Source: Sphingomonas sp.
Lineage (GTDB): Bacteria; Pseudomonadota; Alphaproteobacteria; Sphingomonadales; Sphingomonadaceae
Assembly: GCF_030145815.1 (NCBI RefSeq)
Contig: NZ_JAIXHL010000025.1
Coordinates: forward strand, 1-64,000
Length of the DNA: 64,000 bases
Direction of reading: 5' to 3'
Made by a program: the position numbers and the translations under genes
Part shown: positions 1-64,000 of the stretch, one piece after another
Layout: every line of letters starts with the position of its first letter
How positions within the stretch are numbered: position 1 is the stretch's first letter
The notes under the pieces: model-generated
The model's input: only the letters and a program-made list of their open reading frames with translations
Database searches by the model: none
Told to the model about the DNA's origin: nothing

Positions 1-1
1 G

Positions 2-292
2 GATTCGGGCGGCGTGCCCAAGCCGCAGACCGGCACCGGGCCGGTCGAGCGCGACAGCGGCGGGGTCCCCAAGCCGCAGGCCGAGACGCCGCAGCCGGCA
101 GCCGCGCCGGCTTCCGAGGAGGCATCGGCGACCGCGCCAGCCGAGGCGCCGCGCAGCGAGCCCCCGGCCTGGGCCAAGTCGATGCGGCGCCATCAGGCGA
201 TGGTCCACGGCGCGACCGTCGCGACCCATACGCTGCGCGGCGGCGACAGCCGGGGTCCCGGCGCTTCCGTCAGCGTGACCGACAAGGAGTGA
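2..292 (+). CDS. trbL: Conjugal transfer protein TrbL, C-terminal part (truncated by window edge)
   Basis: Open frame to 292 ending HQAMVHGATVATHTLRGGDSRGPGASVSVTDKE, TrbL-type C-terminus, directly upstream of trbF. Confidence 0.75.
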   Translation, partial: DSGGVPKPQTGTGPVERDSGGVPKPQAETPQPAAAPASEEASATAPAEAPRSEPPAWAKSMRRHQAMVHGATVATHTLRGGDSRGPGASVSVTDKE

Positions 293-298
293 GTTGCA

Positions 299-979
299 AT
301 GTTCCGACGATCGACTGTGCGCTACGGCGCGACGCCCGAGCCCGAGACGCCCTATCAGCGCGCCGGGCAGGAATGGGATGACCGGATCGGCTCGGCCCGC
401 GTCCAGGCACAAAGCTGGCGGCTGGCCTGTTTCGCGGCGCTGGCGCTCCTCGCGCTCTCGATCTCCGGCCTGATCGGCATGGCGATGCGCGGGACGATCA
501 CGCCGTGGATAGTGCAGGTCGACAAGCTCGGCGAGGCCCAGGCGGTCGCGCCGGCCGATGCCGCCTATCATCCAAGCGACCCGCAGATCGCCTATCACCT
601 CGCGCGCTTCATCGAGAATGTCCGCACCATTCCGGCCGACCCGGTGGTGCTGCGCCAGAGCTGGCTGCGCGCCTATGACTTCACCACCGCCAAGGGCGCG
701 CTCGCGCTCAACGATTACGCCCGCAACAGCGACCCGTTCACCCAGGTCGGCAAGGTCCAGGTTTCGATCGAGGTGTCGAGCGTGATCCGCGCCTCGGACA
801 ACAGCTTCCGCATCTCGTGGACCGAACGCCGCTACCAGGACGGCAGCCTCGCCGCGACCGAACGCTGGTCGGCGATCGCCACCATCGTGATCCAGACCCC
901 CCGCACGCCCGATGCCCTGCGCAAGAACCCGCTCGGCGTCTTCGTGAATGCCCTCAACTGGTCGAAGGAGCTCTCGTAA
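299..979 (+). CDS. trbF: Conjugal transfer protein TrbF (VirB8-like)
   Basis: 226 aa with a single N-terminal TM segment; order trbL-F-G-I. Confidence 0.9.
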   Translation: MFRRSTVRYGATPEPETPYQRAGQEWDDRIGSARVQAQSWRLACFAALALLALSISGLIGMAMRGTITPWIVQVDKLGEAQAVAPADAAYHPSDPQIAYHLARFIENVRTIPADPVVLRQSWLRAYDFTTAKGALALNDYARNSDPFTQVGKVQVSIEVSSVIRASDNSFRISWTERRYQDGSLAATERWSAIATIVIQTPRTPDALRKNPLGVFVNALNWSKELS

Positions 980-1980
980 TGATCCCTTATCGCCGGGCCA
1001 TATGGCCCCTGCTGTGCGCGGCACTGCCGCTCGCCGCCTGCTCGCCATCGCATGCGCAGGTCCCCGCGCGCGGGTTCGACGCGGCGCCGGCCGCGGTGCC
1101 CGAGCCCGACCAGCCTCGCCCGGTCGAGATCGTCCGGATTCCCGACCCCCTGCCATTGCCCGGCCAGCTGAAGCCGTTGCCGGCGCCGGTATCCCCCGAA
1201 GCCGCCGATCCGAAGACGCGGGTGGGCACGGCGAACGCCGCGGCGCGCATGCAGCCGGTCCGCGAGGGTTTCCTCAACGCGATCCAGCTCTACCCCTGGG
1301 CCGAAGGCGCGCTCTATCAGCTCTATGCTGCACCAGGCCAAGTGACCGACATCGCCCTGCAGGAGGGCGAGCAGCTGGTCGGACCCGGCCCGGTGGCCGC
1401 AGGCGATACCGTCCGGTGGATCATCGGCGACACGGTGAGCGGCGCAGGCGCAGGCCAGCGGGTCCACATCCTCGTGAAGCCGACCCGGAGCGGTCTCGTC
1501 ACCAACCTGGTCATCAACACCGACCGCCGCACCTATCATGTCGAGCTGCGCTCGACGCCCGACACCTATATGGCGTCGGTGTCCTGGACCTATCCACAGG
1601 ATGCGCTGATCGCGCTCGCGGCGCGCAACCGGGAAGCGGCGGCGGTGGTGCCGGGGGTGTCGGGCGTCGATATCGACGCGCTCAATTTTCGCTACGCGAT
1701 CGAAGGCGACCGTCCCGCCTGGCGTCCTCTGCGCGCCTTCGACGATGGCCGGCAGGTGTTCATCGAACTCCCGCCGACGATTGGCCAGAGCGATCTGCCA
1801 CCGCTGTTCATCGCCGGAGCGAAGGGGCAGGGCGAGCTGGTCAACTACCGTGTCCGTGGCCGCTATCTCGTCGTGGATCGCCTGTTCGACGGCGCCGAGC
1901 TGCGCCTCGCCGCCGGCAAGTCCGAGCAGCGCGTGCGCATCCTCCGCCAGGTCGGGACGCGCCGGGAGAAGTCGAAATGA
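979..1980 (+). CDS. trbG: P-type conjugative transfer protein TrbG (VirB9-like)
   Basis: Start MIPYRRAIWPLLCAALPLAACSPSHAQ overlaps the trbF stop (TAATG); TrbG/VirB9 features such as YPWAEGALYQLYAAPGQVTDIALQEGE. Confidence 0.9.
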   Translation: MIPYRRAIWPLLCAALPLAACSPSHAQVPARGFDAAPAAVPEPDQPRPVEIVRIPDPLPLPGQLKPLPAPVSPEAADPKTRVGTANAAARMQPVREGFLNAIQLYPWAEGALYQLYAAPGQVTDIALQEGEQLVGPGPVAAGDTVRWIIGDTVSGAGAGQRVHILVKPTRSGLVTNLVINTDRRTYHVELRSTPDTYMASVSWTYPQDALIALAARNREAAAVVPGVSGVDIDALNFRYAIEGDRPAWRPLRAFDDGRQVFIELPPTIGQSDLPPLFIAGAKGQGELVNYRVRGRYLVVDRLFDGAELRLAAGKSEQRVRILRQVGTRREKSK

Positions 1981-3185
1981 GCGCGCCTGCCGAGCCCGCT
2001 CCGCTGGGTGCGGCCGATCTGCGCCTGCGCGGCGACCCGCCGCGCGTGATGCGATTGTCGCGCAAGGCGCTGGCCGGGGTCGGGCTGGTGGCAACTGCCG
2101 GCATCGGCGGCGCGCTGATCTACGCGCTCCAGCCGTCGGCGCCCAAGACCCAGACCGAGCTCTACGCGACCGACAATCGCACAACCTCGGACAGCCTTGC
2201 CGGTGCGCCCAAGGACTATTCGCAGGTTCCCAAGCTCGGGCCACCGCTTCCCGGCGACCTGGGCCGGCCGATCCTGTCGGCGCAGCAGCGCGGCGTCGAT
2301 GTTCAGCCGCCGCCTATGGGAGCGCCGTCTCCGGCCCCCGCGTCCGGCGCGAACGCGGCACAGTCGGCAAGGGAGCGCGTGCGGCAGGAACGCGATGCGG
2401 CGCGCACCAGCAAGGTATTCATAGGCGGCGAAAGCACCACCGCGGCGACCGCTACCGGTGCCGCGCCGCCCTTGGCACTGGCTTCAGCCGCTACCGCCGT
2501 CTCGCCGCCTGCGCCATCGGCTGCCGCCGGCACCGACCAGGCCGCGAAGCGGGATTTCCTGCGCCCCTCCGACAGGGGCGCGACCGAGAGCAGCTACCGC
2601 GTATCGCAGCCCGGCTCGCCTTATACCGTCCAGGCGGGAAGCATCATTGCCGCCGCGTTGATCACCGGCATCCGATCGGACTTGCCGGGTACGATCACGG
2701 CCCAGGTCACACAGAACGTGTATGACAGCGTGACCGGCAGTCACCTGCTCATCCCGCAGGGCAGCAGGCTCATGGGCGAATATGACTCGCAGGTCTCGTT
2801 CGGCCAGAACCGCGTGCTGCTTGCCTGGGATCGTCTCATCCTGCCCGACGGCCGATCGCTCCAGCTCGACCGATTGCCCGGCGCCGACGCCGCCGGCTAT
2901 TCGGGGCTTGAGGACCGCGTGAACCAGCATTGGGGCGGCATGCTTCGCGCCGCGCTGATCTCGACATTGCTCAGTGTCGGCACCGAGGTCGGAAGCAGTG
3001 ACGATGACGATCTCGTCCGGGCGCTGCGGCAGGGCAGCTCGCAGTCGATCGGGCGGACCGGTCAGGACCTTGTCCGCCGCCAGATGGGCGTGCAGCCGAC
3101 GTTGACCATCCGGCCCGGGGCCCAGCTGCGCGTGCTCGTGACTCGCGACATCGTGTTTTCCTCGGGCGATGGAGGCTCGAAATGA
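1977..3185 (+). CDS. trbI: Conjugal transfer protein TrbI (VirB10-like)
   Basis: Proline-rich periplasmic region then SPYTVQAGSIIAAALITGIRSDLPGTITAQVTQNVYDSVTG, VirB10/TrbI core; ATGA overlap with trbG. Confidence 0.93.
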   Translation: MSAPAEPAPLGAADLRLRGDPPRVMRLSRKALAGVGLVATAGIGGALIYALQPSAPKTQTELYATDNRTTSDSLAGAPKDYSQVPKLGPPLPGDLGRPILSAQQRGVDVQPPPMGAPSPAPASGANAAQSARERVRQERDAARTSKVFIGGESTTAATATGAAPPLALASAATAVSPPAPSAAAGTDQAAKRDFLRPSDRGATESSYRVSQPGSPYTVQAGSIIAAALITGIRSDLPGTITAQVTQNVYDSVTGSHLLIPQGSRLMGEYDSQVSFGQNRVLLAWDRLILPDGRSLQLDRLPGADAAGYSGLEDRVNQHWGGMLRAALISTLLSVGTEVGSSDDDDLVRALRQGSSQSIGRTGQDLVRRQMGVQPTLTIRPGAQLRVLVTRDIVFSSGDGGSK

Positions 3186-3400
3186 CGTTGAGATTGGGAC
3201 CGATCGCCGACGACAAGCCGGTCAAGCTGTCGATCGACATGCCCGCCGACGTCTATCGCGACCTGACCGCCTATGCCGAGGCCCATGCCGCGCAGACCGG
3301 CCAGGCATCGCAAGGCCCTGCCAAGCTGATCGTGCCGATGCTCGCCCAGTTCATGGCGGCCGACCGCGAATTCGCGAAGATCAAGCAGGCGGCGCGCTGA
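3182..3400 (+). CDS. DUF2274-family small protein that follows trbI
   Basis: 72 aa MTLRLGPIADDKPVKLSIDMPADVYRDLTAYAEAHA; overlaps trbI stop. Confidence 0.8.
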   Translation: MTLRLGPIADDKPVKLSIDMPADVYRDLTAYAEAHAAQTGQASQGPAKLIVPMLAQFMAADREFAKIKQAAR

Positions 3401-3410
3401 CCTTTGGTCC

Positions 3411-3600
3411 CTACTGTGTGTCTGGGACGGCATAGGCCCATGACGGAATGATCCTCGCCCATCCGTCGTGAACGTCGCTCACGACGAACACCCGGTCCCG
3501 ATGGACTTCGACCCAATCCGCATTTCGGTCCGGCCTGTATTTCAGATTGCCACGAACGAGGATCGCGGCGCGCCGGCTTTCCAAATTCTTGATGTCGGTC
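3411..3600 (-). pseudogene. Candidate degraded gene fragment, C-terminal part of unknown protein
   Basis: Minus-strand reading ...NLESRRAAILVRGNLKYRPDRNADWVEVHRDRVFVVSDVHDGWARIIPSWAYAVPDTQ* looks protein-like but lacks a start; upstream continuation appears to be in another frame. Confidence 0.3.
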
Positions 3601-3763
3601 GTTCGTCAGATCGATGAGCCGGTTCATATGCGTGGCCCGGCTCGACGAAATATGCTCGAAGGCGAAATAGTCTTCGGCGAAGGGCGGCAGCTCGGCGGGC
3701 AATGGCAGGGCCAGCAGCGAACTGGCGCTGCGCTTCTCAGATCTCGATGCTGCGCTTGAGGCG

Positions 3764-4363
3764 ATGGCGCGCGCGGCAGCGGCACCGCGCCGCGCCTCGG
3801 TCAGCATGCAGTACCGCAATATCGATCGCGGCGAGGAGGGCGACACTGGGGTAAAGGGCGCCAAGAGTTTCTCGGCCGACCTGTGCCTGATCGTCGACCC
3901 GATGCTCGACGGCATCTCGCTGGGGCGGCGCGTCACGCTCGTCCAGGCAAAGCGGCTACACCGCAACAAGAAGGCCAAGGAGCAGCCGGCCTGGCAGGCC
4001 TCGTTCGCGATCGACCGCAAGCAGCGGCTGGCGCTTCAGGCACAGACGGAATGGAGCGTTTACTTCTTCCATGCACCGCCCCTGGGCGGGCGCGGCGTTC
4101 CCGTGATCCCGACCCAGCTGGTCGCCGACCTTTCCGAGCACAAGGGAACCGGCACCCGGCTGCGCATGGAGGTCGTCGCCGCGGCGTCGCGTTCGCTTGC
4201 CGATTGGCTGACCTATGACGCGCTCTCGCTCCGGGTCGGCGACCCCTATGCGGCGCTTGTCGAGAAGGCCGAGGGCGAGCCCGGTTGCCTGCCGCGGCGG
4301 CCATTGGACCTGCCCACCGTCGAGGTGCGGGTCGGCCTGACGCCGCGCAGCGGAGATCGCTGA
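3764..4363 (+). CDS. Hypothetical protein, possible PD-(D/E)XK-like nuclease; 5' end uncertain
   Basis: Contains ADLCLIVDPMLDGISLGRRVTLVQAKRLHRNKK, reminiscent of D...QAK in Mrr-like folds; frame open upstream to ~3671 without ATG. Confidence 0.5.
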   Translation: MARAAAAPRRASVSMQYRNIDRGEEGDTGVKGAKSFSADLCLIVDPMLDGISLGRRVTLVQAKRLHRNKKAKEQPAWQASFAIDRKQRLALQAQTEWSVYFFHAPPLGGRGVPVIPTQLVADLSEHKGTGTRLRMEVVAAASRSLADWLTYDALSLRVGDPYAALVEKAEGEPGCLPRRPLDLPTVEVRVGLTPRSGDR

Positions 4364-4388
4364 CCTGGGCGTCGGCTGCCTGCGGCAC

Positions 4389-5261
4389 TCACGCGGCCGG
4401 CATGATCGACCCGAACGGCGTGACATTGGCGCCCATGATATCGAGATTGGCCTCGATCATCGCCAGCGCTTCGGGCCCGTTTGAGGCCCAGAGCCTGTCG
4501 GTCGATGCGGCGATCGAGGTCCGGTTGATCCGCGCGATCAGGTCGGCGGCGGGCAACTGATCGAGAAACTGCTCGGTGGCGGCCGACCGAGCGCCGAAAA
4601 AGACCCGGTGAGGTCCGACAGGCAGCTGGATCATGAAGCCCGGCTGGTGAAAGCCGCCTTCCCAGTGAATCGGCAAATCCGACAGAAGCAGGCTGGGATC
4701 CGCCGGATCGAACTCCCGGAACCACCAGCGCAGCCCGGCGAACGCATCCATCACGCCGTCCTGGCGGATCATGCCCGGCAGCCAGTGGAGCAAAGGCGCC
4801 GCATCGAGCGCGCCGGGGAAATGCTCGGCGAACCATGCCTCGGTCGATGGCCAACCTTCCGGCAGCGTATCCTTGTCGCGCTCCGCAAGGACTGATTTCA
4901 GCAGTGCGAGGCCTTGCTTGCGCAAATGCGCCAGCACGTCGGGCTGTCGGATGCGGAGCGAACTGAGGAAGAGCGTCCAGGCACGATGATCGTCGGCGCT
5001 GATCTCGGCATGCTGCTCGAACTTTTCGAGCACCTTGGCGGCATTATTGTCGATCGGGCTGAAGAAGCTGCGCTCGAGATGATCGGGCGAGAGCCCCAGC
5101 GAGGCCGCGACGATGGCGTAGAGCCCGTTCTCGTACCCGGTATATTCGGGCGTCCTCGCGCTGCACACGACACGACCGTAGCGGACGCTGAGATTCTGCA
5201 CCTTGCCCTGGGCATTCGCCCAACGCCGCAGCAGAAATTGAGGAACATAATGGTGCTTCAC
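4389..5261 (-). CDS. DUF4238 domain-containing protein
   Basis: GTG start giving VKHHYVPQFLLRRWANAQGKV..., typical DUF4238 N-terminus; 290 aa. Confidence 0.75.
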   Translation of the reverse strand: MKHHYVPQFLLRRWANAQGKVQNLSVRYGRVVCSARTPEYTGYENGLYAIVAASLGLSPDHLERSFFSPIDNNAAKVLEKFEQHAEISADDHRAWTLFLSSLRIRQPDVLAHLRKQGLALLKSVLAERDKDTLPEGWPSTEAWFAEHFPGALDAAPLLHWLPGMIRQDGVMDAFAGLRWWFREFDPADPSLLLSDLPIHWEGGFHQPGFMIQLPVGPHRVFFGARSAATEQFLDQLPAADLIARINRTSIAASTDRLWASNGPEALAMIEANLDIMGANVTPFGSIMPAA

Positions 5262-5525
5262 ACCGCGAGGATGACGACCCGTCCATCGTCTCGCAAGCGG
5301 GGGCCGCAGCGGGACCGATAGTGACTGCGACTCGCGGCGCGTGCCACTTGGTACCGCGCCTGATGCGCAACTGCCCGAGGCGTTCGCGCCCGCGTCGCCC
5401 CGCCGCGGCTTTCTACTTCCACGCCAGGGTACGACCGGTGCCGAAAGCTGTTGCGGCTCCGGATTTCCGTCCTCTTTTCCTTGCCCCCGACGCCGCGCTT
5501 CCGCGCCGGCAAAAGGAGCATCGTC

Positions 5526-6074
5526 ATGTTGAAGGGGTTCGATTTCTTGGTTCGGCGCCGGCTGCGCCTGGGTGCAGCTGCAATGCTGCTCGCCTCGCTG
5601 GCCGCAACGCCGGCATTGGCGCAGGAGGTCGGCGAGAACCGAGCCTGGCAGTTCGAGGCACCCCAGGATCTGGCCGCGCGGGCCGCCGTGGCCGACCTGA
5701 TCGCCCGGGCCCGCGGGGGACTCTACGCGGCCCCCGTCTACAACACGACGATCGCACGTCAGTATAATTGTTCGGTGGCGGCGAGCGCGGTGGGCAACAG
5801 CGGCGCGCAGAGCGCAGTCGCCAAATCTCCCACGGTGACCGGCGCCACTTCGGCCGCGACCGGCAACCAGAATTCCGCCTCTGCCGGGGATCGCGCCGAT
5901 CTCGCGCTCGATCAGCGCAACCTCGGCCCGGTCGCCTCGACTGCGATCGGGTCCACCGCCGCGACCGCCGACGGACCTGCCTGGCAGGCGCTCAACTCCT
6001 CGCAGTCCAATTCGGGCGACCAGCGCGCGAGCGTCCAGGACAGCACCGCGTGCGGCTTTGGGGCGATCAACTGA
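5526..6074 (+). CDS. Secreted small protein, HfaA-like (curlin/holdfast-anchor type) candidate
   Basis: Signal peptide (MLLASLAATPALAQ), Ser/Ala/Asn/Gly-rich tail with SAVGNSGAQSAV, SAATGNQNSASAG; AAAAGGAG SD; operon with CsgG/HfaB-like gene. Confidence 0.55.
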   Translation: MLKGFDFLVRRRLRLGAAAMLLASLAATPALAQEVGENRAWQFEAPQDLAARAAVADLIARARGGLYAAPVYNTTIARQYNCSVAASAVGNSGAQSAVAKSPTVTGATSAATGNQNSASAGDRADLALDQRNLGPVASTAIGSTAATADGPAWQALNSSQSNSGDQRASVQDSTACGFGAIN

Positions 6075-7390
6075 TGCCCGCGCATCCTGCCCGCGCGCGC
6101 AGCCGTTCGCGCTTCCTGATCTCAAGCCTGCTGCTTCCAGCGCTGGGCGGCTGCGTCAGCCTGACCCAGCAACGCCTGGCGCCCGGCGAAGAGCCCGTGC
6201 TGACCGGTGCCGCCGCACGGGACAACCGCACGCCGATGGACCCGGCGTTCGCGTGCTTCAATGCCCAGCTCTCGGCAGCTTCGCGGCCCCGTCTGGTAAT
6301 CGCGGTCGGCGACGTCCGCGACTTCACCGGCAAATATTCGGTCAACGAAGGCACCGCGATCACCCAGGGCGGCGCGCTCATGGTCTCCTCGGCGCTGGGC
6401 AAGCTGGCCGGCCCGGTGACGCTGGCTGAGCGCTTCGATCCGACGATCGGCGAACGCGAGCTTGGCTATACCGATCGCCGCCAGCTCGGCGACGGCAGCG
6501 CTCATGCGGTGCGCGGCGCGGACGGCGCATCGAGCGTGCCGTGGTTGCCCTATTATGGCGGGAGCATCGCCGCCTCTGACTATTACATCGTCGGCGGCAT
6601 CACTGAGCTCAACTACAATATCCGCTCGGGCGGCGCGGAAGTGCGTGTGGGACAGGTCGGCCCCAAGCTGCGCACCTATACCCAATCGGTCGCGATCGAT
6701 TTGCGCATCGTCGATACCCGTTCGCTGCTGGTCGCCAGGACAGTCAGCCTGACCAAGCAATTCACCGGCTATGAAGTCGGCTTCAACACCTTCCGCTTCT
6801 TCGGCTCCGAGCTGTTCGACGTGAATGTTGGCGCCAAGGGGCAGGAACCGTTGCAGCTCGGTATCCGCACCGTGCTCGAGGAAGCGACGATGCGGCTGGT
6901 GGGCGCGGTCGCCGGCGTCGATCCTGCGGGCTGCATCGCGATGCAGTCATGGAACCCGTCGGTCACGCTTCCGCCGATCCGCTTCGCGGAGCGATCCGCG
7001 CCGCCCTCCGGCGGCGCGGCCGAAGGCGCCGCGCTCAATAGCGCGGCGCGGTCGAGGCCGGGAAGCGGCGAGGGCGTTGCGCTCATGTTCGAGCCCGGAT
7101 CGTCGGTCCTCGGCGGCGCGGCGCTGGCCGCGCTCGACCGCGCCGCCGGGGCAGCCCGTGCGGCCCCGGTCGAACTTAGTATTTCCGGGCGGGACATCGA
7201 AGTGCTCGAGCCGGCCAAGCGCGATGCCCTGACCGACCAGCGAATCGCTGCGGTCGTCGACGCGCTTGCCGCGCGCGGCATCGCCCGGGATCGCGTCGCA
7301 CTGCGCTGGCGGCCCGCGCCGTCCGACACGAGCGTCCATCCCGGCGATCCCGGCGCGCAGGACCTGGCGCGGTTGCGCGTCGGCGGCTGA
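6074..7390 (+). CDS. CsgG/HfaB-family outer-membrane lipoprotein with a possible OmpA-like C-terminal region
   Basis: Lipobox LLLPALGGC; RLVIAVGDVRDFTGKYS... ASDYYIVGGITELNYNIRSGG resembles CsgG/HfaB; C-terminus has DALTDQRIAAVVDALAARGIARDRVALRW; TGATG overlap with previous gene. Confidence 0.75.
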   Translation: MPAHPARARSRSRFLISSLLLPALGGCVSLTQQRLAPGEEPVLTGAAARDNRTPMDPAFACFNAQLSAASRPRLVIAVGDVRDFTGKYSVNEGTAITQGGALMVSSALGKLAGPVTLAERFDPTIGERELGYTDRRQLGDGSAHAVRGADGASSVPWLPYYGGSIAASDYYIVGGITELNYNIRSGGAEVRVGQVGPKLRTYTQSVAIDLRIVDTRSLLVARTVSLTKQFTGYEVGFNTFRFFGSELFDVNVGAKGQEPLQLGIRTVLEEATMRLVGAVAGVDPAGCIAMQSWNPSVTLPPIRFAERSAPPSGGAAEGAALNSAARSRPGSGEGVALMFEPGSSVLGGAALAALDRAAGAARAAPVELSISGRDIEVLEPAKRDALTDQRIAAVVDALAARGIARDRVALRWRPAPSDTSVHPGDPGAQDLARLRVGG

Positions 7391-7481
7391 GCCAAGCCAC
7401 CCCTCGAACCCGGGAGGCGCCGACACCGCAGCCGATTTCCCCGACCGAATGCCTTCCCCCAAGAAAAGCCGGAGTATCCTC

Positions 7482-10400
7482 ATGTCCCACATTTCCCGTT
7501 CGCGCACCTCGCTGATGCTGGGTGGCGCCACCTTCGCCCTCGCCGCCATGCTGGCGGTCTCGCCTGCCGCCGCCCAGTCCGCCGACCAGGTCAACGGCAC
7601 TCGCGTCGCCACCACCCATCAGCGCGCCGACCATAGCCGCGCGCTCTCCGACACCAGCGGGTTCGAAATCGTGATGGCCGCCCCAGCGGCCGAGGCGTCC
7701 GACACCGCACTGAGCGCGAACAACGTCAGCGCGTCGGTCCGCGCCAATCGCGCAGCCAGCGACCTCGAGATCGACGCGGCCGATCCGAGCAGCGGGCCCA
7801 TCGCCACGCATCTAGCTTCCGAGAACAGCGGCATCACCGCCGATGGCGACGCTCTGCTGATCACCACGCAGCGCGGCGCCTCGTCGATCGCCAGCGCCAT
7901 CAGCATCGGCGGCATGCTCGGTCTCAACACCGACACCAGCCGTGGCAGCAGCGCCGTGGTTTCCGACAACCGTCTCGACGCGCAGGCGCTCGGCAACGAT
8001 GCCACGGCGTCATTGTCGCTGGGCGGCCTCGAGGCGCCGGCCGCAGGCGGCATCCTCGGCTTCCAGTCGAACGACAGTCGGTCGGCGGTCACGGCGACCG
8101 ACCTCGCCGCGGTCCGGATCGGCGTCGGCGCAGCCACCGGCAGCGACATTGCGATGACCGGCAACCTCGTCCGGGCGCTCGGCTATGGCAATGCCTTCGC
8201 CAGCGACTTCGCGGTGACCGGCGCGACTGCCCCCGCCACGGGGAGCGGCGGAGCCGCCTCGCTGGTCCCGAGCCCGGCCACCGGTGACCCGGCTGTGTCG
8301 GCGACCTTCGCGACTCTCAGCCACCAGGAACAGGGCGGCACGGTCACGGTCCGCGCCGGTGACGATGAGGGGTCGGACCCGTTCCATCTGGTGGTCAATG
8401 GCGCGCTCACCCAGTCGAGCGCCCGGCACGAGGGCGATACCCTCCTGGCCGGTGGCTATGGCAACCATTCCGCCAACGCCATGTCGCTGCGGATCGGCTC
8501 CGTGTCGGGGACCGGCGCCGTCGCCAACCTGACCAGCGTGCAGCGCGCCGGCGATGCCGATGTCGAGGCGGGCACGGTCGGAGGCATCCGCACCAACATC
8601 CTCGGCGTCGCATCGGATTCGCAAGCGTCACTGTCGGACAATGCGGCGCGCGCCGTGGCGATCGCCAACCTCGCCGAGAGCAACCAGCTGGGCGTCGAGG
8701 CGGCTGCGATCGACACGTTCGGCCTGCCGGGATCGGGGCCCGTCGGTACCGCTTCGACCGGGTTCGACAACAGCGTCAGCGTCACCGCCGCGTTCGGCGT
8801 CCAGAATGTCCAGGACTTCGGGCAATCGCGCATCGGCGCCGTCTCGACGAGTGCGCTCAAGCTCGGCGTGCTCGGTCCCGTCGAGCGCTCGGCGCTCACT
8901 GCCGACGGCAATTCGGTGAGCGCGGCCGCGACCGGCAACGGCGCGACCAACACGCTCGGCCTCGCAGCGTCGGCGCTGCGCACCAGCGCCGATCTCAACA
9001 ATGTCCAGAGCGGCAATGGCGAGATCCAGGTCAAGGCGGGTAACGCGGATACGCCGCTCGGGGTCGTGATCGCGCTGCCGGCGACCGTGCGCGACTCCGA
9101 CCTGTCGGTTCGGGACAACGGGCTCTCCGGAACCGCGATCGGCGATTCGGCGTCGAACGCGATGACCGTGAACGGCACCCTCTTCGCCAATGGCAGCGGC
9201 CATGACGACGCGGTCGCGGGGCCACTGCCGGAAGGCTATGGCGCCGCCGCCGATTATGCGCTCGCCAGCAGCCAGACGCTCGGCCTGTCCGGATCGCAGG
9301 CCGATGCGGTCGGCATCAACAGCGCCGTGTCGGGCCGGTTCGGCATGCTCGGCGACTTCCGCACCTATGGGTCGCGCTACGTCGTCGAGGGCAATGACCT
9401 CGCCTCGACGATCATGGGCAACACCGCCGCCAATCGCCTGTCGCTGGAAGCGGTCGGTCTCGGCGGAACCGATGTCCGTGCGCCGGGGGCGGCGCTGTCC
9501 TCGGCGCAATATGGCCAGGTGATCGGGCGGGCTGCGGCCGACCAGGCCCTCGTCGCCCCGGGTTCGCTGTCCGGCTCGAGCGTATCGCTCAAGGACAACA
9601 GCAACCAGGCCTATGCCGGCATCAACGAAGCCGACAATCGGCTCTCGGTCGATGCGGCCTCCTCGGGCGCGCTGACCGGGCGGAGCGCGCGGGTCTCGAT
9701 CGTCAGCAGTCCTGGAATCTCGGGCGACTTCGTCCTCGGCAACCTCCAGTTCGCCGGCGGCAGCATCGCCGCCGACGCCACCACCATGATCTCGAACGGC
9801 GATGCCGGGATCGGGCTGGCCGCGTCGCGCTTCGAGATCGGCGAGAATATGACCGTCGCCGAAGCCGTGGCGAACCGGGCTGCGAACCAGGTCGAAATCG
9901 ATACGGTCGGCGGCGAAGGTGTGGCGGGCGGCCTCGGCAGCATGCAGATGAACACGGCGGGGGTCGCGGCGACCGCGTCGCTCGACGCCGGCTATCGCGC
10001 CTCGTCGCTTCCTGCGACGATCGATGGTTCGTCGCTCTCGATCACCGACAACGCAGCCCGCGCGCTGGCGAGCGGCAATGTCGCCGACAATGTGCTGGAC
10101 GTGCGCGGGACCATCCTGCTCGCCGGACCCGCAACGGCCGAGGCAAGCCGGTTCGAGATCTGGGCGGAGGCGGGCGCGCCGCTGCTCAACGCCCAGACCA
10201 ACTATGGCAGCGTGACCGCCGTGTCGCACGGCCTGACCGGCGCCGCGTTCAACGGGCCGCTCGCCGGCATGAGCCAGGCATCGATGACGATCGACGGCAA
10301 CAGCGTGACGGCGGCGGCCACGGGCAACAATGCGACCAACACGCTCGGTGTGTCGCCGGGGAGTCCCGCCAGTGCGGCGATCGTCAGCAGCCAGGTCAAC

Positions 10401-10547
10401 TACGGCCCGGTGTCGGCAATCGCGACGGGCAGCCTCACCATGCCGCTGACCGCGATGTCCGGCAGTCGCTTCGCGCTCACCGGCAATCAGGTGAGTGCGA
10501 TCGCCGTCGGCAACCAGGCGACCAGCACGATCACCAGCCTTCGCTGA
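7482..10547 (+). CDS. Large secreted repeat protein (HfaD-like/curlin-like candidate), 1021 aa
   Basis: Signal peptide then ~13 degenerate repeats of the form xxxxxNxVxAxAxGNxAxNxLxV, e.g. ADGNSVSAAATGNGATNTLGL, IDGNSVTAAATGNNATNTLGV, LTGNQVSAIAVGNQATSTI. Confidence 0.75.
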   Translation: MSHISRSRTSLMLGGATFALAAMLAVSPAAAQSADQVNGTRVATTHQRADHSRALSDTSGFEIVMAAPAAEASDTALSANNVSASVRANRAASDLEIDAADPSSGPIATHLASENSGITADGDALLITTQRGASSIASAISIGGMLGLNTDTSRGSSAVVSDNRLDAQALGNDATASLSLGGLEAPAAGGILGFQSNDSRSAVTATDLAAVRIGVGAATGSDIAMTGNLVRALGYGNAFASDFAVTGATAPATGSGGAASLVPSPATGDPAVSATFATLSHQEQGGTVTVRAGDDEGSDPFHLVVNGALTQSSARHEGDTLLAGGYGNHSANAMSLRIGSVSGTGAVANLTSVQRAGDADVEAGTVGGIRTNILGVASDSQASLSDNAARAVAIANLAESNQLGVEAAAIDTFGLPGSGPVGTASTGFDNSVSVTAAFGVQNVQDFGQSRIGAVSTSALKLGVLGPVERSALTADGNSVSAAATGNGATNTLGLAASALRTSADLNNVQSGNGEIQVKAGNADTPLGVVIALPATVRDSDLSVRDNGLSGTAIGDSASNAMTVNGTLFANGSGHDDAVAGPLPEGYGAAADYALASSQTLGLSGSQADAVGINSAVSGRFGMLGDFRTYGSRYVVEGNDLASTIMGNTAANRLSLEAVGLGGTDVRAPGAALSSAQYGQVIGRAAADQALVAPGSLSGSSVSLKDNSNQAYAGINEADNRLSVDAASSGALTGRSARVSIVSSPGISGDFVLGNLQFAGGSIAADATTMISNGDAGIGLAASRFEIGENMTVAEAVANRAANQVEIDTVGGEGVAGGLGSMQMNTAGVAATASLDAGYRASSLPATIDGSSLSITDNAARALASGNVADNVLDVRGTILLAGPATAEASRFEIWAEAGAPLLNAQTNYGSVTAVSHGLTGAAFNGPLAGMSQASMTIDGNSVTAAATGNNATNTLGVSPGSPASAAIVSSQVNYGPVSAIATGSLTMPLTAMSGSRFALTGNQVSAIAVGNQATSTITSLR

Positions 10548-10646
10548 TCCGCTCCGGCCGTCCCGCGCCCCCTGGGACGGCCGGCAAGCGGGAAGGGTCG
10601 CCGCGCTTCCCCCCTGCGCGGCGGCCCTTCGAACATCTGGCGCCAT

Positions 10647-11546
10647 TCAGTGCGCCGGCAGCGGCCTTCCATAGCGGCGCGCCAGCATCTCGAGAAAGTG
10701 CCTGAGGGCAGCGCTGTTATTGTCGCGGCGCCAGTGGATCGCCTGCTCGAGATAGGTGGGGCCGAATGCGTCGTGCACCGGGCGCAGCATCAACTCCTCG
10801 TCCTGGCGCGCGACGCCGGTCGTGACGATCACGCAGCCATTTCCGGCGAAGGAGAAGAGGTTTTCGCGGCGAACGTCCTGGACCTTGACGCTGGGCCCGA
10901 AGCCGGCCCCCGAAAGCCGCGATGCGACCAGATCATTGAGGAAGGGCCCGGGATCGACCTTGCTGACGATGAAGGTCGCGCCGCGCAGGTCAGTCCAATA
11001 GAGCGGATCCCGCGCGCAAAGCGGATCGCTGCGATCGAGCCCGATCATTACCTGCTCGCTCCAGAAGGACAGCGAGCGGATTCCGGGCCGTTGCGCCTGG
11101 CCGCTGATGACCGCGACGTCGAGCTGGTCGCGCTCCACGGCGCGGAGCAGCCGCGACCGGCTTCGCTCACGCGCCGCCAGCTCGACGTCGGGCCAGGCCG
11201 CGCGAAAATCGCGAATGACCGCCGAAAGGTCGCCGCTGCCAAGCGATCCGTGGAATCCAAACCGCAATTGGCCGGCCGCACCGCGCGCGATCGCCGCGCA
11301 GTCGCGGTCGAGCGCGTCGATATCCTCGACGATCTGGCGGGCCTTGCGGAGAATGCTGAGGCCCGGGTCGGTCGGCACCACACCACGGCTCGAACGGCGG
11401 AACAGCGCGACGCCGAGCCGGTCCTCCAGATACAGGATGTGCTTGCTGAGCGTCGATTGCTTTACGCCGAACCGTCCCGCGGCCTGGCTGAAGCTGCCGC
11501 TGTCGGCCGCCGCCAGCGCATAGCGAAGCAAATGAACTTCGATCAT
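10647..11546 (-). CDS. LysR-family transcriptional regulator
   Basis: MIEVHLLRYALAAADSGSFSQAAGRFGVKQSTLSKHILYLEDRLGVALFRRSSRGV, classic LysR HTH. Confidence 0.92.
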   Translation of the reverse strand: MIEVHLLRYALAAADSGSFSQAAGRFGVKQSTLSKHILYLEDRLGVALFRRSSRGVVPTDPGLSILRKARQIVEDIDALDRDCAAIARGAAGQLRFGFHGSLGSGDLSAVIRDFRAAWPDVELAARERSRSRLLRAVERDQLDVAVISGQAQRPGIRSLSFWSEQVMIGLDRSDPLCARDPLYWTDLRGATFIVSKVDPGPFLNDLVASRLSGAGFGPSVKVQDVRRENLFSFAGNGCVIVTTGVARQDEELMLRPVHDAFGPTYLEQAIHWRRDNNSAALRHFLEMLARRYGRPLPAH

Positions 11547-12326
11547 CCCCGCTCCCGCGCGCGCCGATGGACCGTGCTCCGGCTGGCGATCGCGCAAACG
11601 CTACAATCCGGCGTGTAGCGTCATGAAGCCATTCCAAGAAATGGGGTGGTTATGTGCCTGGATCAGTCGCTTGAGGACCGGCCACTTCAGCATGGTCAGG
11701 CCGGTCAGCGGAAATCTGCCACGTTCTTGCTCGCCTTGCCATGCCTGAACCTTCTCAAGGTCGATGCAATTCAACACTGCTCGGTGGAACGCGGGAGACC
11801 AGCGGTGCGTGCTCCGCGCCTTCTTGCAAAGGCGTCGGGGTCCGCGCGCTTTTTGGGCCCGCGTGGCACGCTTGCGATCGGCCGGAGGTCACGGCGGCGG
11901 CTGGCCCACAGGCCCGCGCGCACGCCGCCGCGACGGCCGTCCGCCTGCAAGGGTGCATCCCTTTCTCAATGCCTTCGGCGCGGGCGACCTGACGGTCGCC
12001 ATGACGGGGCAGATTTGTCCGAAGTGGTTGCGATTGTTGGATTTCCCAATTGGCTTGCCTTTTGAACCGTTCCAATCCTAGTCTTGGAACGCGCCGCTGA
12101 AAGTGCGGCGCCGAGGCGTGAGAACCTCGTTTGAGATCCCTATCCAGGCACTCGCGGCCGGGTGGTCGACGCGCATGTTCAGGCCGTTCGCGGCTAAAGG
12201 CGTCGGCGCAAGTCCTCAAACTTGTTCTCAACACCCGGCTTTTGCCGGACCGCTTCGCATTCGAGGAACGGGGCGTGGTGCCATGGCTGAGCGGAGCGAT
12301 GAAAACTTGGGATGCCGGGGGGACTG

Positions 12327-12884
12327 ATGTCGCCGCCCAGCCCCTCGAACCTGCCTGCGCACGGCGACACCGACGGGGGTAGCGCGGCGCCGCTCGCGCT
12401 CGAGATGATCTACCGCAATGAGCGCCACGCGCTGGTCCGGTTCATCACCCGCTTCCGGTCCAACCCGGACGATGCCGGCGACCTTGCCCAGGAGGCCTTT
12501 CTACGCCTGGCCCAGAGCGAGCAGTCGCGCAGCGAGCCGATCGCGCGTCCGCGCGCCTTTTTGCGTCAGGTGGCTCGCAACCTGCTGCGCGACCGTGCAA
12601 AGAGCGCGTTCGGCCGGGGCGAGCTGCTGCATGTTCCGTTTGATGAAGACGCCATTTCGGCGGCAAATGAAGTGGCCCGACTTGAAGCTCGCGATAGTCT
12701 CGCGCGCGTCGAGGCGGTAATGCGTCGGATGAAGCCCAAGACTCGGGAAATATTCATGGCGCATCGCCTGGACGGTCTAAGCTATAACGAGATTGCCGAA
12801 CGGACGGGAATGTCCGTATCGGGTGTCGAGAAACAGATGGCCAAGGCAATGACGATGCTTCTTCAGCACGCGGGCAAGGACTGA
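12327..12884 (+). CDS. ECF (FecI-like) sigma factor
   Basis: Sigma-70 region 2 (NPDDAGDLAQEAFLRLAQ) and region 4 (LDGLSYNEIAERTGMSVSGVEKQMAKAM); next to fecR-like gene. Confidence 0.9.
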   Translation: MSPPSPSNLPAHGDTDGGSAAPLALEMIYRNERHALVRFITRFRSNPDDAGDLAQEAFLRLAQSEQSRSEPIARPRAFLRQVARNLLRDRAKSAFGRGELLHVPFDEDAISAANEVARLEARDSLARVEAVMRRMKPKTREIFMAHRLDGLSYNEIAERTGMSVSGVEKQMAKAMTMLLQHAGKD

Positions 12885-13888
12885 TGCCTAGTCCGGGAAC
12901 GGAGGATAGCCTCAGCGTAGCGGACATGAAGCAAGCCGGGATCTGGTTCGCGCGGATGCGCAGCCCCGACGCGGAGAAGTTTCGCGCCGAGTTCGAGCGC
13001 TGGCACGCGGCTCATCCAGCACATGCCAGGGCCTATGAGGAGGCCGGCGCGCGCTGGCTGACTGCAGGCGGGATCGCCGACACGGAGATGGGGCGTAATC
13101 GCCGGCTTCCCGAACGGCGGCCCCCGATTTGGGAGATGCCAGGAGCCCGCCCAGCCTTTGCGGCGATCGCATTGGTCCTCGTCGTCCTTGGTGGCCTGTG
13201 GTTCTTCCGCTCACCCAATGAGGGTGGGGATACCCCGCAGATGGCGGCAGCCCAGCCTCAGTCGACACGGGTCGGCGAGATCCGCAGCGTGAAGCTTGCC
13301 GACGGAACGACAGTGACGCTCGACACGGACAGCGCAATCGAGGTGCGCCTGACGAAGGATTTGCGCCAGGTCCGGCTGGTGCGCGGACGCGCGCGCTTCG
13401 ATGTCGCGCACGACGCCGCGCGCCCGTTCCGGGTCGAGGCAGCCGGTCGGACCGTCACTGCGCTCGGGACGATGTTCGATGTCGGGTTCGAGCCGGGAGG
13501 AGTGCGGGTCAGCCTGCTTCGCGGTTCGGTCGAAGTCCGCGGCATCGCGCCCGCGGGGGGCGTCGCCGCGGTCACGCGGCTCGCGCCCGGCGAGTGCTTC
13601 ACCGACCGCGCGCGCCGCGCGGAGGTGGTCAAGGCATCGCCCGGGCTACAGCAATGGGTCTCCGGGATGCTCGACTTTGACGGCGTGCCGCTGGGCGACG
13701 TGCTCGAACAGACCAACCGCTACTCCCAGCGCAAGATCCGCCTGGGCGACCCTTCGCTGGCCGCGCAGCGCTTGACCGGCGGGTTCCGGCCGCTGCCCGT
13801 CGACGAACTCGCCGCCGCCCTCGCCGCAGCCTTTTCGCTGCGGGTCGAGCAATCGCCGCAAGGTGATCTGATCCTCCGGCGCGCATGA
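12884..13888 (+). CDS. FecR-family anti-sigma/regulator
   Basis: 334 aa, N-terminal region then TM (AIALVLVVLGGLWFF) and FecR domain (VKLADGTTVTLDTDSAIEVRLTKDLRQVRLVRGRARFDVAHD). Confidence 0.92.
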   Translation: MPSPGTEDSLSVADMKQAGIWFARMRSPDAEKFRAEFERWHAAHPAHARAYEEAGARWLTAGGIADTEMGRNRRLPERRPPIWEMPGARPAFAAIALVLVVLGGLWFFRSPNEGGDTPQMAAAQPQSTRVGEIRSVKLADGTTVTLDTDSAIEVRLTKDLRQVRLVRGRARFDVAHDAARPFRVEAAGRTVTALGTMFDVGFEPGGVRVSLLRGSVEVRGIAPAGGVAAVTRLAPGECFTDRARRAEVVKASPGLQQWVSGMLDFDGVPLGDVLEQTNRYSQRKIRLGDPSLAAQRLTGGFRPLPVDELAAALAAAFSLRVEQSPQGDLILRRA

Positions 13889-13968
13889 TCGTCATCGCCA
13901 CGAAATAATTTCGGGCGGGTTTTCCGCGCAACCTCGTCTCGCACCCCAGACCGCCCAATCGGCGGCGC

Positions 13969-16917
13969 ATGAATGGGGAGCGATACATGAGAGTGGGGAA
14001 ATTGGGTGCGCTGGCGCTTGCCGGCACGGCGATGGTGATGATCGTGCCGTCGGCGCTCGCGCAGGAGGACGCCCGTGACTTCGACATGCCGAGCCAGGAC
14101 CTCGGCATCGCCTTGCGGGCAGTCGCGCAGCAATCGGGCACCCAGGTCATCGTGCCGACTGAGCTGGTCGCCGGGCTTCGCGCGCCCGCGCTGAAGGGCC
14201 GTTACCGAGCCGATCAGGCGGTGTCGCAGCTGCTGCGCGGCAGCCGCTTGCGGGTGGTCCTGGTCGGGACCACGCTGGTCGTGCAACGAGATGATGTCGG
14301 CCAGGAGGGAAACGAACCCACTGAAGGTGGTGGCGAAATTCTCGTCACCGGCACGCGAATCCGCGGCCAGGGCCCGGTGGGGGTTCCGGTAATCACGGTC
14401 GATCGCAAGGCGATGGCCGACAATGGCTTTTCCACCACGCAGCAGATCGTCCAGTCGATCCCGCAGAACTTCAGCGGCGGCGCCATTGAGGGAATGAGCG
14501 GGCTGATCACCGGCGCCGGCAATGGGAATGTCAGCCGCGGAGTCGGCGTCAATCTGCGCGGTCTTGGTCAGGGTTCGACCCTCGTCCTCATCAACGGGGA
14601 CAGGCCGCCACTGGGCGGGTTTTCGGGCACCTTTTCCGACCTTTCCGTCATCCCCGCCTCGGCGATCGAGCGCGTCGAAATCGTGCCGGACGGCTCTTCG
14701 GCGATCTACGGCTCCGATGCAGTGGCTGGCGTAGTCAACGTCGTCACCCGCGACAATTTCCGCGGTGCCGAAACCAGCTTCCGGATCGGGACTGCCGACG
14801 GCGACGCGCAGGAATATCAGTTCAGCCAGCTGTTCGGGGTCAAATGGTCCAGCGGACGTGCGGTGGTCGCGTATGAATTCTACCGTCGCGACAACCTCTC
14901 CGCCGACGACCGGCCCTATATCACCGACGATCTGCGGCCCTTCGGCGGCGGGGACTATCGCGGCAATTATGCGAGCCCTGGCACGATCGTCGCGGGCGGC
15001 GTCAACTTCGCGATCCCGCGCGGGCAGTTCGGCAACGGCCTCACCCCGGCGCAGCTGACACGGGGGGCGATCAATCGCGGCGATGGGTGGGACGGGGTCG
15101 ACATTCTCCCGGAGCAAGAGCGTCACTCGTTGTTCGTGTCGCTCAGCCAGAATCTGACCAGCAACCTGCGCTTCTACGTGCGAGGGCTCGCGACCTTGCG
15201 CAATTTCGACGTCGCGGTCCGCAGCGGAACCGATACGCGCCGCACGGTCCCGGTCACCAACCCTTACTACGTCGATCCGATCGGGACGCATCTGCCGATC
15301 GGCGTCAACTACAGCTTCGTTCGGGACCTCGGCAACGAGCGCTATCGCGGCGACGTGCGTGCTTATGGCGGGACCGCGGGCCTTGAACTCACGCTGGGGA
15401 CCTGGTCGGTCGACGGCCATGCGACCTGGGGCAAGCAGGACGAGCGCTACGACTATCTGAACCGCGTCAACTCGGCGCGCCTCGCGCTGGCGCTGGCAGA
15501 CACCAATCCGGCGACGGCCTATAATCTGTTGGGCGACGGACCCTCGACCAATCCGGCAACGATCGAGTCGATCCGGGGCTACACCAAGCGTCGCTGGGAC
15601 GCCGTGGTCTGGTCGGCGGCGGTGCGCGCAGACGGGCCGCTCTTCGCCCTGCCGGCGGGTGACGTGCGTCTCGCCGTAGGCGGGGAGTATCGCGAGGATC
15701 GCTACCGCGACCGCGAGAATATCTCCTACACCTCGACACTGGCGCCTCGCGCCAATGCGCTGACTCCGCTTCCCGGGCCCCGGATCGTCAAAGGCGCCTA
15801 TGCCGAACTGCGGATCCCGGTATTCGCGGAGGCGATGTCGGTGCCGCTGTTCCGCCGCCTCGATCTGTCGGCGGCGGTTCGGACCGAGCATTACAGCGAT
15901 TTCGGCAGCACGACGAACCCGAAGGTCAGCATGGCCTGGGAGCCGCTCGGTGGCGTCACGCTGCGCGGCAGCTTCGGCAAGTCCTTCCGCGCGCCTGGAG
16001 TCACCGAGTTGCGCCAGGACCCGGATACCTTTGGTCAGTTCGCCTATCCGGTGGTCGATCCCCAATCGCCAACCGGCATGTCCAACATCATGGTCATCCG
16101 CGGCAACGACCCCGACCTAGGGCCCGAGCGCGCAACCACCTGGACGCTGGGCGCGGACCTGAAACCTGCGGCATTGCCGGGGCTGCGGGCAGGCGTCACC
16201 TGGTTCAGCGTAAATTACCGCGACCGGATCGCGTCGGTCGCGTCGAGCGTGACCAACTATCTCATCAACCGAGACATCTATGCGCCGATCCTGACCTTCA
16301 ACCCGCCGGCGGCGCGGATCGCCGAGCTGTTCGCCTCGCCCTATTATCTCGACCTGACCGGCATCCCGAGCACCGCGCCGATTGTTGCGATCGCGGACGC
16401 GCGGACGCGCAACCTGTCGATCGTGAAGCAGTCGGGGCTCGACCTCGACCTGCAATATGATTTCGGTCTCGGCGGCGGGAACGCCTCGGTCGGCGCGAAC
16501 GCGACCTACATCTTCGGGATCAATCAGCAGCTGACGGCGACATCGGCGCCGGTCGATGTTGTCGATACGGTCGGCAATCCAATCGATCTCAGGGTTCGGG
16601 GGCATGCGACCTGGAACAAGGGCGGCTTCGGCGCGGCGCTGTTCGTCAACTATGCCGATGGATATCAGAACCGGACCGTAACCCCGGCGCAGCGCGTCTC
16701 GTCCTGGACGACGTTCGACCTCAACCTGAGCTACACCTTCCAGCAGCCCTCGGGTCCGTTCAAGGGGCTTCGGGTCGCGCTCAATGCGAGCAACCTGTTC
16801 GATTCCGACCCGCCATATGTGAGCTATGTCGTGGGCACCCTCGCGGTTGGCTTCGATGGCGAGAATGCGAATCCGATGGGCCGCTTCGTCGCGCTGCAGG
16901 TCACCAAGTCGTGGTGA
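13969..16917 (+). CDS. TonB-dependent receptor with N-terminal STN signalling domain (candidate lasso-peptide receptor)
   Basis: STN-like FDMPSQDLGIALRAVAQQSGTQVIVP, plug GILVTGTRIRG.../VPDGSSAIYGSDAVAGVVNVVT, C-terminal barrel; between FecR and isopeptidase. Confidence 0.92.
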   Translation: MNGERYMRVGKLGALALAGTAMVMIVPSALAQEDARDFDMPSQDLGIALRAVAQQSGTQVIVPTELVAGLRAPALKGRYRADQAVSQLLRGSRLRVVLVGTTLVVQRDDVGQEGNEPTEGGGEILVTGTRIRGQGPVGVPVITVDRKAMADNGFSTTQQIVQSIPQNFSGGAIEGMSGLITGAGNGNVSRGVGVNLRGLGQGSTLVLINGDRPPLGGFSGTFSDLSVIPASAIERVEIVPDGSSAIYGSDAVAGVVNVVTRDNFRGAETSFRIGTADGDAQEYQFSQLFGVKWSSGRAVVAYEFYRRDNLSADDRPYITDDLRPFGGGDYRGNYASPGTIVAGGVNFAIPRGQFGNGLTPAQLTRGAINRGDGWDGVDILPEQERHSLFVSLSQNLTSNLRFYVRGLATLRNFDVAVRSGTDTRRTVPVTNPYYVDPIGTHLPIGVNYSFVRDLGNERYRGDVRAYGGTAGLELTLGTWSVDGHATWGKQDERYDYLNRVNSARLALALADTNPATAYNLLGDGPSTNPATIESIRGYTKRRWDAVVWSAAVRADGPLFALPAGDVRLAVGGEYREDRYRDRENISYTSTLAPRANALTPLPGPRIVKGAYAELRIPVFAEAMSVPLFRRLDLSAAVRTEHYSDFGSTTNPKVSMAWEPLGGVTLRGSFGKSFRAPGVTELRQDPDTFGQFAYPVVDPQSPTGMSNIMVIRGNDPDLGPERATTWTLGADLKPAALPGLRAGVTWFSVNYRDRIASVASSVTNYLINRDIYAPILTFNPPAARIAELFASPYYLDLTGIPSTAPIVAIADARTRNLSIVKQSGLDLDLQYDFGLGGGNASVGANATYIFGINQQLTATSAPVDVVDTVGNPIDLRVRGHATWNKGGFGAALFVNYADGYQNRTVTPAQRVSSWTTFDLNLSYTFQQPSGPFKGLRVALNASNLFDSDPPYVSYVVGTLAVGFDGENANPMGRFVALQVTKSW

Positions 16918-19025
16918 AGCACCTGATCGGCTCGGCCGCGCTTGGCCTGATCTCCTGCTGGACCATGGCGGCGCACGCAACGCCCATGGCCTGCAGCGAG
17001 CGCCTGTTGCCGCCTCCCCCCGAGGCGGCAACAGGCCAAAGGCCGATCGCCGCCCGCGATCTGATCGAGTTGCGCGACTTCGGGATGATGTTCGACACCG
17101 CCAAACGGCCATCCTTCAGCGTCTCGCCGGATGGTCGTTATGCCGCGCTGATCTTGCGGCGCGCCGATCCAGAGAGCGACAGCTATTGTTTCGGCGTGAT
17201 GCTGGTGCCTCTGGACGGGCGAACGCGGGCAAGGCTGCTCGACGTCGGGGGTGAGTTCATCCAGGCGATGACCGATCCTTACGGCGTAACCGGCGTGCCC
17301 TCGGGCCTTCCGGTCACCGAGCCGCCGGTCTGGTCGCCCGACGGATCCTCGCTTGCCTATCTGCGCCGGGACAAGGGTCAGACCCAGATCTGGCAGGTCG
17401 GACTGGATGGTGGGCCTGCAAAGCAGGTTACGAATCTCACGACCGAGCCGCGCAGCCTCGCCTGGAGCAAAGACGGAAGAAGCCTGCTGTTCACGACGCG
17501 CAGGATGTTCGATGCCCAGGTCGCCGAGATCGATCGCGAAGGCCGGTCCGGCTATCTCTATGACGACCGCTTCTGGTCGGTCGCCTATGCGCGTCCGACA
17601 CCCCGGCTGCCGCTGGCGACCGAGATCAACGCCCTCGATCTCGCTAGCGGCAAGAGCCGGATTGTCACGAGCGATGACGCCGCCGCGATGAAGGGCGAGG
17701 CCGCGGCACGATTTCCCGAGGACGCCGGGGCGACCGCGATCTCCCCGACCGGAGGACGCGCATGGGTGGCAAGCGAGCATGCCGATATGCCCCGCGGCCC
17801 GACCTTGCTGCGCGTCGAGGTAGGCGGCAAGAAAATAGTGTGCTCAGGCGAAGCGTGCCGTGAGCCGATCGCCGGGCTCTGGTGGACCGGGCAGGATACG
17901 CTCTTCATCCTGCGCGGCGGCAACGCGGACAATGGCGGCCGCACCGCGCTTTATCGGTGGCGCCCCGGCGTCGAGCCGGGCCCGCGCCGGCTATTCGAGA
18001 CCGAGGACTTTCTGCCCGGATGTGGGCTTGCGGCCGCGGCGCTCATCTGTGCGCGAGAAACTGCTACGGGGCCTCGCGTCCTTGTCCGCTTCGATCCGGC
18101 CACAGGCCGCAACGCCGTGGTCTTCGATCCCAACCCGGAATTCGCTCAGGTGCAGCTGGGCAAGGTCGAGCGGCTGACCTGGACCGATCGCGACGGCGTC
18201 CGGACCTATGGCGATCTGACACTGCCGCCGGACCACAGGGCCGGTGAGCGCCATCCCCTCATCATCGTCCAATACATCTCACGTGGGTTTCAGCGCGGCG
18301 GACAGGGCGACGAATATCCGATCCAGCTGCTCGCGGCGCGCGGCTATGCCGTCCTCAATTTCCAGTGGCCGGCCGAAGCTCCCGAGGCCGCGGCCAAGGC
18401 CAGCGACGATGCCGCCCAGCGCGTCAAGGTCAGAAACTGGTCTGGACGGCGCCGGATCTTCACGGCACTCGACGCCGGGATCGACACCGCCATCGCAAAA
18501 GGGGTCGTGAACCCCGAGCTGGTCGGCATCACCGGCCTGAGCGATGGGGCGAGCACGGTCCAGTTTGCGCTCAACAATTCGACGCGCTTCAAGGCCGCGA
18601 TCATCTCGACTTGCTGCGATGATCCCAACGTCGTGTTCAATGCCGGCCCCGGCTATGGCAATACCGTGGTGAACGGTGTGGGCTACCCACCGGCGGGCGC
18701 AGATGGTCGCGAATTCTGGCGAGCCCAGTCGCTCGCGGTCAACGCGGTTCACCTTCGGGTGCCGCTGCTGATGAATTTGCCGGATGGCGAATTCCGGATC
18801 GCCCAGGAGGCCTTTGCTGCGCTGAAGGCGCATAACGCACCGGTCGAGATGTATGTCTATCCGGACGAGTGGCACACCAAGAACCATCCGGCGCATCGCC
18901 TGGCCATTTACGGGCGGAACATCGCCTGGTTCGATTTCTGGCTGCTCGGCCTTGAATCGGACGATCCCTCGCGCGCTGCCGAGATCGCGCGGTGGAGGGC
19001 TTTGCGGGCAGCGTCAGCCAAGTGA
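16911..19025 (+). CDS. Prolyl-oligopeptidase-family protein, candidate lasso-peptide isopeptidase
   Basis: GTG start overlapping TBDR stop; signal peptide; beta-propeller repeats (FSVSPDGRYAAL, WSPDGSSLAYL); GLSDG nucleophile elbow; adjacent to lasso B/C genes. Confidence 0.87.
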   Translation: MVKHLIGSAALGLISCWTMAAHATPMACSERLLPPPPEAATGQRPIAARDLIELRDFGMMFDTAKRPSFSVSPDGRYAALILRRADPESDSYCFGVMLVPLDGRTRARLLDVGGEFIQAMTDPYGVTGVPSGLPVTEPPVWSPDGSSLAYLRRDKGQTQIWQVGLDGGPAKQVTNLTTEPRSLAWSKDGRSLLFTTRRMFDAQVAEIDREGRSGYLYDDRFWSVAYARPTPRLPLATEINALDLASGKSRIVTSDDAAAMKGEAAARFPEDAGATAISPTGGRAWVASEHADMPRGPTLLRVEVGGKKIVCSGEACREPIAGLWWTGQDTLFILRGGNADNGGRTALYRWRPGVEPGPRRLFETEDFLPGCGLAAAALICARETATGPRVLVRFDPATGRNAVVFDPNPEFAQVQLGKVERLTWTDRDGVRTYGDLTLPPDHRAGERHPLIIVQYISRGFQRGGQGDEYPIQLLAARGYAVLNFQWPAEAPEAAAKASDDAAQRVKVRNWSGRRRIFTALDAGIDTAIAKGVVNPELVGITGLSDGASTVQFALNNSTRFKAAIISTCCDDPNVVFNAGPGYGNTVVNGVGYPPAGADGREFWRAQSLAVNAVHLRVPLLMNLPDGEFRIAQEAFAALKAHNAPVEMYVYPDEWHTKNHPAHRLAIYGRNIAWFDFWLLGLESDDPSRAAEIARWRALRAASAK

Positions 19026-20765
19026 CCGTCCTTCCCAGTGGCGGACCCATGCCTCGACTTCCACGAGCGCCATCACTTCTGGGAGCGCCTCGCTGTCCGC
19101 CATCGTTCCCTCAAGAAATCTCGTGATGCGCTCCCGATCGAGCAGCCCTTCCCGCGCGAGCGCGCCGTCGAGGAGCATTTCGCGAATGATGGTCATGTTC
19201 GCCCGGATCATCCGGTAGGCGAGGCTGCTGAACGAGACTTTGGTGCGGCGGTCGATAACGGATGCGGGCAGCCGATCCCGAAACGCTTCGCGCGCTACGG
19301 TACGGTTGTTGCCGCCGGCGCACCAGAACCAGGTCGGGATGGAGATGCAGATCTCCGCGATAGGCTGCGACATCAAAGGCGCGAGCAACGGCGCCATCGC
19401 TTCGCGGCCATAGCCTTCGAGCTGGTTCTGGATTCCAATGATCGACCAGACGTGCTTGCACTTGCCCGGCGGAATTCCGGCGGGAGCCGCGAGCCAAGGA
19501 TTTCCCTCGGGCCATGGCAGGCAGTCTCGCACATGGGGTGCCAGAAACGCATTGGTCATCGGCTTGGGCATGGCGGAGTGATTTCGGGGCCAGCGCCGGG
19601 CAGCGGCCGCGAATACCTTCCAGACGTTGGTCCGCGTCATCTGGGCGATGTCGCCAGCGGTTTCGAACACACCCTTGCCAAGACCTTCGGCAGCGAGGCG
19701 ATCAATCAAAGGAAATGCCGAATGGGTGAGACAGAACATGCTGTCCCCGCCACCGCCGCCGAAAAAGGCATCGGTGCGGAGCTCGGCGGCCAGCACCTGG
19801 ATCGGCCGATCGAGCGCTTGGGAGAATGAGCGCGCGCATGGTCTCGGCAAATCCTGCGCATCGCTGTGGCGGATGTCGACGGTGGCGGCGTCGGCGACCA
19901 GTTCGGTAAGGGGATATCCCAGGAGCTCAGCGACCGCCCGCGCCCAGGGCAGCTCGCTCGCGTCGCCGGGGGCTGGGCCGAAGGTGAGACAATGCGCTTC
20001 CGATTGCCCTGTGCGCATCCCGGCGGCAACGATCGAGGAATCGAGGCCGCCGGAAATCTCGATCAGCGGCCGTTCAAAGCATCCGGCCCACGCCCCGAGC
20101 GTCGTCGATGCCACATCGCGAAGCAACGCGATCGCGTCGGCCCTATCGGTGACGCGCACCGCAGGCTCGGCGAATGTCCAGGGCGACCAGGCGCAATGCG
20201 TCGAAGCGCCACGATCGTTCAGATCGAACACAATCCCAGGGAGAACTTCGCTGATACCGCGAAGGCAAGTGCGCGCCGGCCGGAAGTCTCGGAATACCAG
20301 CGACTGGGTGACGATCGTCCAGTCGATGACAGGTTCGAGTAGCGCTGGGCCAAACAGCAGATTCGGCCGGGACGTGAGGACATGCACACCCTCGATCTCG
20401 GCGTAATAGCAAGGGACTGTCCCCGAGGGATCGCGAATGACCTCGACCCGGTCGCCCAGCGCCCGGATCGCGACGTAGCCGCCCCAATAGGATTTCACGA
20501 GTTCCGACGCCGAGAGTTGGCCAAGCTTCGCTGGTTCGATGACTCGCGCGCTACTCTCCCGGTCGAACAGATGCCCGAATAGGATGCCGCCGCCATTCGG
20601 CAGGACTACATGCGCAGCTCTGGCATCTCCGATCACGAGAAGGCCCGGTCCCTCGACCAGGTCGACCATCGCATGCGATCGCAGCCTTTCGGCGAGACCG
20701 CGCGCGCGCTCATTTGCCTCCGGGCCCGGGACTACCACGCACGCCAGATAAGCCCCTCTGTTCAT
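19014..20765 (-). CDS. Lasso cyclase (C protein; asparagine synthetase-like)
   Basis: ISGGLDSSIVAAGM ATP-binding PP-loop motif, asparagine-synthetase-like domain; ATGA overlap with B gene. Confidence 0.92.
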   Translation of the reverse strand: MNRGAYLACVVVPGPEANERARGLAERLRSHAMVDLVEGPGLLVIGDARAAHVVLPNGGGILFGHLFDRESSARVIEPAKLGQLSASELVKSYWGGYVAIRALGDRVEVIRDPSGTVPCYYAEIEGVHVLTSRPNLLFGPALLEPVIDWTIVTQSLVFRDFRPARTCLRGISEVLPGIVFDLNDRGASTHCAWSPWTFAEPAVRVTDRADAIALLRDVASTTLGAWAGCFERPLIEISGGLDSSIVAAGMRTGQSEAHCLTFGPAPGDASELPWARAVAELLGYPLTELVADAATVDIRHSDAQDLPRPCARSFSQALDRPIQVLAAELRTDAFFGGGGGDSMFCLTHSAFPLIDRLAAEGLGKGVFETAGDIAQMTRTNVWKVFAAAARRWPRNHSAMPKPMTNAFLAPHVRDCLPWPEGNPWLAAPAGIPPGKCKHVWSIIGIQNQLEGYGREAMAPLLAPLMSQPIAEICISIPTWFWCAGGNNRTVAREAFRDRLPASVIDRRTKVSFSSLAYRMIRANMTIIREMLLDGALAREGLLDRERITRFLEGTMADSEALPEVMALVEVEAWVRHWEGRSLG

Positions 20766-21412
20766 ATCGCGAGGATCGGCGTGAAGCCCGATACATGATC
20801 GAAGCTGTCGTTGAGGATGGTATCGGCCGTCTGGAGCCAGCAATGGGCCGCGAACGGTTCAGGCGCGATGCCGAACACGATCTGCGACCCAATACCCCTC
20901 CGCGCGAGCCACTGTTCGAGCGCAAGCGAATCGAGCAGGCAGTTTCGTGCGATCGGGACCATCCGCCGGGCACGCTCGAACGCCTGGGCCTCGATGAGGG
21001 CCGCCGGACCACGCCGGGGCAGAGGGCCCCGCGTTCGGATGCCGGTCAGTATATGGTTCAGCGAGAAGACGCGCAGCGACAGTCGCATGCCCGCAACACT
21101 CACCGCGACCCGAACGGGATGTTCCTTCCCAGCTGCGGGCGCGTCGGTTTGCGCGAGACTGGTCGGGATCGTCACGCGCTCCTTGAGCACGTTGGTCGGC
21201 TCCGGATCGCCCTGTCGCAAGATGCGCGCGCGGACCAGCGTGTCGGTCACGGTCTGGGGAACGACGCCCGCATAGTTCCGATTGAGCCAGGCCAGCATCT
21301 CCCCGGCGGAAGCGGCGGGCACGCGAAAATAGCGGTCCTGCCGGATATCCAGCAAGAACAGCGCTTCGGATGCGACGCAGGCCGTCGCGTGTGGCAAGAT
21401 TCGCCAGAGCAT
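20762..21412 (-). CDS. Lasso leader-binding/protease protein (fused B1-B2, transglutaminase-like)
   Basis: N-terminal RRE-like (EALFLLDIRQDRYFRVPAASAGEMLAWLN), C-terminal Cys protease (ARNCLLDSLALEQWLARRGI... FAAHCWLQTADTILND). Confidence 0.9.
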   Translation of the reverse strand: MLWRILPHATACVASEALFLLDIRQDRYFRVPAASAGEMLAWLNRNYAGVVPQTVTDTLVRARILRQGDPEPTNVLKERVTIPTSLAQTDAPAAGKEHPVRVAVSVAGMRLSLRVFSLNHILTGIRTRGPLPRRGPAALIEAQAFERARRMVPIARNCLLDSLALEQWLARRGIGSQIVFGIAPEPFAAHCWLQTADTILNDSFDHVSGFTPILAI

Positions 21413-21476
21413 TCCGGATGCCGGATCCCTTCGGTGGTGCGGCGCCAGCTCGCTCGGAGCCGGCCGCCGCGGGCGG

Positions 21477-21608
21477 TCAGTTGTCCGAAAGGCCTTCGGG
21501 CAGGATGTACCCGACGATTTCGAACATGCCGGTGCAACTGCCCTGCGTCTCGACGCTGGCCGCGCCAAGATCGATCAGGTCAGCGACCTGCGCCTCTTCG
21601 CTTTTCAT
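21477..21608 (-). CDS. Lasso precursor A1: MKSEEAQVADLIDLGAASVETQ / GSCTGMFEIVGYILPEGLSDN
   Basis: 43 aa; Thr at leader -2, core starts with Gly, Glu at core position 8; missing from the ORF track because of length. Confidence 0.9.
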   Translation of the reverse strand: MKSEEAQVADLIDLGAASVETQGSCTGMFEIVGYILPEGLSDN

Positions 21609-21635
21609 AATGGCTCTCCGTCTTGGTGGATGGCT

Positions 21636-21656
21636 GGCCCGGCGCGCAGCCGGGCC
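21636..21656. repeat. Perfect inverted repeat GGCCCGGC-gcgca-GCCGGGCC between precursors A2 and A1
   Basis: 8-bp arms, 5-nt loop read directly. Confidence 0.85.
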
Positions 21657-21668
21657 GCCGGCTGCGGA

Positions 21669-21800
21669 TCAGTCGTCCGACAACCCATCGTGCTCGATGA
21701 GTCCGATGACGTCGAAGCTGCCGGTCATCGCGCCCTGGGTCTCGGTGCTGGCCGCGCCGAGATCGACGAGATCGACCGCCTGGTCGTGTTCGGTTTGCAT
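21669..21800 (-). CDS. Lasso precursor A2: MQTEHDQAVDLVDLGAASTETQ / GAMTGSFDVIGLIEHDGLSDD
   Basis: 43 aa; internal start within the 21669..21926 ORF; Thr at -2, Asp at core position 8. Confidence 0.92.
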   Translation of the reverse strand: MQTEHDQAVDLVDLGAASTETQGAMTGSFDVIGLIEHDGLSDD

Positions 21801-21841
21801 GGGAGTCACTCCGTCTTGCGTTGGCTTGGGGTGATCGAGTT

Positions 21842-21872
21842 GCGCCGGCCCGGCGCGGAGCCGGGCCGGCGC
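21842..21872. repeat. Perfect inverted repeat GCGCCGGCCCGGC-gcgga-GCCGGGCCGGCGC between precursors A3 and A2
   Basis: 13-bp arms, 5-nt loop read directly. Confidence 0.9.
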
Positions 21873-21879
21873 TCTCGGA

Positions 21880-22017
21880 TCAGTCGTCCGACAGGCCTTC
21901 GCGCGGGATGAGGCCGACGACGTCATACTTGCCGTCGAGGGCGCCCTGGGTCTCGACGCTGGCGACGCCGAGATCGATCAGGTCGATGGATTCGTTGGGT
22001 TCGCGGTCCATGGTCAT
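21880..22017 (-). CDS. Lasso precursor A3: MTMDREPNESIDLIDLGVASVETQ / GALDGKYDVVGLIPREGLSDD
   Basis: 45 aa (or 43 aa from internal ATG at 22011); Thr at -2, Asp at core position 8. Confidence 0.92.
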   Translation of the reverse strand: MTMDREPNESIDLIDLGVASVETQGALDGKYDVVGLIPREGLSDD

Positions 22018-22064
22018 TCTCCTGTCGCGAGATGCGACCAAGAGAAGATTCGCCAAGCCGGCGG

Positions 22065-22095
22065 TTATAAGAAGTTTATAATCGGATTATAATCG
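22065..22095. promoter_or_regulatory. Triple TTATAA box array at exact 11-bp spacing upstream of the precursor operon
   Basis: TTATAAgaagtTTATAAtcggaTTATAAtcg at 22065, 22076, 22087, between gntR stop (22105) and A3 start (22017). Confidence 0.6.
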
Positions 22096-22104
22096 AACGG
22101 CCGA

Positions 22105-22683
22105 TCAAATGGCTTCCCGCCGCCGGATTAGCTCTGCGACCGCCTTCATCCTGCGAAGATGATAGCGCCGAATTGCTTGGGGGAGCGCGCTGTCGAAGAC
22201 GGAAAGCTCGTCGAGTTCTCCGATGATGGGCTCAAGAACCTCCGACTCGATGAATCGGAACGGATGCAGACGGTCGCCAACGCTCGAAATCGCCAGACGG
22301 ATCTCGCGGTTCGGTGCCATCTCGCCGATTCGTTCGAACAGCAGCGCCGTTCTTCCGGCGATCGTTTCATCGTCCGGCTCGTCGATCACGAGCGGGTTTC
22401 GCGCGGTCCGCACCGCCATGAGCACCAGTGCGGAATGCCACTCGTAAAGGTCGCGCAGCCCCGCTTCACTGAGCCGCGGAACATGGAACCCCTCGCCGGC
22501 GCTTGCCTCGACGAGGTGCTCGCCGACCAGCCGTTGCAGGACGTCGCGTACCGGCGTCATGCTGACGCCCAGCTCCTCTGCGAGCCGATTGGCTTCCAGG
22601 CGCGCGCCCGGTGCATACCGGCCCTCGCGCAGCATGCGCTTCAACGTCGCGTAGCTGCGCTCCATCGCCTGGAGCGGACTCAT
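22105..22683 (-). CDS. GntR-family transcriptional regulator
   Basis: MSPLQAMERSYATLKRMLREGRYAPGARLEANRLAEELGVSMTPVRDVLQRLVGEHLVEASAGEGFHVPRLS, GntR wHTH. Confidence 0.9.
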   Translation of the reverse strand: MSPLQAMERSYATLKRMLREGRYAPGARLEANRLAEELGVSMTPVRDVLQRLVGEHLVEASAGEGFHVPRLSEAGLRDLYEWHSALVLMAVRTARNPLVIDEPDDETIAGRTALLFERIGEMAPNREIRLAISSVGDRLHPFRFIESEVLEPIIGELDELSVFDSALPQAIRRYHLRRMKAVAELIRRREAI

Positions 22684-23564
22684 GCGTCGACCTCCTGGCC
22701 GAGCCGGTGGGCCGTGACGGCCTCGGCCTGGTCGGGCCGGAGCGCGTCCACCGCGCCGATGTGCTCGGGGAGGTTGCCGGTAAGGAGGAGGGACGGGCAT
22801 ACGCCCTCATAGTTGCCGAGGTTGGGGCGGTGCTGACGGTAGCCGACCAGGGCGGCGAGCTCCGGCGCGAAGCCGCGCGCGACAGCGGGGGGATAGGCGA
22901 GCCACTGGTTTTCATAGGGCTTGAGCCATCCGAGGCAGTAGCTGACTACGACCGCCTTGCGGATCTCGTCGCTCCGATTGGCGCCGGCGCCGTGGAGCGT
23001 CGAGCCGAGGAACAGGAACGCGTCCCCGGGTCCGAATTCGGCGACGACCGAGCGCTCGGGCATCGTTTCGTTCAGCGCCTCGCGCCCGTGGCTGCCAGGA
23101 TAGAGGACCGTGCCGCCATTCTCGACTGTGAAGGGTGTCAGCGGCCACATGACGTTGACCAGATACTCGACCTCGCCCTTCACACCCTGCCACATATCCT
23201 GATCGCGGTGCGGAAATTGGGCGGGCGCCCCGGGATGCAGCGCGATGGCCTGCATCAGGTTCAGCTGAATCGTATCGCACCACGGCGAGAGCGTGCGATC
23301 GGCGACGGCCAAGATCAGCGGTTCGAGAGCGAGGTCGGCGGCGTGTGGCGAGCGCTTCAACAGGCTCCCGAACCGCTTGGTGCGACCGCCATAGAAATCG
23401 CCCTCGCAAAAGGGCGTCGCCTCATAGGTCGGCGCGAGATCGGCGGCGAGCGCCTCGATTGTGTCGCGCGGCAAGGCATTGGGGATCGCGCACCACCCCT
23501 GAGTCCTAAGCAATTCGAGGGCGGCGTCACAGCCGGCGGGCGTGGCGGTCGGATCTTCGGTCAT
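22680..23564 (-). CDS. Phytanoyl-CoA dioxygenase (PhyH)-family Fe(II)/2OG oxygenase
   Basis: FPHRDQDMW (HxD) ... GSTLHGAGANRSDEIRKAVVVSY; stop overlaps gntR start. Confidence 0.85.
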   Translation of the reverse strand: MTEDPTATPAGCDAALELLRTQGWCAIPNALPRDTIEALAADLAPTYEATPFCEGDFYGGRTKRFGSLLKRSPHAADLALEPLILAVADRTLSPWCDTIQLNLMQAIALHPGAPAQFPHRDQDMWQGVKGEVEYLVNVMWPLTPFTVENGGTVLYPGSHGREALNETMPERSVVAEFGPGDAFLFLGSTLHGAGANRSDEIRKAVVVSYCLGWLKPYENQWLAYPPAVARGFAPELAALVGYRQHRPNLGNYEGVCPSLLLTGNLPEHIGAVDALRPDQAEAVTAHRLGQEVDA

Positions 23565-23573
23565 GGCAGTACC

Positions 23574-24200
23574 TCAGGCGTTGGCGGCGCGGCGCGCCGG
23601 CATTTCGTGCGCGATGATCGGCGACCACACGCCGCCCGCCGCAAGCTCGGCCGGCGTCGCCGGCGTGATCGTGATCTCGAGGGCTCCGAGCAGCGATCGC
23701 CCGCTGGGTAGGGGTTCGCCCAGCGCCCGGCATTGCCAGCCAAAGCCCAGTATCTGCTGGAGCCAGGCCATCTCGGCGACGCCGGTATAGGTATCGATCC
23801 CGGTCTCGAGGGCGTGCGTTGCCAGGGCCGAGACAAGCTGGTTGCGCCTATGGCGCCGCTCCGGAGCGCGCAGCTGCCGGCCCAGGCAGAAGCGGGTAAT
23901 CTCCCAGACGCGCGGCCCGCGCGGGACATTACCGTCGCAGAGCGCGGGGAACAGCGAGTCCAGGATGTGCGGCCGGGTCGTGGGCAACAGCCTCGCCGAG
24001 GCCAGATGCTCATGGTCGAGGTCAGTCAGGATTAGGTAGCGGGCATGCTCGTCATCGAACTGGTCGATTTCGAATCGGCCGTCCAGGGCCGGCAGGTCCC
24101 ATTTGAGCAGATCGATGAAGACGCTTTTCCGGGCGGCGAACATCGACTGGAAGACCATGTCGCCGATGCTGTTGACGGTGGAGTCGACGAGAAGAACCAT
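23574..24200 (-). CDS. LuxI-family acyl-homoserine-lactone synthase
   Basis: MFAARKSVFIDLLKWDLP...EIDQFDDEHARYLILTD...HLASARLLPTTRPHILDSLFPALC...WEITRFCL, conserved LuxI residues. Confidence 0.92.
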   Translation of the reverse strand: MVLLVDSTVNSIGDMVFQSMFAARKSVFIDLLKWDLPALDGRFEIDQFDDEHARYLILTDLDHEHLASARLLPTTRPHILDSLFPALCDGNVPRGPRVWEITRFCLGRQLRAPERRHRRNQLVSALATHALETGIDTYTGVAEMAWLQQILGFGWQCRALGEPLPSGRSLLGALEITITPATPAELAAGGVWSPIIAHEMPARRAANA

Positions 24201-24208
24201 GGAGCAAA

Positions 24209-24228
24209 CCCCTCGAGGTGACGAGGGG
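24209..24228 (-). promoter_or_regulatory. Hairpin overlapping the luxI Shine-Dalgarno
   Basis: Minus strand CCCCTCG-TCACCT-CGAGGGG-TTTGCTCC-ATG; perfect 7-bp arms. Confidence 0.65.
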
Positions 24229-24281
24229 ACAAGCATCCCGATCAGGCACTCGGCGGGGTATTCCAAGAAATGGGGATAGCG

Positions 24282-25037
24282 TCAGTGCCGCAGGATGTCG
24301 GAGAAGCTGATCAGACCGTCGAACAGGGCGCGGACGGCCAGCAAGGCGCGCTTTTGGACGCCGTACCGTTCCCGCGCATGCTTCAGGTGCTGGATGACCG
24401 TTTCGTGCCCCACGCCCAGGATGACCGATATTTCCCAGTCGGTCTTCCCGCGCGCCGCCCAGAGCACGCAATCGCGCTGCCGGTCGGTCAGGATCGGTGC
24501 GCTCTCTACCGCGAAGTCACGCGCGCCGGACAGCCGCCTCGCAGCCTCGAAGGCGAAACCGCCGATTAGCTGGCAGACGAACTGGAATTCCTCTGGAAAG
24601 GCGTCGCCGGCGCCAACGGCGAACGAGCAGGAGCCGAGCGTCTCGCCGGGTATGCTCGACGGGATCGTGAATCCGTCACCGATGCCGACGCGGTACGCCT
24701 CATCCAGGACGATGCGGTCCTCGGGTGTCATCCTGATCATGTCGGGGACGTTCGCCCAGGCAAAGCCTACGCTGGCGAGGTGGCAGGCGCGATGAATTGG
24801 GTCGCATTTTCCCAGGCCGTTCGCGTCGAACCAATCCTGCCAGCTGGAAGGGTAGTTGTGGATTCGAACTGCGGCGCCGTCCTCGCGGCGAAAGTCGATA
24901 TGGTGGGTCAGCGCGAAGTACCGAATGCCCATCGCCTCGCAGCAGTCGATCAGCGCGCCGCGGAGCACATCGACACTCGTTGCGGAGCGCGCGCTTTCCA
25001 CGAATGTTTCGGCAATCGCGAACCTAGGCATACCCAC
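24282..25037 (-). CDS. LuxR-family regulator with autoinducer-binding domain
   Basis: N-terminal autoinducer domain (HNYPSSWQDWFDANGLGKCDPIHRAC) and C-terminal HTH (LTDRQRDCVLWAARGKTDWEISVILGVGHETVIQHLKHARERYGV). Confidence 0.93.
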   Translation of the reverse strand: MGMPRFAIAETFVESARSATSVDVLRGALIDCCEAMGIRYFALTHHIDFRREDGAAVRIHNYPSSWQDWFDANGLGKCDPIHRACHLASVGFAWANVPDMIRMTPEDRIVLDEAYRVGIGDGFTIPSSIPGETLGSCSFAVGAGDAFPEEFQFVCQLIGGFAFEAARRLSGARDFAVESAPILTDRQRDCVLWAARGKTDWEISVILGVGHETVIQHLKHARERYGVQKRALLAVRALFDGLISFSDILRH

Positions 25038-25614
25038 CCCCGCCGATGCGGAAATGGGGTCCTCAACCCGCCAGTTCGCAACGCGGCGCTACAGGGCTCG
25101 TGGGCGAACTACTTCTCAAGGAAGTCACCTGAGCTGATATGAGCGAGTTTTCACCAAATTCTACGACGAATGTCAAATCTCGCTTTGTATTCAACACTTA
25201 GTGCGTTTGTCGTAATCTTCGCACTCTGTGCATTACTGCATAATTTACCTTCGCAAGGGGCGGGCTTCGTCTCGTTGGACTCTCAATAGTCCCCTAACGG
25301 GATGGGCATTTCTCCAATCCGGAATGAGACATCTTCCAAATGCCGAATATTCGATCCGTGCTGGTCACGTGGCGCCCAAAGTTGAATGGTTGGCCGCTGC
25401 GTCGATCGACCGAAGGAGGCGTCGTCGCGCGATGAACTTCCAGGCATTGGATGCTGCCAGTGCCGCGGCCCGAATCGGGGGATCCTGTCGCGGGGTGCCT
25501 CGGCCCCATCGGACCCTGCACGTTCCGAAAATGTCCCCGGGACGGCCGCCGGGCCTACGCCAGAGCAGGGAAACTTTCGCCGCCCGCTGCTTCCGATATG
25601 CTTCCAAATTCGCC

Positions 25615-25655
25615 AATGACCCGCGACGCCCCCTGAGGGGTGGCGCTAAGTCATT
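25615..25655. repeat. Imperfect inverted repeat next to tRNA-Thr 3' end
   Basis: AATGAC ... CCCC-ctga-GGGG ... GTCATT followed by gTTTT. Confidence 0.5.
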
Positions 25656-25671
25656 GTTTTCTATCGGGGAA

Positions 25672-25746
<75 letters not shown>

Positions 25747-25846
25747 ACTCGGCGCGGGCGGAAGGTCCGTTCCACGCTGGGAGGCGGCCCTTTCGCGCGG
25801 GAGCGCCCCATTGTCAAGGCGCAGCGACCCGGTTTATCGCCGCGCC

Positions 25847-25984
25847 ATGACCGACGCCGACAAAAAGGCCCGCCTCGCCGCCGCGCTCCGTGAGAATCTG
25901 CGCAAGCGCAAGGCGCAGGCACGGCAGGCGGCGGACCTGCCCGCGCCGCCACCGGCCCCGCCATCGCCCGACTCCGGCAACTGA
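25847..25984 (+). CDS. Small conserved-looking protein (45 aa)
   Basis: MTDADKKARLAAALRENLRKRKAQARQAADLPAPPPAPPSPDSGN. Confidence 0.55.
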   Translation: MTDADKKARLAAALRENLRKRKAQARQAADLPAPPPAPPSPDSGN

Positions 25985-25987
25985 GCG

Positions 25988-26359
25988 TTACCCCTTCATG
26001 ATGAAGGCATTGAGCTTGTTCCCGTCCGGATCGCGGAAATAGGCGGCGTAGAAGCTGTCACCGCGCGGTCCCGGTGCGCCTTCGCAACTCCCGCCCTGTT
26101 CCAGCGCGATCGCGTGGAGCCGGTCGACCTGCGCCTCGTCCTTCGCCTCGAACGCGACCATCACGCCATTGCCGACGCTCGCGGCATTGCCGTCGAACGG
26201 CTTCATCAACGCGACCCCCGCACCGCCGCCCGGCGTGCCCCAGGCGATCGCGCCATCCCATTCCATCATCCGCGCGGTGCCAAGCTCCGCCGCGATGGCA
26301 TCGTAAAATACCGCCCCCCGTGCGAGATCATTGGTCCCCAGCGTCACATAGCCGATCAT
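25988..26359 (-). CDS. VOC/glyoxalase-family protein
   Basis: MIGYVTLGTNDLARGAVFYDAIAAELG ... YAAYFRDPDGNKLNAFIM. Confidence 0.9.
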   Translation of the reverse strand: MIGYVTLGTNDLARGAVFYDAIAAELGTARMMEWDGAIAWGTPGGGAGVALMKPFDGNAASVGNGVMVAFEAKDEAQVDRLHAIALEQGGSCEGAPGPRGDSFYAAYFRDPDGNKLNAFIMKG

Positions 26360-26420
26360 ATCGTCCTCCCGAATCGTTACGGATGGAACATATTGCGAAC
26401 ATCGCGGCGCTGCAAGCGCG

Positions 26421-28223
26421 TCAGCGCGCGTTGATCGGCCGGCACTTGCCCTCCAGCCACACCCGCTCCTCGGGCGACAGCTGCGGGCCGAGGATCTCCA
26501 GCACGCGCGCATGATAGGCGTCGAGCCAGCGGCGCTCGTCCTCGGTCAGCAACCCCGGCTCGATCAGGTCGCGCTCGATCGGGCAGAAGGTCAGCGTCTC
26601 GAATCCCAGCATCACCGATTCGGCGCCGGGAATGTCCTTCTCGACCACCAGCACCAGATTCTCGATCCGGATGCCGAACTCGCCCGCCTTATAGTAACCC
26701 GGCTCGTTCGACAGGAACATGCCCGCGCGTAAGGGTTCGGCCGGGCCGCCGCCGGGATAGTTGGGAGCGGCAATCCGCTGCGGTCCTTCATGCACCGACA
26801 GATAGGCGCCGACGCCATGCCCGGTGCCATGGCCATAGTCGCAGCCGACTTCCCATAGCGGGCGGCGCGCAAAGGCGTCGATCTGCCCACCGGTGGTCCC
26901 CGCCGGAAACACCGCCGTCGCGATCGCGATATGGCCCTTCAGCACGCGGGTGAAGCGGTCGCGCATCTCCTGCGTCGGCTCGCCCACCGGGATCACGCGG
27001 GTGACGTCGGTCGTGCCATCCGCATATTGCCCGCCCGAATCGACGAGATAGAGCTGGCCCTGCTCGATGGGCAGGCTCGACTCCTGGGTCACCTTGTAAT
27101 GCGGGATCGCACCATTCGGGCCGGTGCCCGAAATTGTGTCAAAGCTCAGGTCGCGCAGCACGCCCGTTTCCTCGCGGAACGCCTGCAGCCGCGCGGCGGC
27201 CGACCATTCGGTCACCCCGCCCTTGGGCATCTCCGCCTCGGCCCATTTCAGGAACCGCGCGAGCGCCGCACCGTCACGCGCCTGTGCCGCCTTGTGTCCG
27301 GAAATCTCCACCTCGTTCTTGATTGCCTTGGCCAGCACCACCGGATCGCGCGTCGCCAGGATCGTCGCGCCACCGCTATCCAGCGCATCGAAGATCGCCG
27401 CGACCGACCCGGCCGGATCGGCGGCGACCCGCTTGCCCGCAAACTGCTCCAGCGCCGGGGCAAAGGCCGCGCGGTCATGCACCCGCACCGCATTGCCGAG
27501 ATGCTGGGCGACATCGTCCCCTACCTTGTCCTTCGCCACGAACAGATCGGCAGTGCCGTCGGCATTGACGATGGCATAGGCGAGCGCGACCGGCGTGTGG
27601 CTGACATCCGCCCCGCGCACGTTGAACACCCAGGCGATCGAATCGAGCGCGGAGAGCACCACGGCATCCGCCTTGCGCTCGGCCAGCCAGTCGGCGATCT
27701 CGGCGCGCTTGCTCGCGCTGGTCCGGCCGGCGGCATCGTCGCGCTGCACGATCAGCTTGGCGTCAGACGGCGCGGGCTGGTCGTCCCACACCGCGTCTAT
27801 CGGATTGCGGCTGACCGCGACGAGCTCTGCACCGCGCTCGGCTAGCGCCTTGCGCGCCTCCTCGACCCAGCCGCGCGTGTGCAGCCAGGGGTCGTACCCG
27901 ATCCGCCCGCCCTGCGGCGCATGGTCGCGCAGCCAGTCGGCGATGCTGACCTGCGGGACCGGGACATAGTCCCAGTTCGCCCCATCGACCTGCTGGCGCA
28001 CCTGAATCGTATAGCGTCCATCGGTGAAGATCGCGGCAGCCTCCGGCAGCACCACCGCGCTCCCCGCGCTCCCCTGAAACCCGGTCAGCCAGCCGAGCCG
28101 CTGAGCATAGCCGCCGACATATTCGCTCATATGCTCATCGGTCAGCGGCACGACGAACCCGTCGAGCTGGTCGCGGGAGAGCTGCTCGCGCAGGGCCTGA
28201 AGGCGGGCGGCATGGGTCGACAT
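26421..28223 (-). CDS. Xaa-Pro aminopeptidase (aminopeptidase P family)
   Basis: Creatinase N-domain and M24 motifs (DSGGQYADGTTDVTRV, GHGTGHGVGAYLSVHEGP). Confidence 0.93.
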   Translation of the reverse strand: MSTHAARLQALREQLSRDQLDGFVVPLTDEHMSEYVGGYAQRLGWLTGFQGSAGSAVVLPEAAAIFTDGRYTIQVRQQVDGANWDYVPVPQVSIADWLRDHAPQGGRIGYDPWLHTRGWVEEARKALAERGAELVAVSRNPIDAVWDDQPAPSDAKLIVQRDDAAGRTSASKRAEIADWLAERKADAVVLSALDSIAWVFNVRGADVSHTPVALAYAIVNADGTADLFVAKDKVGDDVAQHLGNAVRVHDRAAFAPALEQFAGKRVAADPAGSVAAIFDALDSGGATILATRDPVVLAKAIKNEVEISGHKAAQARDGAALARFLKWAEAEMPKGGVTEWSAAARLQAFREETGVLRDLSFDTISGTGPNGAIPHYKVTQESSLPIEQGQLYLVDSGGQYADGTTDVTRVIPVGEPTQEMRDRFTRVLKGHIAIATAVFPAGTTGGQIDAFARRPLWEVGCDYGHGTGHGVGAYLSVHEGPQRIAAPNYPGGGPAEPLRAGMFLSNEPGYYKAGEFGIRIENLVLVVEKDIPGAESVMLGFETLTFCPIERDLIEPGLLTEDERRWLDAYHARVLEILGPQLSPEERVWLEGKCRPINAR

Positions 28224-28448
28224 GGGATCGGTCCTCGAATGCAATGGGGCAGCAACTCCGCCCGATATGGGAAGCGGATCGCGCGCCGATAAGCCGCTCT
28301 CGTGGCGCAACTGGGCGGGGTTGAAAAGGGGTGACGGCGCAGAGGTTAACAACCCCGCGCCCTGTCCCACCCCGATACGCGGTCAAATCGAGGGGTGGTC
28401 AGATGCGGCCCGATCCACGATCTGGCGTTGATGAACTGGAGGAGATTG

Positions 28449-29135
28449 ATGCGCGCAGGCGGATGGATGGTGCGGACGGGAATCGTGGCGGCGCTTGGCG
28501 TCGGTGCGATGGCTGCAGCGGCGCTGATCCCCGCGCCCGAACCGGCCCGCAGTGCTGCCCCGGTGACAGCGGCGCCCGCGCCCGCGCCCAAGCCGGTGGT
28601 CGCACCTGCACCCGCGCCCGCCCCAGCTCCCGCCGCTGCGGCACTCCCGCCCGCCGCCCCGGCGCTGGAGGCGATGACGGTCAAGCGCATCCTCGACATT
28701 CCCGGCCCGATCAGCTTCGGCACCTATTACTGGAACACCGACGGCGTTCCCGCCGACGGCCCGCTCGTCATCACCGTCGATCTGGAAGCGCAGACCATGT
28801 CGGTGTTCCGCGACGGGTACGAGATCGGCGCGACCGCGATCCTCTATGGCATGGACGACAAGCCGACCCCGCTCGGCGTGCATGAGATCAAGCAGAAAAA
28901 GGTCCACCACATCTCGAACCTCTACGGTGCACCGATGCCGTACATGATGCGCCTCACCTGGGACGGCGTCGCGATCCACGGGTCGGAGGTGGAGGAGGGC
29001 CGCGCCACGCATGGCTGCATCGGCGTGCCGACGGCGTTCGCCAAGCTCGTGTTCGCGCAGGCCAAGCTCGGCGACAAGGTAATCATCACCCGCGGCAAGC
29101 GGCTCGGCATGGGCGGCGTGGTTACGCCGGATTAA
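28449..29135 (+). CDS. L,D-transpeptidase (YkuD) family protein
   Basis: Catalytic motif HGSEVEEGRATHGCIGVP; Pro/Ala-rich linker. Confidence 0.9.
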   Translation: MRAGGWMVRTGIVAALGVGAMAAAALIPAPEPARSAAPVTAAPAPAPKPVVAPAPAPAPAPAAAALPPAAPALEAMTVKRILDIPGPISFGTYYWNTDGVPADGPLVITVDLEAQTMSVFRDGYEIGATAILYGMDDKPTPLGVHEIKQKKVHHISNLYGAPMPYMMRLTWDGVAIHGSEVEEGRATHGCIGVPTAFAKLVFAQAKLGDKVIITRGKRLGMGGVVTPD

Positions 29136-29140
29136 GACTT

Positions 29141-29273
29141 TCCTCCCCCGCCAGGGGGAGGTGGCACGCGCAGCGTGACGGAGGGGGAGGGCGGCTGCGT
29201 CCCCACGGCTCTAGCGACGGTGCTTCCTCCCCCTCCGTCGCCTTCGGCGCCACCTCCCCCTTGCGGGGGAGGA
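29141..29273. repeat. Intergenic complex palindrome
   Basis: Arms TCCTCCCCCGC/GCGGGGGAGGA, GGGGGAGGTGGC/GCCACCTCCCCC, ACGGAGGGGGAGG/CCTCCCCCTCCGT with mini-hairpins CACGC-gca-GCGTG and CGCC-ttc-GGCG. Confidence 0.85.
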
Positions 29274-29292
29274 TTAGGGGCGATCCGGCACC

Positions 29293-29961
29293 CTACTCCC
29301 GCCCCAGATAATGCCGCTGCGCCGCATCCGAGGCATTCACCGCCAGCAATGCATGCCGCTCCACCGGCCGCGGCCGCCCGTGCCGGTCGCTCGCCGCGTC
29401 CAGCACCCGGTCGAGCATCCGCTGACCCTCGCTCCACCAGCCCAGATCGCTGTCGGCGTTGAGATGCCCTTGCGCGCCCGCATCGACGAACACGCTGCCC
29501 CAATTGGCGGCCAGGTTGCGCGAATGGTCGATATGCGCCCAGGGATCGTCGCTGCTCGCGACCAGGATCGACGGAAAGGGCAGGGGTTTGGACGGCGACG
29601 GGGCAAAGGCGCTCAGCGCCCCATGCGTCCCGCCATCGACATCCGCCGGCGCGACCAGCAGCGCACCCGCCACCGGCGTGCCATAGGTCTGCCCCGCCAG
29701 TTCCGCCCACCAGGCGACCGCGAGGCAACCGAGGCTATGCGCGGCCAGCACCACCGGCCCCTGCACCGCGCGGATCGCCTGATCCAGCTTGGTAACCCAG
29801 GCGTTACGGTGCGGCGTATTCCACATCCCCAGCTCGACCCGCTGGGTGTCGGGACGCGATACCTCCCACAGGCTCTGCCAGTGTGACGGCCCCGACCCAC
29901 CCAGGCCGGGCACGGTCAGAACGATGGGCGATCGCGCGTCATGCGGTGAGAACATGGACAT
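29293..29961 (-). CDS. RBBP9/YdeN-family alpha/beta hydrolase
   Basis: VPGLGGSGPSHWQSLWE ... LAAHSLGCLAVAWW ... SSDDPW. Confidence 0.87.
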   Translation of the reverse strand: MSMFSPHDARSPIVLTVPGLGGSGPSHWQSLWEVSRPDTQRVELGMWNTPHRNAWVTKLDQAIRAVQGPVVLAAHSLGCLAVAWWAELAGQTYGTPVAGALLVAPADVDGGTHGALSAFAPSPSKPLPFPSILVASSDDPWAHIDHSRNLAANWGSVFVDAGAQGHLNADSDLGWWSEGQRMLDRVLDAASDRHGRPRPVERHALLAVNASDAAQRHYLGRE

Positions 29962-30069
29962 GCAGTGTCTCCAGCGACGGCGGCTCCCTTGCTGTCCAAT
30001 TTATTCCTACTCATTTAGTATGCAATAGGCTTGCGGCGAAGCGAACGCGGCGCGCGCCCGGTCGCCGGG

Positions 30070-32334
30070 TTACTCGCGAATCGTCACCGCCTCCCCGACC
30101 TTCGCCGCTGCAATCTGCGCCGGGGTGAACGGGAAGCGCACCCACTCCTTGCGCGAATACAACCGCGTCTGATCGCCATACCAGGGCGATTGCGGGTCGG
30201 GCGATTGCGAGTAGGACAGGATCGTATCCGCCACCGGCCCTGCATCATCGAACCCCACCACCTGCACATAGCTCGACCCGTGGCGCGGCGTGACCCCGCC
30301 CGGTGCCGGCACCATCATCTGCACGTTGAGCACGCCCAGCGCGCCGTCGCCGCCATGGATCGGGATGCGATCCGTGATCCGCCGGGCAAAGGCGACATCG
30401 CCCCAGCGCGCGTCGAGCGCGATCCCTGCCTTGGTCACCTCGTCCGCCGCAGCCTTGAGCGCCGCGATCAGCTTGTCGCCCGTGTCGCCGCCGGTGACCA
30501 GATCGCGGGGGGTCTGGATCGGGTCCTTGGCATCGAACGGCACCGCCCAGATGCCCGGCACACTCCGCGCCTTCATCCAGAAGCGGTCGAACAGCCACGC
30601 CGCGCGGCTGTCGAGGTCGTAGCGCCCGTCCCACTTCCCCAGCGCCGCGCACGCCTCGGCCACCTCTGCCTTGCCCGCGCACAGGGCGAGCAGGGGTTTC
30701 AGCGCCAGTTCGCCCGCATGGCTCTTGTTGGCGAACGTCATCGCCTTCGCCCGCTCGTGATCGACCTTGCCGCCCGCAATCAGCGCGCGGGTCTCGATAA
30801 AGCCCGACCGGGTGCGCAAGGACACTGGCTTTTCCGCCTCGCCCAGGATCGGCGACAGCACGGCATGGGGATGGTCGGCATTGCTCAGCCAATAGCTGTC
30901 ATTCATGTTCGCGACGTAATCGCGCCGCGCCTGCACCGCCTGATCGCTGGCGGGCATCAGCCCCGGCACCGGCGTCCCCGCCGCCGCATCCCACGCACAG
31001 GCTGATTTCGACCCGTCGAGCAGGATCGCGGTGCGCGCCACCACCGGCGACAGCGGCGTCGCGCACGCCTTCGCCTTGTCCGCCGACACGTTTGGCACGG
31101 CGGTTACATCGGCGTGCAGCGCGTCGCCATGCCGGTCGGCGACGATCGTATTGACCCATGGAATGCCCAGCGTCTCGCTGACCGCCGCGCGCACCTCACC
31201 AACGTTCCTTGCCGTCGCGATCCGCACCCAGGTGCCGATCCCGCGCTGGTTGCCCGCATTGGCGTCGCGCATCGCAAAGGCGGTGGTCTTGCTCCACGTC
31301 GCCATCGCCTGCGGGATCACGATGACCTGACCAAAGCGGGTCGAATACAGCGTCCGCGTCACCGGCGCCGCGCCATCGGGCATCGGCACGGTGACGGTCT
31401 TCGCGACCATCTTCTCCGACTTGCCGTCGACCAGATAGGCGGTCGGATCATTCGGATCGAGCGTCAGCTGATACAGCGTAAAGTGCCGCGCCGCCGTAAC
31501 GGTATGCGTCCAGGCAATGTCCTTGTTAAAGCCAAGCGTGGGGAAGGGCGACCCGGCAATCCCGACTCCTGCCGTGTCCATCTTGCCCGGAATCGTCACG
31601 TGCATCTGCCAGAAGCGGCTTGGCCCGTGCCACGGGAAGTGCGGGTTGCCGATCACCATCCCCTTGCCATTGGCGGTGACATCGCCGCCGAATGCCCAGC
31701 CATTGCTGGCCACCTCGAACTTCGCGGGATCGGGGAGTGCCATGCTCACCTTTGCCGCCGGTTCGGCCCCGGGCGGCACCGCATTCGCGATGGCGGGCGC
31801 GAAGTTGAGCGAACTGGCGAGCAGCATCTGCTTCTCGTTCAGCCGCAGCATGTCGTCGGCGGTGATTGGCCGCACCCACGCCTTGCCGCGACATTCTGCC
31901 GGCACCTTGTCCGGCCCGAGATCCTTGAGATAGCGATTATACCCCGCAACCCATCCCGCAGTCAGCGCCAGCGCAGCCGCCCCCTGCGCCGTCGCCCCGC
32001 GCCGCAGGGCTGGCAAGTCGATCGCCGAGCGAAAGAACAGGTCCGACGACAGATTGTCTACGTTCTGGAAACCGATCGTCGAGTTGTTCTTCGGCCCGAA
32101 ATGCAGCGAGCGCTCGCCTGCCACCGTCGCAAACTCCTCGGCGATCATGCACAGATTGTCCTGCGCATAGGCGTACCCCACGCCATAGCCCGCCCCGCGC
32201 CAGTCCTGCGCGACGATATGCGGCACGCCGTGTGCCGTCCGGGTGATCGTCGCGGCGTAACGATACTTCGCATCCGCCGCCCCGCCCCACAGCATCGCTA
32301 CGCCCACAGCCGCCAACAGTATCGCCTTGCCCAT
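30070..32334 (-). CDS. Penicillin acylase-family (possible AHL acylase) N-terminal nucleophile hydrolase
   Basis: Signal peptide; VASNGWAFGGDVTANGKGMVIGNPHFPWHGPSRFWQMHVTIPG resembles PvdQ/QuiP-type beta-subunit start. Confidence 0.85.
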   Translation of the reverse strand: MGKAILLAAVGVAMLWGGAADAKYRYAATITRTAHGVPHIVAQDWRGAGYGVGYAYAQDNLCMIAEEFATVAGERSLHFGPKNNSTIGFQNVDNLSSDLFFRSAIDLPALRRGATAQGAAALALTAGWVAGYNRYLKDLGPDKVPAECRGKAWVRPITADDMLRLNEKQMLLASSLNFAPAIANAVPPGAEPAAKVSMALPDPAKFEVASNGWAFGGDVTANGKGMVIGNPHFPWHGPSRFWQMHVTIPGKMDTAGVGIAGSPFPTLGFNKDIAWTHTVTAARHFTLYQLTLDPNDPTAYLVDGKSEKMVAKTVTVPMPDGAAPVTRTLYSTRFGQVIVIPQAMATWSKTTAFAMRDANAGNQRGIGTWVRIATARNVGEVRAAVSETLGIPWVNTIVADRHGDALHADVTAVPNVSADKAKACATPLSPVVARTAILLDGSKSACAWDAAAGTPVPGLMPASDQAVQARRDYVANMNDSYWLSNADHPHAVLSPILGEAEKPVSLRTRSGFIETRALIAGGKVDHERAKAMTFANKSHAGELALKPLLALCAGKAEVAEACAALGKWDGRYDLDSRAAWLFDRFWMKARSVPGIWAVPFDAKDPIQTPRDLVTGGDTGDKLIAALKAAADEVTKAGIALDARWGDVAFARRITDRIPIHGGDGALGVLNVQMMVPAPGGVTPRHGSSYVQVVGFDDAGPVADTILSYSQSPDPQSPWYGDQTRLYSRKEWVRFPFTPAQIAAAKVGEAVTIRE

Positions 32335-32420
32335 CCGGTCCTCCCGTTTTCGCAACCCTAGCGCGGCTTACGTCCACGGCAACCGTTTGCGCCGCCGCGC
32401 CGCTCGGCTAGAGCGATGCG

Positions 32421-34481
32421 ATGAGCCAGACCAAGCCCCCCGTCGCCGCCACCCGTCCCTATAGCTTCGAGCGCCACGGCGTGACCATCGAAGACCCGTG
32501 GCACTGGTTGCGCGACCCCGGCTACCCGGAGGTCAAGGACAAGGACGTGCTCGCCTATCTCGAGGCGGAGAACGCCTATTATGAAGGCGTGATCGAGCCG
32601 CTCAAGCCGCTCTCCGAAACGCTGTTTCAGGAGATGCGCGGCCGCATCAAGGAGGACGACGCGACGGTCCCGCAAAAGGACGGCGCCTATCTCTACTGGA
32701 CCGACCACGAAACCGGCGGCGAATATCGCCGCTGGTGGCGGAGGCCCGTTGCTGGCGGTGACGCCGAACTGATCCTCGATGAGCCCAAGCTGGCCGAGGG
32801 CAAGGAGTATTTCGTCCTCGGCGGCTTCTCTATCAGCCCCGACGACCGCTATCTCGCCTATGCCTTCGACGACAATGGCTCGGAACGGTTCGAGGTGCGG
32901 GTCAAGGACCTTACGACCGGCGAGCTGCTGGCCGACACCATCCCCGGCGTCCTCTCCGACCTCGTCTGGACCTCGGACTCAAAGGGCTTTCTCTACGGCG
33001 TCGCCAACGACCAGTGGCGCACCGACAATGCCCGCTGGCACAAGCTCGGCGACCCGGTCGAAAGCGATATCGAACTCTATCACGAGGATGACGAAGGCTA
33101 TCGCGTCGGCGTCGGCGAAACCCAGTCGCGCAAGTGGCTGGTCATCTCGACCGGCGACCATGTCACCAGCGAAATTCGCCTGCTCCCCGCCGACAATCCG
33201 CTCGCCGAACCGATCCTCGTCGCCCCGCGTCAGACCGGTCGCGAATATGATGTCGAGGAGCATGACGGCACGCTCTACATCCATACCAACGACACCCACA
33301 CCAACTGGCGCCTCGTCACCGCCCGCCTCGACGCGCCGGGCGAATGGCACGAGCGGATCGCCCCGTCCGAAACCTTCTACATGACCGGCGTCACCACCTT
33401 CGCCGACTATTTCGTGGTCGAGGGGCGCGAGGCCGGGCTCGATCAGATCGAGATCCACCAATATGCCGACGGTCCCGGCAAGCGCATCGCCTTCCCCGAG
33501 GCAAGCTATGTCGCCAGCCTTGGCGACAACCCCGAATATGCGATGGCCAAGCTGCGCATCGGTTATGAATCGATGGTTACGCCCGGCACCGTCTATGATT
33601 ACGACGTCGCCACCGGCACGCTCGAGACGCTCAAGGTCCAGATCATCCCCTCGGGCTATGACGCCAGCAAGTACGCGACCGAGCGGCTGCACATCGCCGC
33701 GCGCGACGGCACCGACATCCCCTGCTCGATCGTCTACCCCAAGGACTTCCCGCGAGACGGCACGGGGAAGGTCTATCTCTACGCCTATGGCGCCTATGGC
33801 TACGCCATCCCGCCCGGCTTCTCGACCGCGCGCATGTCGTTCCTCGATCGCGGCGTCGCCTTCGCCATCGCGCATATCCGCGGCGGCGACGATCTTGGCC
33901 AGCAATGGTATCTCGACGGCAAGCTCGAAAAGCGCACCAACACGTTCAACGATTTCGTCGATGTGGCGAAAGGGCTGATCGATCGCGGCTACACCCACAA
34001 GGGCGGCATCGCCATCGCCGGGCGCAGCGCGGGCGGCGAACTGATGGGCGCGGTGATCAACTCCGACCCCGACCTGTGGGGCGTGGTCGTCGCCGATGTG
34101 CCGTTCGTCGACGTGCTCAACACCATGCTCGACGACAGCCTGCCGCTGACACCGGGCGAATGGCCCGAATGGGGTAACCCGATCACCGACAAGGCCGCGT
34201 TCGACCTGATCCGCAGCTACAGCCCCTACGACAACGTCAAGCCGCAGGATTACCCGCCGCTGTTCATCTCCGGCGGCCTCAACGACCCCCGCGTCACCTA
34301 TTGGGAACCCGCCAAATGGGCGGCCAAGCTCCGCGCGACCAAGACCGATTCCAACGTCCTCGTCCTCAAGACCAATATGGGCGCAGGGCATGGCGGCAAG
34401 TCCGGCCGCTGGGAAAGCCTGCGCGAAGCGGCGGACGAAAACGCCTTCATCCTGTGGCAGCTCGGCCTCGCCAACGCCTGA
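32421..34481 (+). CDS. ptrB: Oligopeptidase B / S9A prolyl oligopeptidase
   Basis: RHGVTIEDPWHWLRDPGYPEVKD ... GRSAGGELMGAVIN ... propeller domain. Confidence 0.9.
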   Translation: MSQTKPPVAATRPYSFERHGVTIEDPWHWLRDPGYPEVKDKDVLAYLEAENAYYEGVIEPLKPLSETLFQEMRGRIKEDDATVPQKDGAYLYWTDHETGGEYRRWWRRPVAGGDAELILDEPKLAEGKEYFVLGGFSISPDDRYLAYAFDDNGSERFEVRVKDLTTGELLADTIPGVLSDLVWTSDSKGFLYGVANDQWRTDNARWHKLGDPVESDIELYHEDDEGYRVGVGETQSRKWLVISTGDHVTSEIRLLPADNPLAEPILVAPRQTGREYDVEEHDGTLYIHTNDTHTNWRLVTARLDAPGEWHERIAPSETFYMTGVTTFADYFVVEGREAGLDQIEIHQYADGPGKRIAFPEASYVASLGDNPEYAMAKLRIGYESMVTPGTVYDYDVATGTLETLKVQIIPSGYDASKYATERLHIAARDGTDIPCSIVYPKDFPRDGTGKVYLYAYGAYGYAIPPGFSTARMSFLDRGVAFAIAHIRGGDDLGQQWYLDGKLEKRTNTFNDFVDVAKGLIDRGYTHKGGIAIAGRSAGGELMGAVINSDPDLWGVVVADVPFVDVLNTMLDDSLPLTPGEWPEWGNPITDKAAFDLIRSYSPYDNVKPQDYPPLFISGGLNDPRVTYWEPAKWAAKLRATKTDSNVLVLKTNMGAGHGGKSGRWESLREAADENAFILWQLGLANA

Positions 34482-34584
34482 CCGCATCGCTCCATTATGG
34501 CGGGACTCCCCGCCACGCCGGATTCAGTCCTTAAGGATTTGATCAGCAGCGCCTTTTACCCTCGTCTCCTAAGGAGACGCTGGC

Positions 34585-35148
34585 GTGAAACATCCTCTGG
34601 ACCTGCATCGCGATCGGCGCACCTGGCACGGGTGGAAGCAGGAGCGGGGGCTGCGCCGTCGCCGGTCGTCGGCCCGTTTCGGGCGCAACGAACTGGCCGG
34701 GACGCTTCTCGCCGGGATCGTCGGCGGGCTGGCATGGACGATGCTTCCCGCCGCAACGTCTGCACCCGCACCCGCAGCACCCCTGGCCGCAGCAGCCACC
34801 AGCTTCGGCTTCTGCCACCGCGGCGGCGGCACCAATTGCGTGGTGGACGGCGACACCTTCTGGATGGCCGGGGAAAAGATCCGCATCGCCGATATCGACA
34901 CCCCCGAAACCCACCCCGCGCGCTGCCCGGAAGAAGCCCGGCTCGGCGCGGCGGCGACGCAGCGGCTTCAAGCGTTGCTCAACAGCGGCACAGTGACCCT
35001 CCACCCGATCGACCGCGACACTGACCGCTATGGCCGCAAGCTGCGCCGCGTCGAAGTGGACGGCCGCGGCGTCGGCGACACGTTGGTCGCCGAGGGACTG
35101 GCCCGCCCTTATCGTGGCCGCCGTACGGGGTGGTGCGACCAGAGCTGA
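34585..35148 (+). CDS. Thermonuclease (SNase-like) family protein
   Basis: VVDGDTFWMAGEKIRIADIDTPETHPARC ... DRYGRKLRRVEVDG. Confidence 0.87.
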   Translation: MKHPLDLHRDRRTWHGWKQERGLRRRRSSARFGRNELAGTLLAGIVGGLAWTMLPAATSAPAPAAPLAAAATSFGFCHRGGGTNCVVDGDTFWMAGEKIRIADIDTPETHPARCPEEARLGAAATQRLQALLNSGTVTLHPIDRDTDRYGRKLRRVEVDGRGVGDTLVAEGLARPYRGRRTGWCDQS

Positions 35149-35155
35149 GTGCCGA

Positions 35156-35491
35156 TCACGGCTTGCGCCGCGCGCTCGCAATGCTCCGCAACGCCTCGAT
35201 CCGCGTCTGCAGTCCCGCACGCTCGGACTCGGACAGGCCGTCGCGGGCATAGCGTTCCTCCAGCGCCGCGATCCGCCGGCCCTCGCGCCGCAACTCCCGC
35301 GCCTCCTTGCGCGACAATTTGTCGGCATCGCGCGCATCGCGGATCGACTGGTCAACCTGATGCAGCTCGCGCGCCACCCCGGGCAGCGCCGGTCGCGGCG
35401 CGGGCCAGCCGACATTGCTCCCGGCAGGATCGCGAATCTGCGCGGCGGCGGGGGTGGCAAGCAGGATAACGGCGATCATGAACAGGCGCAT
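35156..35491 (-). CDS. Hypothetical secreted protein
   Basis: MRLFMIAVILLATPAAAQ signal peptide; charged coiled-coil-like body. Confidence 0.65.
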   Translation of the reverse strand: MRLFMIAVILLATPAAAQIRDPAGSNVGWPAPRPALPGVARELHQVDQSIRDARDADKLSRKEARELRREGRRIAALEERYARDGLSESERAGLQTRIEALRSIASARRKP

Positions 35492-35655
35492 GGAACGTCT
35501 CCTCGCCGTTCTTTCGATGCGCAAGCCTGTCTATTTGCTGAATTCTCTGTATCTCAACAGGGCGGGATAATCTGTTGCAATCGCGCGACGACCTGGGTCA
35601 CATTGTGTTTCGCTGGCCGGTCACGCCATCGGCCCTAGCGTGCAAGGGGGCTGCC

Positions 35656-36861
35656 ATGGCGAAAAGCGACCGCGTCAACACGGTGACGAAGCCAAGCGAA
35701 ATCTACGTCTTCAGCCATACCGGACAGGTCAAAGGGGCGCATCGGTGGAGCGATACCCATGTGTCCAGCTCCGGCGGCGGCGGCTGGGTCGGGCCGCACG
35801 GCGGCAGAGTCGAGGCAGCTCAGGTCCACTCCAACGTTGTTCAGCGCGGCAAGTTCTTCCTGTGTGAGGACAACGGTGCCGAACATGAAATCCATTCGCT
35901 CTTCGGTGTGCGGGATGGCCAGCGGGTGATCGCTGCATGGGGCGGCGACACCCATAGTCGGCGCGGCTATCTGATGGGCCTCCACAATCTCGCAACGGGC
36001 GAGCGGCTCATCATGGATCGCGAGGTCCGCCGCCTCACGGCATCCTTCGGCGGCTGTGCGCTGGCGATTGCCGCTCTGGTTGCTGCGGGTGTCGGGGCGA
36101 TGGTGCTGGGGTCGCTGCTCATGGGCATGATGACCGGTGCCGACGTCGATCTGCTGGGGGCCAAGGGCGGGCTGTTCTTCCTGTTCGGCGGCGCCGTGAT
36201 CGGCGCTGCGCCACTCGTCTATCTGCTCGTTCGGCATCAGCAGCGCGCAAGCTGGATCACCGATGCGACGCGGCGGGTGCTGAACTCGGAACTCGATTCG
36301 GCCATTGCTGCAGAACGCGGACAGGTTGCACCTCCGGCACCGTCGATCGACGACAATCCACCCGCGGCCACGACCGCGCTTGTCGCAGCCGTGGCATGTG
36401 CGGTGCTCGGCGTCGTCCTGGCGTTTCAGGGGGCGGGGGCCCAGAACGCGGTCGGCCCCGACAATCTTGTGCCGACCAGCAAGCTCGCTCCGTTTCTTCC
36501 GGCCGAGGTTGACGGGGCAACCCAGACGAATCAGCGCGTCGGTGCCAATTACTGCACGGCGGACGGATGCTATGAACTCCTGATCGCCGACATGGGCCTC
36601 CAGGCCAAGACGCAGCGCTATGGCAGCTACGAAACGAAGGATGGCTGCAGCTACGAAAAAGTGCGGATCGAAAACGATGTGCGCACGCAGGAACTGTATA
36701 ACTGCTACAAAAAAGAGCTCGAATATGCCGAAATTTCCGGCCGGCGCATGATGATCGGAGCGGTCAGCAAGGACTTGCCGCTCGCGACGCTCAAGGCTGC
36801 GGTGCGGGCGGTCGATGCAGAGGCCGTGTTGGCGGCTTCAAAGGACTATCGGGTAGAATAA
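35656..36861 (+). CDS. Hypothetical membrane protein
   Basis: 401-aa frame with three hydrophobic segments and an N-terminal FSHTGQVKGAHRWSDTHVSSSGGGG region. Confidence 0.75.
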   Translation: MAKSDRVNTVTKPSEIYVFSHTGQVKGAHRWSDTHVSSSGGGGWVGPHGGRVEAAQVHSNVVQRGKFFLCEDNGAEHEIHSLFGVRDGQRVIAAWGGDTHSRRGYLMGLHNLATGERLIMDREVRRLTASFGGCALAIAALVAAGVGAMVLGSLLMGMMTGADVDLLGAKGGLFFLFGGAVIGAAPLVYLLVRHQQRASWITDATRRVLNSELDSAIAAERGQVAPPAPSIDDNPPAATTALVAAVACAVLGVVLAFQGAGAQNAVGPDNLVPTSKLAPFLPAEVDGATQTNQRVGANYCTADGCYELLIADMGLQAKTQRYGSYETKDGCSYEKVRIENDVRTQELYNCYKKELEYAEISGRRMMIGAVSKDLPLATLKAAVRAVDAEAVLAASKDYRVE

Positions 36862-37091
36862 CGCGGTCGGTTCGTCGGCAACCGGCGACATCTGAACGCT
36901 GCTATTCTCGACCGCTGTGCGATAACAGTCGCGCAGCGCGTCAGCTAATGGCGGCGTAACGACTCGCACCCCACCGTCCCCAAATCGTCACCAAACTCTC
37001 CCCGCTCCGTCATCGAAATCGCGTCGCCGTGCAACAGATCGGGGGCAGGGGGCGTGCACCACAAACCACGTCCATCGGGGGAATCCAGATC

Positions 37092-39398
37092 ATGGCATCG
37101 CGCCTTTCCGGCGTCGCAATCGCGGCGCTGCTCACCACCGTGTCCGGCACCGCGCTCGCACAGGAAGCGCCCGCACCACGCGCGGCGGTCGAGGACGGCA
37201 ACGGCGACATCATCGTCACCGCGCAAAAGAGCGAGCAGCGCGCTGTCGACGTGCCGATCACGATCAGCGCCAATAGCGGGGAGCGGATGCGTGAGCTGGG
37301 CGTGCAGGATCTGGACGAGCTGTCCAACTATGTCCCCGGCCTCAACGTGCAGGAGCAGAGCGCGAACAACCCCGGCATCGTGATCCGCGGCATCACCTCG
37401 GACTCGGGTTCGGCGCAACAGGGGCCGCGCGTCTCGCTCTATTATAACGGCGTGGATATCTCGCGCTCGCGCGGCTCGTACCAGGCGATCTACGATCTCG
37501 AGCGCGTCGAAGTGATCAAGGGTCCGCAGGCGACGCTGTTCGGCACCGCCTCGACGATCGGCGCGATCAGCCTGATCTCGGCGCGTCCGGAAGCCGGCTT
37601 CTCGGGTGAGCTGACCGGCAGCTACGGCAATTTCGACGCGTGGCGCGTCGCCGGTTTCGTCAACGCCGGCAACGACGTGTTCGGTGGCCGCATCGCGTTC
37701 GAAGTGAAGAAGCGTGATGGTTATGTCGAAAATCTCGCCCCCAATCAGGACGATCTCTATGCGCAGGACCAGGTTGGCGTGCGCGGCTCGCTGCGCTGGA
37801 CGCCGAGCGATGCGTTCACCGCCGACCTGATCCTGACCTATGACCAGCAGCGCAACAGCGGCACGCCGTTCATCTCGCGCGCCCTCCCGACCACGGCCGG
37901 CCCGGGCAATCCGTTCGGCGTCGCGCATCTCGGCGGCTCGCCTGTCTCGGCGACGGCGCTGGGGATGGACAAGCTCGGGCTCAACCGTGAAGTCTATGAC
38001 GCCAACCTCACGCTCAGCTGGGACATCACCGATCGCTGGTCGCTGACCCTGGTCAATGGCTATCGTGAGTTCGACAGCCTTGAGGTGTTCGACGCCGACG
38101 GTTCGGCCGCCTGGTATCTGGAGTTTGCCGAGTACGCCAAGGGCTGGCAGGCGAGCCAGGAAAGCCGTTTCGCCTACACCAGCGACCGGTTCCGCGGCTC
38201 GTTCGGCTTCAACGTCTTCGCCGAAGACAATTTCCAGAACGTGCCCTTCTCGTCGGAAGAGGGCATTTTCCTGCAGTGCGCGGCGAACATCATCCCCGGC
38301 CTGGGTTGCATCAACGCGGCGGGTGTCGTGACCGCGGCACAGGCGACGTCGATCGCCACCGGCGGCCTGCTGACCGCCGTCCCCTACAGCTCGGTGTTCG
38401 AAAATCAGGGCCGCAACGACAGCTATTCGCTGTTCGCCGACGGCACCTGGATCCCGTTCGAACAGCTTGAGCTGACCGCCGGCGTGCGCTGGCTCACCGA
38501 AACCCGCCGCTCGGGCTATTTCGCCCGCGTGCCGCGTTCGCAGCTGTCGGGCGGCGCATCGCTGATCCCGGGTCAGGTCGATACCGCCGGCCGCACGCTC
38601 CATGCCGAAGACAGCTTCGACGCCGTGCTGCCGCGCTTCAACATCCTCTATCGCGCGATCGACGACATCAACGTCTTCGCCACGGTGTCAAAGGGTCGCC
38701 GCTCGCCGGTGGTTCAGCTCTCGGCACGCGCGACTGCCGCCGGTCCGGTCGAAAACCTCAGCCTCGTCGCTGACGAAAAGGTGTGGAACTATGAAGCCGG
38801 ACTCAAGGGCCGCGTTGGCCCGGTCTCGGGCACGCTCGGGGTCTATTACCAGAAATATGACGGCTTCCAGGTCAGCGTGGTCCAGTCGAACGGCACCACC
38901 GTGACGCAGAGCGCGGGCAAGGCGAGCAACTTCGGTGTCGAAGCCGAGGTCAGCGTCCGCGCCACTCCATGGCTGACCGTCTTCGCCAATGGCGCCTATA
39001 TCGATGCGAAGATCGAAAAGGGCAATTCGGTCGCACCCGCCTTTTCCGGCGCGCGCTTCCGGCTCCAGCCCGAAGTGCAGGCGGCGGGCGGTTTCACGCT
39101 CAACACGCAGCTGGGCGGAGTCCGCGTCTTCGCGACCCCGACCGTGACCTATCGTTCGCAGATCTTCTTCGAGATCCCGAACAGCGCGGCGATCAGCCAG
39201 CCGGGCGTCACCCTGTTCAACGCGCGCGCGGGCGTGTCCTTCGCCGACGATCGCTACGAACTCGCGCTGTTCGGCCGCAACCTGTCGAACGAGGATTATC
39301 TGCTCGACGGCGGCAACACCGGCGGCGCGTTCGGTATCCCCACCTTCATCCCGGCCGAGCCGCGCTTCTACGGGATCGAACTGACCGGCCGCTTCTGA
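37092..39398 (+). CDS. TonB-dependent receptor
   Basis: Signal peptide, DIIVTAQKSEQRAVDVPITIS TonB box/plug, C-terminal RFYGIELTGRF. Confidence 0.93.
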   Translation: MASRLSGVAIAALLTTVSGTALAQEAPAPRAAVEDGNGDIIVTAQKSEQRAVDVPITISANSGERMRELGVQDLDELSNYVPGLNVQEQSANNPGIVIRGITSDSGSAQQGPRVSLYYNGVDISRSRGSYQAIYDLERVEVIKGPQATLFGTASTIGAISLISARPEAGFSGELTGSYGNFDAWRVAGFVNAGNDVFGGRIAFEVKKRDGYVENLAPNQDDLYAQDQVGVRGSLRWTPSDAFTADLILTYDQQRNSGTPFISRALPTTAGPGNPFGVAHLGGSPVSATALGMDKLGLNREVYDANLTLSWDITDRWSLTLVNGYREFDSLEVFDADGSAAWYLEFAEYAKGWQASQESRFAYTSDRFRGSFGFNVFAEDNFQNVPFSSEEGIFLQCAANIIPGLGCINAAGVVTAAQATSIATGGLLTAVPYSSVFENQGRNDSYSLFADGTWIPFEQLELTAGVRWLTETRRSGYFARVPRSQLSGGASLIPGQVDTAGRTLHAEDSFDAVLPRFNILYRAIDDINVFATVSKGRRSPVVQLSARATAAGPVENLSLVADEKVWNYEAGLKGRVGPVSGTLGVYYQKYDGFQVSVVQSNGTTVTQSAGKASNFGVEAEVSVRATPWLTVFANGAYIDAKIEKGNSVAPAFSGARFRLQPEVQAAGGFTLNTQLGGVRVFATPTVTYRSQIFFEIPNSAAISQPGVTLFNARAGVSFADDRYELALFGRNLSNEDYLLDGGNTGGAFGIPTFIPAEPRFYGIELTGRF

Positions 39399-39420
39399 TC
39401 GCGAATCCGGTTCCTTGTGC

Positions 39421-39448
39421 ATCCCCGTCCGGCGTGCCGGGCGGGGAT
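39421..39448 (+). terminator. Terminator-like hairpin after TonB receptor gene
   Basis: ATCCCCGTCCGGCGTGCCGGGCGGGGAT dyad; no strong U-run. Confidence 0.5.
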
Positions 39449-39868
39449 CACTATATCTGGGGCCCTCGACTTTCAGAAAGCTGTGGATGAATCGCCCCGC
39501 GAAAAAATTCCCGCGTTCGCGCGTCGTTCTCTTGCATTCTGAAAAGGCGAGGAAGGTCCGCGCGTCGCGGCATCTGCGCGGTGGTTAGCGTGCCATGAAC
39601 CGAGTCATATCAGCGACGAACCGAGTCCCTTAACTGTCATTTACGGTATTGCCTCCGCTGTCGGATTGGCACAATCTCTAGTGGTCACACAGGGGGACAA
39701 GCCCAAGCACTGGTGGAGCATCGCTCGCGATCCTATATCGCGGGGTGTCTTTCTGTCGCTTGGATGGTGCGGATGGACATGTTTTGTTCTCTCCGTATCG
39801 GATGCTAAGGTGCTAGGATCGGTGCCGCCCCCCGAGTCGTGACGATTGGACGTGGCAGGGGACGACCG

Positions 39869-41803
39869 ATGGACTTCAGAGACAGCCAGGAAACGAGCGT
39901 GAGTGAAACTGTGACCGATACCGTCGAACCGCCCGTTGCGCCCAAGGTGGCTGCGCCCGAAAAGGCTGTGAAGGCCAAGAAGAAGCTCGATTCGAAGACC
40001 GTCGCTCCGCGCATCTACCCGGTCGAGGTGGATCATTCGCGCGACGCGCTGCTGACCGAATTCGGCAAGGACACGCTGCGCGACCGCTATCTGCTGCCGG
40101 GTGAGAATTTCCAGGACCTGTTCGTCCGCGTCGCGTCGGCCTATGCCGACGATGCCGCGCATGCCCAGCGCATCTACGACTATATCTCGCGCCTGTGGTT
40201 CATGCCCGCCACCCCCGTGCTGTCGAATGGCGGCACCGGTCGCGGTCTGCCGATCAGCTGCTTCCTCAACTCCGTGCCCGACAGCCTCAATGGCATCGTC
40301 GACACCTGGAACGAAAATGTCTGGCTCGCCTCGCGCGGCGGCGGCATCGGCACCTATTGGGGCAATGTCCGCGGCATCGGTGAGCCGGTCGGCCTCAACG
40401 GCAAGACCTCGGGCATCATCCCGTTCGTCCGCGTGATGGATTCGCTGACCCTCGCGATCAGCCAGGGCAGCCTGCGTCGCGGCTCGGCCGCCTGCTATCT
40501 CGACATCAGCCACCCGGAGATCGAGGAGTTCCTCGAAATCCGCAAGCCCAGCGGCGACTTCAACCGCAAGGCGCTGAACCTCCATCACGGCGTGCTGATC
40601 CCCGACGCGTTCATGGAAGCGGTGCGCAATGGCGAGGAGTGGGACCTCAAATCGCCCAAGGACGGCAGCGTCCGCGGCACCGTCAACGCCCGCGCCTTGT
40701 TCCAGAAGCTGGTCGAAACCCGCCTCGCGACCGGTGAGCCGTACATCGTGTTCGCCGATCACGTGAACAACAACATGCCCAAGCATCACCGCGATCTGGG
40801 CCTCAAGGTCTCGACCTCGAACCTCTGCTCGGAAATCACCCTGCCGACCGGCAAGGACCATCTGGGCAATGAGCGCACCGCGGTCTGCTGCCTCTCATCG
40901 CTCAACCTCGAAACCTGGGACGAGTGGAAGAACGAGAAGGGCTTTATCGAGGACGTCATGCGCTTCCTCGACAATGTTCTTCAGGACTATATCGACCGCG
41001 CCGAGCCGGGCATGGAAAAGGCCGCCTATTCGGCCGCGCGCGAACGCAGCGTGGGGCTCGGCGTGATGGGCTTCCACAGCTTCCTCCAGGCGCGCGGCCT
41101 GCCCTTCGAAGGCGCGATGGCCAAGACCTGGAACAGCAAGATTTTCAAGCACATCAAGGCGCAGGTCGACGAAGCCTCGATGCAGCTGGCGGTCGAGCGT
41201 GGCCCGTGCCCCGACGCCGCCGACATGGGCGTGATGGAGCGGTTCAGCTGCAAGATGGCGATCGCGCCGACCGCGTCGATCAGCATCATCTGCGGCGGCA
41301 CCAGCGCGTGCATCGAACCGATCCCGGCCAACATCTACACCCACAAGACGCTGTCGGGCAGCTTCTCGGTCAAGAACCCGTATCTTGAGAAGATCCTGAT
41401 CGAAAAGTCGAAGAACAGCGACAATGTCTGGAACTCGATCCTCGAGCGCGGCGGGTCCGTCCAGCATCTCGACTTCCTCAGCCAGGAGGAAAAGGACGTG
41501 TTCAAGACGTCGTTCGAAATCGACCAGCGCTGGCTGCTCGAACTCGCCGGCGACCGCTCGCCCTATATCGACCAGGCCCAGTCGCTGAACCTGTTCATCC
41601 CGGCCGACGTCGAAAAGTGGGACCTGCTGATGCTCCACTTCCGCGCATGGGAGCTCGGCATCAAGTCGCTCTATTACCTCCGCAGCAAATCGGTGCAGCG
41701 CGCCGGCTTCGCGGGCGGGGTGGAAGCCGACAACACGATCGACGCGCCGCAATTCAACCTGGGTGAATCGACCGATTATGACGAGTGTCTGGCTTGCCAG
41801 TAA
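39869..41803 (+). CDS. nrdA: Class I ribonucleotide reductase, alpha subunit
   Basis: LSNGGTGRGLPISCFLN, NLCSEITLPT, APTASISIICGGTSACIEP, C-terminal DECLACQ. Confidence 0.95.
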   Translation: MDFRDSQETSVSETVTDTVEPPVAPKVAAPEKAVKAKKKLDSKTVAPRIYPVEVDHSRDALLTEFGKDTLRDRYLLPGENFQDLFVRVASAYADDAAHAQRIYDYISRLWFMPATPVLSNGGTGRGLPISCFLNSVPDSLNGIVDTWNENVWLASRGGGIGTYWGNVRGIGEPVGLNGKTSGIIPFVRVMDSLTLAISQGSLRRGSAACYLDISHPEIEEFLEIRKPSGDFNRKALNLHHGVLIPDAFMEAVRNGEEWDLKSPKDGSVRGTVNARALFQKLVETRLATGEPYIVFADHVNNNMPKHHRDLGLKVSTSNLCSEITLPTGKDHLGNERTAVCCLSSLNLETWDEWKNEKGFIEDVMRFLDNVLQDYIDRAEPGMEKAAYSAARERSVGLGVMGFHSFLQARGLPFEGAMAKTWNSKIFKHIKAQVDEASMQLAVERGPCPDAADMGVMERFSCKMAIAPTASISIICGGTSACIEPIPANIYTHKTLSGSFSVKNPYLEKILIEKSKNSDNVWNSILERGGSVQHLDFLSQEEKDVFKTSFEIDQRWLLELAGDRSPYIDQAQSLNLFIPADVEKWDLLMLHFRAWELGIKSLYYLRSKSVQRAGFAGGVEADNTIDAPQFNLGESTDYDECLACQ

Positions 41804-41858
41804 GCCGCGCCGGCATGTGAGCGCCCTCCGTGCGGGGAGCGCGACAAAGGAGAGTCCC

Positions 41859-42173
41859 ATGACCCGTTCCTTCCGTCTCCTCCCCCTGCTGGGCCTCACA
41901 CTTCTTGCTGCGTGCGCGCAGCAGGTCGGCACGGCGGTTGAGCCCGGCGCGCCCGGCTTCCTGCTCGGGCTGTGGCACGGCTTCATCTTCCCGGTCGCCT
42001 GGGTGCTCTCGCTCTTCGTCCCCGACGTCGCGGTCTATGCCGTGCCCAACAATGGCGGCTGGTATGATTTCGGCTATTTCCTCGGCATCTGCGTGTTCGG
42101 CGTCGGTGCGCATCGGGGCAAGAAGGTCGTGATCAAGGAGCGCGTGGTGGTGAAGGACCGCGACGCCCTGTGA
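41859..42173 (+). CDS. Small lipoprotein/membrane protein
   Basis: LLGLTLLAACAQQ lipobox, one or two hydrophobic segments. Confidence 0.7.
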   Translation: MTRSFRLLPLLGLTLLAACAQQVGTAVEPGAPGFLLGLWHGFIFPVAWVLSLFVPDVAVYAVPNNGGWYDFGYFLGICVFGVGAHRGKKVVIKERVVVKDRDAL

Positions 42174-42361
42174 ACCGCGCGCTCGCCATTCAGGCCGGCA
42201 TCGGCATCGCGTCGGGCGTGGCGGGCCTCACCCTGCTGCGCCGCCGCGCCGCCTCGCCCGAAGGCACCTACGCCCTGCGCATCGCCGGCACGATGCTGGT
42301 CGCGCTCTGCCTGTTCCTCACCGGCTTCGCGCTGGTGGCCAGCATGGTGGTGGGGGCATGA
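42170..42361 (+). CDS. Small membrane protein
   Basis: 63 aa, two hydrophobic segments; ATGA-type overlaps on both sides. Confidence 0.6.
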   Translation: MNRALAIQAGIGIASGVAGLTLLRRRAASPEGTYALRIAGTMLVALCLFLTGFALVASMVVGA

Positions 42362-42564
42362 CTAGGGGACTTGCGACCGGCTGGGCGTTGTTCTGGCTGA
42401 GCTTCCTGCTCGTGCTGTTTCCGCATCTCGCTGCGCGCATTGATGACCGCAATCTCGTGCGCTGGATCGCGGTTCCCGTTCTCATCGTGTCGGCCGTCGG
42501 GCTGGCCGATCATTATTTCGGCCTCGGCCTGTCGACCCTTCCCCCGCCGTCCACGGCGGGTTGA
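42358..42564 (+). CDS. Small membrane protein
   Basis: 68 aa, two hydrophobic segments; overlaps preceding stop. Confidence 0.6.
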   Translation: MTRGLATGWALFWLSFLLVLFPHLAARIDDRNLVRWIAVPVLIVSAVGLADHYFGLGLSTLPPPSTAG

Positions 42565-42585
42565 ATCCAGTTTAGGAGTAACCCC

Positions 42586-43638
42586 ATGCCTCTTCTCGAA
42601 GCCCGCAAGACCTACAAGCCGTTCGAATATCCCTGGGCCTATGAGTTCTGGAAGCGTCAGCAGCAGATCCACTGGCTGCCCGAAGAGGTGCCGCTGGGAG
42701 AGGATTGCCGCGACTGGGCGCAAAAGCTCACCGATCACGAACGCAATCTGCTCACGCAGATATTCCGCTTCTTCACCCAGGCGGATGTCGAGGTGCAGGA
42801 TTGCTACCACGAAAAATACGGCCGCGTGTTCAAGCCGACCGAGATCAAGATGATGCTCGCCGCGTTCAGCAACATGGAAACGGTGCACATCGCGGCCTAC
42901 AGCCACCTGCTCGACACGATCGGCATGCCCGAAAGCGAGTACGGCATGTTCCTCGAATATGCCGAGATGAAGGACAAGCACGACTACCTTCAGCAGTTCG
43001 GCGTCGATAATGACGAGGATATCGCCAAGACCCTCGCCATGTTCGGCGGGTTCACCGAGGGGCTTCAGCTGTTCGCGTCGTTCGCGATGCTGATGAACTT
43101 CCCGCGCTTCAACAAGATGAAGGGCATGGGCCAGATCGTCAGCTGGTCGGTGCGCGACGAATCGCTGCATTGCGAAGGCATCACCCGCCTGTTCCACGCC
43201 TTCACCAAGGAACGCGACTGCCTGACCAAGGCGGTGAAGGACGACATCATGGACGTGTGCCAGACCACCGTGCGGCTGGAGGACGCGTTCATCGACCTGG
43301 CGTTCGAACAGGGCCCGGTCCCCGGCATGACGCCCAAGGAGATCAAGAAGTATATCCGCTACATCGCCGACTGGCGCCTGAACCAGCTGGGCCTGAAGCC
43401 GATCTACATGATCGACGAACACCCCCTGCCGTGGCTCACGCCGCTGCTGAACGGCGTCGAACACGCCAACTTCTTCGAAACCCGCGCGACCGAATATTCG
43501 AAGGGCGCGACGCGCGGCAACTGGAACGAAGTGTGGGATTCGTTCGACAAGCGCCAGAAGGCGAAGGCCGTGCCGGCAGCGAACGAGGATGCCGCTGAGG
43601 GCGGGTTGTTCGATGGGGCTGGGGTCGCGGCGGAGTGA
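42586..43638 (+). CDS. nrdB: Class I ribonucleotide reductase, beta subunit
   Basis: Di-iron ligands in QADVEVQDCYHEKY, METVHIAAYSHLLD, WSVRDESLHCEG. Confidence 0.95.
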   Translation: MPLLEARKTYKPFEYPWAYEFWKRQQQIHWLPEEVPLGEDCRDWAQKLTDHERNLLTQIFRFFTQADVEVQDCYHEKYGRVFKPTEIKMMLAAFSNMETVHIAAYSHLLDTIGMPESEYGMFLEYAEMKDKHDYLQQFGVDNDEDIAKTLAMFGGFTEGLQLFASFAMLMNFPRFNKMKGMGQIVSWSVRDESLHCEGITRLFHAFTKERDCLTKAVKDDIMDVCQTTVRLEDAFIDLAFEQGPVPGMTPKEIKKYIRYIADWRLNQLGLKPIYMIDEHPLPWLTPLLNGVEHANFFETRATEYSKGATRGNWNEVWDSFDKRQKAKAVPAANEDAAEGGLFDGAGVAAE

Positions 43639-44378
43639 GGTTTATTTACTTCGACGAGGTAAAATATCAGCCTCCAAGACAGCCTAAGCACTGGATCGGC
43701 GCGCTGTCTGTATTGGACAGCGCGATTCCCGAAATCGAGGCTCAGATCAATGAAATTGCGCTAGGCTTCTTCGGGTCAAGAGAGCTAACGCACGCTACTG
43801 AGTTTCATGCGGTTGATATGGTGCAAGGCGCAGCCCACTTTAAGGGGCGGGCGATAGCAGATCGTCTTGAAGCGCTTGAGAAGCTGCTTTCGATCGCAAA
43901 TGATGATCGGGTTAGGCGAATCAGCGTGTGCGTGGTGCCCGAATTGATGGTCGCTAGCGCAGAGAGTGCGCCGGACAAGGCGTTTACCTTTTTTGTCGAG
44001 AGATCTCAGATTGACCTTTCTAAGACTAAAGAAGATGGAATTCTAATTGGTGACCTAGATGGGCAATATGCCGATCAAAGTGTGAGCAATTTATCTGAAT
44101 ATCGCGAAAAGGGTACGCCATACTTCTTTGGAAGATCAATCGACCGGATTATCGATAGCGTGTATTTTATCCCGTCTCATCACAGTCGAATGGTTCAACT
44201 CGCTGACGCTTACACGTACGCACTACAATTGCTGGATAGCCCGCCAGAGGGAGATAAATATCCCAAAAAGCGTATTCGAGAATTCTTGAAAAGTAAGACT
44301 AATCTTGGCTGGGCAAACTCTTACAAAATCTGGCCGTCCAATGAAAGTTGGGCCTTGGGCAACTCAGTGGCAGCTTAG
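43635..44378 (+). CDS. DUF3800 domain-containing protein
   Basis: MRFIYFDEVKYQP ... GRSIDRIIDSVYFIPSHHSRMVQLADAYTYAL; visibly lower GC than flanks. Confidence 0.75.
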   Translation: MRFIYFDEVKYQPPRQPKHWIGALSVLDSAIPEIEAQINEIALGFFGSRELTHATEFHAVDMVQGAAHFKGRAIADRLEALEKLLSIANDDRVRRISVCVVPELMVASAESAPDKAFTFFVERSQIDLSKTKEDGILIGDLDGQYADQSVSNLSEYREKGTPYFFGRSIDRIIDSVYFIPSHHSRMVQLADAYTYALQLLDSPPEGDKYPKKRIREFLKSKTNLGWANSYKIWPSNESWALGNSVAA

Positions 44379-44656
44379 CGACCCTTTTCCTCATCCCGCG
44401 CCCCATGCCTGATCCGCAGGATAACCACCCGGTCGCCCTCGACCCGATACCGCAGCACATACGGCCAGACCGTCGTCATCTCGCGCCGCCCGTCGCCGAC
44501 GTCGCGACCGCGCTCGGAAAACTCGGCCAGACTGTCCGCCACCGCGATCAGCCGCTCGCCCAATCGGACAGCAGCCGCAGGATTGAATGCAGAGATATAG
44601 GCGATGATCGCCTCAAGATGCGCAACCGCTTCGTCCGTCCAGACGATGCGCCGCAA
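44375..44656 (-). CDS. ParE/RelE-family toxin (TTG start overlapping antitoxin stop assumed; ORF open to 44731)
   Basis: LRRIVWTDEAVAHLEAIIAYISAFNPAAAVRLGERLIAVADSLAEF...VWPYVLRYRVEGDRVVILRIRHGAR. Confidence 0.87.
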   Translation of the reverse strand: MRRIVWTDEAVAHLEAIIAYISAFNPAAAVRLGERLIAVADSLAEFSERGRDVGDGRREMTTVWPYVLRYRVEGDRVVILRIRHGARDEEKGR

Positions 44657-44657
44657 T

Positions 44658-44834
44658 TCAGTCGCCGATGTTCGGTCGCGGAAGCGGGCGCTCACTCCCC
44701 CACGAGGCGACCCAGCGCTTGACGGCCTCATGGCTCACGACCCGCCCCGCCGCCGCATCGGCATCCGCGCGCGCGTCGGCGGCCGCCTCAGCCGTCGGGT
44801 CGCTGGAATCGAACAGGGCGCGTTCGGAGCTCAT
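44658..44834 (-). CDS. Ribbon-helix-helix/ParD-like antitoxin
   Basis: 58 aa ending AAGRVVSHEAVKRWVASWGSERPLPRPNIGD; upstream of and overlapping toxin. Confidence 0.8.
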   Translation of the reverse strand: MSSERALFDSSDPTAEAAADARADADAAAGRVVSHEAVKRWVASWGSERPLPRPNIGD

Positions 44835-44945
44835 GCGGCGTAAGCTACCGCATCCACGTTCGGTAGCCAAGACTCGCTGAAACCCCTTTCCTACACGAAC
44901 CAAATAGGTCAACTGAATCGACTCCAACCAACCGGAGTAGATCCT

Positions 44946-45263
44946 ATGCCCGACCAACCCAACCCCGCCGCGCGGCCAGCGCGCAGTCACTGGACTCCCG
45001 CCAAGCAACGCGCCTTCCTCACCGCGCTCGTCGAAACCGGCAGCGTCGCCTGCGCGGCGCGTGCCGCCGGCATGTCGCGCTCCAGTGCCCATGCGTTGCG
45101 CGCCCGCCTGACCGGCACGCCGTTCGACCACCATTGGAGCCACGCGCTCAAGCTCCACGCCGCGCGGCTCGCCGATCCGTTCGCGCCCGATCCGCTGGCG
45201 CCGCGTAAGGCACCCGGCGACTCGCCCCGTCGCGCGCCCATCGCTTCGGCGTCGCGTCCATGA
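44946..45263 (+). CDS. Small HTH-containing protein
   Basis: WTPAKQRAFLTALVETGSVACAARAAGMSRSSAHALRARL, HTH-like. Confidence 0.6.
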   Translation: MPDQPNPAARPARSHWTPAKQRAFLTALVETGSVACAARAAGMSRSSAHALRARLTGTPFDHHWSHALKLHAARLADPFAPDPLAPRKAPGDSPRRAPIASASRP

Positions 45264-45646
45264 CGCAACCCGGTCGCCTCGCCGCCAGTACCCGTCGCGC
45301 ACCATTCGCCCCGGTGTCGCGTGCCTATCGCGCCCCTGTCGCGTCACAGGTGTCCGCCGGTCGCTTCGCGGTCGCTTCCCCGGCGATTCGCCCCGCAACA
45401 CGCCCCGGATTGTCCGTTTCGTCGGACAGGTCGTCCGCCACCCGTCCGCAACGGCGCGGCCAGATGCGACGAGCCGCATGGTTAATCTGCCGATCCGCAA
45501 AACCCCCGACTTGTCGGCCGACCCACTTCACGCATAGTCTTGTGCATGTCCGGAGGGGTGAATCCGGCGTTCCACACTCTTTGGAGCCTTCAGGTCATGG
45601 CCTGCGCCGTATCTTCACCCCCCGCCGTTGCGGGGCTGCGTTTCTG

Positions 45647-45970
45647 ATGTCGGGCATTCGTCCGTCGCTATCGCTCCCCAGTTCCAATGATGCCTGTGCC
45701 GCGATCGGCGACGTGTTCCTCGTCGGCGGGATCGTCGGCCCGGCGCATGAACTGACGCTGGAAGAAGTCCGCGCCGAACGTCCGCGGACGACGTTTGCCG
45801 CGTGGCGCATGCCCTATTCGATGTATCTGCGCGGTCCCGCCGGCACGGCGCTGCCCCAGGGGCTCTACTGGCTGTCGCACCACAGCTTCGGCCGCATGTG
45901 CCTGTTCCTGGTCCCGCGCAGCCGCGAACCGGTGACCGGCGCGGTGCGGTATGAGGCGGTGTTCGACTGA
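45647..45970 (+). CDS. Small conserved-looking protein, possibly DUF6916
   Basis: MSGIRPSLSLPSSNDACAAIGDVFLVGG...YWLSHHSFGRMCLFLVPRS...YEAVFD. Confidence 0.55.
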   Translation: MSGIRPSLSLPSSNDACAAIGDVFLVGGIVGPAHELTLEEVRAERPRTTFAAWRMPYSMYLRGPAGTALPQGLYWLSHHSFGRMCLFLVPRSREPVTGAVRYEAVFD

Positions 45971-45976
45971 GGGAGC

Positions 45977-47584
45977 TTACTTCCGCAGCAACCTTCCGAA
46001 CACGCTGCGGTCCTTCAGGATTTCCCGCGCCGCATTATGCCCCGGGGCACCGGTCACCCCGCCGCCGGGATGGGTGCCCGCGCCGCACAGATACAGGCCG
46101 CTGATCGGGCTGCGGTAATCGCCATGCCCCAGCACCGGCCGCGCCGCCCAGAGCTGGTCGAGCGACATGCGGCCGTGAAAAATGTCGCCATCGACCAGCC
46201 CGAACTTGCGGTCGAGGTCGGTGGGGGAGTGGATCTGGGTAGCGATGATCGAGTCGCGGAAATTGGGGGCGTGCTGCGTGACCGTGTCGATAATGTCGTC
46301 CGCCGCCGCCTCCCGCTCATCGTCCCAGCTACGGCCATTGGGCAAAATGGGAGCGAAATGCTGGCAGAACAGGCTGGCGACATGGCAGCCCGGCGGGGCG
46401 AGGGTGGAGTCGACGGTGGAGGGAATCGTCATCTCCACCACTGGCGCGTTGGACCAGCCATAGCGGACCGCGTCGTCATGGGCCTTGTCCATATAGTCCA
46501 TGGTCGGCGCGATGATGATGCCGCTGCGGTGATGTTCTTCGTCCTTGCCGGGAAGGACAGTGAAATCGGGAAGTTCGGACAGGGCGACGTTCATCCGGAA
46601 ACTGCCCGATCCGGTCTTGAAGCCATTGATCCGCCGCCGGAAATCCTGCGGCAAATCGGAAGGATCGACCAGGTGCCGGAACAGCAGGGCAGGGCCGACA
46701 TTGGCGACCACCGTCTTCGCCGCAATCTTCTCGCCGCTGCTCAGCTTGACGCCGACCGCGCGACCCTTGTCGGCCAGTACCCGGTCGACCGGAGCCTCCA
46801 GCCGGATCACCGCCCCGGCCTGGGTCGCCGCCTCGGCCATCATCCGGGTGATGCTCCCCATTCCTCCGACCGGATGGCCCCACGCCCCCTTCTTGCCGTT
46901 CACCTCGCCGAAAACGTGGTGCAGCAGGACATAGGCCGACCCCGGAGCCGACGGACCGGCATAGTTGCCGACCACTGCATCGAACGCGAACGCCGCCTTG
47001 ACGTGATCATTCTCGAACCACTGATCGAGAAATTCGCGAGCAGACTGGACGAACAGGGCGAGGGCATCCCGCTGCCCCTCGATCGACAGCGAAGCAACCG
47101 CCCGGCCCTGCGCCGCAGCAGCCAGCAGTGCAGCGATCCCACCCCCGGCATTGGGCGGTGTCTTCAGCGCCATGCTCCGCAACAGATCCGCCACCCGCTC
47201 CAGCGCTGCCTCATAGCCGTTCAGCGCTGCCGCATCCTTGGCAGAAAAGCGCGCAAACTCGGCCCGGGTCCGCTCCGCCCCGCCGCCTAGCTTCAGATAG
47301 TCGCCATCCAGCGGAAAGAAGTTCGACACCGGCCGCTCGATCACCCGATAGCCGCGCTCGACCAGCTTCATGTCAGCGATGACCTTGGGCTGGAGCAGGC
47401 TGACGGTGTAGCTGGCGGCGGAATTGCGGAAGCCGGGATGAAACTCCTCGGTCACCGCCGCCCCGCCGACCACGTCCCGCCGCTCGACCACACAGACCTT
47501 CAGGCCGGCGCGGGCAAGGTAGAAAGCGCAGGTCAGCCCATTGTGCCCCGCCCCGATGACGACCGCGTCGAAGCGCTGCGTCAC
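45977..47584 (-). CDS. FAD-dependent oxidoreductase, phytoene desaturase/PYROXD2-like
   Basis: VVIGAGHNGLTCAFYLARAGLKVCVVERRDVVGGAAVTEEFHPGFRNS. Confidence 0.9.
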   Translation of the reverse strand: MTQRFDAVVIGAGHNGLTCAFYLARAGLKVCVVERRDVVGGAAVTEEFHPGFRNSAASYTVSLLQPKVIADMKLVERGYRVIERPVSNFFPLDGDYLKLGGGAERTRAEFARFSAKDAAALNGYEAALERVADLLRSMALKTPPNAGGGIAALLAAAAQGRAVASLSIEGQRDALALFVQSAREFLDQWFENDHVKAAFAFDAVVGNYAGPSAPGSAYVLLHHVFGEVNGKKGAWGHPVGGMGSITRMMAEAATQAGAVIRLEAPVDRVLADKGRAVGVKLSSGEKIAAKTVVANVGPALLFRHLVDPSDLPQDFRRRINGFKTGSGSFRMNVALSELPDFTVLPGKDEEHHRSGIIIAPTMDYMDKAHDDAVRYGWSNAPVVEMTIPSTVDSTLAPPGCHVASLFCQHFAPILPNGRSWDDEREAAADDIIDTVTQHAPNFRDSIIATQIHSPTDLDRKFGLVDGDIFHGRMSLDQLWAARPVLGHGDYRSPISGLYLCGAGTHPGGGVTGAPGHNAAREILKDRSVFGRLLRK

Positions 47585-48423
47585 CGCTTCAGCCGCTCGG
47601 CATGCCAGGCGACATGGTCGGCCATGAAGCTGGAGATGAAGTAATAGCTATGGTCGTACCCCGGCTGCATCCGCAGCGTGAGGTCGATCCCGGCGTCACG
47701 ACATGCCGCCGCCAGCAGTTCGGGCTTGAGCTGCTCGGTCAGGAACGCATCGCCCTCGCCCTGATCGACCAGCAATTCGGGCAGTCGCGCTCCATCCGCG
47801 ATCAGCGCCACTGCATCATGCAACCGCCACGCCGCCCGATCCTGACCCAGATAGCCGCCCAGCGCCTTCTCACCCCACGGGCATTGCGACGGCGCGACGA
47901 TCGGCGCGAACGCGCTGACCGAGCGGAAGCGATCCGGATTGCGCAGCCCGATGGTGAGGGCGCCATGCCCGCCCATCGAATGGCCGGTGATCCCCTGCCG
48001 CGTCAGGTCCGCCATCGGAAACTCGCGCAGGATCAGTCCGGGCAGCTCATCCTCGATGTACGACCGCATCCGGTAATGCCCGGCCCAAGGTTCCTGCGTC
48101 GCATCGACATAGAAACCCGCGCCCTTGCCGAAATCATAGGCGTCGTCATCCGGCACATCATCGCCGCGCGGCGAGGTGTCCGGGGCAATGAAGATCACGC
48201 CATGTTCGGCACAGGCCGCGCGATACTCACCTTTCTCGGTGACATTGGCATGGGTGCAGGTGAGGCCGGAGAGATACCACAGCACCGGCAGCTTCGCCCC
48301 CTCCGCATGGTCGGGGATGAAGACCGAAAAGGTCATCGGCGTGCCGGTCGCGGTGGACTGGTGGCGATAGACGCCCTGCACCCCGCCATGCGCGCGATTG
48401 GTCGAGACCGTCTCCATCCCCAT
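47581..48423 (-). CDS. S-formylglutathione hydrolase
   Basis: LWYLSGLTCTHANVTEKGEYRAACAEHGV ... GHSMGGHGALTIGLRNP. Confidence 0.95.
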   Translation of the reverse strand: MGMETVSTNRAHGGVQGVYRHQSTATGTPMTFSVFIPDHAEGAKLPVLWYLSGLTCTHANVTEKGEYRAACAEHGVIFIAPDTSPRGDDVPDDDAYDFGKGAGFYVDATQEPWAGHYRMRSYIEDELPGLILREFPMADLTRQGITGHSMGGHGALTIGLRNPDRFRSVSAFAPIVAPSQCPWGEKALGGYLGQDRAAWRLHDAVALIADGARLPELLVDQGEGDAFLTEQLKPELLAAACRDAGIDLTLRMQPGYDHSYYFISSFMADHVAWHAERLKR

Positions 48424-48429
48424 GCGCCG

Positions 48430-48819
48430 TTAGCCTTCCTTGGGCACGCGATACATCGCGCAGACCTTGTTCCCCGCCGGATCGCGCAGATAGGCGAGGT
48501 AGAGCGCGCCGAACGCATTTTCCCGAATGCCAGGCGGGTCTTCGATCGCGGTGCCGCCATGGGCAAGGCCGGCGGCGTGCCACGCGTCGACCATCTCCGG
48601 GCTGGTCGCGGCAAAGCCGACCGTGCCGCCATTGGCGTGACAGGCGGGCTGACCGTCCAGCGGCTTGCTCAGCATGAAGATGCCGCCATTGTGCATGTAG
48701 AAGGCGCGGCCCTTGGGATCGACGCTCCCGGCGCGGGCACCCAATGCGCCCAGCGTCGCATCGTAGAATGCCTTGGACGCATCGACGTCATTGGCGCCGA
48801 GCATGATGTGGCTGAACAT
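48430..48819 (-). CDS. VOC/glyoxalase-family protein
   Basis: MFSHIMLGANDVDASKAFYDATLGALG ... YLRDPAGNKVCAMY. Confidence 0.9.
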   Translation of the reverse strand: MFSHIMLGANDVDASKAFYDATLGALGARAGSVDPKGRAFYMHNGGIFMLSKPLDGQPACHANGGTVGFAATSPEMVDAWHAAGLAHGGTAIEDPPGIRENAFGALYLAYLRDPAGNKVCAMYRVPKEG

Positions 48820-48843
48820 GGCTTCCTCTCCCCTGTTATGATT

Positions 48844-49956
48844 TCAGAACACGACGACGCTGCGGATGCTCTCGCCCGCATGCATCAGGTCGAACCCCTT
48901 GTTGATGTCTTCCAGCCCCATGACATGGGTGATCATCGGGTCGATCTCGATCTTGCCGGTCATGTACATGTCGACGATCTTCGGCACGTCGGTGCGGCCC
49001 TTCGCCCCGCCGAACGCGGTGCCGCGCCAGTTGCGGCCGGTGACCAGCTGGAACGGGCGGGTGGCGATTTCCTTGCCGGCCTCGGCCACGCCGATGATGA
49101 TGCTGGTGCCCCAGCCGCGATGGCATGCCTCCAGCGCGATGCGCATGACCTCAGTGTTTCCGGTGGCGTCGAAGGTATAGTCCGCGCCGCCATCGGTCAT
49201 CGCGACGATCCGCGCCACCACATCCTCGCGGCTCATGCCCTTCGAATTGAGGAAGTCGGTCATGCCGAAGCGGCGGCCCCATTCCTCGCGGTCCGGGTTG
49301 ATGTCGACGCCGATGATCTGCTTCGCCCCGGCCAGCCGTGCGCCCTGGATCACGTTGAGCCCGATCCCGCCAAGGCCGAACACGACAACAGTGTCGCCGA
49401 CCTGCACCTTGGCGGTGTTGATGACCGCGCCGACCCCGGTGGTGACGCCGCAGCCGATGTAACAGCTGGTCTGGAACGGCGCGTCCTCGCGGATCTTGGC
49501 GACCGCAATCTCGGGCAGCACGGTAAAGTTCGAGAAGGTCGAGCAGCCCATGTAATGAAAGATCGGCTGCCCCTTGTAGCTGAAGCGCGTGGTGCCATCG
49601 GGCATCAGCCCCTTGCCCTGGGTCGCGCGGATCGCGGTGCACAAATTGGTTTTGCCGCTGAGGCACGACTTACACTGGCGGCATTCCGGCGTGTAGAGCG
49701 GGATGACGTGATCGCCCGGCGTCACGCTGGTCACGCCCGCACCGACTTCGCGCACGATCCCAGCGCCCTCATGCCCCAGCACGCTCGGGAAGATTCCCTC
49801 GCTGTCGAACCCGTCAAGCGTATAGGCGTCGGTGTGGCAGATGCCGGTCGCCATGATCTCGACCAGCACCTCGCCCGCTTTCGGCCCCTCCAGATCCAAC
49901 TCGACGATCTCGAGCGGCTTCTTGGCTTCGAATGCGACGGCGGCACGGGTCTTCAT
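48844..49956 (-). CDS. S-(hydroxymethyl)glutathione dehydrogenase / class III alcohol dehydrogenase
   Basis: [25 protein letters not shown]...[12 protein letters not shown]...[23 protein letters not shown]. Confidence 0.95.
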
Positions 49957-50069
49957 GGGTCTGCATCTCCGGTTGGCGTGCCCCCTATTGGCGCAGTGTA
50001 GCGCCGGTTTCCAGTCCGCGCCGTGCAAAGTCGGTTGCCCTTTGCGCAAAGCGCGGCACAAGCACCGGC

Positions 50070-51764
50070 ATGAGCGTTTCCGCACCGCCCACCGCAGCCT
50101 CCGCCGGACGGCAGGCGATCGCCTTTGCTGCCAGCCTGGTCCGTCAGGCGGGACGCAGCGGAGCGGTCGCCGTCTTCTGGGTCGCGGCAGGCGCGGTGCT
50201 GGAGGGGTTGGGCCTCGCGCTGCTGGTTCCGCTGATCGGGCTGATTCTTGCGCCGGGCAATGCGCTGGCTTGGCTTCCCGGCTGGTTGGGCAGCGATCCG
50301 AACGCACGGCTCGCCGGGCTGGTCGCGGTGTTCGTGGCGGTGATGGTGGTGCGCGCACTGGTGCTGCGCCAGCGCGACATGAAGCTGTTCGACGTCCAGA
50401 CGGCCTATACCCTCGATCTGCGCGGCAAGGTGGTCAATACGCTGGCGTCGGCGCCGTGGGAGCGGCTGGCGGGGGTTGAACATGCGCGGATCACCAGCCT
50501 GCTGACCAGCGATATCGGGCGGATCGGCGTCGCGGCGCACTATATCTCGATGTCGCTGGTGGCGGTCGCGATGCTGTTCATCCAGCTGGTCGTGGCGCTG
50601 GCGCTGGCGCCGCTGTTCGCGATTGCGGCGCTCGGCGGGCTCGGCTTGCTCGCCCTGCTGATCAATCGCCGCAGCGGCGACAGCGCCGCGCTGGGCGCGC
50701 GTACGGTTGACAAGAACCGCGCGCTGATGGGCAGCTCGACCTCGTTCCTCAGCGGGCTGAAGGCTTCGGCGGCGCAAGATGCCAGCCTCGGATTCGCTTC
50801 CGAATTCGACTCGGCACAGCGCGCAGCGGCCGGGGAGCAGCGCGGCTTCATGGTCGCGCAGTCCACCGCCCGGACTTGGTTCGGCATCGGCACCGCCTTT
50901 GCCGCGGCTGGCGTGCTGACCGGCGGCGTGCTGCTACAGGTTCCGCCAACCACCCTGGTGGTGCTCGCGCTGATCTTCTCGCGCATGGCCCCGCTCGTGA
51001 TGCAGTTGCAGCAATCGGCGCAGCAGCTGCTGCATCTGGGCGCAAGCTATGGTGCGGTGCAGGCGGCACTGACCGAACTGGGCAGCGCGCATGACGCGCG
51101 CGCCGGCGCGGTGGCGCTGCCGCCGGGGCCGATTGTGCTCGATTCGGTCAGCTACCGCCATCCATCGGGCGCGGGGCTGGCCGATGTGTCGCTGGAGATC
51201 GCGCAGGGCGAACTGGTCGGCATCGCTGGACCCTCAGGCGGCGGCAAGACCACGCTGATCGACCTAATCTCTGGCCTGCTCGTCCCGCAATCCGGTGCGG
51301 TAACGGTCGGCGGCGTCGCGCTTCCCCCCGGCGGTTGGGGCACGGCGATCGGCTATGTGCCGCAGGACGCATTCCTGTTTCACGACAGCGTCCGCCGCAA
51401 TCTCGACTGGGGCGACACCGCGATCGACGACGCGATGCTGATGGAGGCGTTGACCATCGCCGGCGCGGCCGAGCGGGTCGCCGCCATGCCGCGTGGCATC
51501 GACACGATCATCGGTGAGCGCGGCGCGCTTCTGTCCGGCGGCGAGCGCCAGCGGCTGGCGATTGCGCGCGCAATCCTGCGCCGTCCGCGCCTGCTGGTCC
51601 TCGACGAAGCGACCGCCGCGCTCGATCCTGCGAGCGAGGCGGCGGTGCTCGACCGGCTCGCCGCACTGGAGCCGCGCCCGACGATCCTGATCGTCGCGCA
51701 CCGCATGGAAACCCTGTCCCGCTGCCCCCGCGCCCTGCAGGTCGAGGGCGGAAAGCTGGTCTAG
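50070..51764 (+). CDS. ABC transporter, fused permease/ATPase
   Basis: N-terminal TM domain; Walker [10 protein letters not shown], signature [14 protein letters not shown], Walker B LLVLDEA. Confidence 0.93.
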
Positions 51765-51901
51765 CGTTGGTTTCAGCCAAGCTGAAACGGCTGCGGCACC
51801 GGCCCGCTCCCCCACCCGGCCACCCAACGCCAGTGTATTCTATGGGTGGCCGGGTGGGGGAGCGGGCCGGTGCCGCCATTCAGCGCAGCTGAATCCAACG
51901 C
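51764..51901. repeat. Whole-intergenic-region palindrome (cruciform) between convergent genes
   Basis: 34-bp perfect arms 51793-51826 / 51843-51876, outer GCGTTGG/CCAACGC, side hairpins TTTCAGC-caa-GCTGAAA and ATTCAGC-gca-GCTGAAT. Confidence 0.95.
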
Positions 51902-52524
51902 TAAATCGCCGACATATCCGCCTTGTAATGGTGCCACGCCAGGATCGCGGCGGCCCCGCGATGCGGGCGCCAGGCTTCGGCGATCTCGCGGGTCTGCTTT
52001 TCCGACGGGCGCTCGTCATGGCCCATGATCCGGCCAATCTCGATCTGCACGGCCAGGTCGCCCGCGGGCCAGATGTCGCGCCGCCCCTCGGCGAACAGCA
52101 GGTAGATTTCCGCCGACCAGCGCCCAATCCCCTTGACCCGCACCAGTTGCGCAATCGCGTCCTCGTCATCGGCGGGCAGGGCGGTCAGGTCGAGCCGACC
52201 GCTCGATACTTCCTCGGCAAGACTACGCGCATAGCTTGCTTTCTGGCGTGACAGGCCAGCGGCGCGGAGCGCGTCGTCGGGTGCTGCCGCGACGATATCG
52301 GGTTTGGTCAGGTCGCCGACCCCGGCCTCCAGCTTGGTCCAGATCGACGCCGCCGCCGCGACGCTCACCTGCTGGCCAACGATCGTCCGCAGCAGCGTTT
52401 CATACCCCGGCTCGCGAATGCGCGGCTCGGGATAGCCGACGCGGGCCACCGCCGCTGCCATCAGCGGCTCGCGCGCCGCAATTGCATCGAGCGATTCGCG
52501 CAGCTGTTCGGCGGTCAGGCCCAT
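51901..52524 (-). CDS. DNA-3-methyladenine glycosylase II (AlkA/HhH-GPD)
   Basis: LLRTIVGQQVSVAAAASIWTKLE ... RVKGIGRWSAEIYLLFAEGRRDIWPAGDLAVQ. Confidence 0.92.
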   Translation of the reverse strand: MGLTAEQLRESLDAIAAREPLMAAAVARVGYPEPRIREPGYETLLRTIVGQQVSVAAAASIWTKLEAGVGDLTKPDIVAAAPDDALRAAGLSRQKASYARSLAEEVSSGRLDLTALPADDEDAIAQLVRVKGIGRWSAEIYLLFAEGRRDIWPAGDLAVQIEIGRIMGHDERPSEKQTREIAEAWRPHRGAAAILAWHHYKADMSAI

Positions 52525-52587
52525 ATTTCGAATCCTTGAAAGCCGCGCCGATCCCCGGCATGGGCGCAAAACACGGAGGAGAACATC

Positions 52588-52905
52588 ATGCCCAAGCTTA
52601 TCGTCGTCACGCGCGCAGGAGAAGAACGCGAAGTGGAGGGCGAAGTGGGCCTGAGCGTCATGGAAGTGATCCGGGACAACGGGTTCGACGAACTGCTCGC
52701 CTTGTGCGGCGGCTGCTGCTCGTGCGCGACCTGCCACATCCATGTCGACCCGGAATTTGCGGCCAAACTTCCGCCGATGAGCGAGGACGAGAATGACCTG
52801 CTCGACAGCTCATCCGACCGCACTGACACCTCACGCCTGTCGTGCCAGATCCAGTTCACGTCCGCGCTGGACGGGCTGAAGGTGACGATCGCGGCCGAGG
52901 ATTGA
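52588..52905 (+). CDS. 2Fe-2S ferredoxin
   Basis: [35 protein letters not shown]. Confidence 0.93.
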
Positions 52906-52927
52906 GGGGGAGGGCGCCGCGGCCGGG

Positions 52928-53695
52928 TTAGGGCTTCGGCGCGACCTTCACCACTGCCATCGGTGCGTCCTTGCTCAGCGGGGTCGCCTTCCAGGTGATG
53001 GTGCGGCGATTACCCTCGGTCTTCGCGCCATCCTCGTTGTTCTGGCTGACCAGTTCCCCATCGGTGATGAGGGTGAAAGTGCCGTCGAGCTTGGCGTTGG
53101 CCGAGTCCGACTTGCCCTTCCCCGCCGAATCGCTGTCGCCAAAGGCGGGTGCCTTGACCCGCACCACGTCCGCCCCCCGCAGTTCGACGACGACAAAGGG
53201 GAAGATCACCTCGGCATCGACGTTGAACGGCCACAGAAAGCCATGGGTCAGCGAGCCGCTGATCTGATAGTCGATCACGAACACGCCGTCGCCCTTGTAG
53301 ACGACCGAGCGATAGCCCGCTTCCTTGGTCAGCGCCTCGGCGATGGCCTTGAACTTGGCTTCCTTCTTGGCTGCCTCTTCAGCATCGTCCTTGGCACCGT
53401 CGCCGTCTGCGGCGCTGCCCTCTTCCTGCGAGGACGCGTCGCGCAGCCAGGCGGTGGTTGTCTTCTTTTTTTTGTCGTCCTCGTCGTCGCCCAGCCCCTT
53501 GAACGCGTCGCCCATGCCCTTGGCCATCTCGCTCGCGAGATCGACCGCGATCACCTCTCCCTGATAGCTGTAGGTGAAGCTGCGATCGGCTAGAATGGTG
53601 AGGGTGGAGGTGAACTTGCCCGGACTGAACGCGCATCCGACCAGCAACACCGGGGCCAGAATCGCCAGCGCAATTCCCTTGAACCGGTCGAACAT
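52928..53695 (-). CDS. Hypothetical lipoprotein
   Basis: Lipobox LLVGCAF; 255 aa with acidic low-complexity region. Confidence 0.8.
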   Translation of the reverse strand: MFDRFKGIALAILAPVLLVGCAFSPGKFTSTLTILADRSFTYSYQGEVIAVDLASEMAKGMGDAFKGLGDDEDDKKKKTTTAWLRDASSQEEGSAADGDGAKDDAEEAAKKEAKFKAIAEALTKEAGYRSVVYKGDGVFVIDYQISGSLTHGFLWPFNVDAEVIFPFVVVELRGADVVRVKAPAFGDSDSAGKGKSDSANAKLDGTFTLITDGELVSQNNEDGAKTEGNRRTITWKATPLSKDAPMAVVKVAPKP

Positions 53696-53728
53696 GGCCT
53701 TACTCCCCCGTTTGCGCGCCCGTCCGGG

Positions 53729-54487
53729 TCAGCGCGAGATGGCTGCGTATAGCGCGATGGCTGCCGCGTTGGATACGTTCAGGCTCTCGACCCTCGGCGA
53801 AATCGGCAGGCGGGCGAGTTCATCGCAATGCGCCGCGGTATTGTGGCGCATGCCTTCGCCCTCGGCACCGAGCACCAGCGCCGGGCGCGTGTCGCCCATC
53901 ACTTCGGCCAGCGTTCCCTTGGCCTCGCCCGCCAGCCCGATGCGCCAGAAACCCGCCTCGCCGATCTCGTCGAGCGCGCGGGCGAGGTTGACCACCCGCA
54001 CCCACGGCACCAGCTCCAGCGCACCTGACGCCGCGCGCGCCAGCGAGCCCGATTCGGGGGGGGCATGGCGATCCTGCGTCACGATGCCGAGCGCGTCGAA
54101 CGCCGCGGCCGAGCGCAGGATCGCGCCGACATTGTGCGGATCGGTGACATGGTCGAGCACCAGCAGCGGGCGGCGATCGTTCGCACCCTGCTCCAGCAAA
54201 TCGCCGAGCCAGATTTCCTCCAGCGGATCGACTTCGATGACGATGCCCTGATGCGGTGCATCCGACGGCACCATGCGCGCGAGGTCGGCGACATCGGCAT
54301 AGGTGATCGGCAACACCGGGGGCAGTTCCAGCGCCGCCAGCGCCTCGCGCGTCCCCCAGATCTTGCGCACGCGCCGCTCGGGATTGGCCAGCGCCGCCGT
54401 CACGGCGTGGCGGCCCCAGAACCGGGGGCGGTTGTTGCTGCCGGTATTGCCCGATGGGCGATGTCCGCGTCGAAGACCCTTGCTCAT
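53729..54487 (-). CDS. rlmB: 23S rRNA (guanosine-2'-O)-methyltransferase RlmB/TrmH family
   Basis: FWGRHAVTAALANPERRVRKI ... LVLDHVTDPHNVGAILRSAAAF ... VLGAEGEGMR ... SLNVSNAAAIALY. Confidence 0.93.
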   Translation of the reverse strand: MSKGLRRGHRPSGNTGSNNRPRFWGRHAVTAALANPERRVRKIWGTREALAALELPPVLPITYADVADLARMVPSDAPHQGIVIEVDPLEEIWLGDLLEQGANDRRPLLVLDHVTDPHNVGAILRSAAAFDALGIVTQDRHAPPESGSLARAASGALELVPWVRVVNLARALDEIGEAGFWRIGLAGEAKGTLAEVMGDTRPALVLGAEGEGMRHNTAAHCDELARLPISPRVESLNVSNAAAIALYAAISR

Positions 54488-54581
54488 CGGAAAACGCTAG
54501 GCGGCACAATTCGGCTGCGCAAGGCGTTGACAGCGCCGCGTCGCTTCGGCATTGGCCCGCACTCGCTTTGGCGTGCCGCAT

Positions 54582-54667
54582 GGAAGGGTGGCCGAGTGGT
54601 TAAAGGCAGCAGACTGTAAATCTGCCCGCGTGAGCGTACACTGGTTCGAATCCAGTCCCTTCCACCA
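54582..54667 (+). tRNA. tRNA-Tyr (GTA)
   Basis: GGAAGGGTGGCCGAGTGGTTAAAGGCAGCAGACTGTAAATCTGCCCGCG...GGTTCGAATCCAGTCCCTTCCACCA with long variable arm. Confidence 0.95.
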
Positions 54668-54996
54668 CCTCCCCGCGATCAGGCGATCAGACCTGGTCGT
54701 CGCCGGGCTGGTGGGTCAGGCGCCGGACCTGCGGCCGCAGCATCAGCCAGTCCCACACGCGTTGCCGCGCCAGGCGGCGCACGCGCCGCTTGTCCCGCCG
54801 GATGCGCCGCTCACGAGCGCGCCATGCCAGAATGACGAGCACGGTGGCAAAGGCCGCCACCAGCGCCAGCCATCGTCCATAGGACGCGATCAAGTCGCCA
54901 AAATTCGCCATGTCTCAGATCCCCCCGAATCGCCATCGCGGGTATCGCGCTGCGCCGTCAGCGTAAATCCGCACATTTACCGAATCATGTAAGGGC

Positions 54997-55070
54997 TGGA
55001 GCGGGTAGCGGGAATCGAACCCGCGTATTCAGCTTGGAAGGCTGCTGCACTACCATTGTGCTATACCCGC
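54997..55070 (-). tRNA. tRNA-Gly (TCC)
   Basis: GCGGGTATAGCACAATGGTAGTGCAGCAGCCTTCCAAGCTGAATACGCGGGTTCGATTCCCGCTACCCGCTCCA. Confidence 0.95.
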
Positions 55071-55165
55071 CCGCTCTGGCCGCATGGCCGCCATCGAAGG
55101 CCCCCGGACGAGCCGGGTGAGCGCGCGCAGTGCCACGACTGGACGCCGCCGGTCAAGCGGGGCGG

Positions 55166-55846
55166 TTACACGCGCAGGTAGCGGAAGTACCACACCTCAT
55201 GCCCCTGCCGCCGCGCCTTGCGCTCATAGCGCGTTTCCGGCCAGTCGGTGGGGCGGGTCAGGAAATCCTTGGCTTCCTTTGCCTGCCACGCAAAATCGCG
55301 GCGCTGGTTCATCACCATCATCGACCAGCGGCAATAGGTGGGATCGTCGGTGCCCAGCCGGAACTCTGCGCCGGGCTTGAGCTTGGCCGCGATCAGGTCG
55401 AGCGGGCCGTGATTGACCATGCGGCGCTTGGCATGGCGCGCCTTTCGCCACGGATCGGGGTGAAGCAGATAGACCCGGTCGAGGCTTGCATCGGGCAGCC
55501 GCTCGATCACGTCGAGCGCATCACCCATGTGCAGCCGGACATTGGTGAGGCCGTCGTCGCGGATATGGCCCAGCGCGCCGACCACGCCGTTCAGGAACGG
55601 CTCGCACCCGATGAAGCCGCGATCGGGGCGCATCGCCGCCTGACCGGCCAGATGCTCGCCCGCGCCAAAGCCGATCTCGACTTCCAGCGGGCGGTCATCG
55701 CCGAACAGGCGCATCGCGTCGATTGGACCGTCGGCGGGGACCGCGACGCGCGGCAATCCTTCATCGACCAGCGCTTGCTGACCGGCGCGCAGCTTGTGTC
55801 CTTTGGCGCGGCCATAGAGGCGGCGGATCGTGCTCGGATCGTTCAT
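55166..55846 (-). CDS. trmB: tRNA (guanine-N7-)-methyltransferase
   Basis: EVEIGFGAGEHLAGQA ... IGCEPFLNGVV ... YLLHPDPWRKARHAKRRMV. Confidence 0.95.
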   Translation of the reverse strand: MNDPSTIRRLYGRAKGHKLRAGQQALVDEGLPRVAVPADGPIDAMRLFGDDRPLEVEIGFGAGEHLAGQAAMRPDRGFIGCEPFLNGVVGALGHIRDDGLTNVRLHMGDALDVIERLPDASLDRVYLLHPDPWRKARHAKRRMVNHGPLDLIAAKLKPGAEFRLGTDDPTYCRWSMMVMNQRRDFAWQAKEAKDFLTRPTDWPETRYERKARRQGHEVWYFRYLRV

Positions 55847-55914
55847 CGCCAGCCCCTTGGCGCAGCCGATCCGGCGGGGCAAGGTTCAGCGTCGCCGAAG
55901 CAGCAACCCCCGGC

Positions 55915-56679
55915 TCAGGAGGCAGGGCGCAGTTTCGGCTGTTCGAGCACGCCGATCTGCGGCCGCGCGATATAATAGCCCTGGAAGTAGCGCACGCCGA
56001 GCGCGAGCAGTTTTTCATAGTCGGCGCGGGTCTCGACGCCTTCCGCGATCAGTCGCACTGCGCGCAACCGCGCCATTTCGATCATCTTTTCGACCAGCAG
56101 CCGGCGCGACCAGCTGGTCGACAGGCCGCGGATCAGGACGGGGTCGAGCTTGATCGCGTCGGGCGTGAACCGCGACAGCAGCGCCAGGCCGACATCGCCC
56201 GATCCGAAATCGTCGAACGCGGTCTGCATGTGCATCTTGCGGTGCGCCTCGATCGTTTCGGCCATGCGGCAGCCGTCGAGCCGGTCATGCTCGGCAAATT
56301 CGAACATCAGCCGTTCGGGCGGCAGGCCGGTTTCCTTCGCGACGCGCATCGTGCGCTCGCTATCGGCAAAGGGGTCGGTGATCACATCGGGAAAGAAGTT
56401 GATCGAAAGCAGCGCGGGAACCTTCAGAATGCCCGCCTTGACCGCCTGTTTGATCGCGGCGACACGGCATTGCTGGTCGAACGCATAGCGGTCCTCGGGC
56501 TTGATCGCATCGATCACCGCGCGTGCGGTTTCACCATTGGGCCCGCGCACCAGCGCCTCATAGGCATAGACCTCGCCCAACCGCGCATCCCAGACGGGCT
56601 GGAACGCCATGGTCAGGTTGAAATCGGGCTCGGCCAAGTCCGGGGAAAGGATCGTTTCGGTCTGCATCAGCGTCTCCAC
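55915..56679 (-). CDS. EAL-domain protein
   Basis: FQPVWDARLGEVYAYEALVRGPNG ... FDDFGSGDVGLALLSRF; degenerate relative to active PDE motifs in places. Confidence 0.85.
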   Translation of the reverse strand: METLMQTETILSPDLAEPDFNLTMAFQPVWDARLGEVYAYEALVRGPNGETARAVIDAIKPEDRYAFDQQCRVAAIKQAVKAGILKVPALLSINFFPDVITDPFADSERTMRVAKETGLPPERLMFEFAEHDRLDGCRMAETIEAHRKMHMQTAFDDFGSGDVGLALLSRFTPDAIKLDPVLIRGLSTSWSRRLLVEKMIEMARLRAVRLIAEGVETRADYEKLLALGVRYFQGYYIARPQIGVLEQPKLRPAS

Positions 56680-56754
56680 CCGATCTTTTTAGAACGGGCG
56701 GGCGGAGGATGGTTAACTGGACTAGGGATTTTTGCGTAGCGCGCGGCGGTTTGC

Positions 56755-58140
56755 CTAGGAGGCCAGTGCAAATGCGCTGCTGCGGCGCGAGACGTCGGTG
56801 CCGGTGAGCCGGACGGTGACGCGGTCGCCCGGGGTCAGGCCGGCGGGGGCGAGCCGGGCGGTGACCGGGAGATCGCAGAGCTGGATGTCCGCGCCGCGCG
56901 CTTCGACCCCGGTTACCACGGCGTCGAAAACCTCGCCCTCGCGTCCGGACAGCAAAGCCGCTTCCGCCATTCCGATCACGGCGCGGTCGATCTGCCCGGC
57001 ACGGCTGTCTGAGCGCGCCATGGCCTTGGGCAGGCGTGGGAACGCTTGCGCAACATGCGTCGGCACCGCCTGACCGTTGGCGACGGCCAGCGCCGCCTCG
57101 ACCACATAGCGGTCGGCCAGACGCCGCAGCGGCGCGGTGGCATGGACATAGGGTGCGGCAACGGCGGCATGCCATGGCGTTTCGCCCGGAGCAAAGGCAC
57201 GAAAGCTGGCGCCATTGCCCGCGCGGCGAATCGCCAGCATTAGCGTCGCCTGGCGCGGGTCCGCCGGGTCGAGGGTGCGTTCGATCTGGGTGAGCGTCGC
57301 GCTGCCCGGCCAATCGACTCCAAGCGCCCGCGCGGTCAGCCGCAGCCGCGCGACAGCGCGATCATCGGGTTCGTCCATCACCCGGAACAGGCCGGTGCCA
57401 TGCGCTATCAGCAATTGCGCTACCGCCATGTTGCAGGCGAGCGAGAGTGCGGCGTTGCGATCCTCGCTGGCGTGGCGGGTGCGGAAGGTCAGCGTCAGGC
57501 GGCCATCGGCGTCATGTGCCACTTCCTGCTCCGGCGGATCGATCCGCGCCGCTCCGCGCGCCGCCTCCGCCCGGATCAGACGGTCGGTCAAATCGCCAAA
57601 GCCTGCAGGCAGGTCGGCGTCGGTCACGCTGGCATAGCCGAGCTTGGCGCGGCTGTGGATCACTGCGCGGGTAACCGCGTCGAGCGCAACCGCGCCGTCC
57701 GCATCGACCCGCACGCTGAACACGACGGCCGGGCGCGGTCCGTCGGGCAGCAGGCTGGCAGCGCCCTGTGACAGGACCGGCGGGTAGAGGCTGGCCTTGC
57801 CGTCGGGCAGATACAGCGTTTGGCCCCGCCGCCACGCTTCGTCGGCGATCGGGCCATCGGGATCGACGAACCAGCCGATATCGGCGATGGCATAATGCAG
57901 GATGAACCCGCCCTCTGAGGCGTCGATCGCGAATGCCTGATCGAGATCGGTCGATCCAGCGGGGTCGAGCGTGACGAAAGGACGGTCGGTCCAGTCGGCA
58001 TGATCGCTCGGCAGGCGGCCTGCCGCGCGTTCCGCTTCAGCCTGCACAGCCGGTGGAAAGCCGTCCGGCACCTGAAACGCGGTCCGGATCGTCGCCAGCT
58101 CGCGGGTGAGGATGCTGGCGGGATCGGCGAGAGTCTTCAT
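56755..58140 (-). CDS. RNase II/RNB-family exoribonuclease
   Basis: FVTLDPAGSTDLDQAFAIDASEGGFILHYAIADIGWFVDPDGPIADEAWRRGQTLYLPD. Confidence 0.92.
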   Translation of the reverse strand: MKTLADPASILTRELATIRTAFQVPDGFPPAVQAEAERAAGRLPSDHADWTDRPFVTLDPAGSTDLDQAFAIDASEGGFILHYAIADIGWFVDPDGPIADEAWRRGQTLYLPDGKASLYPPVLSQGAASLLPDGPRPAVVFSVRVDADGAVALDAVTRAVIHSRAKLGYASVTDADLPAGFGDLTDRLIRAEAARGAARIDPPEQEVAHDADGRLTLTFRTRHASEDRNAALSLACNMAVAQLLIAHGTGLFRVMDEPDDRAVARLRLTARALGVDWPGSATLTQIERTLDPADPRQATLMLAIRRAGNGASFRAFAPGETPWHAAVAAPYVHATAPLRRLADRYVVEAALAVANGQAVPTHVAQAFPRLPKAMARSDSRAGQIDRAVIGMAEAALLSGREGEVFDAVVTGVEARGADIQLCDLPVTARLAPAGLTPGDRVTVRLTGTDVSRRSSAFALAS

Positions 58141-58225
58141 CGCCGCACGCTAGCCCCGCGCGGCACAAACAAAAAGGGCGGCGATCCGCAGACCGCCGCC
58201 CCTTCATGCCGTTGTGGGCGTTGGA

Positions 58226-59437
58226 TCAGGCCAAAGCGGCCTTGAGATCCTCGACCAGGTCGGTGCGCTCCCACGGGAAGAAGTCGCCGTCGGGCTTGCG
58301 ACCGAAGTGACCATAGGCCGCAGTCGGGCCGTAGATCGGCTTGTTGAGCTTCAGATGCGTGCGGATGCCGCGCGGGGTGAGGCCGCCCAGCTTCTCGATG
58401 CTCTGAATCGCCTGCTCGATCTTGTCGTCGCCGACGGTGCCGGTGCCATGCGTGTCGACATAGAGCGACAGCGGCTTGCTCACGCCGATCGCGTAAGCGA
58501 GCTGGATCGTGCAGCGCTGGGCGAGGCCGGCTGCGACGATGTTCTTGGCGAGGTAGCGGGTGATGTACGCCGCCGAACGATCGACCTTGGTCGGATCCTT
58601 GCCGCTGAACGCGCCGCCGCCGTGCGGAGCCGCGCCGCCATAGGTGTCGACGATGATCTTGCGCCCGGTCAGGCCGGCGTCGCCGTCCGGGCCGCCGATT
58701 TCGAAGCTGCCGGTCGGGTTGATGTGATATTCGGTCGCGTCGCTGAGCAGCTCGGCGGGGATCACGTCCGCCACGACCTTCTTCACATAGGCCTTGAGCT
58801 CGGCTTCCTTCTCGCCCTGGTCATAGCCCTTGGCGTGCTGGGTCGAGACGACGATCGCGGTGCACGCGACGGCCTTGCTGCCTTCGTAGCGCAACGTGAC
58901 CTGGCTCTTCGCGTCCGGCTCCAGGAACGGGGCCGCGCCCGAATGGCGGTCGGCGGCCATCCGCTCAAGGATCTTGTGGCTATAGTCGAGCGTCGCCGGC
59001 ATCAAATCCGGGGTGTCGTTCGCGGCATAGCCGAACATGATCCCCTGATCGCCCGCGCCCTCGTCCTTGTTGCCGCTGGCGTCCACGCCCTGCGCGATGT
59101 GCGCCGACTGCGGGTGCAGATTGTTCTCGAAGCGCAGCGTCTCCCAGTGGAAGCCGTCCTGCTCGTACCCGATGCGCTTGACGGTATCGCGGACGGCCTT
59201 TTCGACCTCGTCCTTGACGCCCGGCGCCCAGTTGCCGGCTTCGTCCATGATGCCCTTGCCGCGGATTTCACCGGCGAGCACGACCAGCTGGGTGGTGGTC
59301 AGCGTTTCGCACGCGATGCGCGCTTCGGGGTCCTTGGACAGGAACAGGTCGACGATCGCGTCGGAAATCTGGTCCGAAACCTTGTCCGGATGGCCTTCGG
59401 AAACCGATTCGGACGTGAAGAGATAGCTGGAACGCAT
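58226..59437 (-). CDS. metK: S-adenosylmethionine synthase
   Basis: [30 protein letters not shown] ... [19 protein letters not shown]. Confidence 0.97.
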
Positions 59438-59447
59438 GGTTTTCCTC

Positions 59448-59514
59448 AAAAAAAGGCCGGGCCGTTGCCATGCCCGGCTGGGGGTAAGGAGAGATATAAA
59501 GCTTTCCTTATATC
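59448..59514 (-). promoter_or_regulatory. metK leader: hairpin plus intrinsic terminator directly before SD
   Basis: Minus strand GATATAA-ggaaagct-TTATATC ... GCCGGGC-atggcaacg-GCCCGGC-C-TTTTTTT-GAGGAAAACC-ATG. Confidence 0.65.
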
Positions 59515-59522
59515 GCGCCGCC

Positions 59523-61085
59523 CTAGCGGGCGAAGCGGCGGAAGGCAATGGCGATGGCGAGCAACAATGCCGCCACGAGTGCCGCCGCCAGGTTCCCGAT
59601 CCGCGCGAACAGGGTCGGGGGCAGGGTTTCGGGCATCGGCGCTTCGATCGCCTTGGCTTCGCCCATGCCGGCTGCGGCAACGATCCGGCCACGCGCATCG
59701 ATGATCGCGGAGATGCCCGTCGGCGTAGCGCGCAAGATCGGCAGCCCTTCCTCGATCGCGCGCATCCGCGCTTGTGCCAGATGCTGGGGCGGGCCCCAGG
59801 CGCCGAACCAGGCATCGTTAGACGGGTTGAACAGGATCGCGGGACGCTTGGCGGGGTCAACCGTCTGCCCAGAGAAGATGATCTCGTAGCAGATCTGCAT
59901 GCCGATCTCGCCAAAGCCGGGCACGGTCATCGTCTTTGGCCCGGGGCCAGGCTCAAAGTCGATCTCGCCCGCCACCAGCCGCGACAGGCCGATCGGTTCG
60001 AGGATCGGGCGCATCGGCAGATACTCGCCATAGGGGACCAGATGCGCCTTGTCGTAGCGGCCGAGGATCGCGCCGCTGGCGTCGATCGCGAACACAGAAT
60101 TGGTCGCGGCGTCGAGCTTGTCGTCGCCTTTGAACAACAGGCCGTTGCCGCCGACCAGGGCGATGTCTTTCGGCCCGAGGGTCTGGGCGATCATCGCGCG
60201 GACGGTGCGTGGATCATTCTTGGCATACCAGGCGGCGGGATAGCCCTCCTCGATCCAGTAATCGACGGTCCCTTCGGGCCAGACGATCAGGCGCGGGACC
60301 GGGCCGCCGGGCAGGATGGTGGCGGTGTCGTTGGACAGGCGGATCAGCTCGCTCAGCGCCTTTTGCGCATAGGTTCCGTCGAGCACGGTTTCCTGCCCGA
60401 CATTAGGCTGGAGCACCCGGACGATCGGGCGGGCTGTTTCGATCGCTGAGGGCGTTTGGCGGATGTCGATGCCGGTGAGCGCCAGCAAAGCCACCGCAAC
60501 CGCGACCCCGGCGGGGAAGCGCCAGTGTCGCTGGCTGGCGAGCAGCAGCGCGCCGGCGACTACGATCGTGAGGCCCGACAGCGCATAGGTGCCGATCCAG
60601 CTCGCCGTCTGCGCTACGCCTGGCACTGGCAGCCAGATCACTCCGAGCGGGTTCCACGGATAGCCGGTAAACAGCACCGCGCGCAGATATTCGGCGACGA
60701 TCCATGCAGCGCCAGCAACCAGTACGAAGGGCAGATCGAGCTTGCGTCCCTGCCCGAATCGCCATGCCAGCCCCATCGCCAGCGCCGGATAGACGGCGAG
60801 ATAGAGCGAGAGCAGGACCACCGCGACATAGCCGAGTTCGGGCGGCATCTTGTCCTGATAGGTGAAGGCGTGCTGGATCCAGTTGTTGCCGACGGTGAAA
60901 TGGCCAAGCCCGAACAGCCAGCCGCGCAACAGCGCCTGCTTCAGACTCGGTGCCTCGTGGGTCAGGCGCAGCAGGATCGCGAAACACACCAGCCCCGCGA
61001 CCCACCAGTCGAGCGGGGCAAAGGCGGTGGCGGAGACGGCGCCGGTCAGCAGCGCGATCAGGCGGGGACGGGGCAGGGCGAACAT
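59523..61085 (-). CDS. lnt: Apolipoprotein N-acyltransferase
   Basis: [49 protein letters not shown] ... nitrilase domain. Confidence 0.94.
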
Positions 61086-61164
61086 TGCCCGCAGCTATCG
61101 CGCCTGACCGTGACAGATACAAGCGCGGTGCGTATTATGTAGCCATTACACCAGAGGAACCATC

Positions 61165-61467
61165 ATGCCTGAACCCGTCATCGTCGATATCCCCCACAAG
61201 CTTGGCCGTGACGCGGCGCGGGCGCGGATTGCGGGCGGGGTGGGCAAGATAGGGTCGATGTTCCCCGGCGGCGGCACGGTGGACGAGCGCTGGGAGGGCG
61301 ACACGCTGCACTTCACCGTTTCCGCACTCGGACAGACCGTCGCCAGCCGGCTGGAAATCCATGACGCGCACGTTCATGCCGAGGTGGATCTGCCACCGAT
61401 GCTGGCACTGTTTGCGGGCAAGATCCGCGAGAAGCTGATGCAGGAAGCGCCCAAGCTATTGAAATAG
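61165..61467 (+). CDS. Polyhydroxyalkanoic acid system family protein
   Basis: PVIVDIPHKLGRDAARARIAGGVGKIGSMFPG...WEGDTLHFTVSALGQ. Confidence 0.82.
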   Translation: MPEPVIVDIPHKLGRDAARARIAGGVGKIGSMFPGGGTVDERWEGDTLHFTVSALGQTVASRLEIHDAHVHAEVDLPPMLALFAGKIREKLMQEAPKLLK

Positions 61468-61514
61468 GGAACCGCGCTTGGCCCTCGTGCTTTTTTGCGG
61501 CGAGGAGACACGCG

Positions 61515-61763
61515 ATGAACCGATCGCCCCGCCCCTGGCTTATGATTGCTGTCGCGCTGCTCGCCACCGGCGGGCTGGGCAGTTGCGCCGGTACCGTTGC
61601 GGCGCATTACACCGTCACCGGCATGCTTCCGCTGGCGCCATCCGGCGGCGTCCCGGATTATCAGGCCGAACTCCGCGCGAGCGAGGCGGTGGCGGATACC
61701 GACACCGGCTGGGGCGAGCAGGCCGGCTATGCCGACCTGTCCTACGCCGCCGCCGATTACTGA
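61515..61763 (+). CDS. Small secreted/lipoprotein hypothetical
   Basis: 82 aa; LLATGGLGSCAGT lipobox-like. Confidence 0.5.
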   Translation: MNRSPRPWLMIAVALLATGGLGSCAGTVAAHYTVTGMLPLAPSGGVPDYQAELRASEAVADTDTGWGEQAGYADLSYAAADY

Positions 61764-63094
61764 GCCGGAGCGCTCACCCGCCAGATCGTGTTGCCGACAT
61801 CGTCCGCGACCAGCAGCGCACCGGTGCGATCCGCCGTCACGCCGACCGGACGTCCTTGCGCCTTGCCGTTGGCGTCGAGGAAGCCGGTGAGGACATCGAC
61901 TGGCTTGGCGTCGGGGACAGGCAGGCCGCGCGCGCCGAACGGGACGAACACGACCTTGTAGCCCGAGGCGGGGACGCGGTTCCACGACCCGTGCAGGCCG
62001 ACGAACGCGCCCTTGGCGAAGCCGCTGCCGAGCTTCACATCGGTGGCAAAGGTGAGGCCGAGCGGGGCGGTGTGCGGCCCCATCGAGTAGCTTGGTCGTG
62101 CAGTATATTCGCGCAGGTCCGGGCGCTCAGGCTGGACGCGCTCATCGACATAGCCGCCCCAGTAATTCCACGGCCAGCCGAAGAATTGGCCGATCGTCAC
62201 TTGCGTCAGATAATCGGGCGGGCCGTCCGAGCCGAGCATGTCGCGCTCATTGACCACGGTCCATAGCCGGCCTGTTTCCGGGTGTAGTGCGAGGCCGATC
62301 GGATTGCGTAGCCCTGCGGCAAAGATGCGGAAGCGCTTCGCCTGCGGATCGACCTCGAGGATCGTCGCGCGGTTCTTTTCGACGTCCAGCCCCTTCTCGG
62401 CGATGTTCGACGCCGATCCGACGCTGACCAGCAGTTTGCCCTCTGGCCCGGCGATCACGTCGCGGGTCCAGTGGTTGCCGCCGCCGGGCAGGTCGACGAC
62501 CTTCTCGCCCTTGCCGGTGATCTTGGTCTCGCCCGGCTTGAACGGGAAGCGGATCAGCGCATTGTGGTTGGCGACATAGAGCGTCTCCCCGACCAGCACC
62601 ATGCCGAACGGCGAATCGAGGCCATTGTCGGCGGTCAGCAGCACCGAGCGCGCCTCCGCCACGCCATCGCCATCGCCATCGCGCAGCAAGGTAATACGGT
62701 TGGCCGAAGGAACGCCGGCACCGGCGCGGTTCATCAGCTTCTTCATCACCCAGTTGGTGATGCCCCCCTCCTCACGCGGCGGGGAGTTGCTCTCGGCGAC
62801 CAGCACGTCGCCATTGGGCAGGCGATAGAGCCAGCGCGGGTGATCGAGCCCGGTGGCAAAGGCGTTGACCGCCAGCCCCTTGGCCGCGACCGGCTTCGCG
62901 CCTGCGGGCCAGCCGACCGCATCGGCGATTTTGACCGTCGGGATGGTCTGTTCGCGCGGCGCGACCAGCTTGGGGCGCACGCCGCTGGTGTCGCTCAGGC
63001 TGTACTGCGCGACATCGGGACGCGACAGATACCAATAGGTGCCTCCGCCGATGGCGACGATTGCAGCGGTGGCGATCAGAAGTTTGCGGCGCAC
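61757..63094 (-). CDS. PQQ-dependent sugar dehydrogenase / sorbosone dehydrogenase-like protein
   Basis: GLDHPRWLYRLPNGDVLVAESN ... FGMVLVGETLYVANHNALIRFPF ... GGNHWTRDVI. Confidence 0.9.
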   Translation of the reverse strand: MRRKLLIATAAIVAIGGGTYWYLSRPDVAQYSLSDTSGVRPKLVAPREQTIPTVKIADAVGWPAGAKPVAAKGLAVNAFATGLDHPRWLYRLPNGDVLVAESNSPPREEGGITNWVMKKLMNRAGAGVPSANRITLLRDGDGDGVAEARSVLLTADNGLDSPFGMVLVGETLYVANHNALIRFPFKPGETKITGKGEKVVDLPGGGNHWTRDVIAGPEGKLLVSVGSASNIAEKGLDVEKNRATILEVDPQAKRFRIFAAGLRNPIGLALHPETGRLWTVVNERDMLGSDGPPDYLTQVTIGQFFGWPWNYWGGYVDERVQPERPDLREYTARPSYSMGPHTAPLGLTFATDVKLGSGFAKGAFVGLHGSWNRVPASGYKVVFVPFGARGLPVPDAKPVDVLTGFLDANGKAQGRPVGVTADRTGALLVADDVGNTIWRVSAPAQ

Positions 63095-63098
63095 TGGT

Positions 63099-64000
63099 TC
63101 AGTCCTCGATTTCGGCTAATTCTTCGGGCGGGTGCAGGCGCAGGCGGCGGACGCGGGTGGTGTCGGCTTCCAGCACTTCGAGCGTCCAGCCGCTCGGATG
63201 TTTCAGGCATTCGCCCGCTTCGGGCACATGGCCGGCGAGGATGAAGGCGAGGCCGCCGAGCGTTTCGATATCCTCCTCGACCTCACCCAGCCGCGGGTCG
63301 ATCGCGGCGGCGACATCCTCCAGTTCGGCGCGGGCGTCGGCGTCCCAGCCGCCATTGTCGAGCGGAACCCACAAGGCTTCGGGCGCGTCATCATGCTCGT
63401 CGTCGATCTCGCCGACGATTTCCTCGACCAGATCCTCGATCGTGATCAGCCCCTCGGTCCCCGAATATTCGTCGAGCACGATGGCGAGGTGGGTGCGGCT
63501 GGCCTGCATCTGGGCGAGCAGGTCGAGCGTACCCATCGATTGCGGGACATAGAGCGGCTGGCGCATCAGATCGGTGATCTTGGCCGGCGGACCGGCCCCG
63601 GCGGCGAGGACGGCGAACACGTCCTTGACGTGAATCATGCCGATGACGCGGTCGAGTTTCTCGCGATAGACCGGCAGGCGGCTATGCCCCGCCTCGGCAA
63701 AGATCTGGACCAGTTCGGCAAAGCTGGTCGCTTCGTCGACCGCGATGATGTCGGCGCGCGGCACGCCGACATCGCCCGCATCACGCTCGCCAAAATGCAG
63801 GAGGTTGCGGAGCATCTTGCGCTCCAGCGGCGAGAGGTCGCCCTTGGTGGGCTTGCCGTCGCCATCGGCCTCATCGATCGCATCCTCGATGCGCTCACGC
63901 AGGGTTTCGTTCTGCTCTTCGCCGAAGAGCAGCGCGCGAAGGCCGCGCCATATTCCGCCTTCGCTACTACTGTCGCCGTTCCCGTTGCTACTGGGGCCGT
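63099..64000 (-). CDS. CorC/HlyC-family CBS-domain protein (5' end at or beyond window edge)
   Basis: VPRADIIAVDEATSFAELVQIFAEAGHSRLPVYREKLDRVIGMIHVKDV ... CorC_HlyC domain; frame open to the window end. Confidence 0.9.
   Translation of the reverse strand, partial: GPSSNGNGDSSSEGGIWRGLRALLFGEEQNETLRERIEDAIDEADGDGKPTKGDLSPLERKMLRNLLHFGERDAGDVGVPRADIIAVDEATSFAELVQIFAEAGHSRLPVYREKLDRVIGMIHVKDVFAVLAAGAGPPAKITDLMRQPLYVPQSMGTLDLLAQMQASRTHLAIVLDEYSGTEGLITIEDLVEEIVGEIDDEHDDAPEALWVPLDNGGWDADARAELEDVAAAIDPRLGEVEEDIETLGGLAFILAGHVPEAGECLKHPSGWTLEVLEADTTRVRRLRLHPPEELAEIED

Follow-up and report, generated by a model that had tools for sequence, protein, structure and literature searches.

The genes described here lie within a 64-kb stretch of DNA (the window) that is part of a 4.66-Mb draft genome of Sphingomonas sp. 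Open reading frames and profile searches place a block with the order luxR-luxI-phyH-gntR-A3-A2-A1-B-C on the minus strand (nt 25,037–19,014). The same block had been proposed in a sequence-only reading, and every gene named there is present and matches its family. The luxR product (nt 24,282–25,037) is an acyl-homoserine lactone (AHL)-binding transcription factor that gives a LasR-like alignment and carries both the autoinducer-binding domain (PF03472, Autoind_bind, 3.8e-24) and the helix-turn-helix domain (PF00196, GerE). In the alignment of its DNA-binding half, a Q replaces the E usually conserved in TraR-type regulators, the residue numbering of this position relative to those regulators being presumed. 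The AHL synthase gene luxI (nt 23,574–24,200; PF00765, Autoind_synth, 3.2e-19, over the cut-off) specifies a protein in which R24, F28, W34, D46, D49, R70, E100 and R103 are all present and invariant across the alignment; which of these signature residues count as catalytic is our assumption. The most likely luxI start is the ATG at nt 24,200, which leaves a luxR-luxI gap of 81 nt and not of 15 nt.

The two genes that follow encode an Fe/2-oxoglutarate oxygenase (phyH, nt 22,680–23,564; PF05721, 2.5e-26) and a GntR regulator (gntR, nt 22,105–22,683; PF00392, 3.3e-16) of the quorum-sensing (QS) type, which groups with the gntR genes of luxI operons although its placement is weak. Only 9 nt separate luxI from phyH (nt 23,573–23,565), and phyH and gntR overlap by 4 nt at an ATGA (nt 22,683–22,680), as do B and C (nt 20,765–20,762); these junctions had all been noted before, and their coordinates are confirmed. 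After a gap of 93 nt, gntR is followed by the three precursor genes, each of which scores above the cut-off of 33 bits for the benenodin family (NF033522): A3 (nt 21,880–22,011; 40.3 bits; PF24178, 9e-16), with its start most likely at nt 22,011, A2 (nt 21,669–21,800; 38.4 bits) and A1 (nt 21,477–21,608; 36.1 bits). The leaders end in VETQ or TETQ directly before the core Gly, so that Thr occupies position -2, and the acidic residue expected at ring position 7–9 is D8, D8 and E8, respectively. The predicted cores, with lasso masses computed for threaded, unmodified peptides, are GALDGKYDVVGLIPREGLSDD for A3 (ring G1-D8, [M+H]+ 2171.098), GAMTGSFDVIGLIEHDGLSDD for A2 (ring G1-D8, [M+H]+ 2130.965) and GSCTGMFEIVGYILPEGLSDN for A1 (ring G1-E8, [M+H]+ 2183.999). 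The B gene (nt 20,762–21,412; NF033537, 5.4e-19, 68.9 bits; PF13471, 5.8e-19) codes for the leader protease, a transglutaminase-fold C-terminus preceded by what is assumed to be an RRE-like N-terminus, and C (nt 19,014–20,765) codes for an asparagine-synthetase-like lasso cyclase (PF00733, Asn_synthase, 3.4e-24) with an SGGLDSS motif.

The interval first assigned to the cluster, nt 19,014–25,037, holds this minus-strand block but omits a convergent half on the plus strand. This half comprises an ECF sigma factor of the FecI type (nt 12,312–12,884; PF08281, 2.8e-14; PF04542, 7.9e-11), a FecR-type anti-sigma regulator (nt 12,884–13,888; PF04773, 3.5e-21), a TonB-dependent receptor with an STN signalling domain (nt 13,969–16,917; PF00593, PF07715, PF07660) and an isopeptidase of the Atxe2 family (nt 16,911–19,025; NF033523, 732.7 bits against a cut-off of 400; match to AtxE2, PDB 5txc, 6e-132), the 3' end of which overlaps that of C by 12 nt. 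A LysR gene (nt 10,647–11,597) was considered as a further member and rejected, as it occurs in no other fetched locus. With B protease, C cyclase, isopeptidase, TonB receptor and a FecI/FecR pair all present, the locus is an isopeptidase-type lasso cluster (benenodin/subterisin family) joined to a canonical AHL circuit.

RNA hairpins were found 3' of the precursor genes, the one in the A3-A2 gap with z = -4.97 and the other two not significant, and in most loci a short 5'-leader hairpin stands ahead of A; together these structures could set expression of A above that of B and C. For sphingonodin I/II, sphingopyxin I/II, zucinodin and benenodin-1, no matching core was detected in the fetched loci. 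Two QS-linked Novosphingobium clusters (L259 and L262) encode a core that corresponds to that of subterisin.

Much of this arrangement is already known, in separate pieces: a GntR gene before A, a phyH gene after luxI, and the missing exporter. In the astexin/AtxE2, benenodin-1, sphingopyxin and subterisin clusters, A-B-C is likewise convergent with isopeptidase and TonB receptor genes, accompanied by FecI/FecR, with GntR before A and no exporter. The window differs from them in having luxR-luxI-phyH ahead of gntR, a gntR of another subgroup and another A-promoter element. The lack of an ABC exporter, pointed out in the sequence-only reading, is real but ordinary, since isopeptidase clusters usually have GntR before A, TonB/FecI/FecR and no such exporter (PMC9266682), and there is precedent for export that uses no ABC transporter, subterisin having been detected in culture supernatant (cited in PMC11006600). 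On the signalling side, phyH usually follows luxI in sphingomonads (PMC3704786, PMC4288048, PMC5012321), and the novR-novI-phyH loci described by Gan and colleagues (2013, 2015, 2016) share the luxR-luxI-phyH order of the window. The 2016 paper shows a GntR gene directly 3' of phyH at one locus, leaving the lasso genes unnamed, and reports that three related NovI enzymes make AHLs (C8, C8-OH and C10-OH) (PMC5012321). Unlike the present analysis, none of these papers mentions lasso peptides, and the linked biosynthetic genes were not identified in them (PMC3704786, PMC4288048, PMC5012321). Brotherton et al. (2018) described luxR/luxI genes inside biosynthetic clusters generally, but the main text covers neither lasso peptides nor sphingomonads (PMC5872303), and the linkage described here extends to a further regulator and to two conserved DNA elements. 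For the Antarctic Sphingomonas So64.6b, a table lists an antiSMASH 'lassopeptide-homoserine lactone' hybrid, which is the same juxtaposition; its linkage, order, regulators and conservation are not analysed in the parts of that article consulted (PMC9716278). In the open-access literature we found no analysis of the AHL-lasso linkage, its two elements or its spread, and a prior description may exist in subscription journals or preprints.

The linkage was surveyed in 301 genomes of the family, which contain 121 luxI genes and at least 151 lasso B genes. At least 20 of the 121 luxI genes lie less than 5 kb from a lasso B gene and at least 30 less than 15 kb, against 0.32 and 0.97 expected if genomes of 3.6 Mb are assumed. 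In all 20 of the closest pairs B lies downstream of luxI and on its strand, mostly at a distance of 2.1–2.6 kb, and each of the three luxI genes in the window's own genome has a lasso B gene no more than 10 kb away. A second scan took 80 named loci by luxI sequence alone, and as these are the nearest to the window luxI they form a non-random sample; a lasso cluster is present at 62 of them, 59 in the layout of the window, and the other 18 have no visible lasso genes, partly because of short contigs. The nearest are those of Sphingomonas canadensis (86% identity), S. soli, Sphingomonas sp. R-74633, S. spermidinifaciens and S. caeni, and linked loci extend to Sphingobium, Novosphingobium, Sphingopyxis, Sphingosinicella, Sandaracinobacter, Tsuneonella, Aurantiacibacter, Stakelama, Hephaestia and others. 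These counts strongly contradict the possibility, raised at the outset, that luxR/luxI is conserved beside the cluster in no relative. They also narrow the statement that an AHL pair is not a standard part: it holds for lasso clusters generally, but within the Sphingomonadaceae the pair recurs. Outside the family, no linkage was found in a set of 289 genomes of the class (285 of them outside the family); five of the 285 hold both luxI and lasso B, never on one contig.

Two arrangements are seen. In layout I, that of the window, luxR-luxI-phyH-gntR-A-B-C is convergent with isopeptidase-TonB receptor-FecR-sigma. In layout II, luxR-luxI-phyH-gntR is found past the genes for the TonB receptor and the sigma factor, and A-B-C itself lacks a gntR, except in two loci that keep one ahead of A (L093, which is C12 of the window's genome, and L097). 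Isopeptidase clusters lacking luxI are mostly gntR-A-B-C, and several of those fetched have no gntR before A.

The signalling and lasso genes might be neighbours without being functionally connected. On this account, luxR-luxI-phyH would be a module that is mobile or hitchhikes close to a tRNA gene, and AHL would not be needed for lasso expression. Within the genus, the closest relative (L128, 82% identity) retains luxR-luxI-phyH in the same chromosomal location but has no lasso half, which indicates that the signalling block can serve something else, and phyH accompanies luxI at 24 of the 39 unlinked luxI loci. Over 67 loci, distance correlations were r = 0.82 for LuxI-PhyH, 0.76 for C-isopeptidase and a moderate 0.52 for LuxI-C, each above all 2000 permutations with species relationship left in, and 0.39 for PhyH-isopeptidase; this pattern points to two modules that are mostly, but not strictly, inherited together. 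A mere neighbourhood is nevertheless very improbable, as order and orientation are fixed in 20/20 of the closest pairs, the linkage runs across many genera, and the correspondence between promoter element and GntR described below holds even in clusters where the two are apart.

The phyH gene follows luxI in nearly all linked loci. Since it accompanies luxI with or without lasso genes and is absent from luxI-less clusters (0/15 isopeptidase clusters have it near A-B-C), it is considered part of the signalling block. An Fe/2-oxoglutarate enzyme, CanE, hydroxylates canucin A (PMC9266682), and PhyH, being an enzyme of this kind, might similarly be a lasso tailoring hydroxylase, in which case luxI and phyH would travel with the cluster for its chemistry. 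Its distribution, and a distance correlation that is far higher with LuxI than with the isopeptidase, make this the least probable of the explanations considered; in contrast to the canucin-type hydroxylated cluster, phyH of the window goes with luxI and not with the lasso genes.

A palindromic motif search of the luxR-luxI gaps returned a conserved 20-bp dyad near cATCCCCAgtacTGGGGATg. In the window the candidate lux box is TATCCCCATTTCTTGGAATA (nt 24,259–24,278, minus strand), 3 nt past the luxR stop and ahead of luxI. Scored with a matrix trained without members of the genus, it reaches 28.0 bits, the top value in the 64 kb, where the shuffled maximum is 11.7 ± 1.9. In 47 of 58 independent named loci, which by sampled comparison have no 40-mer in common with the training loci, the top site of the locus likewise falls between -25 and +110 from the luxR stop. 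Another dyad, CCCCTCGtcacctCGAGGGG (nt 24,228–24,209), resembles a lux box by eye and was rejected: among the fetched luxR-luxI gaps it is common only to L128, and the conserved site is further upstream. Layout II loci of the L089 type have a second lux box before the sigma gene, beside an upstream gene with a PF10074 domain. At the A promoter of layout I loci, no lux box of 11 bits or more was detected, the one exception being in L083, where the site falls within the reading frame of A.

What the A promoter does carry was revealed by a non-palindromic search upstream of A, which gave the consensus aTATAn7TATAAAnTTC plus a third TATA-like unit, with a total of 1310 bits over 52 loci against 588 in shuffled sequence. 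The copy in the window, TTATAATCCGATTATAAACTTC (nt 22,071–22,092, minus strand), has TATA units 11 bp apart and is a candidate operator of the QS-type GntR; no other site in the 64 kb scores as high as its 28.5 bits (shuffled maximum 15.8). Sites above 18 bits in the named set are nearly confined to the lasso genes (of 63, 58 are at A or B and one each at C and luxR, with three elsewhere).

In a tree of the gntR genes, nearly all those from luxI operons are apart from most of those from luxI-less clusters, with weak support at the deepest split and a weak position for the window gntR. The element (13 bits or more) is present in 28/30 clusters whose locus includes a QS-type gntR against 1/10 with an ordinary gntR at A, a group that takes in L093 and L097 (Fisher 2e-6, with relatedness uncorrected, groups set after inspection and a matrix trained in part on some of the layout I loci). 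Layout II clusters, in which A has no gntR of its own, keep the element. Six clusters lacking both gntR and luxI were considered, and in four of them (G146, G300, G255 and G173) the genome has a QS-type gntR at another place; that of G173 is at a distance of about 43 kb and follows a luxR-phyH pair for which no luxI was detected. A seventh such cluster (G087) has neither element nor QS-type gntR, matching the prediction of the model. The exceptions are G284, which is gntR-less, has the element and belongs to a genome lacking a QS-type gntR, and G226, with only an ordinary gntR. Overall, the distribution suggests that the element follows the GntR subtype of the luxI operon and not the ordinary GntR of luxI-less clusters. 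The case that A receives its signal through GntR, and not just by read-through, rests chiefly on this correspondence.

In an alternative scheme, AHL-LuxR at the lux box would drive one transcript, luxI-phyH-gntR-A3-A2-A1-B-C, with GntR as a minor modulator. The genes of the window are co-directional, with short gaps or overlaps and only 93 nt between gntR and A3, and a single lux box stands upstream of the whole unit, all as expected for such an operon. Against this, a strongly conserved separate promoter element occupies the gntR-A gap, the gap widens to 1.6–4.4 kb in some layout I loci (L087, L088, L210 and L216), and in layout II the block lies across the TonB receptor, so that read-through into A is impossible and yet the element is kept. 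Control by a single transcript is accordingly considered improbable.

The preferred model, which we regard as probable, is a cascade in which AHL-LuxR drives luxI-phyH-gntR and GntR then controls A-B-C, and it is at present the best description of a quorum-sensing-lasso supercluster of the Sphingomonadales. LuxI would synthesise an AHL; LuxR with bound AHL would act on the lux box in the luxR-luxI gap and switch on luxI-phyH-gntR, giving positive feedback; GntR would then act on the TATA-repeat element before A3 and switch on A3-A2-A1-B-C, probably assisted by read-through in the layout of the window. B and C would convert the three precursors into 21-residue lasso peptides, and the isopeptidase, TonB receptor, FecR and ECF sigma factor would serve their re-uptake and opening, as in other isopeptidase clusters. 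GntR had been suggested as a second input to the cluster; its role as a regulator is retained, but its position inside the luxI operon makes a relay from QS to A more likely than an independent input.

Computation shows which genes are present, that their linkage is conserved, that the two DNA elements exist and that the A-promoter element goes with one GntR subtype; from these sequences we infer AHL production, DNA binding by LuxR and GntR, density control and peptide uptake, and they suggest that the lasso peptides may be made when cells are crowded. The AHLs made by related NovI enzymes (PMC5012321) support the circuit. Counted against it are the luxI loci without lasso genes, including L128, the weak placement of the window gntR, the exceptions G284 and G226, the Q in LuxR, and an A promoter that has no lux box.

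The activating sign given to GntR is an assumption. Many members of the GntR family are repressors, and the element is upstream of, and close to, the likely -10 box, a possible position for a repressor; GntR might thus repress A, and QS would then delay or pulse lasso production instead of inducing it. On inspection the A promoter has no strong conserved -35 hexamer, which is a better fit to activation, and such incoherent control is regarded as unlikely.

With the GntR cascade as the working model, exact coordinates are now available for its lux box, its GntR gene and its A-promoter element. Few AHL targets are known in sphingomonads although their luxI-phyH loci have been described for more than a decade, and a 2022 review calls enigmatic what isopeptidase-type lasso peptides do (PMC9266682). 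The linkage across genera offers lasso genes as a readout for AHL mutants, and AHL as a signal that may activate lasso clusters now silent. In Sphingomonas BPH, a mutant in lasso B no longer uses phenanthrene (PMC11006600), and a quorum-sensing mutant of Croceicoccus shows weaker degradation of such compounds (PMC7432010); that the two effects on pollutant breakdown are connected is speculation. More tentatively, communication may have two tiers, in which AHL acting via GntR would elicit a strain-specific lasso peptide as a second signal or shared carrier. The cognate TonB receptor would take this peptide back, the isopeptidase would open it, and FecR and the ECF sigma factor would report it. 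If so, lasso peptides would be a main output of quorum sensing in a large part of the Sphingomonadales.

The precursor gene A3 is preceded in the window by a short leader hairpin (22012–22045, minus strand), which has equivalents in loci L183–L260. These lie from a few to about 20 nt upstream of the start codon of A, and the arms vary yet pair (GCTGC/GCAGC, GCCGC/GCGGC, GTCGC/GCGAC, GCCAC/GTGGC). Leader hairpin stems of at least 5 were found in 96% of loci versus 54% of shuffles. The precursor genes of the window are also followed by hairpins that lack a T-run (21801–21882, 21609–21672 and 21413–21480). The one between A3 and A2 is highly stable (−45.5 kcal/mol, z −4.97), and would perhaps act as an mRNA stabiliser that holds A above B and C.

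Among the lux-box matches in the window, CCACCCCATTTCTTGGAATG (11630–11649) ranks second with 14.6 bits, a score inside the range of shuffled sequence. It lies about 30 nt ahead of a LysR-type regulator gene (10647–11597, minus strand), which is possibly another LuxR target. Near the sigma side of the cluster there is also a repetitive open reading frame of 1093 residues (7266–10547, plus strand) without any Pfam match. In layout II loci L089–L092 and L098–L100, where the signalling block lies beyond the TonB receptor and sigma genes, a second lux box precedes the ECF sigma gene, suggesting possible AHL control of the receptor half there as well. The gene adjoining this box upstream encodes a DNA-binding domain of the RovC type (PF10074, tested in L089).

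The A-promoter element, the candidate GntR operator, is also found 146 nt ahead of luxR in L076 (contig C19 of the window's own genome, at 3952) and L213 (at 8994), hinting at GntR feedback onto the signalling genes in this subgroup.

In L128 (genome G247, around 8200–12000), a genus member, luxR-luxI-phyH is retained at the chromosomal site equivalent to that of the window, adjoining the aminopeptidase P gene; in the window, this site is that of tRNA-Thr (25672–25746). The lasso half is replaced by apparent conjugative-transfer genes (VirB/Trb-type, assigned by eye). Locus L275 (G173:C13:74000-93999) carries a luxR-phyH-gntR block within which luxI was not detected; a lasso cluster about 43 kb away lacks a gntR of its own but has the A element. 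The luxI-phyH loci L197 and L226 resemble those of sphingomonads but come from genomes assigned to Actinobacteria and Methylocystaceae, and are probably misbinned contigs.

Two quorum sensing-linked clusters of Novosphingobium (L259 and L262) encode a precursor with the core GPPGDRIEFGVLAQLPG, which we take to be that of subterisin; on this match of cores, quorum sensing-type control appears to extend to a lasso peptide whose chemistry is known.
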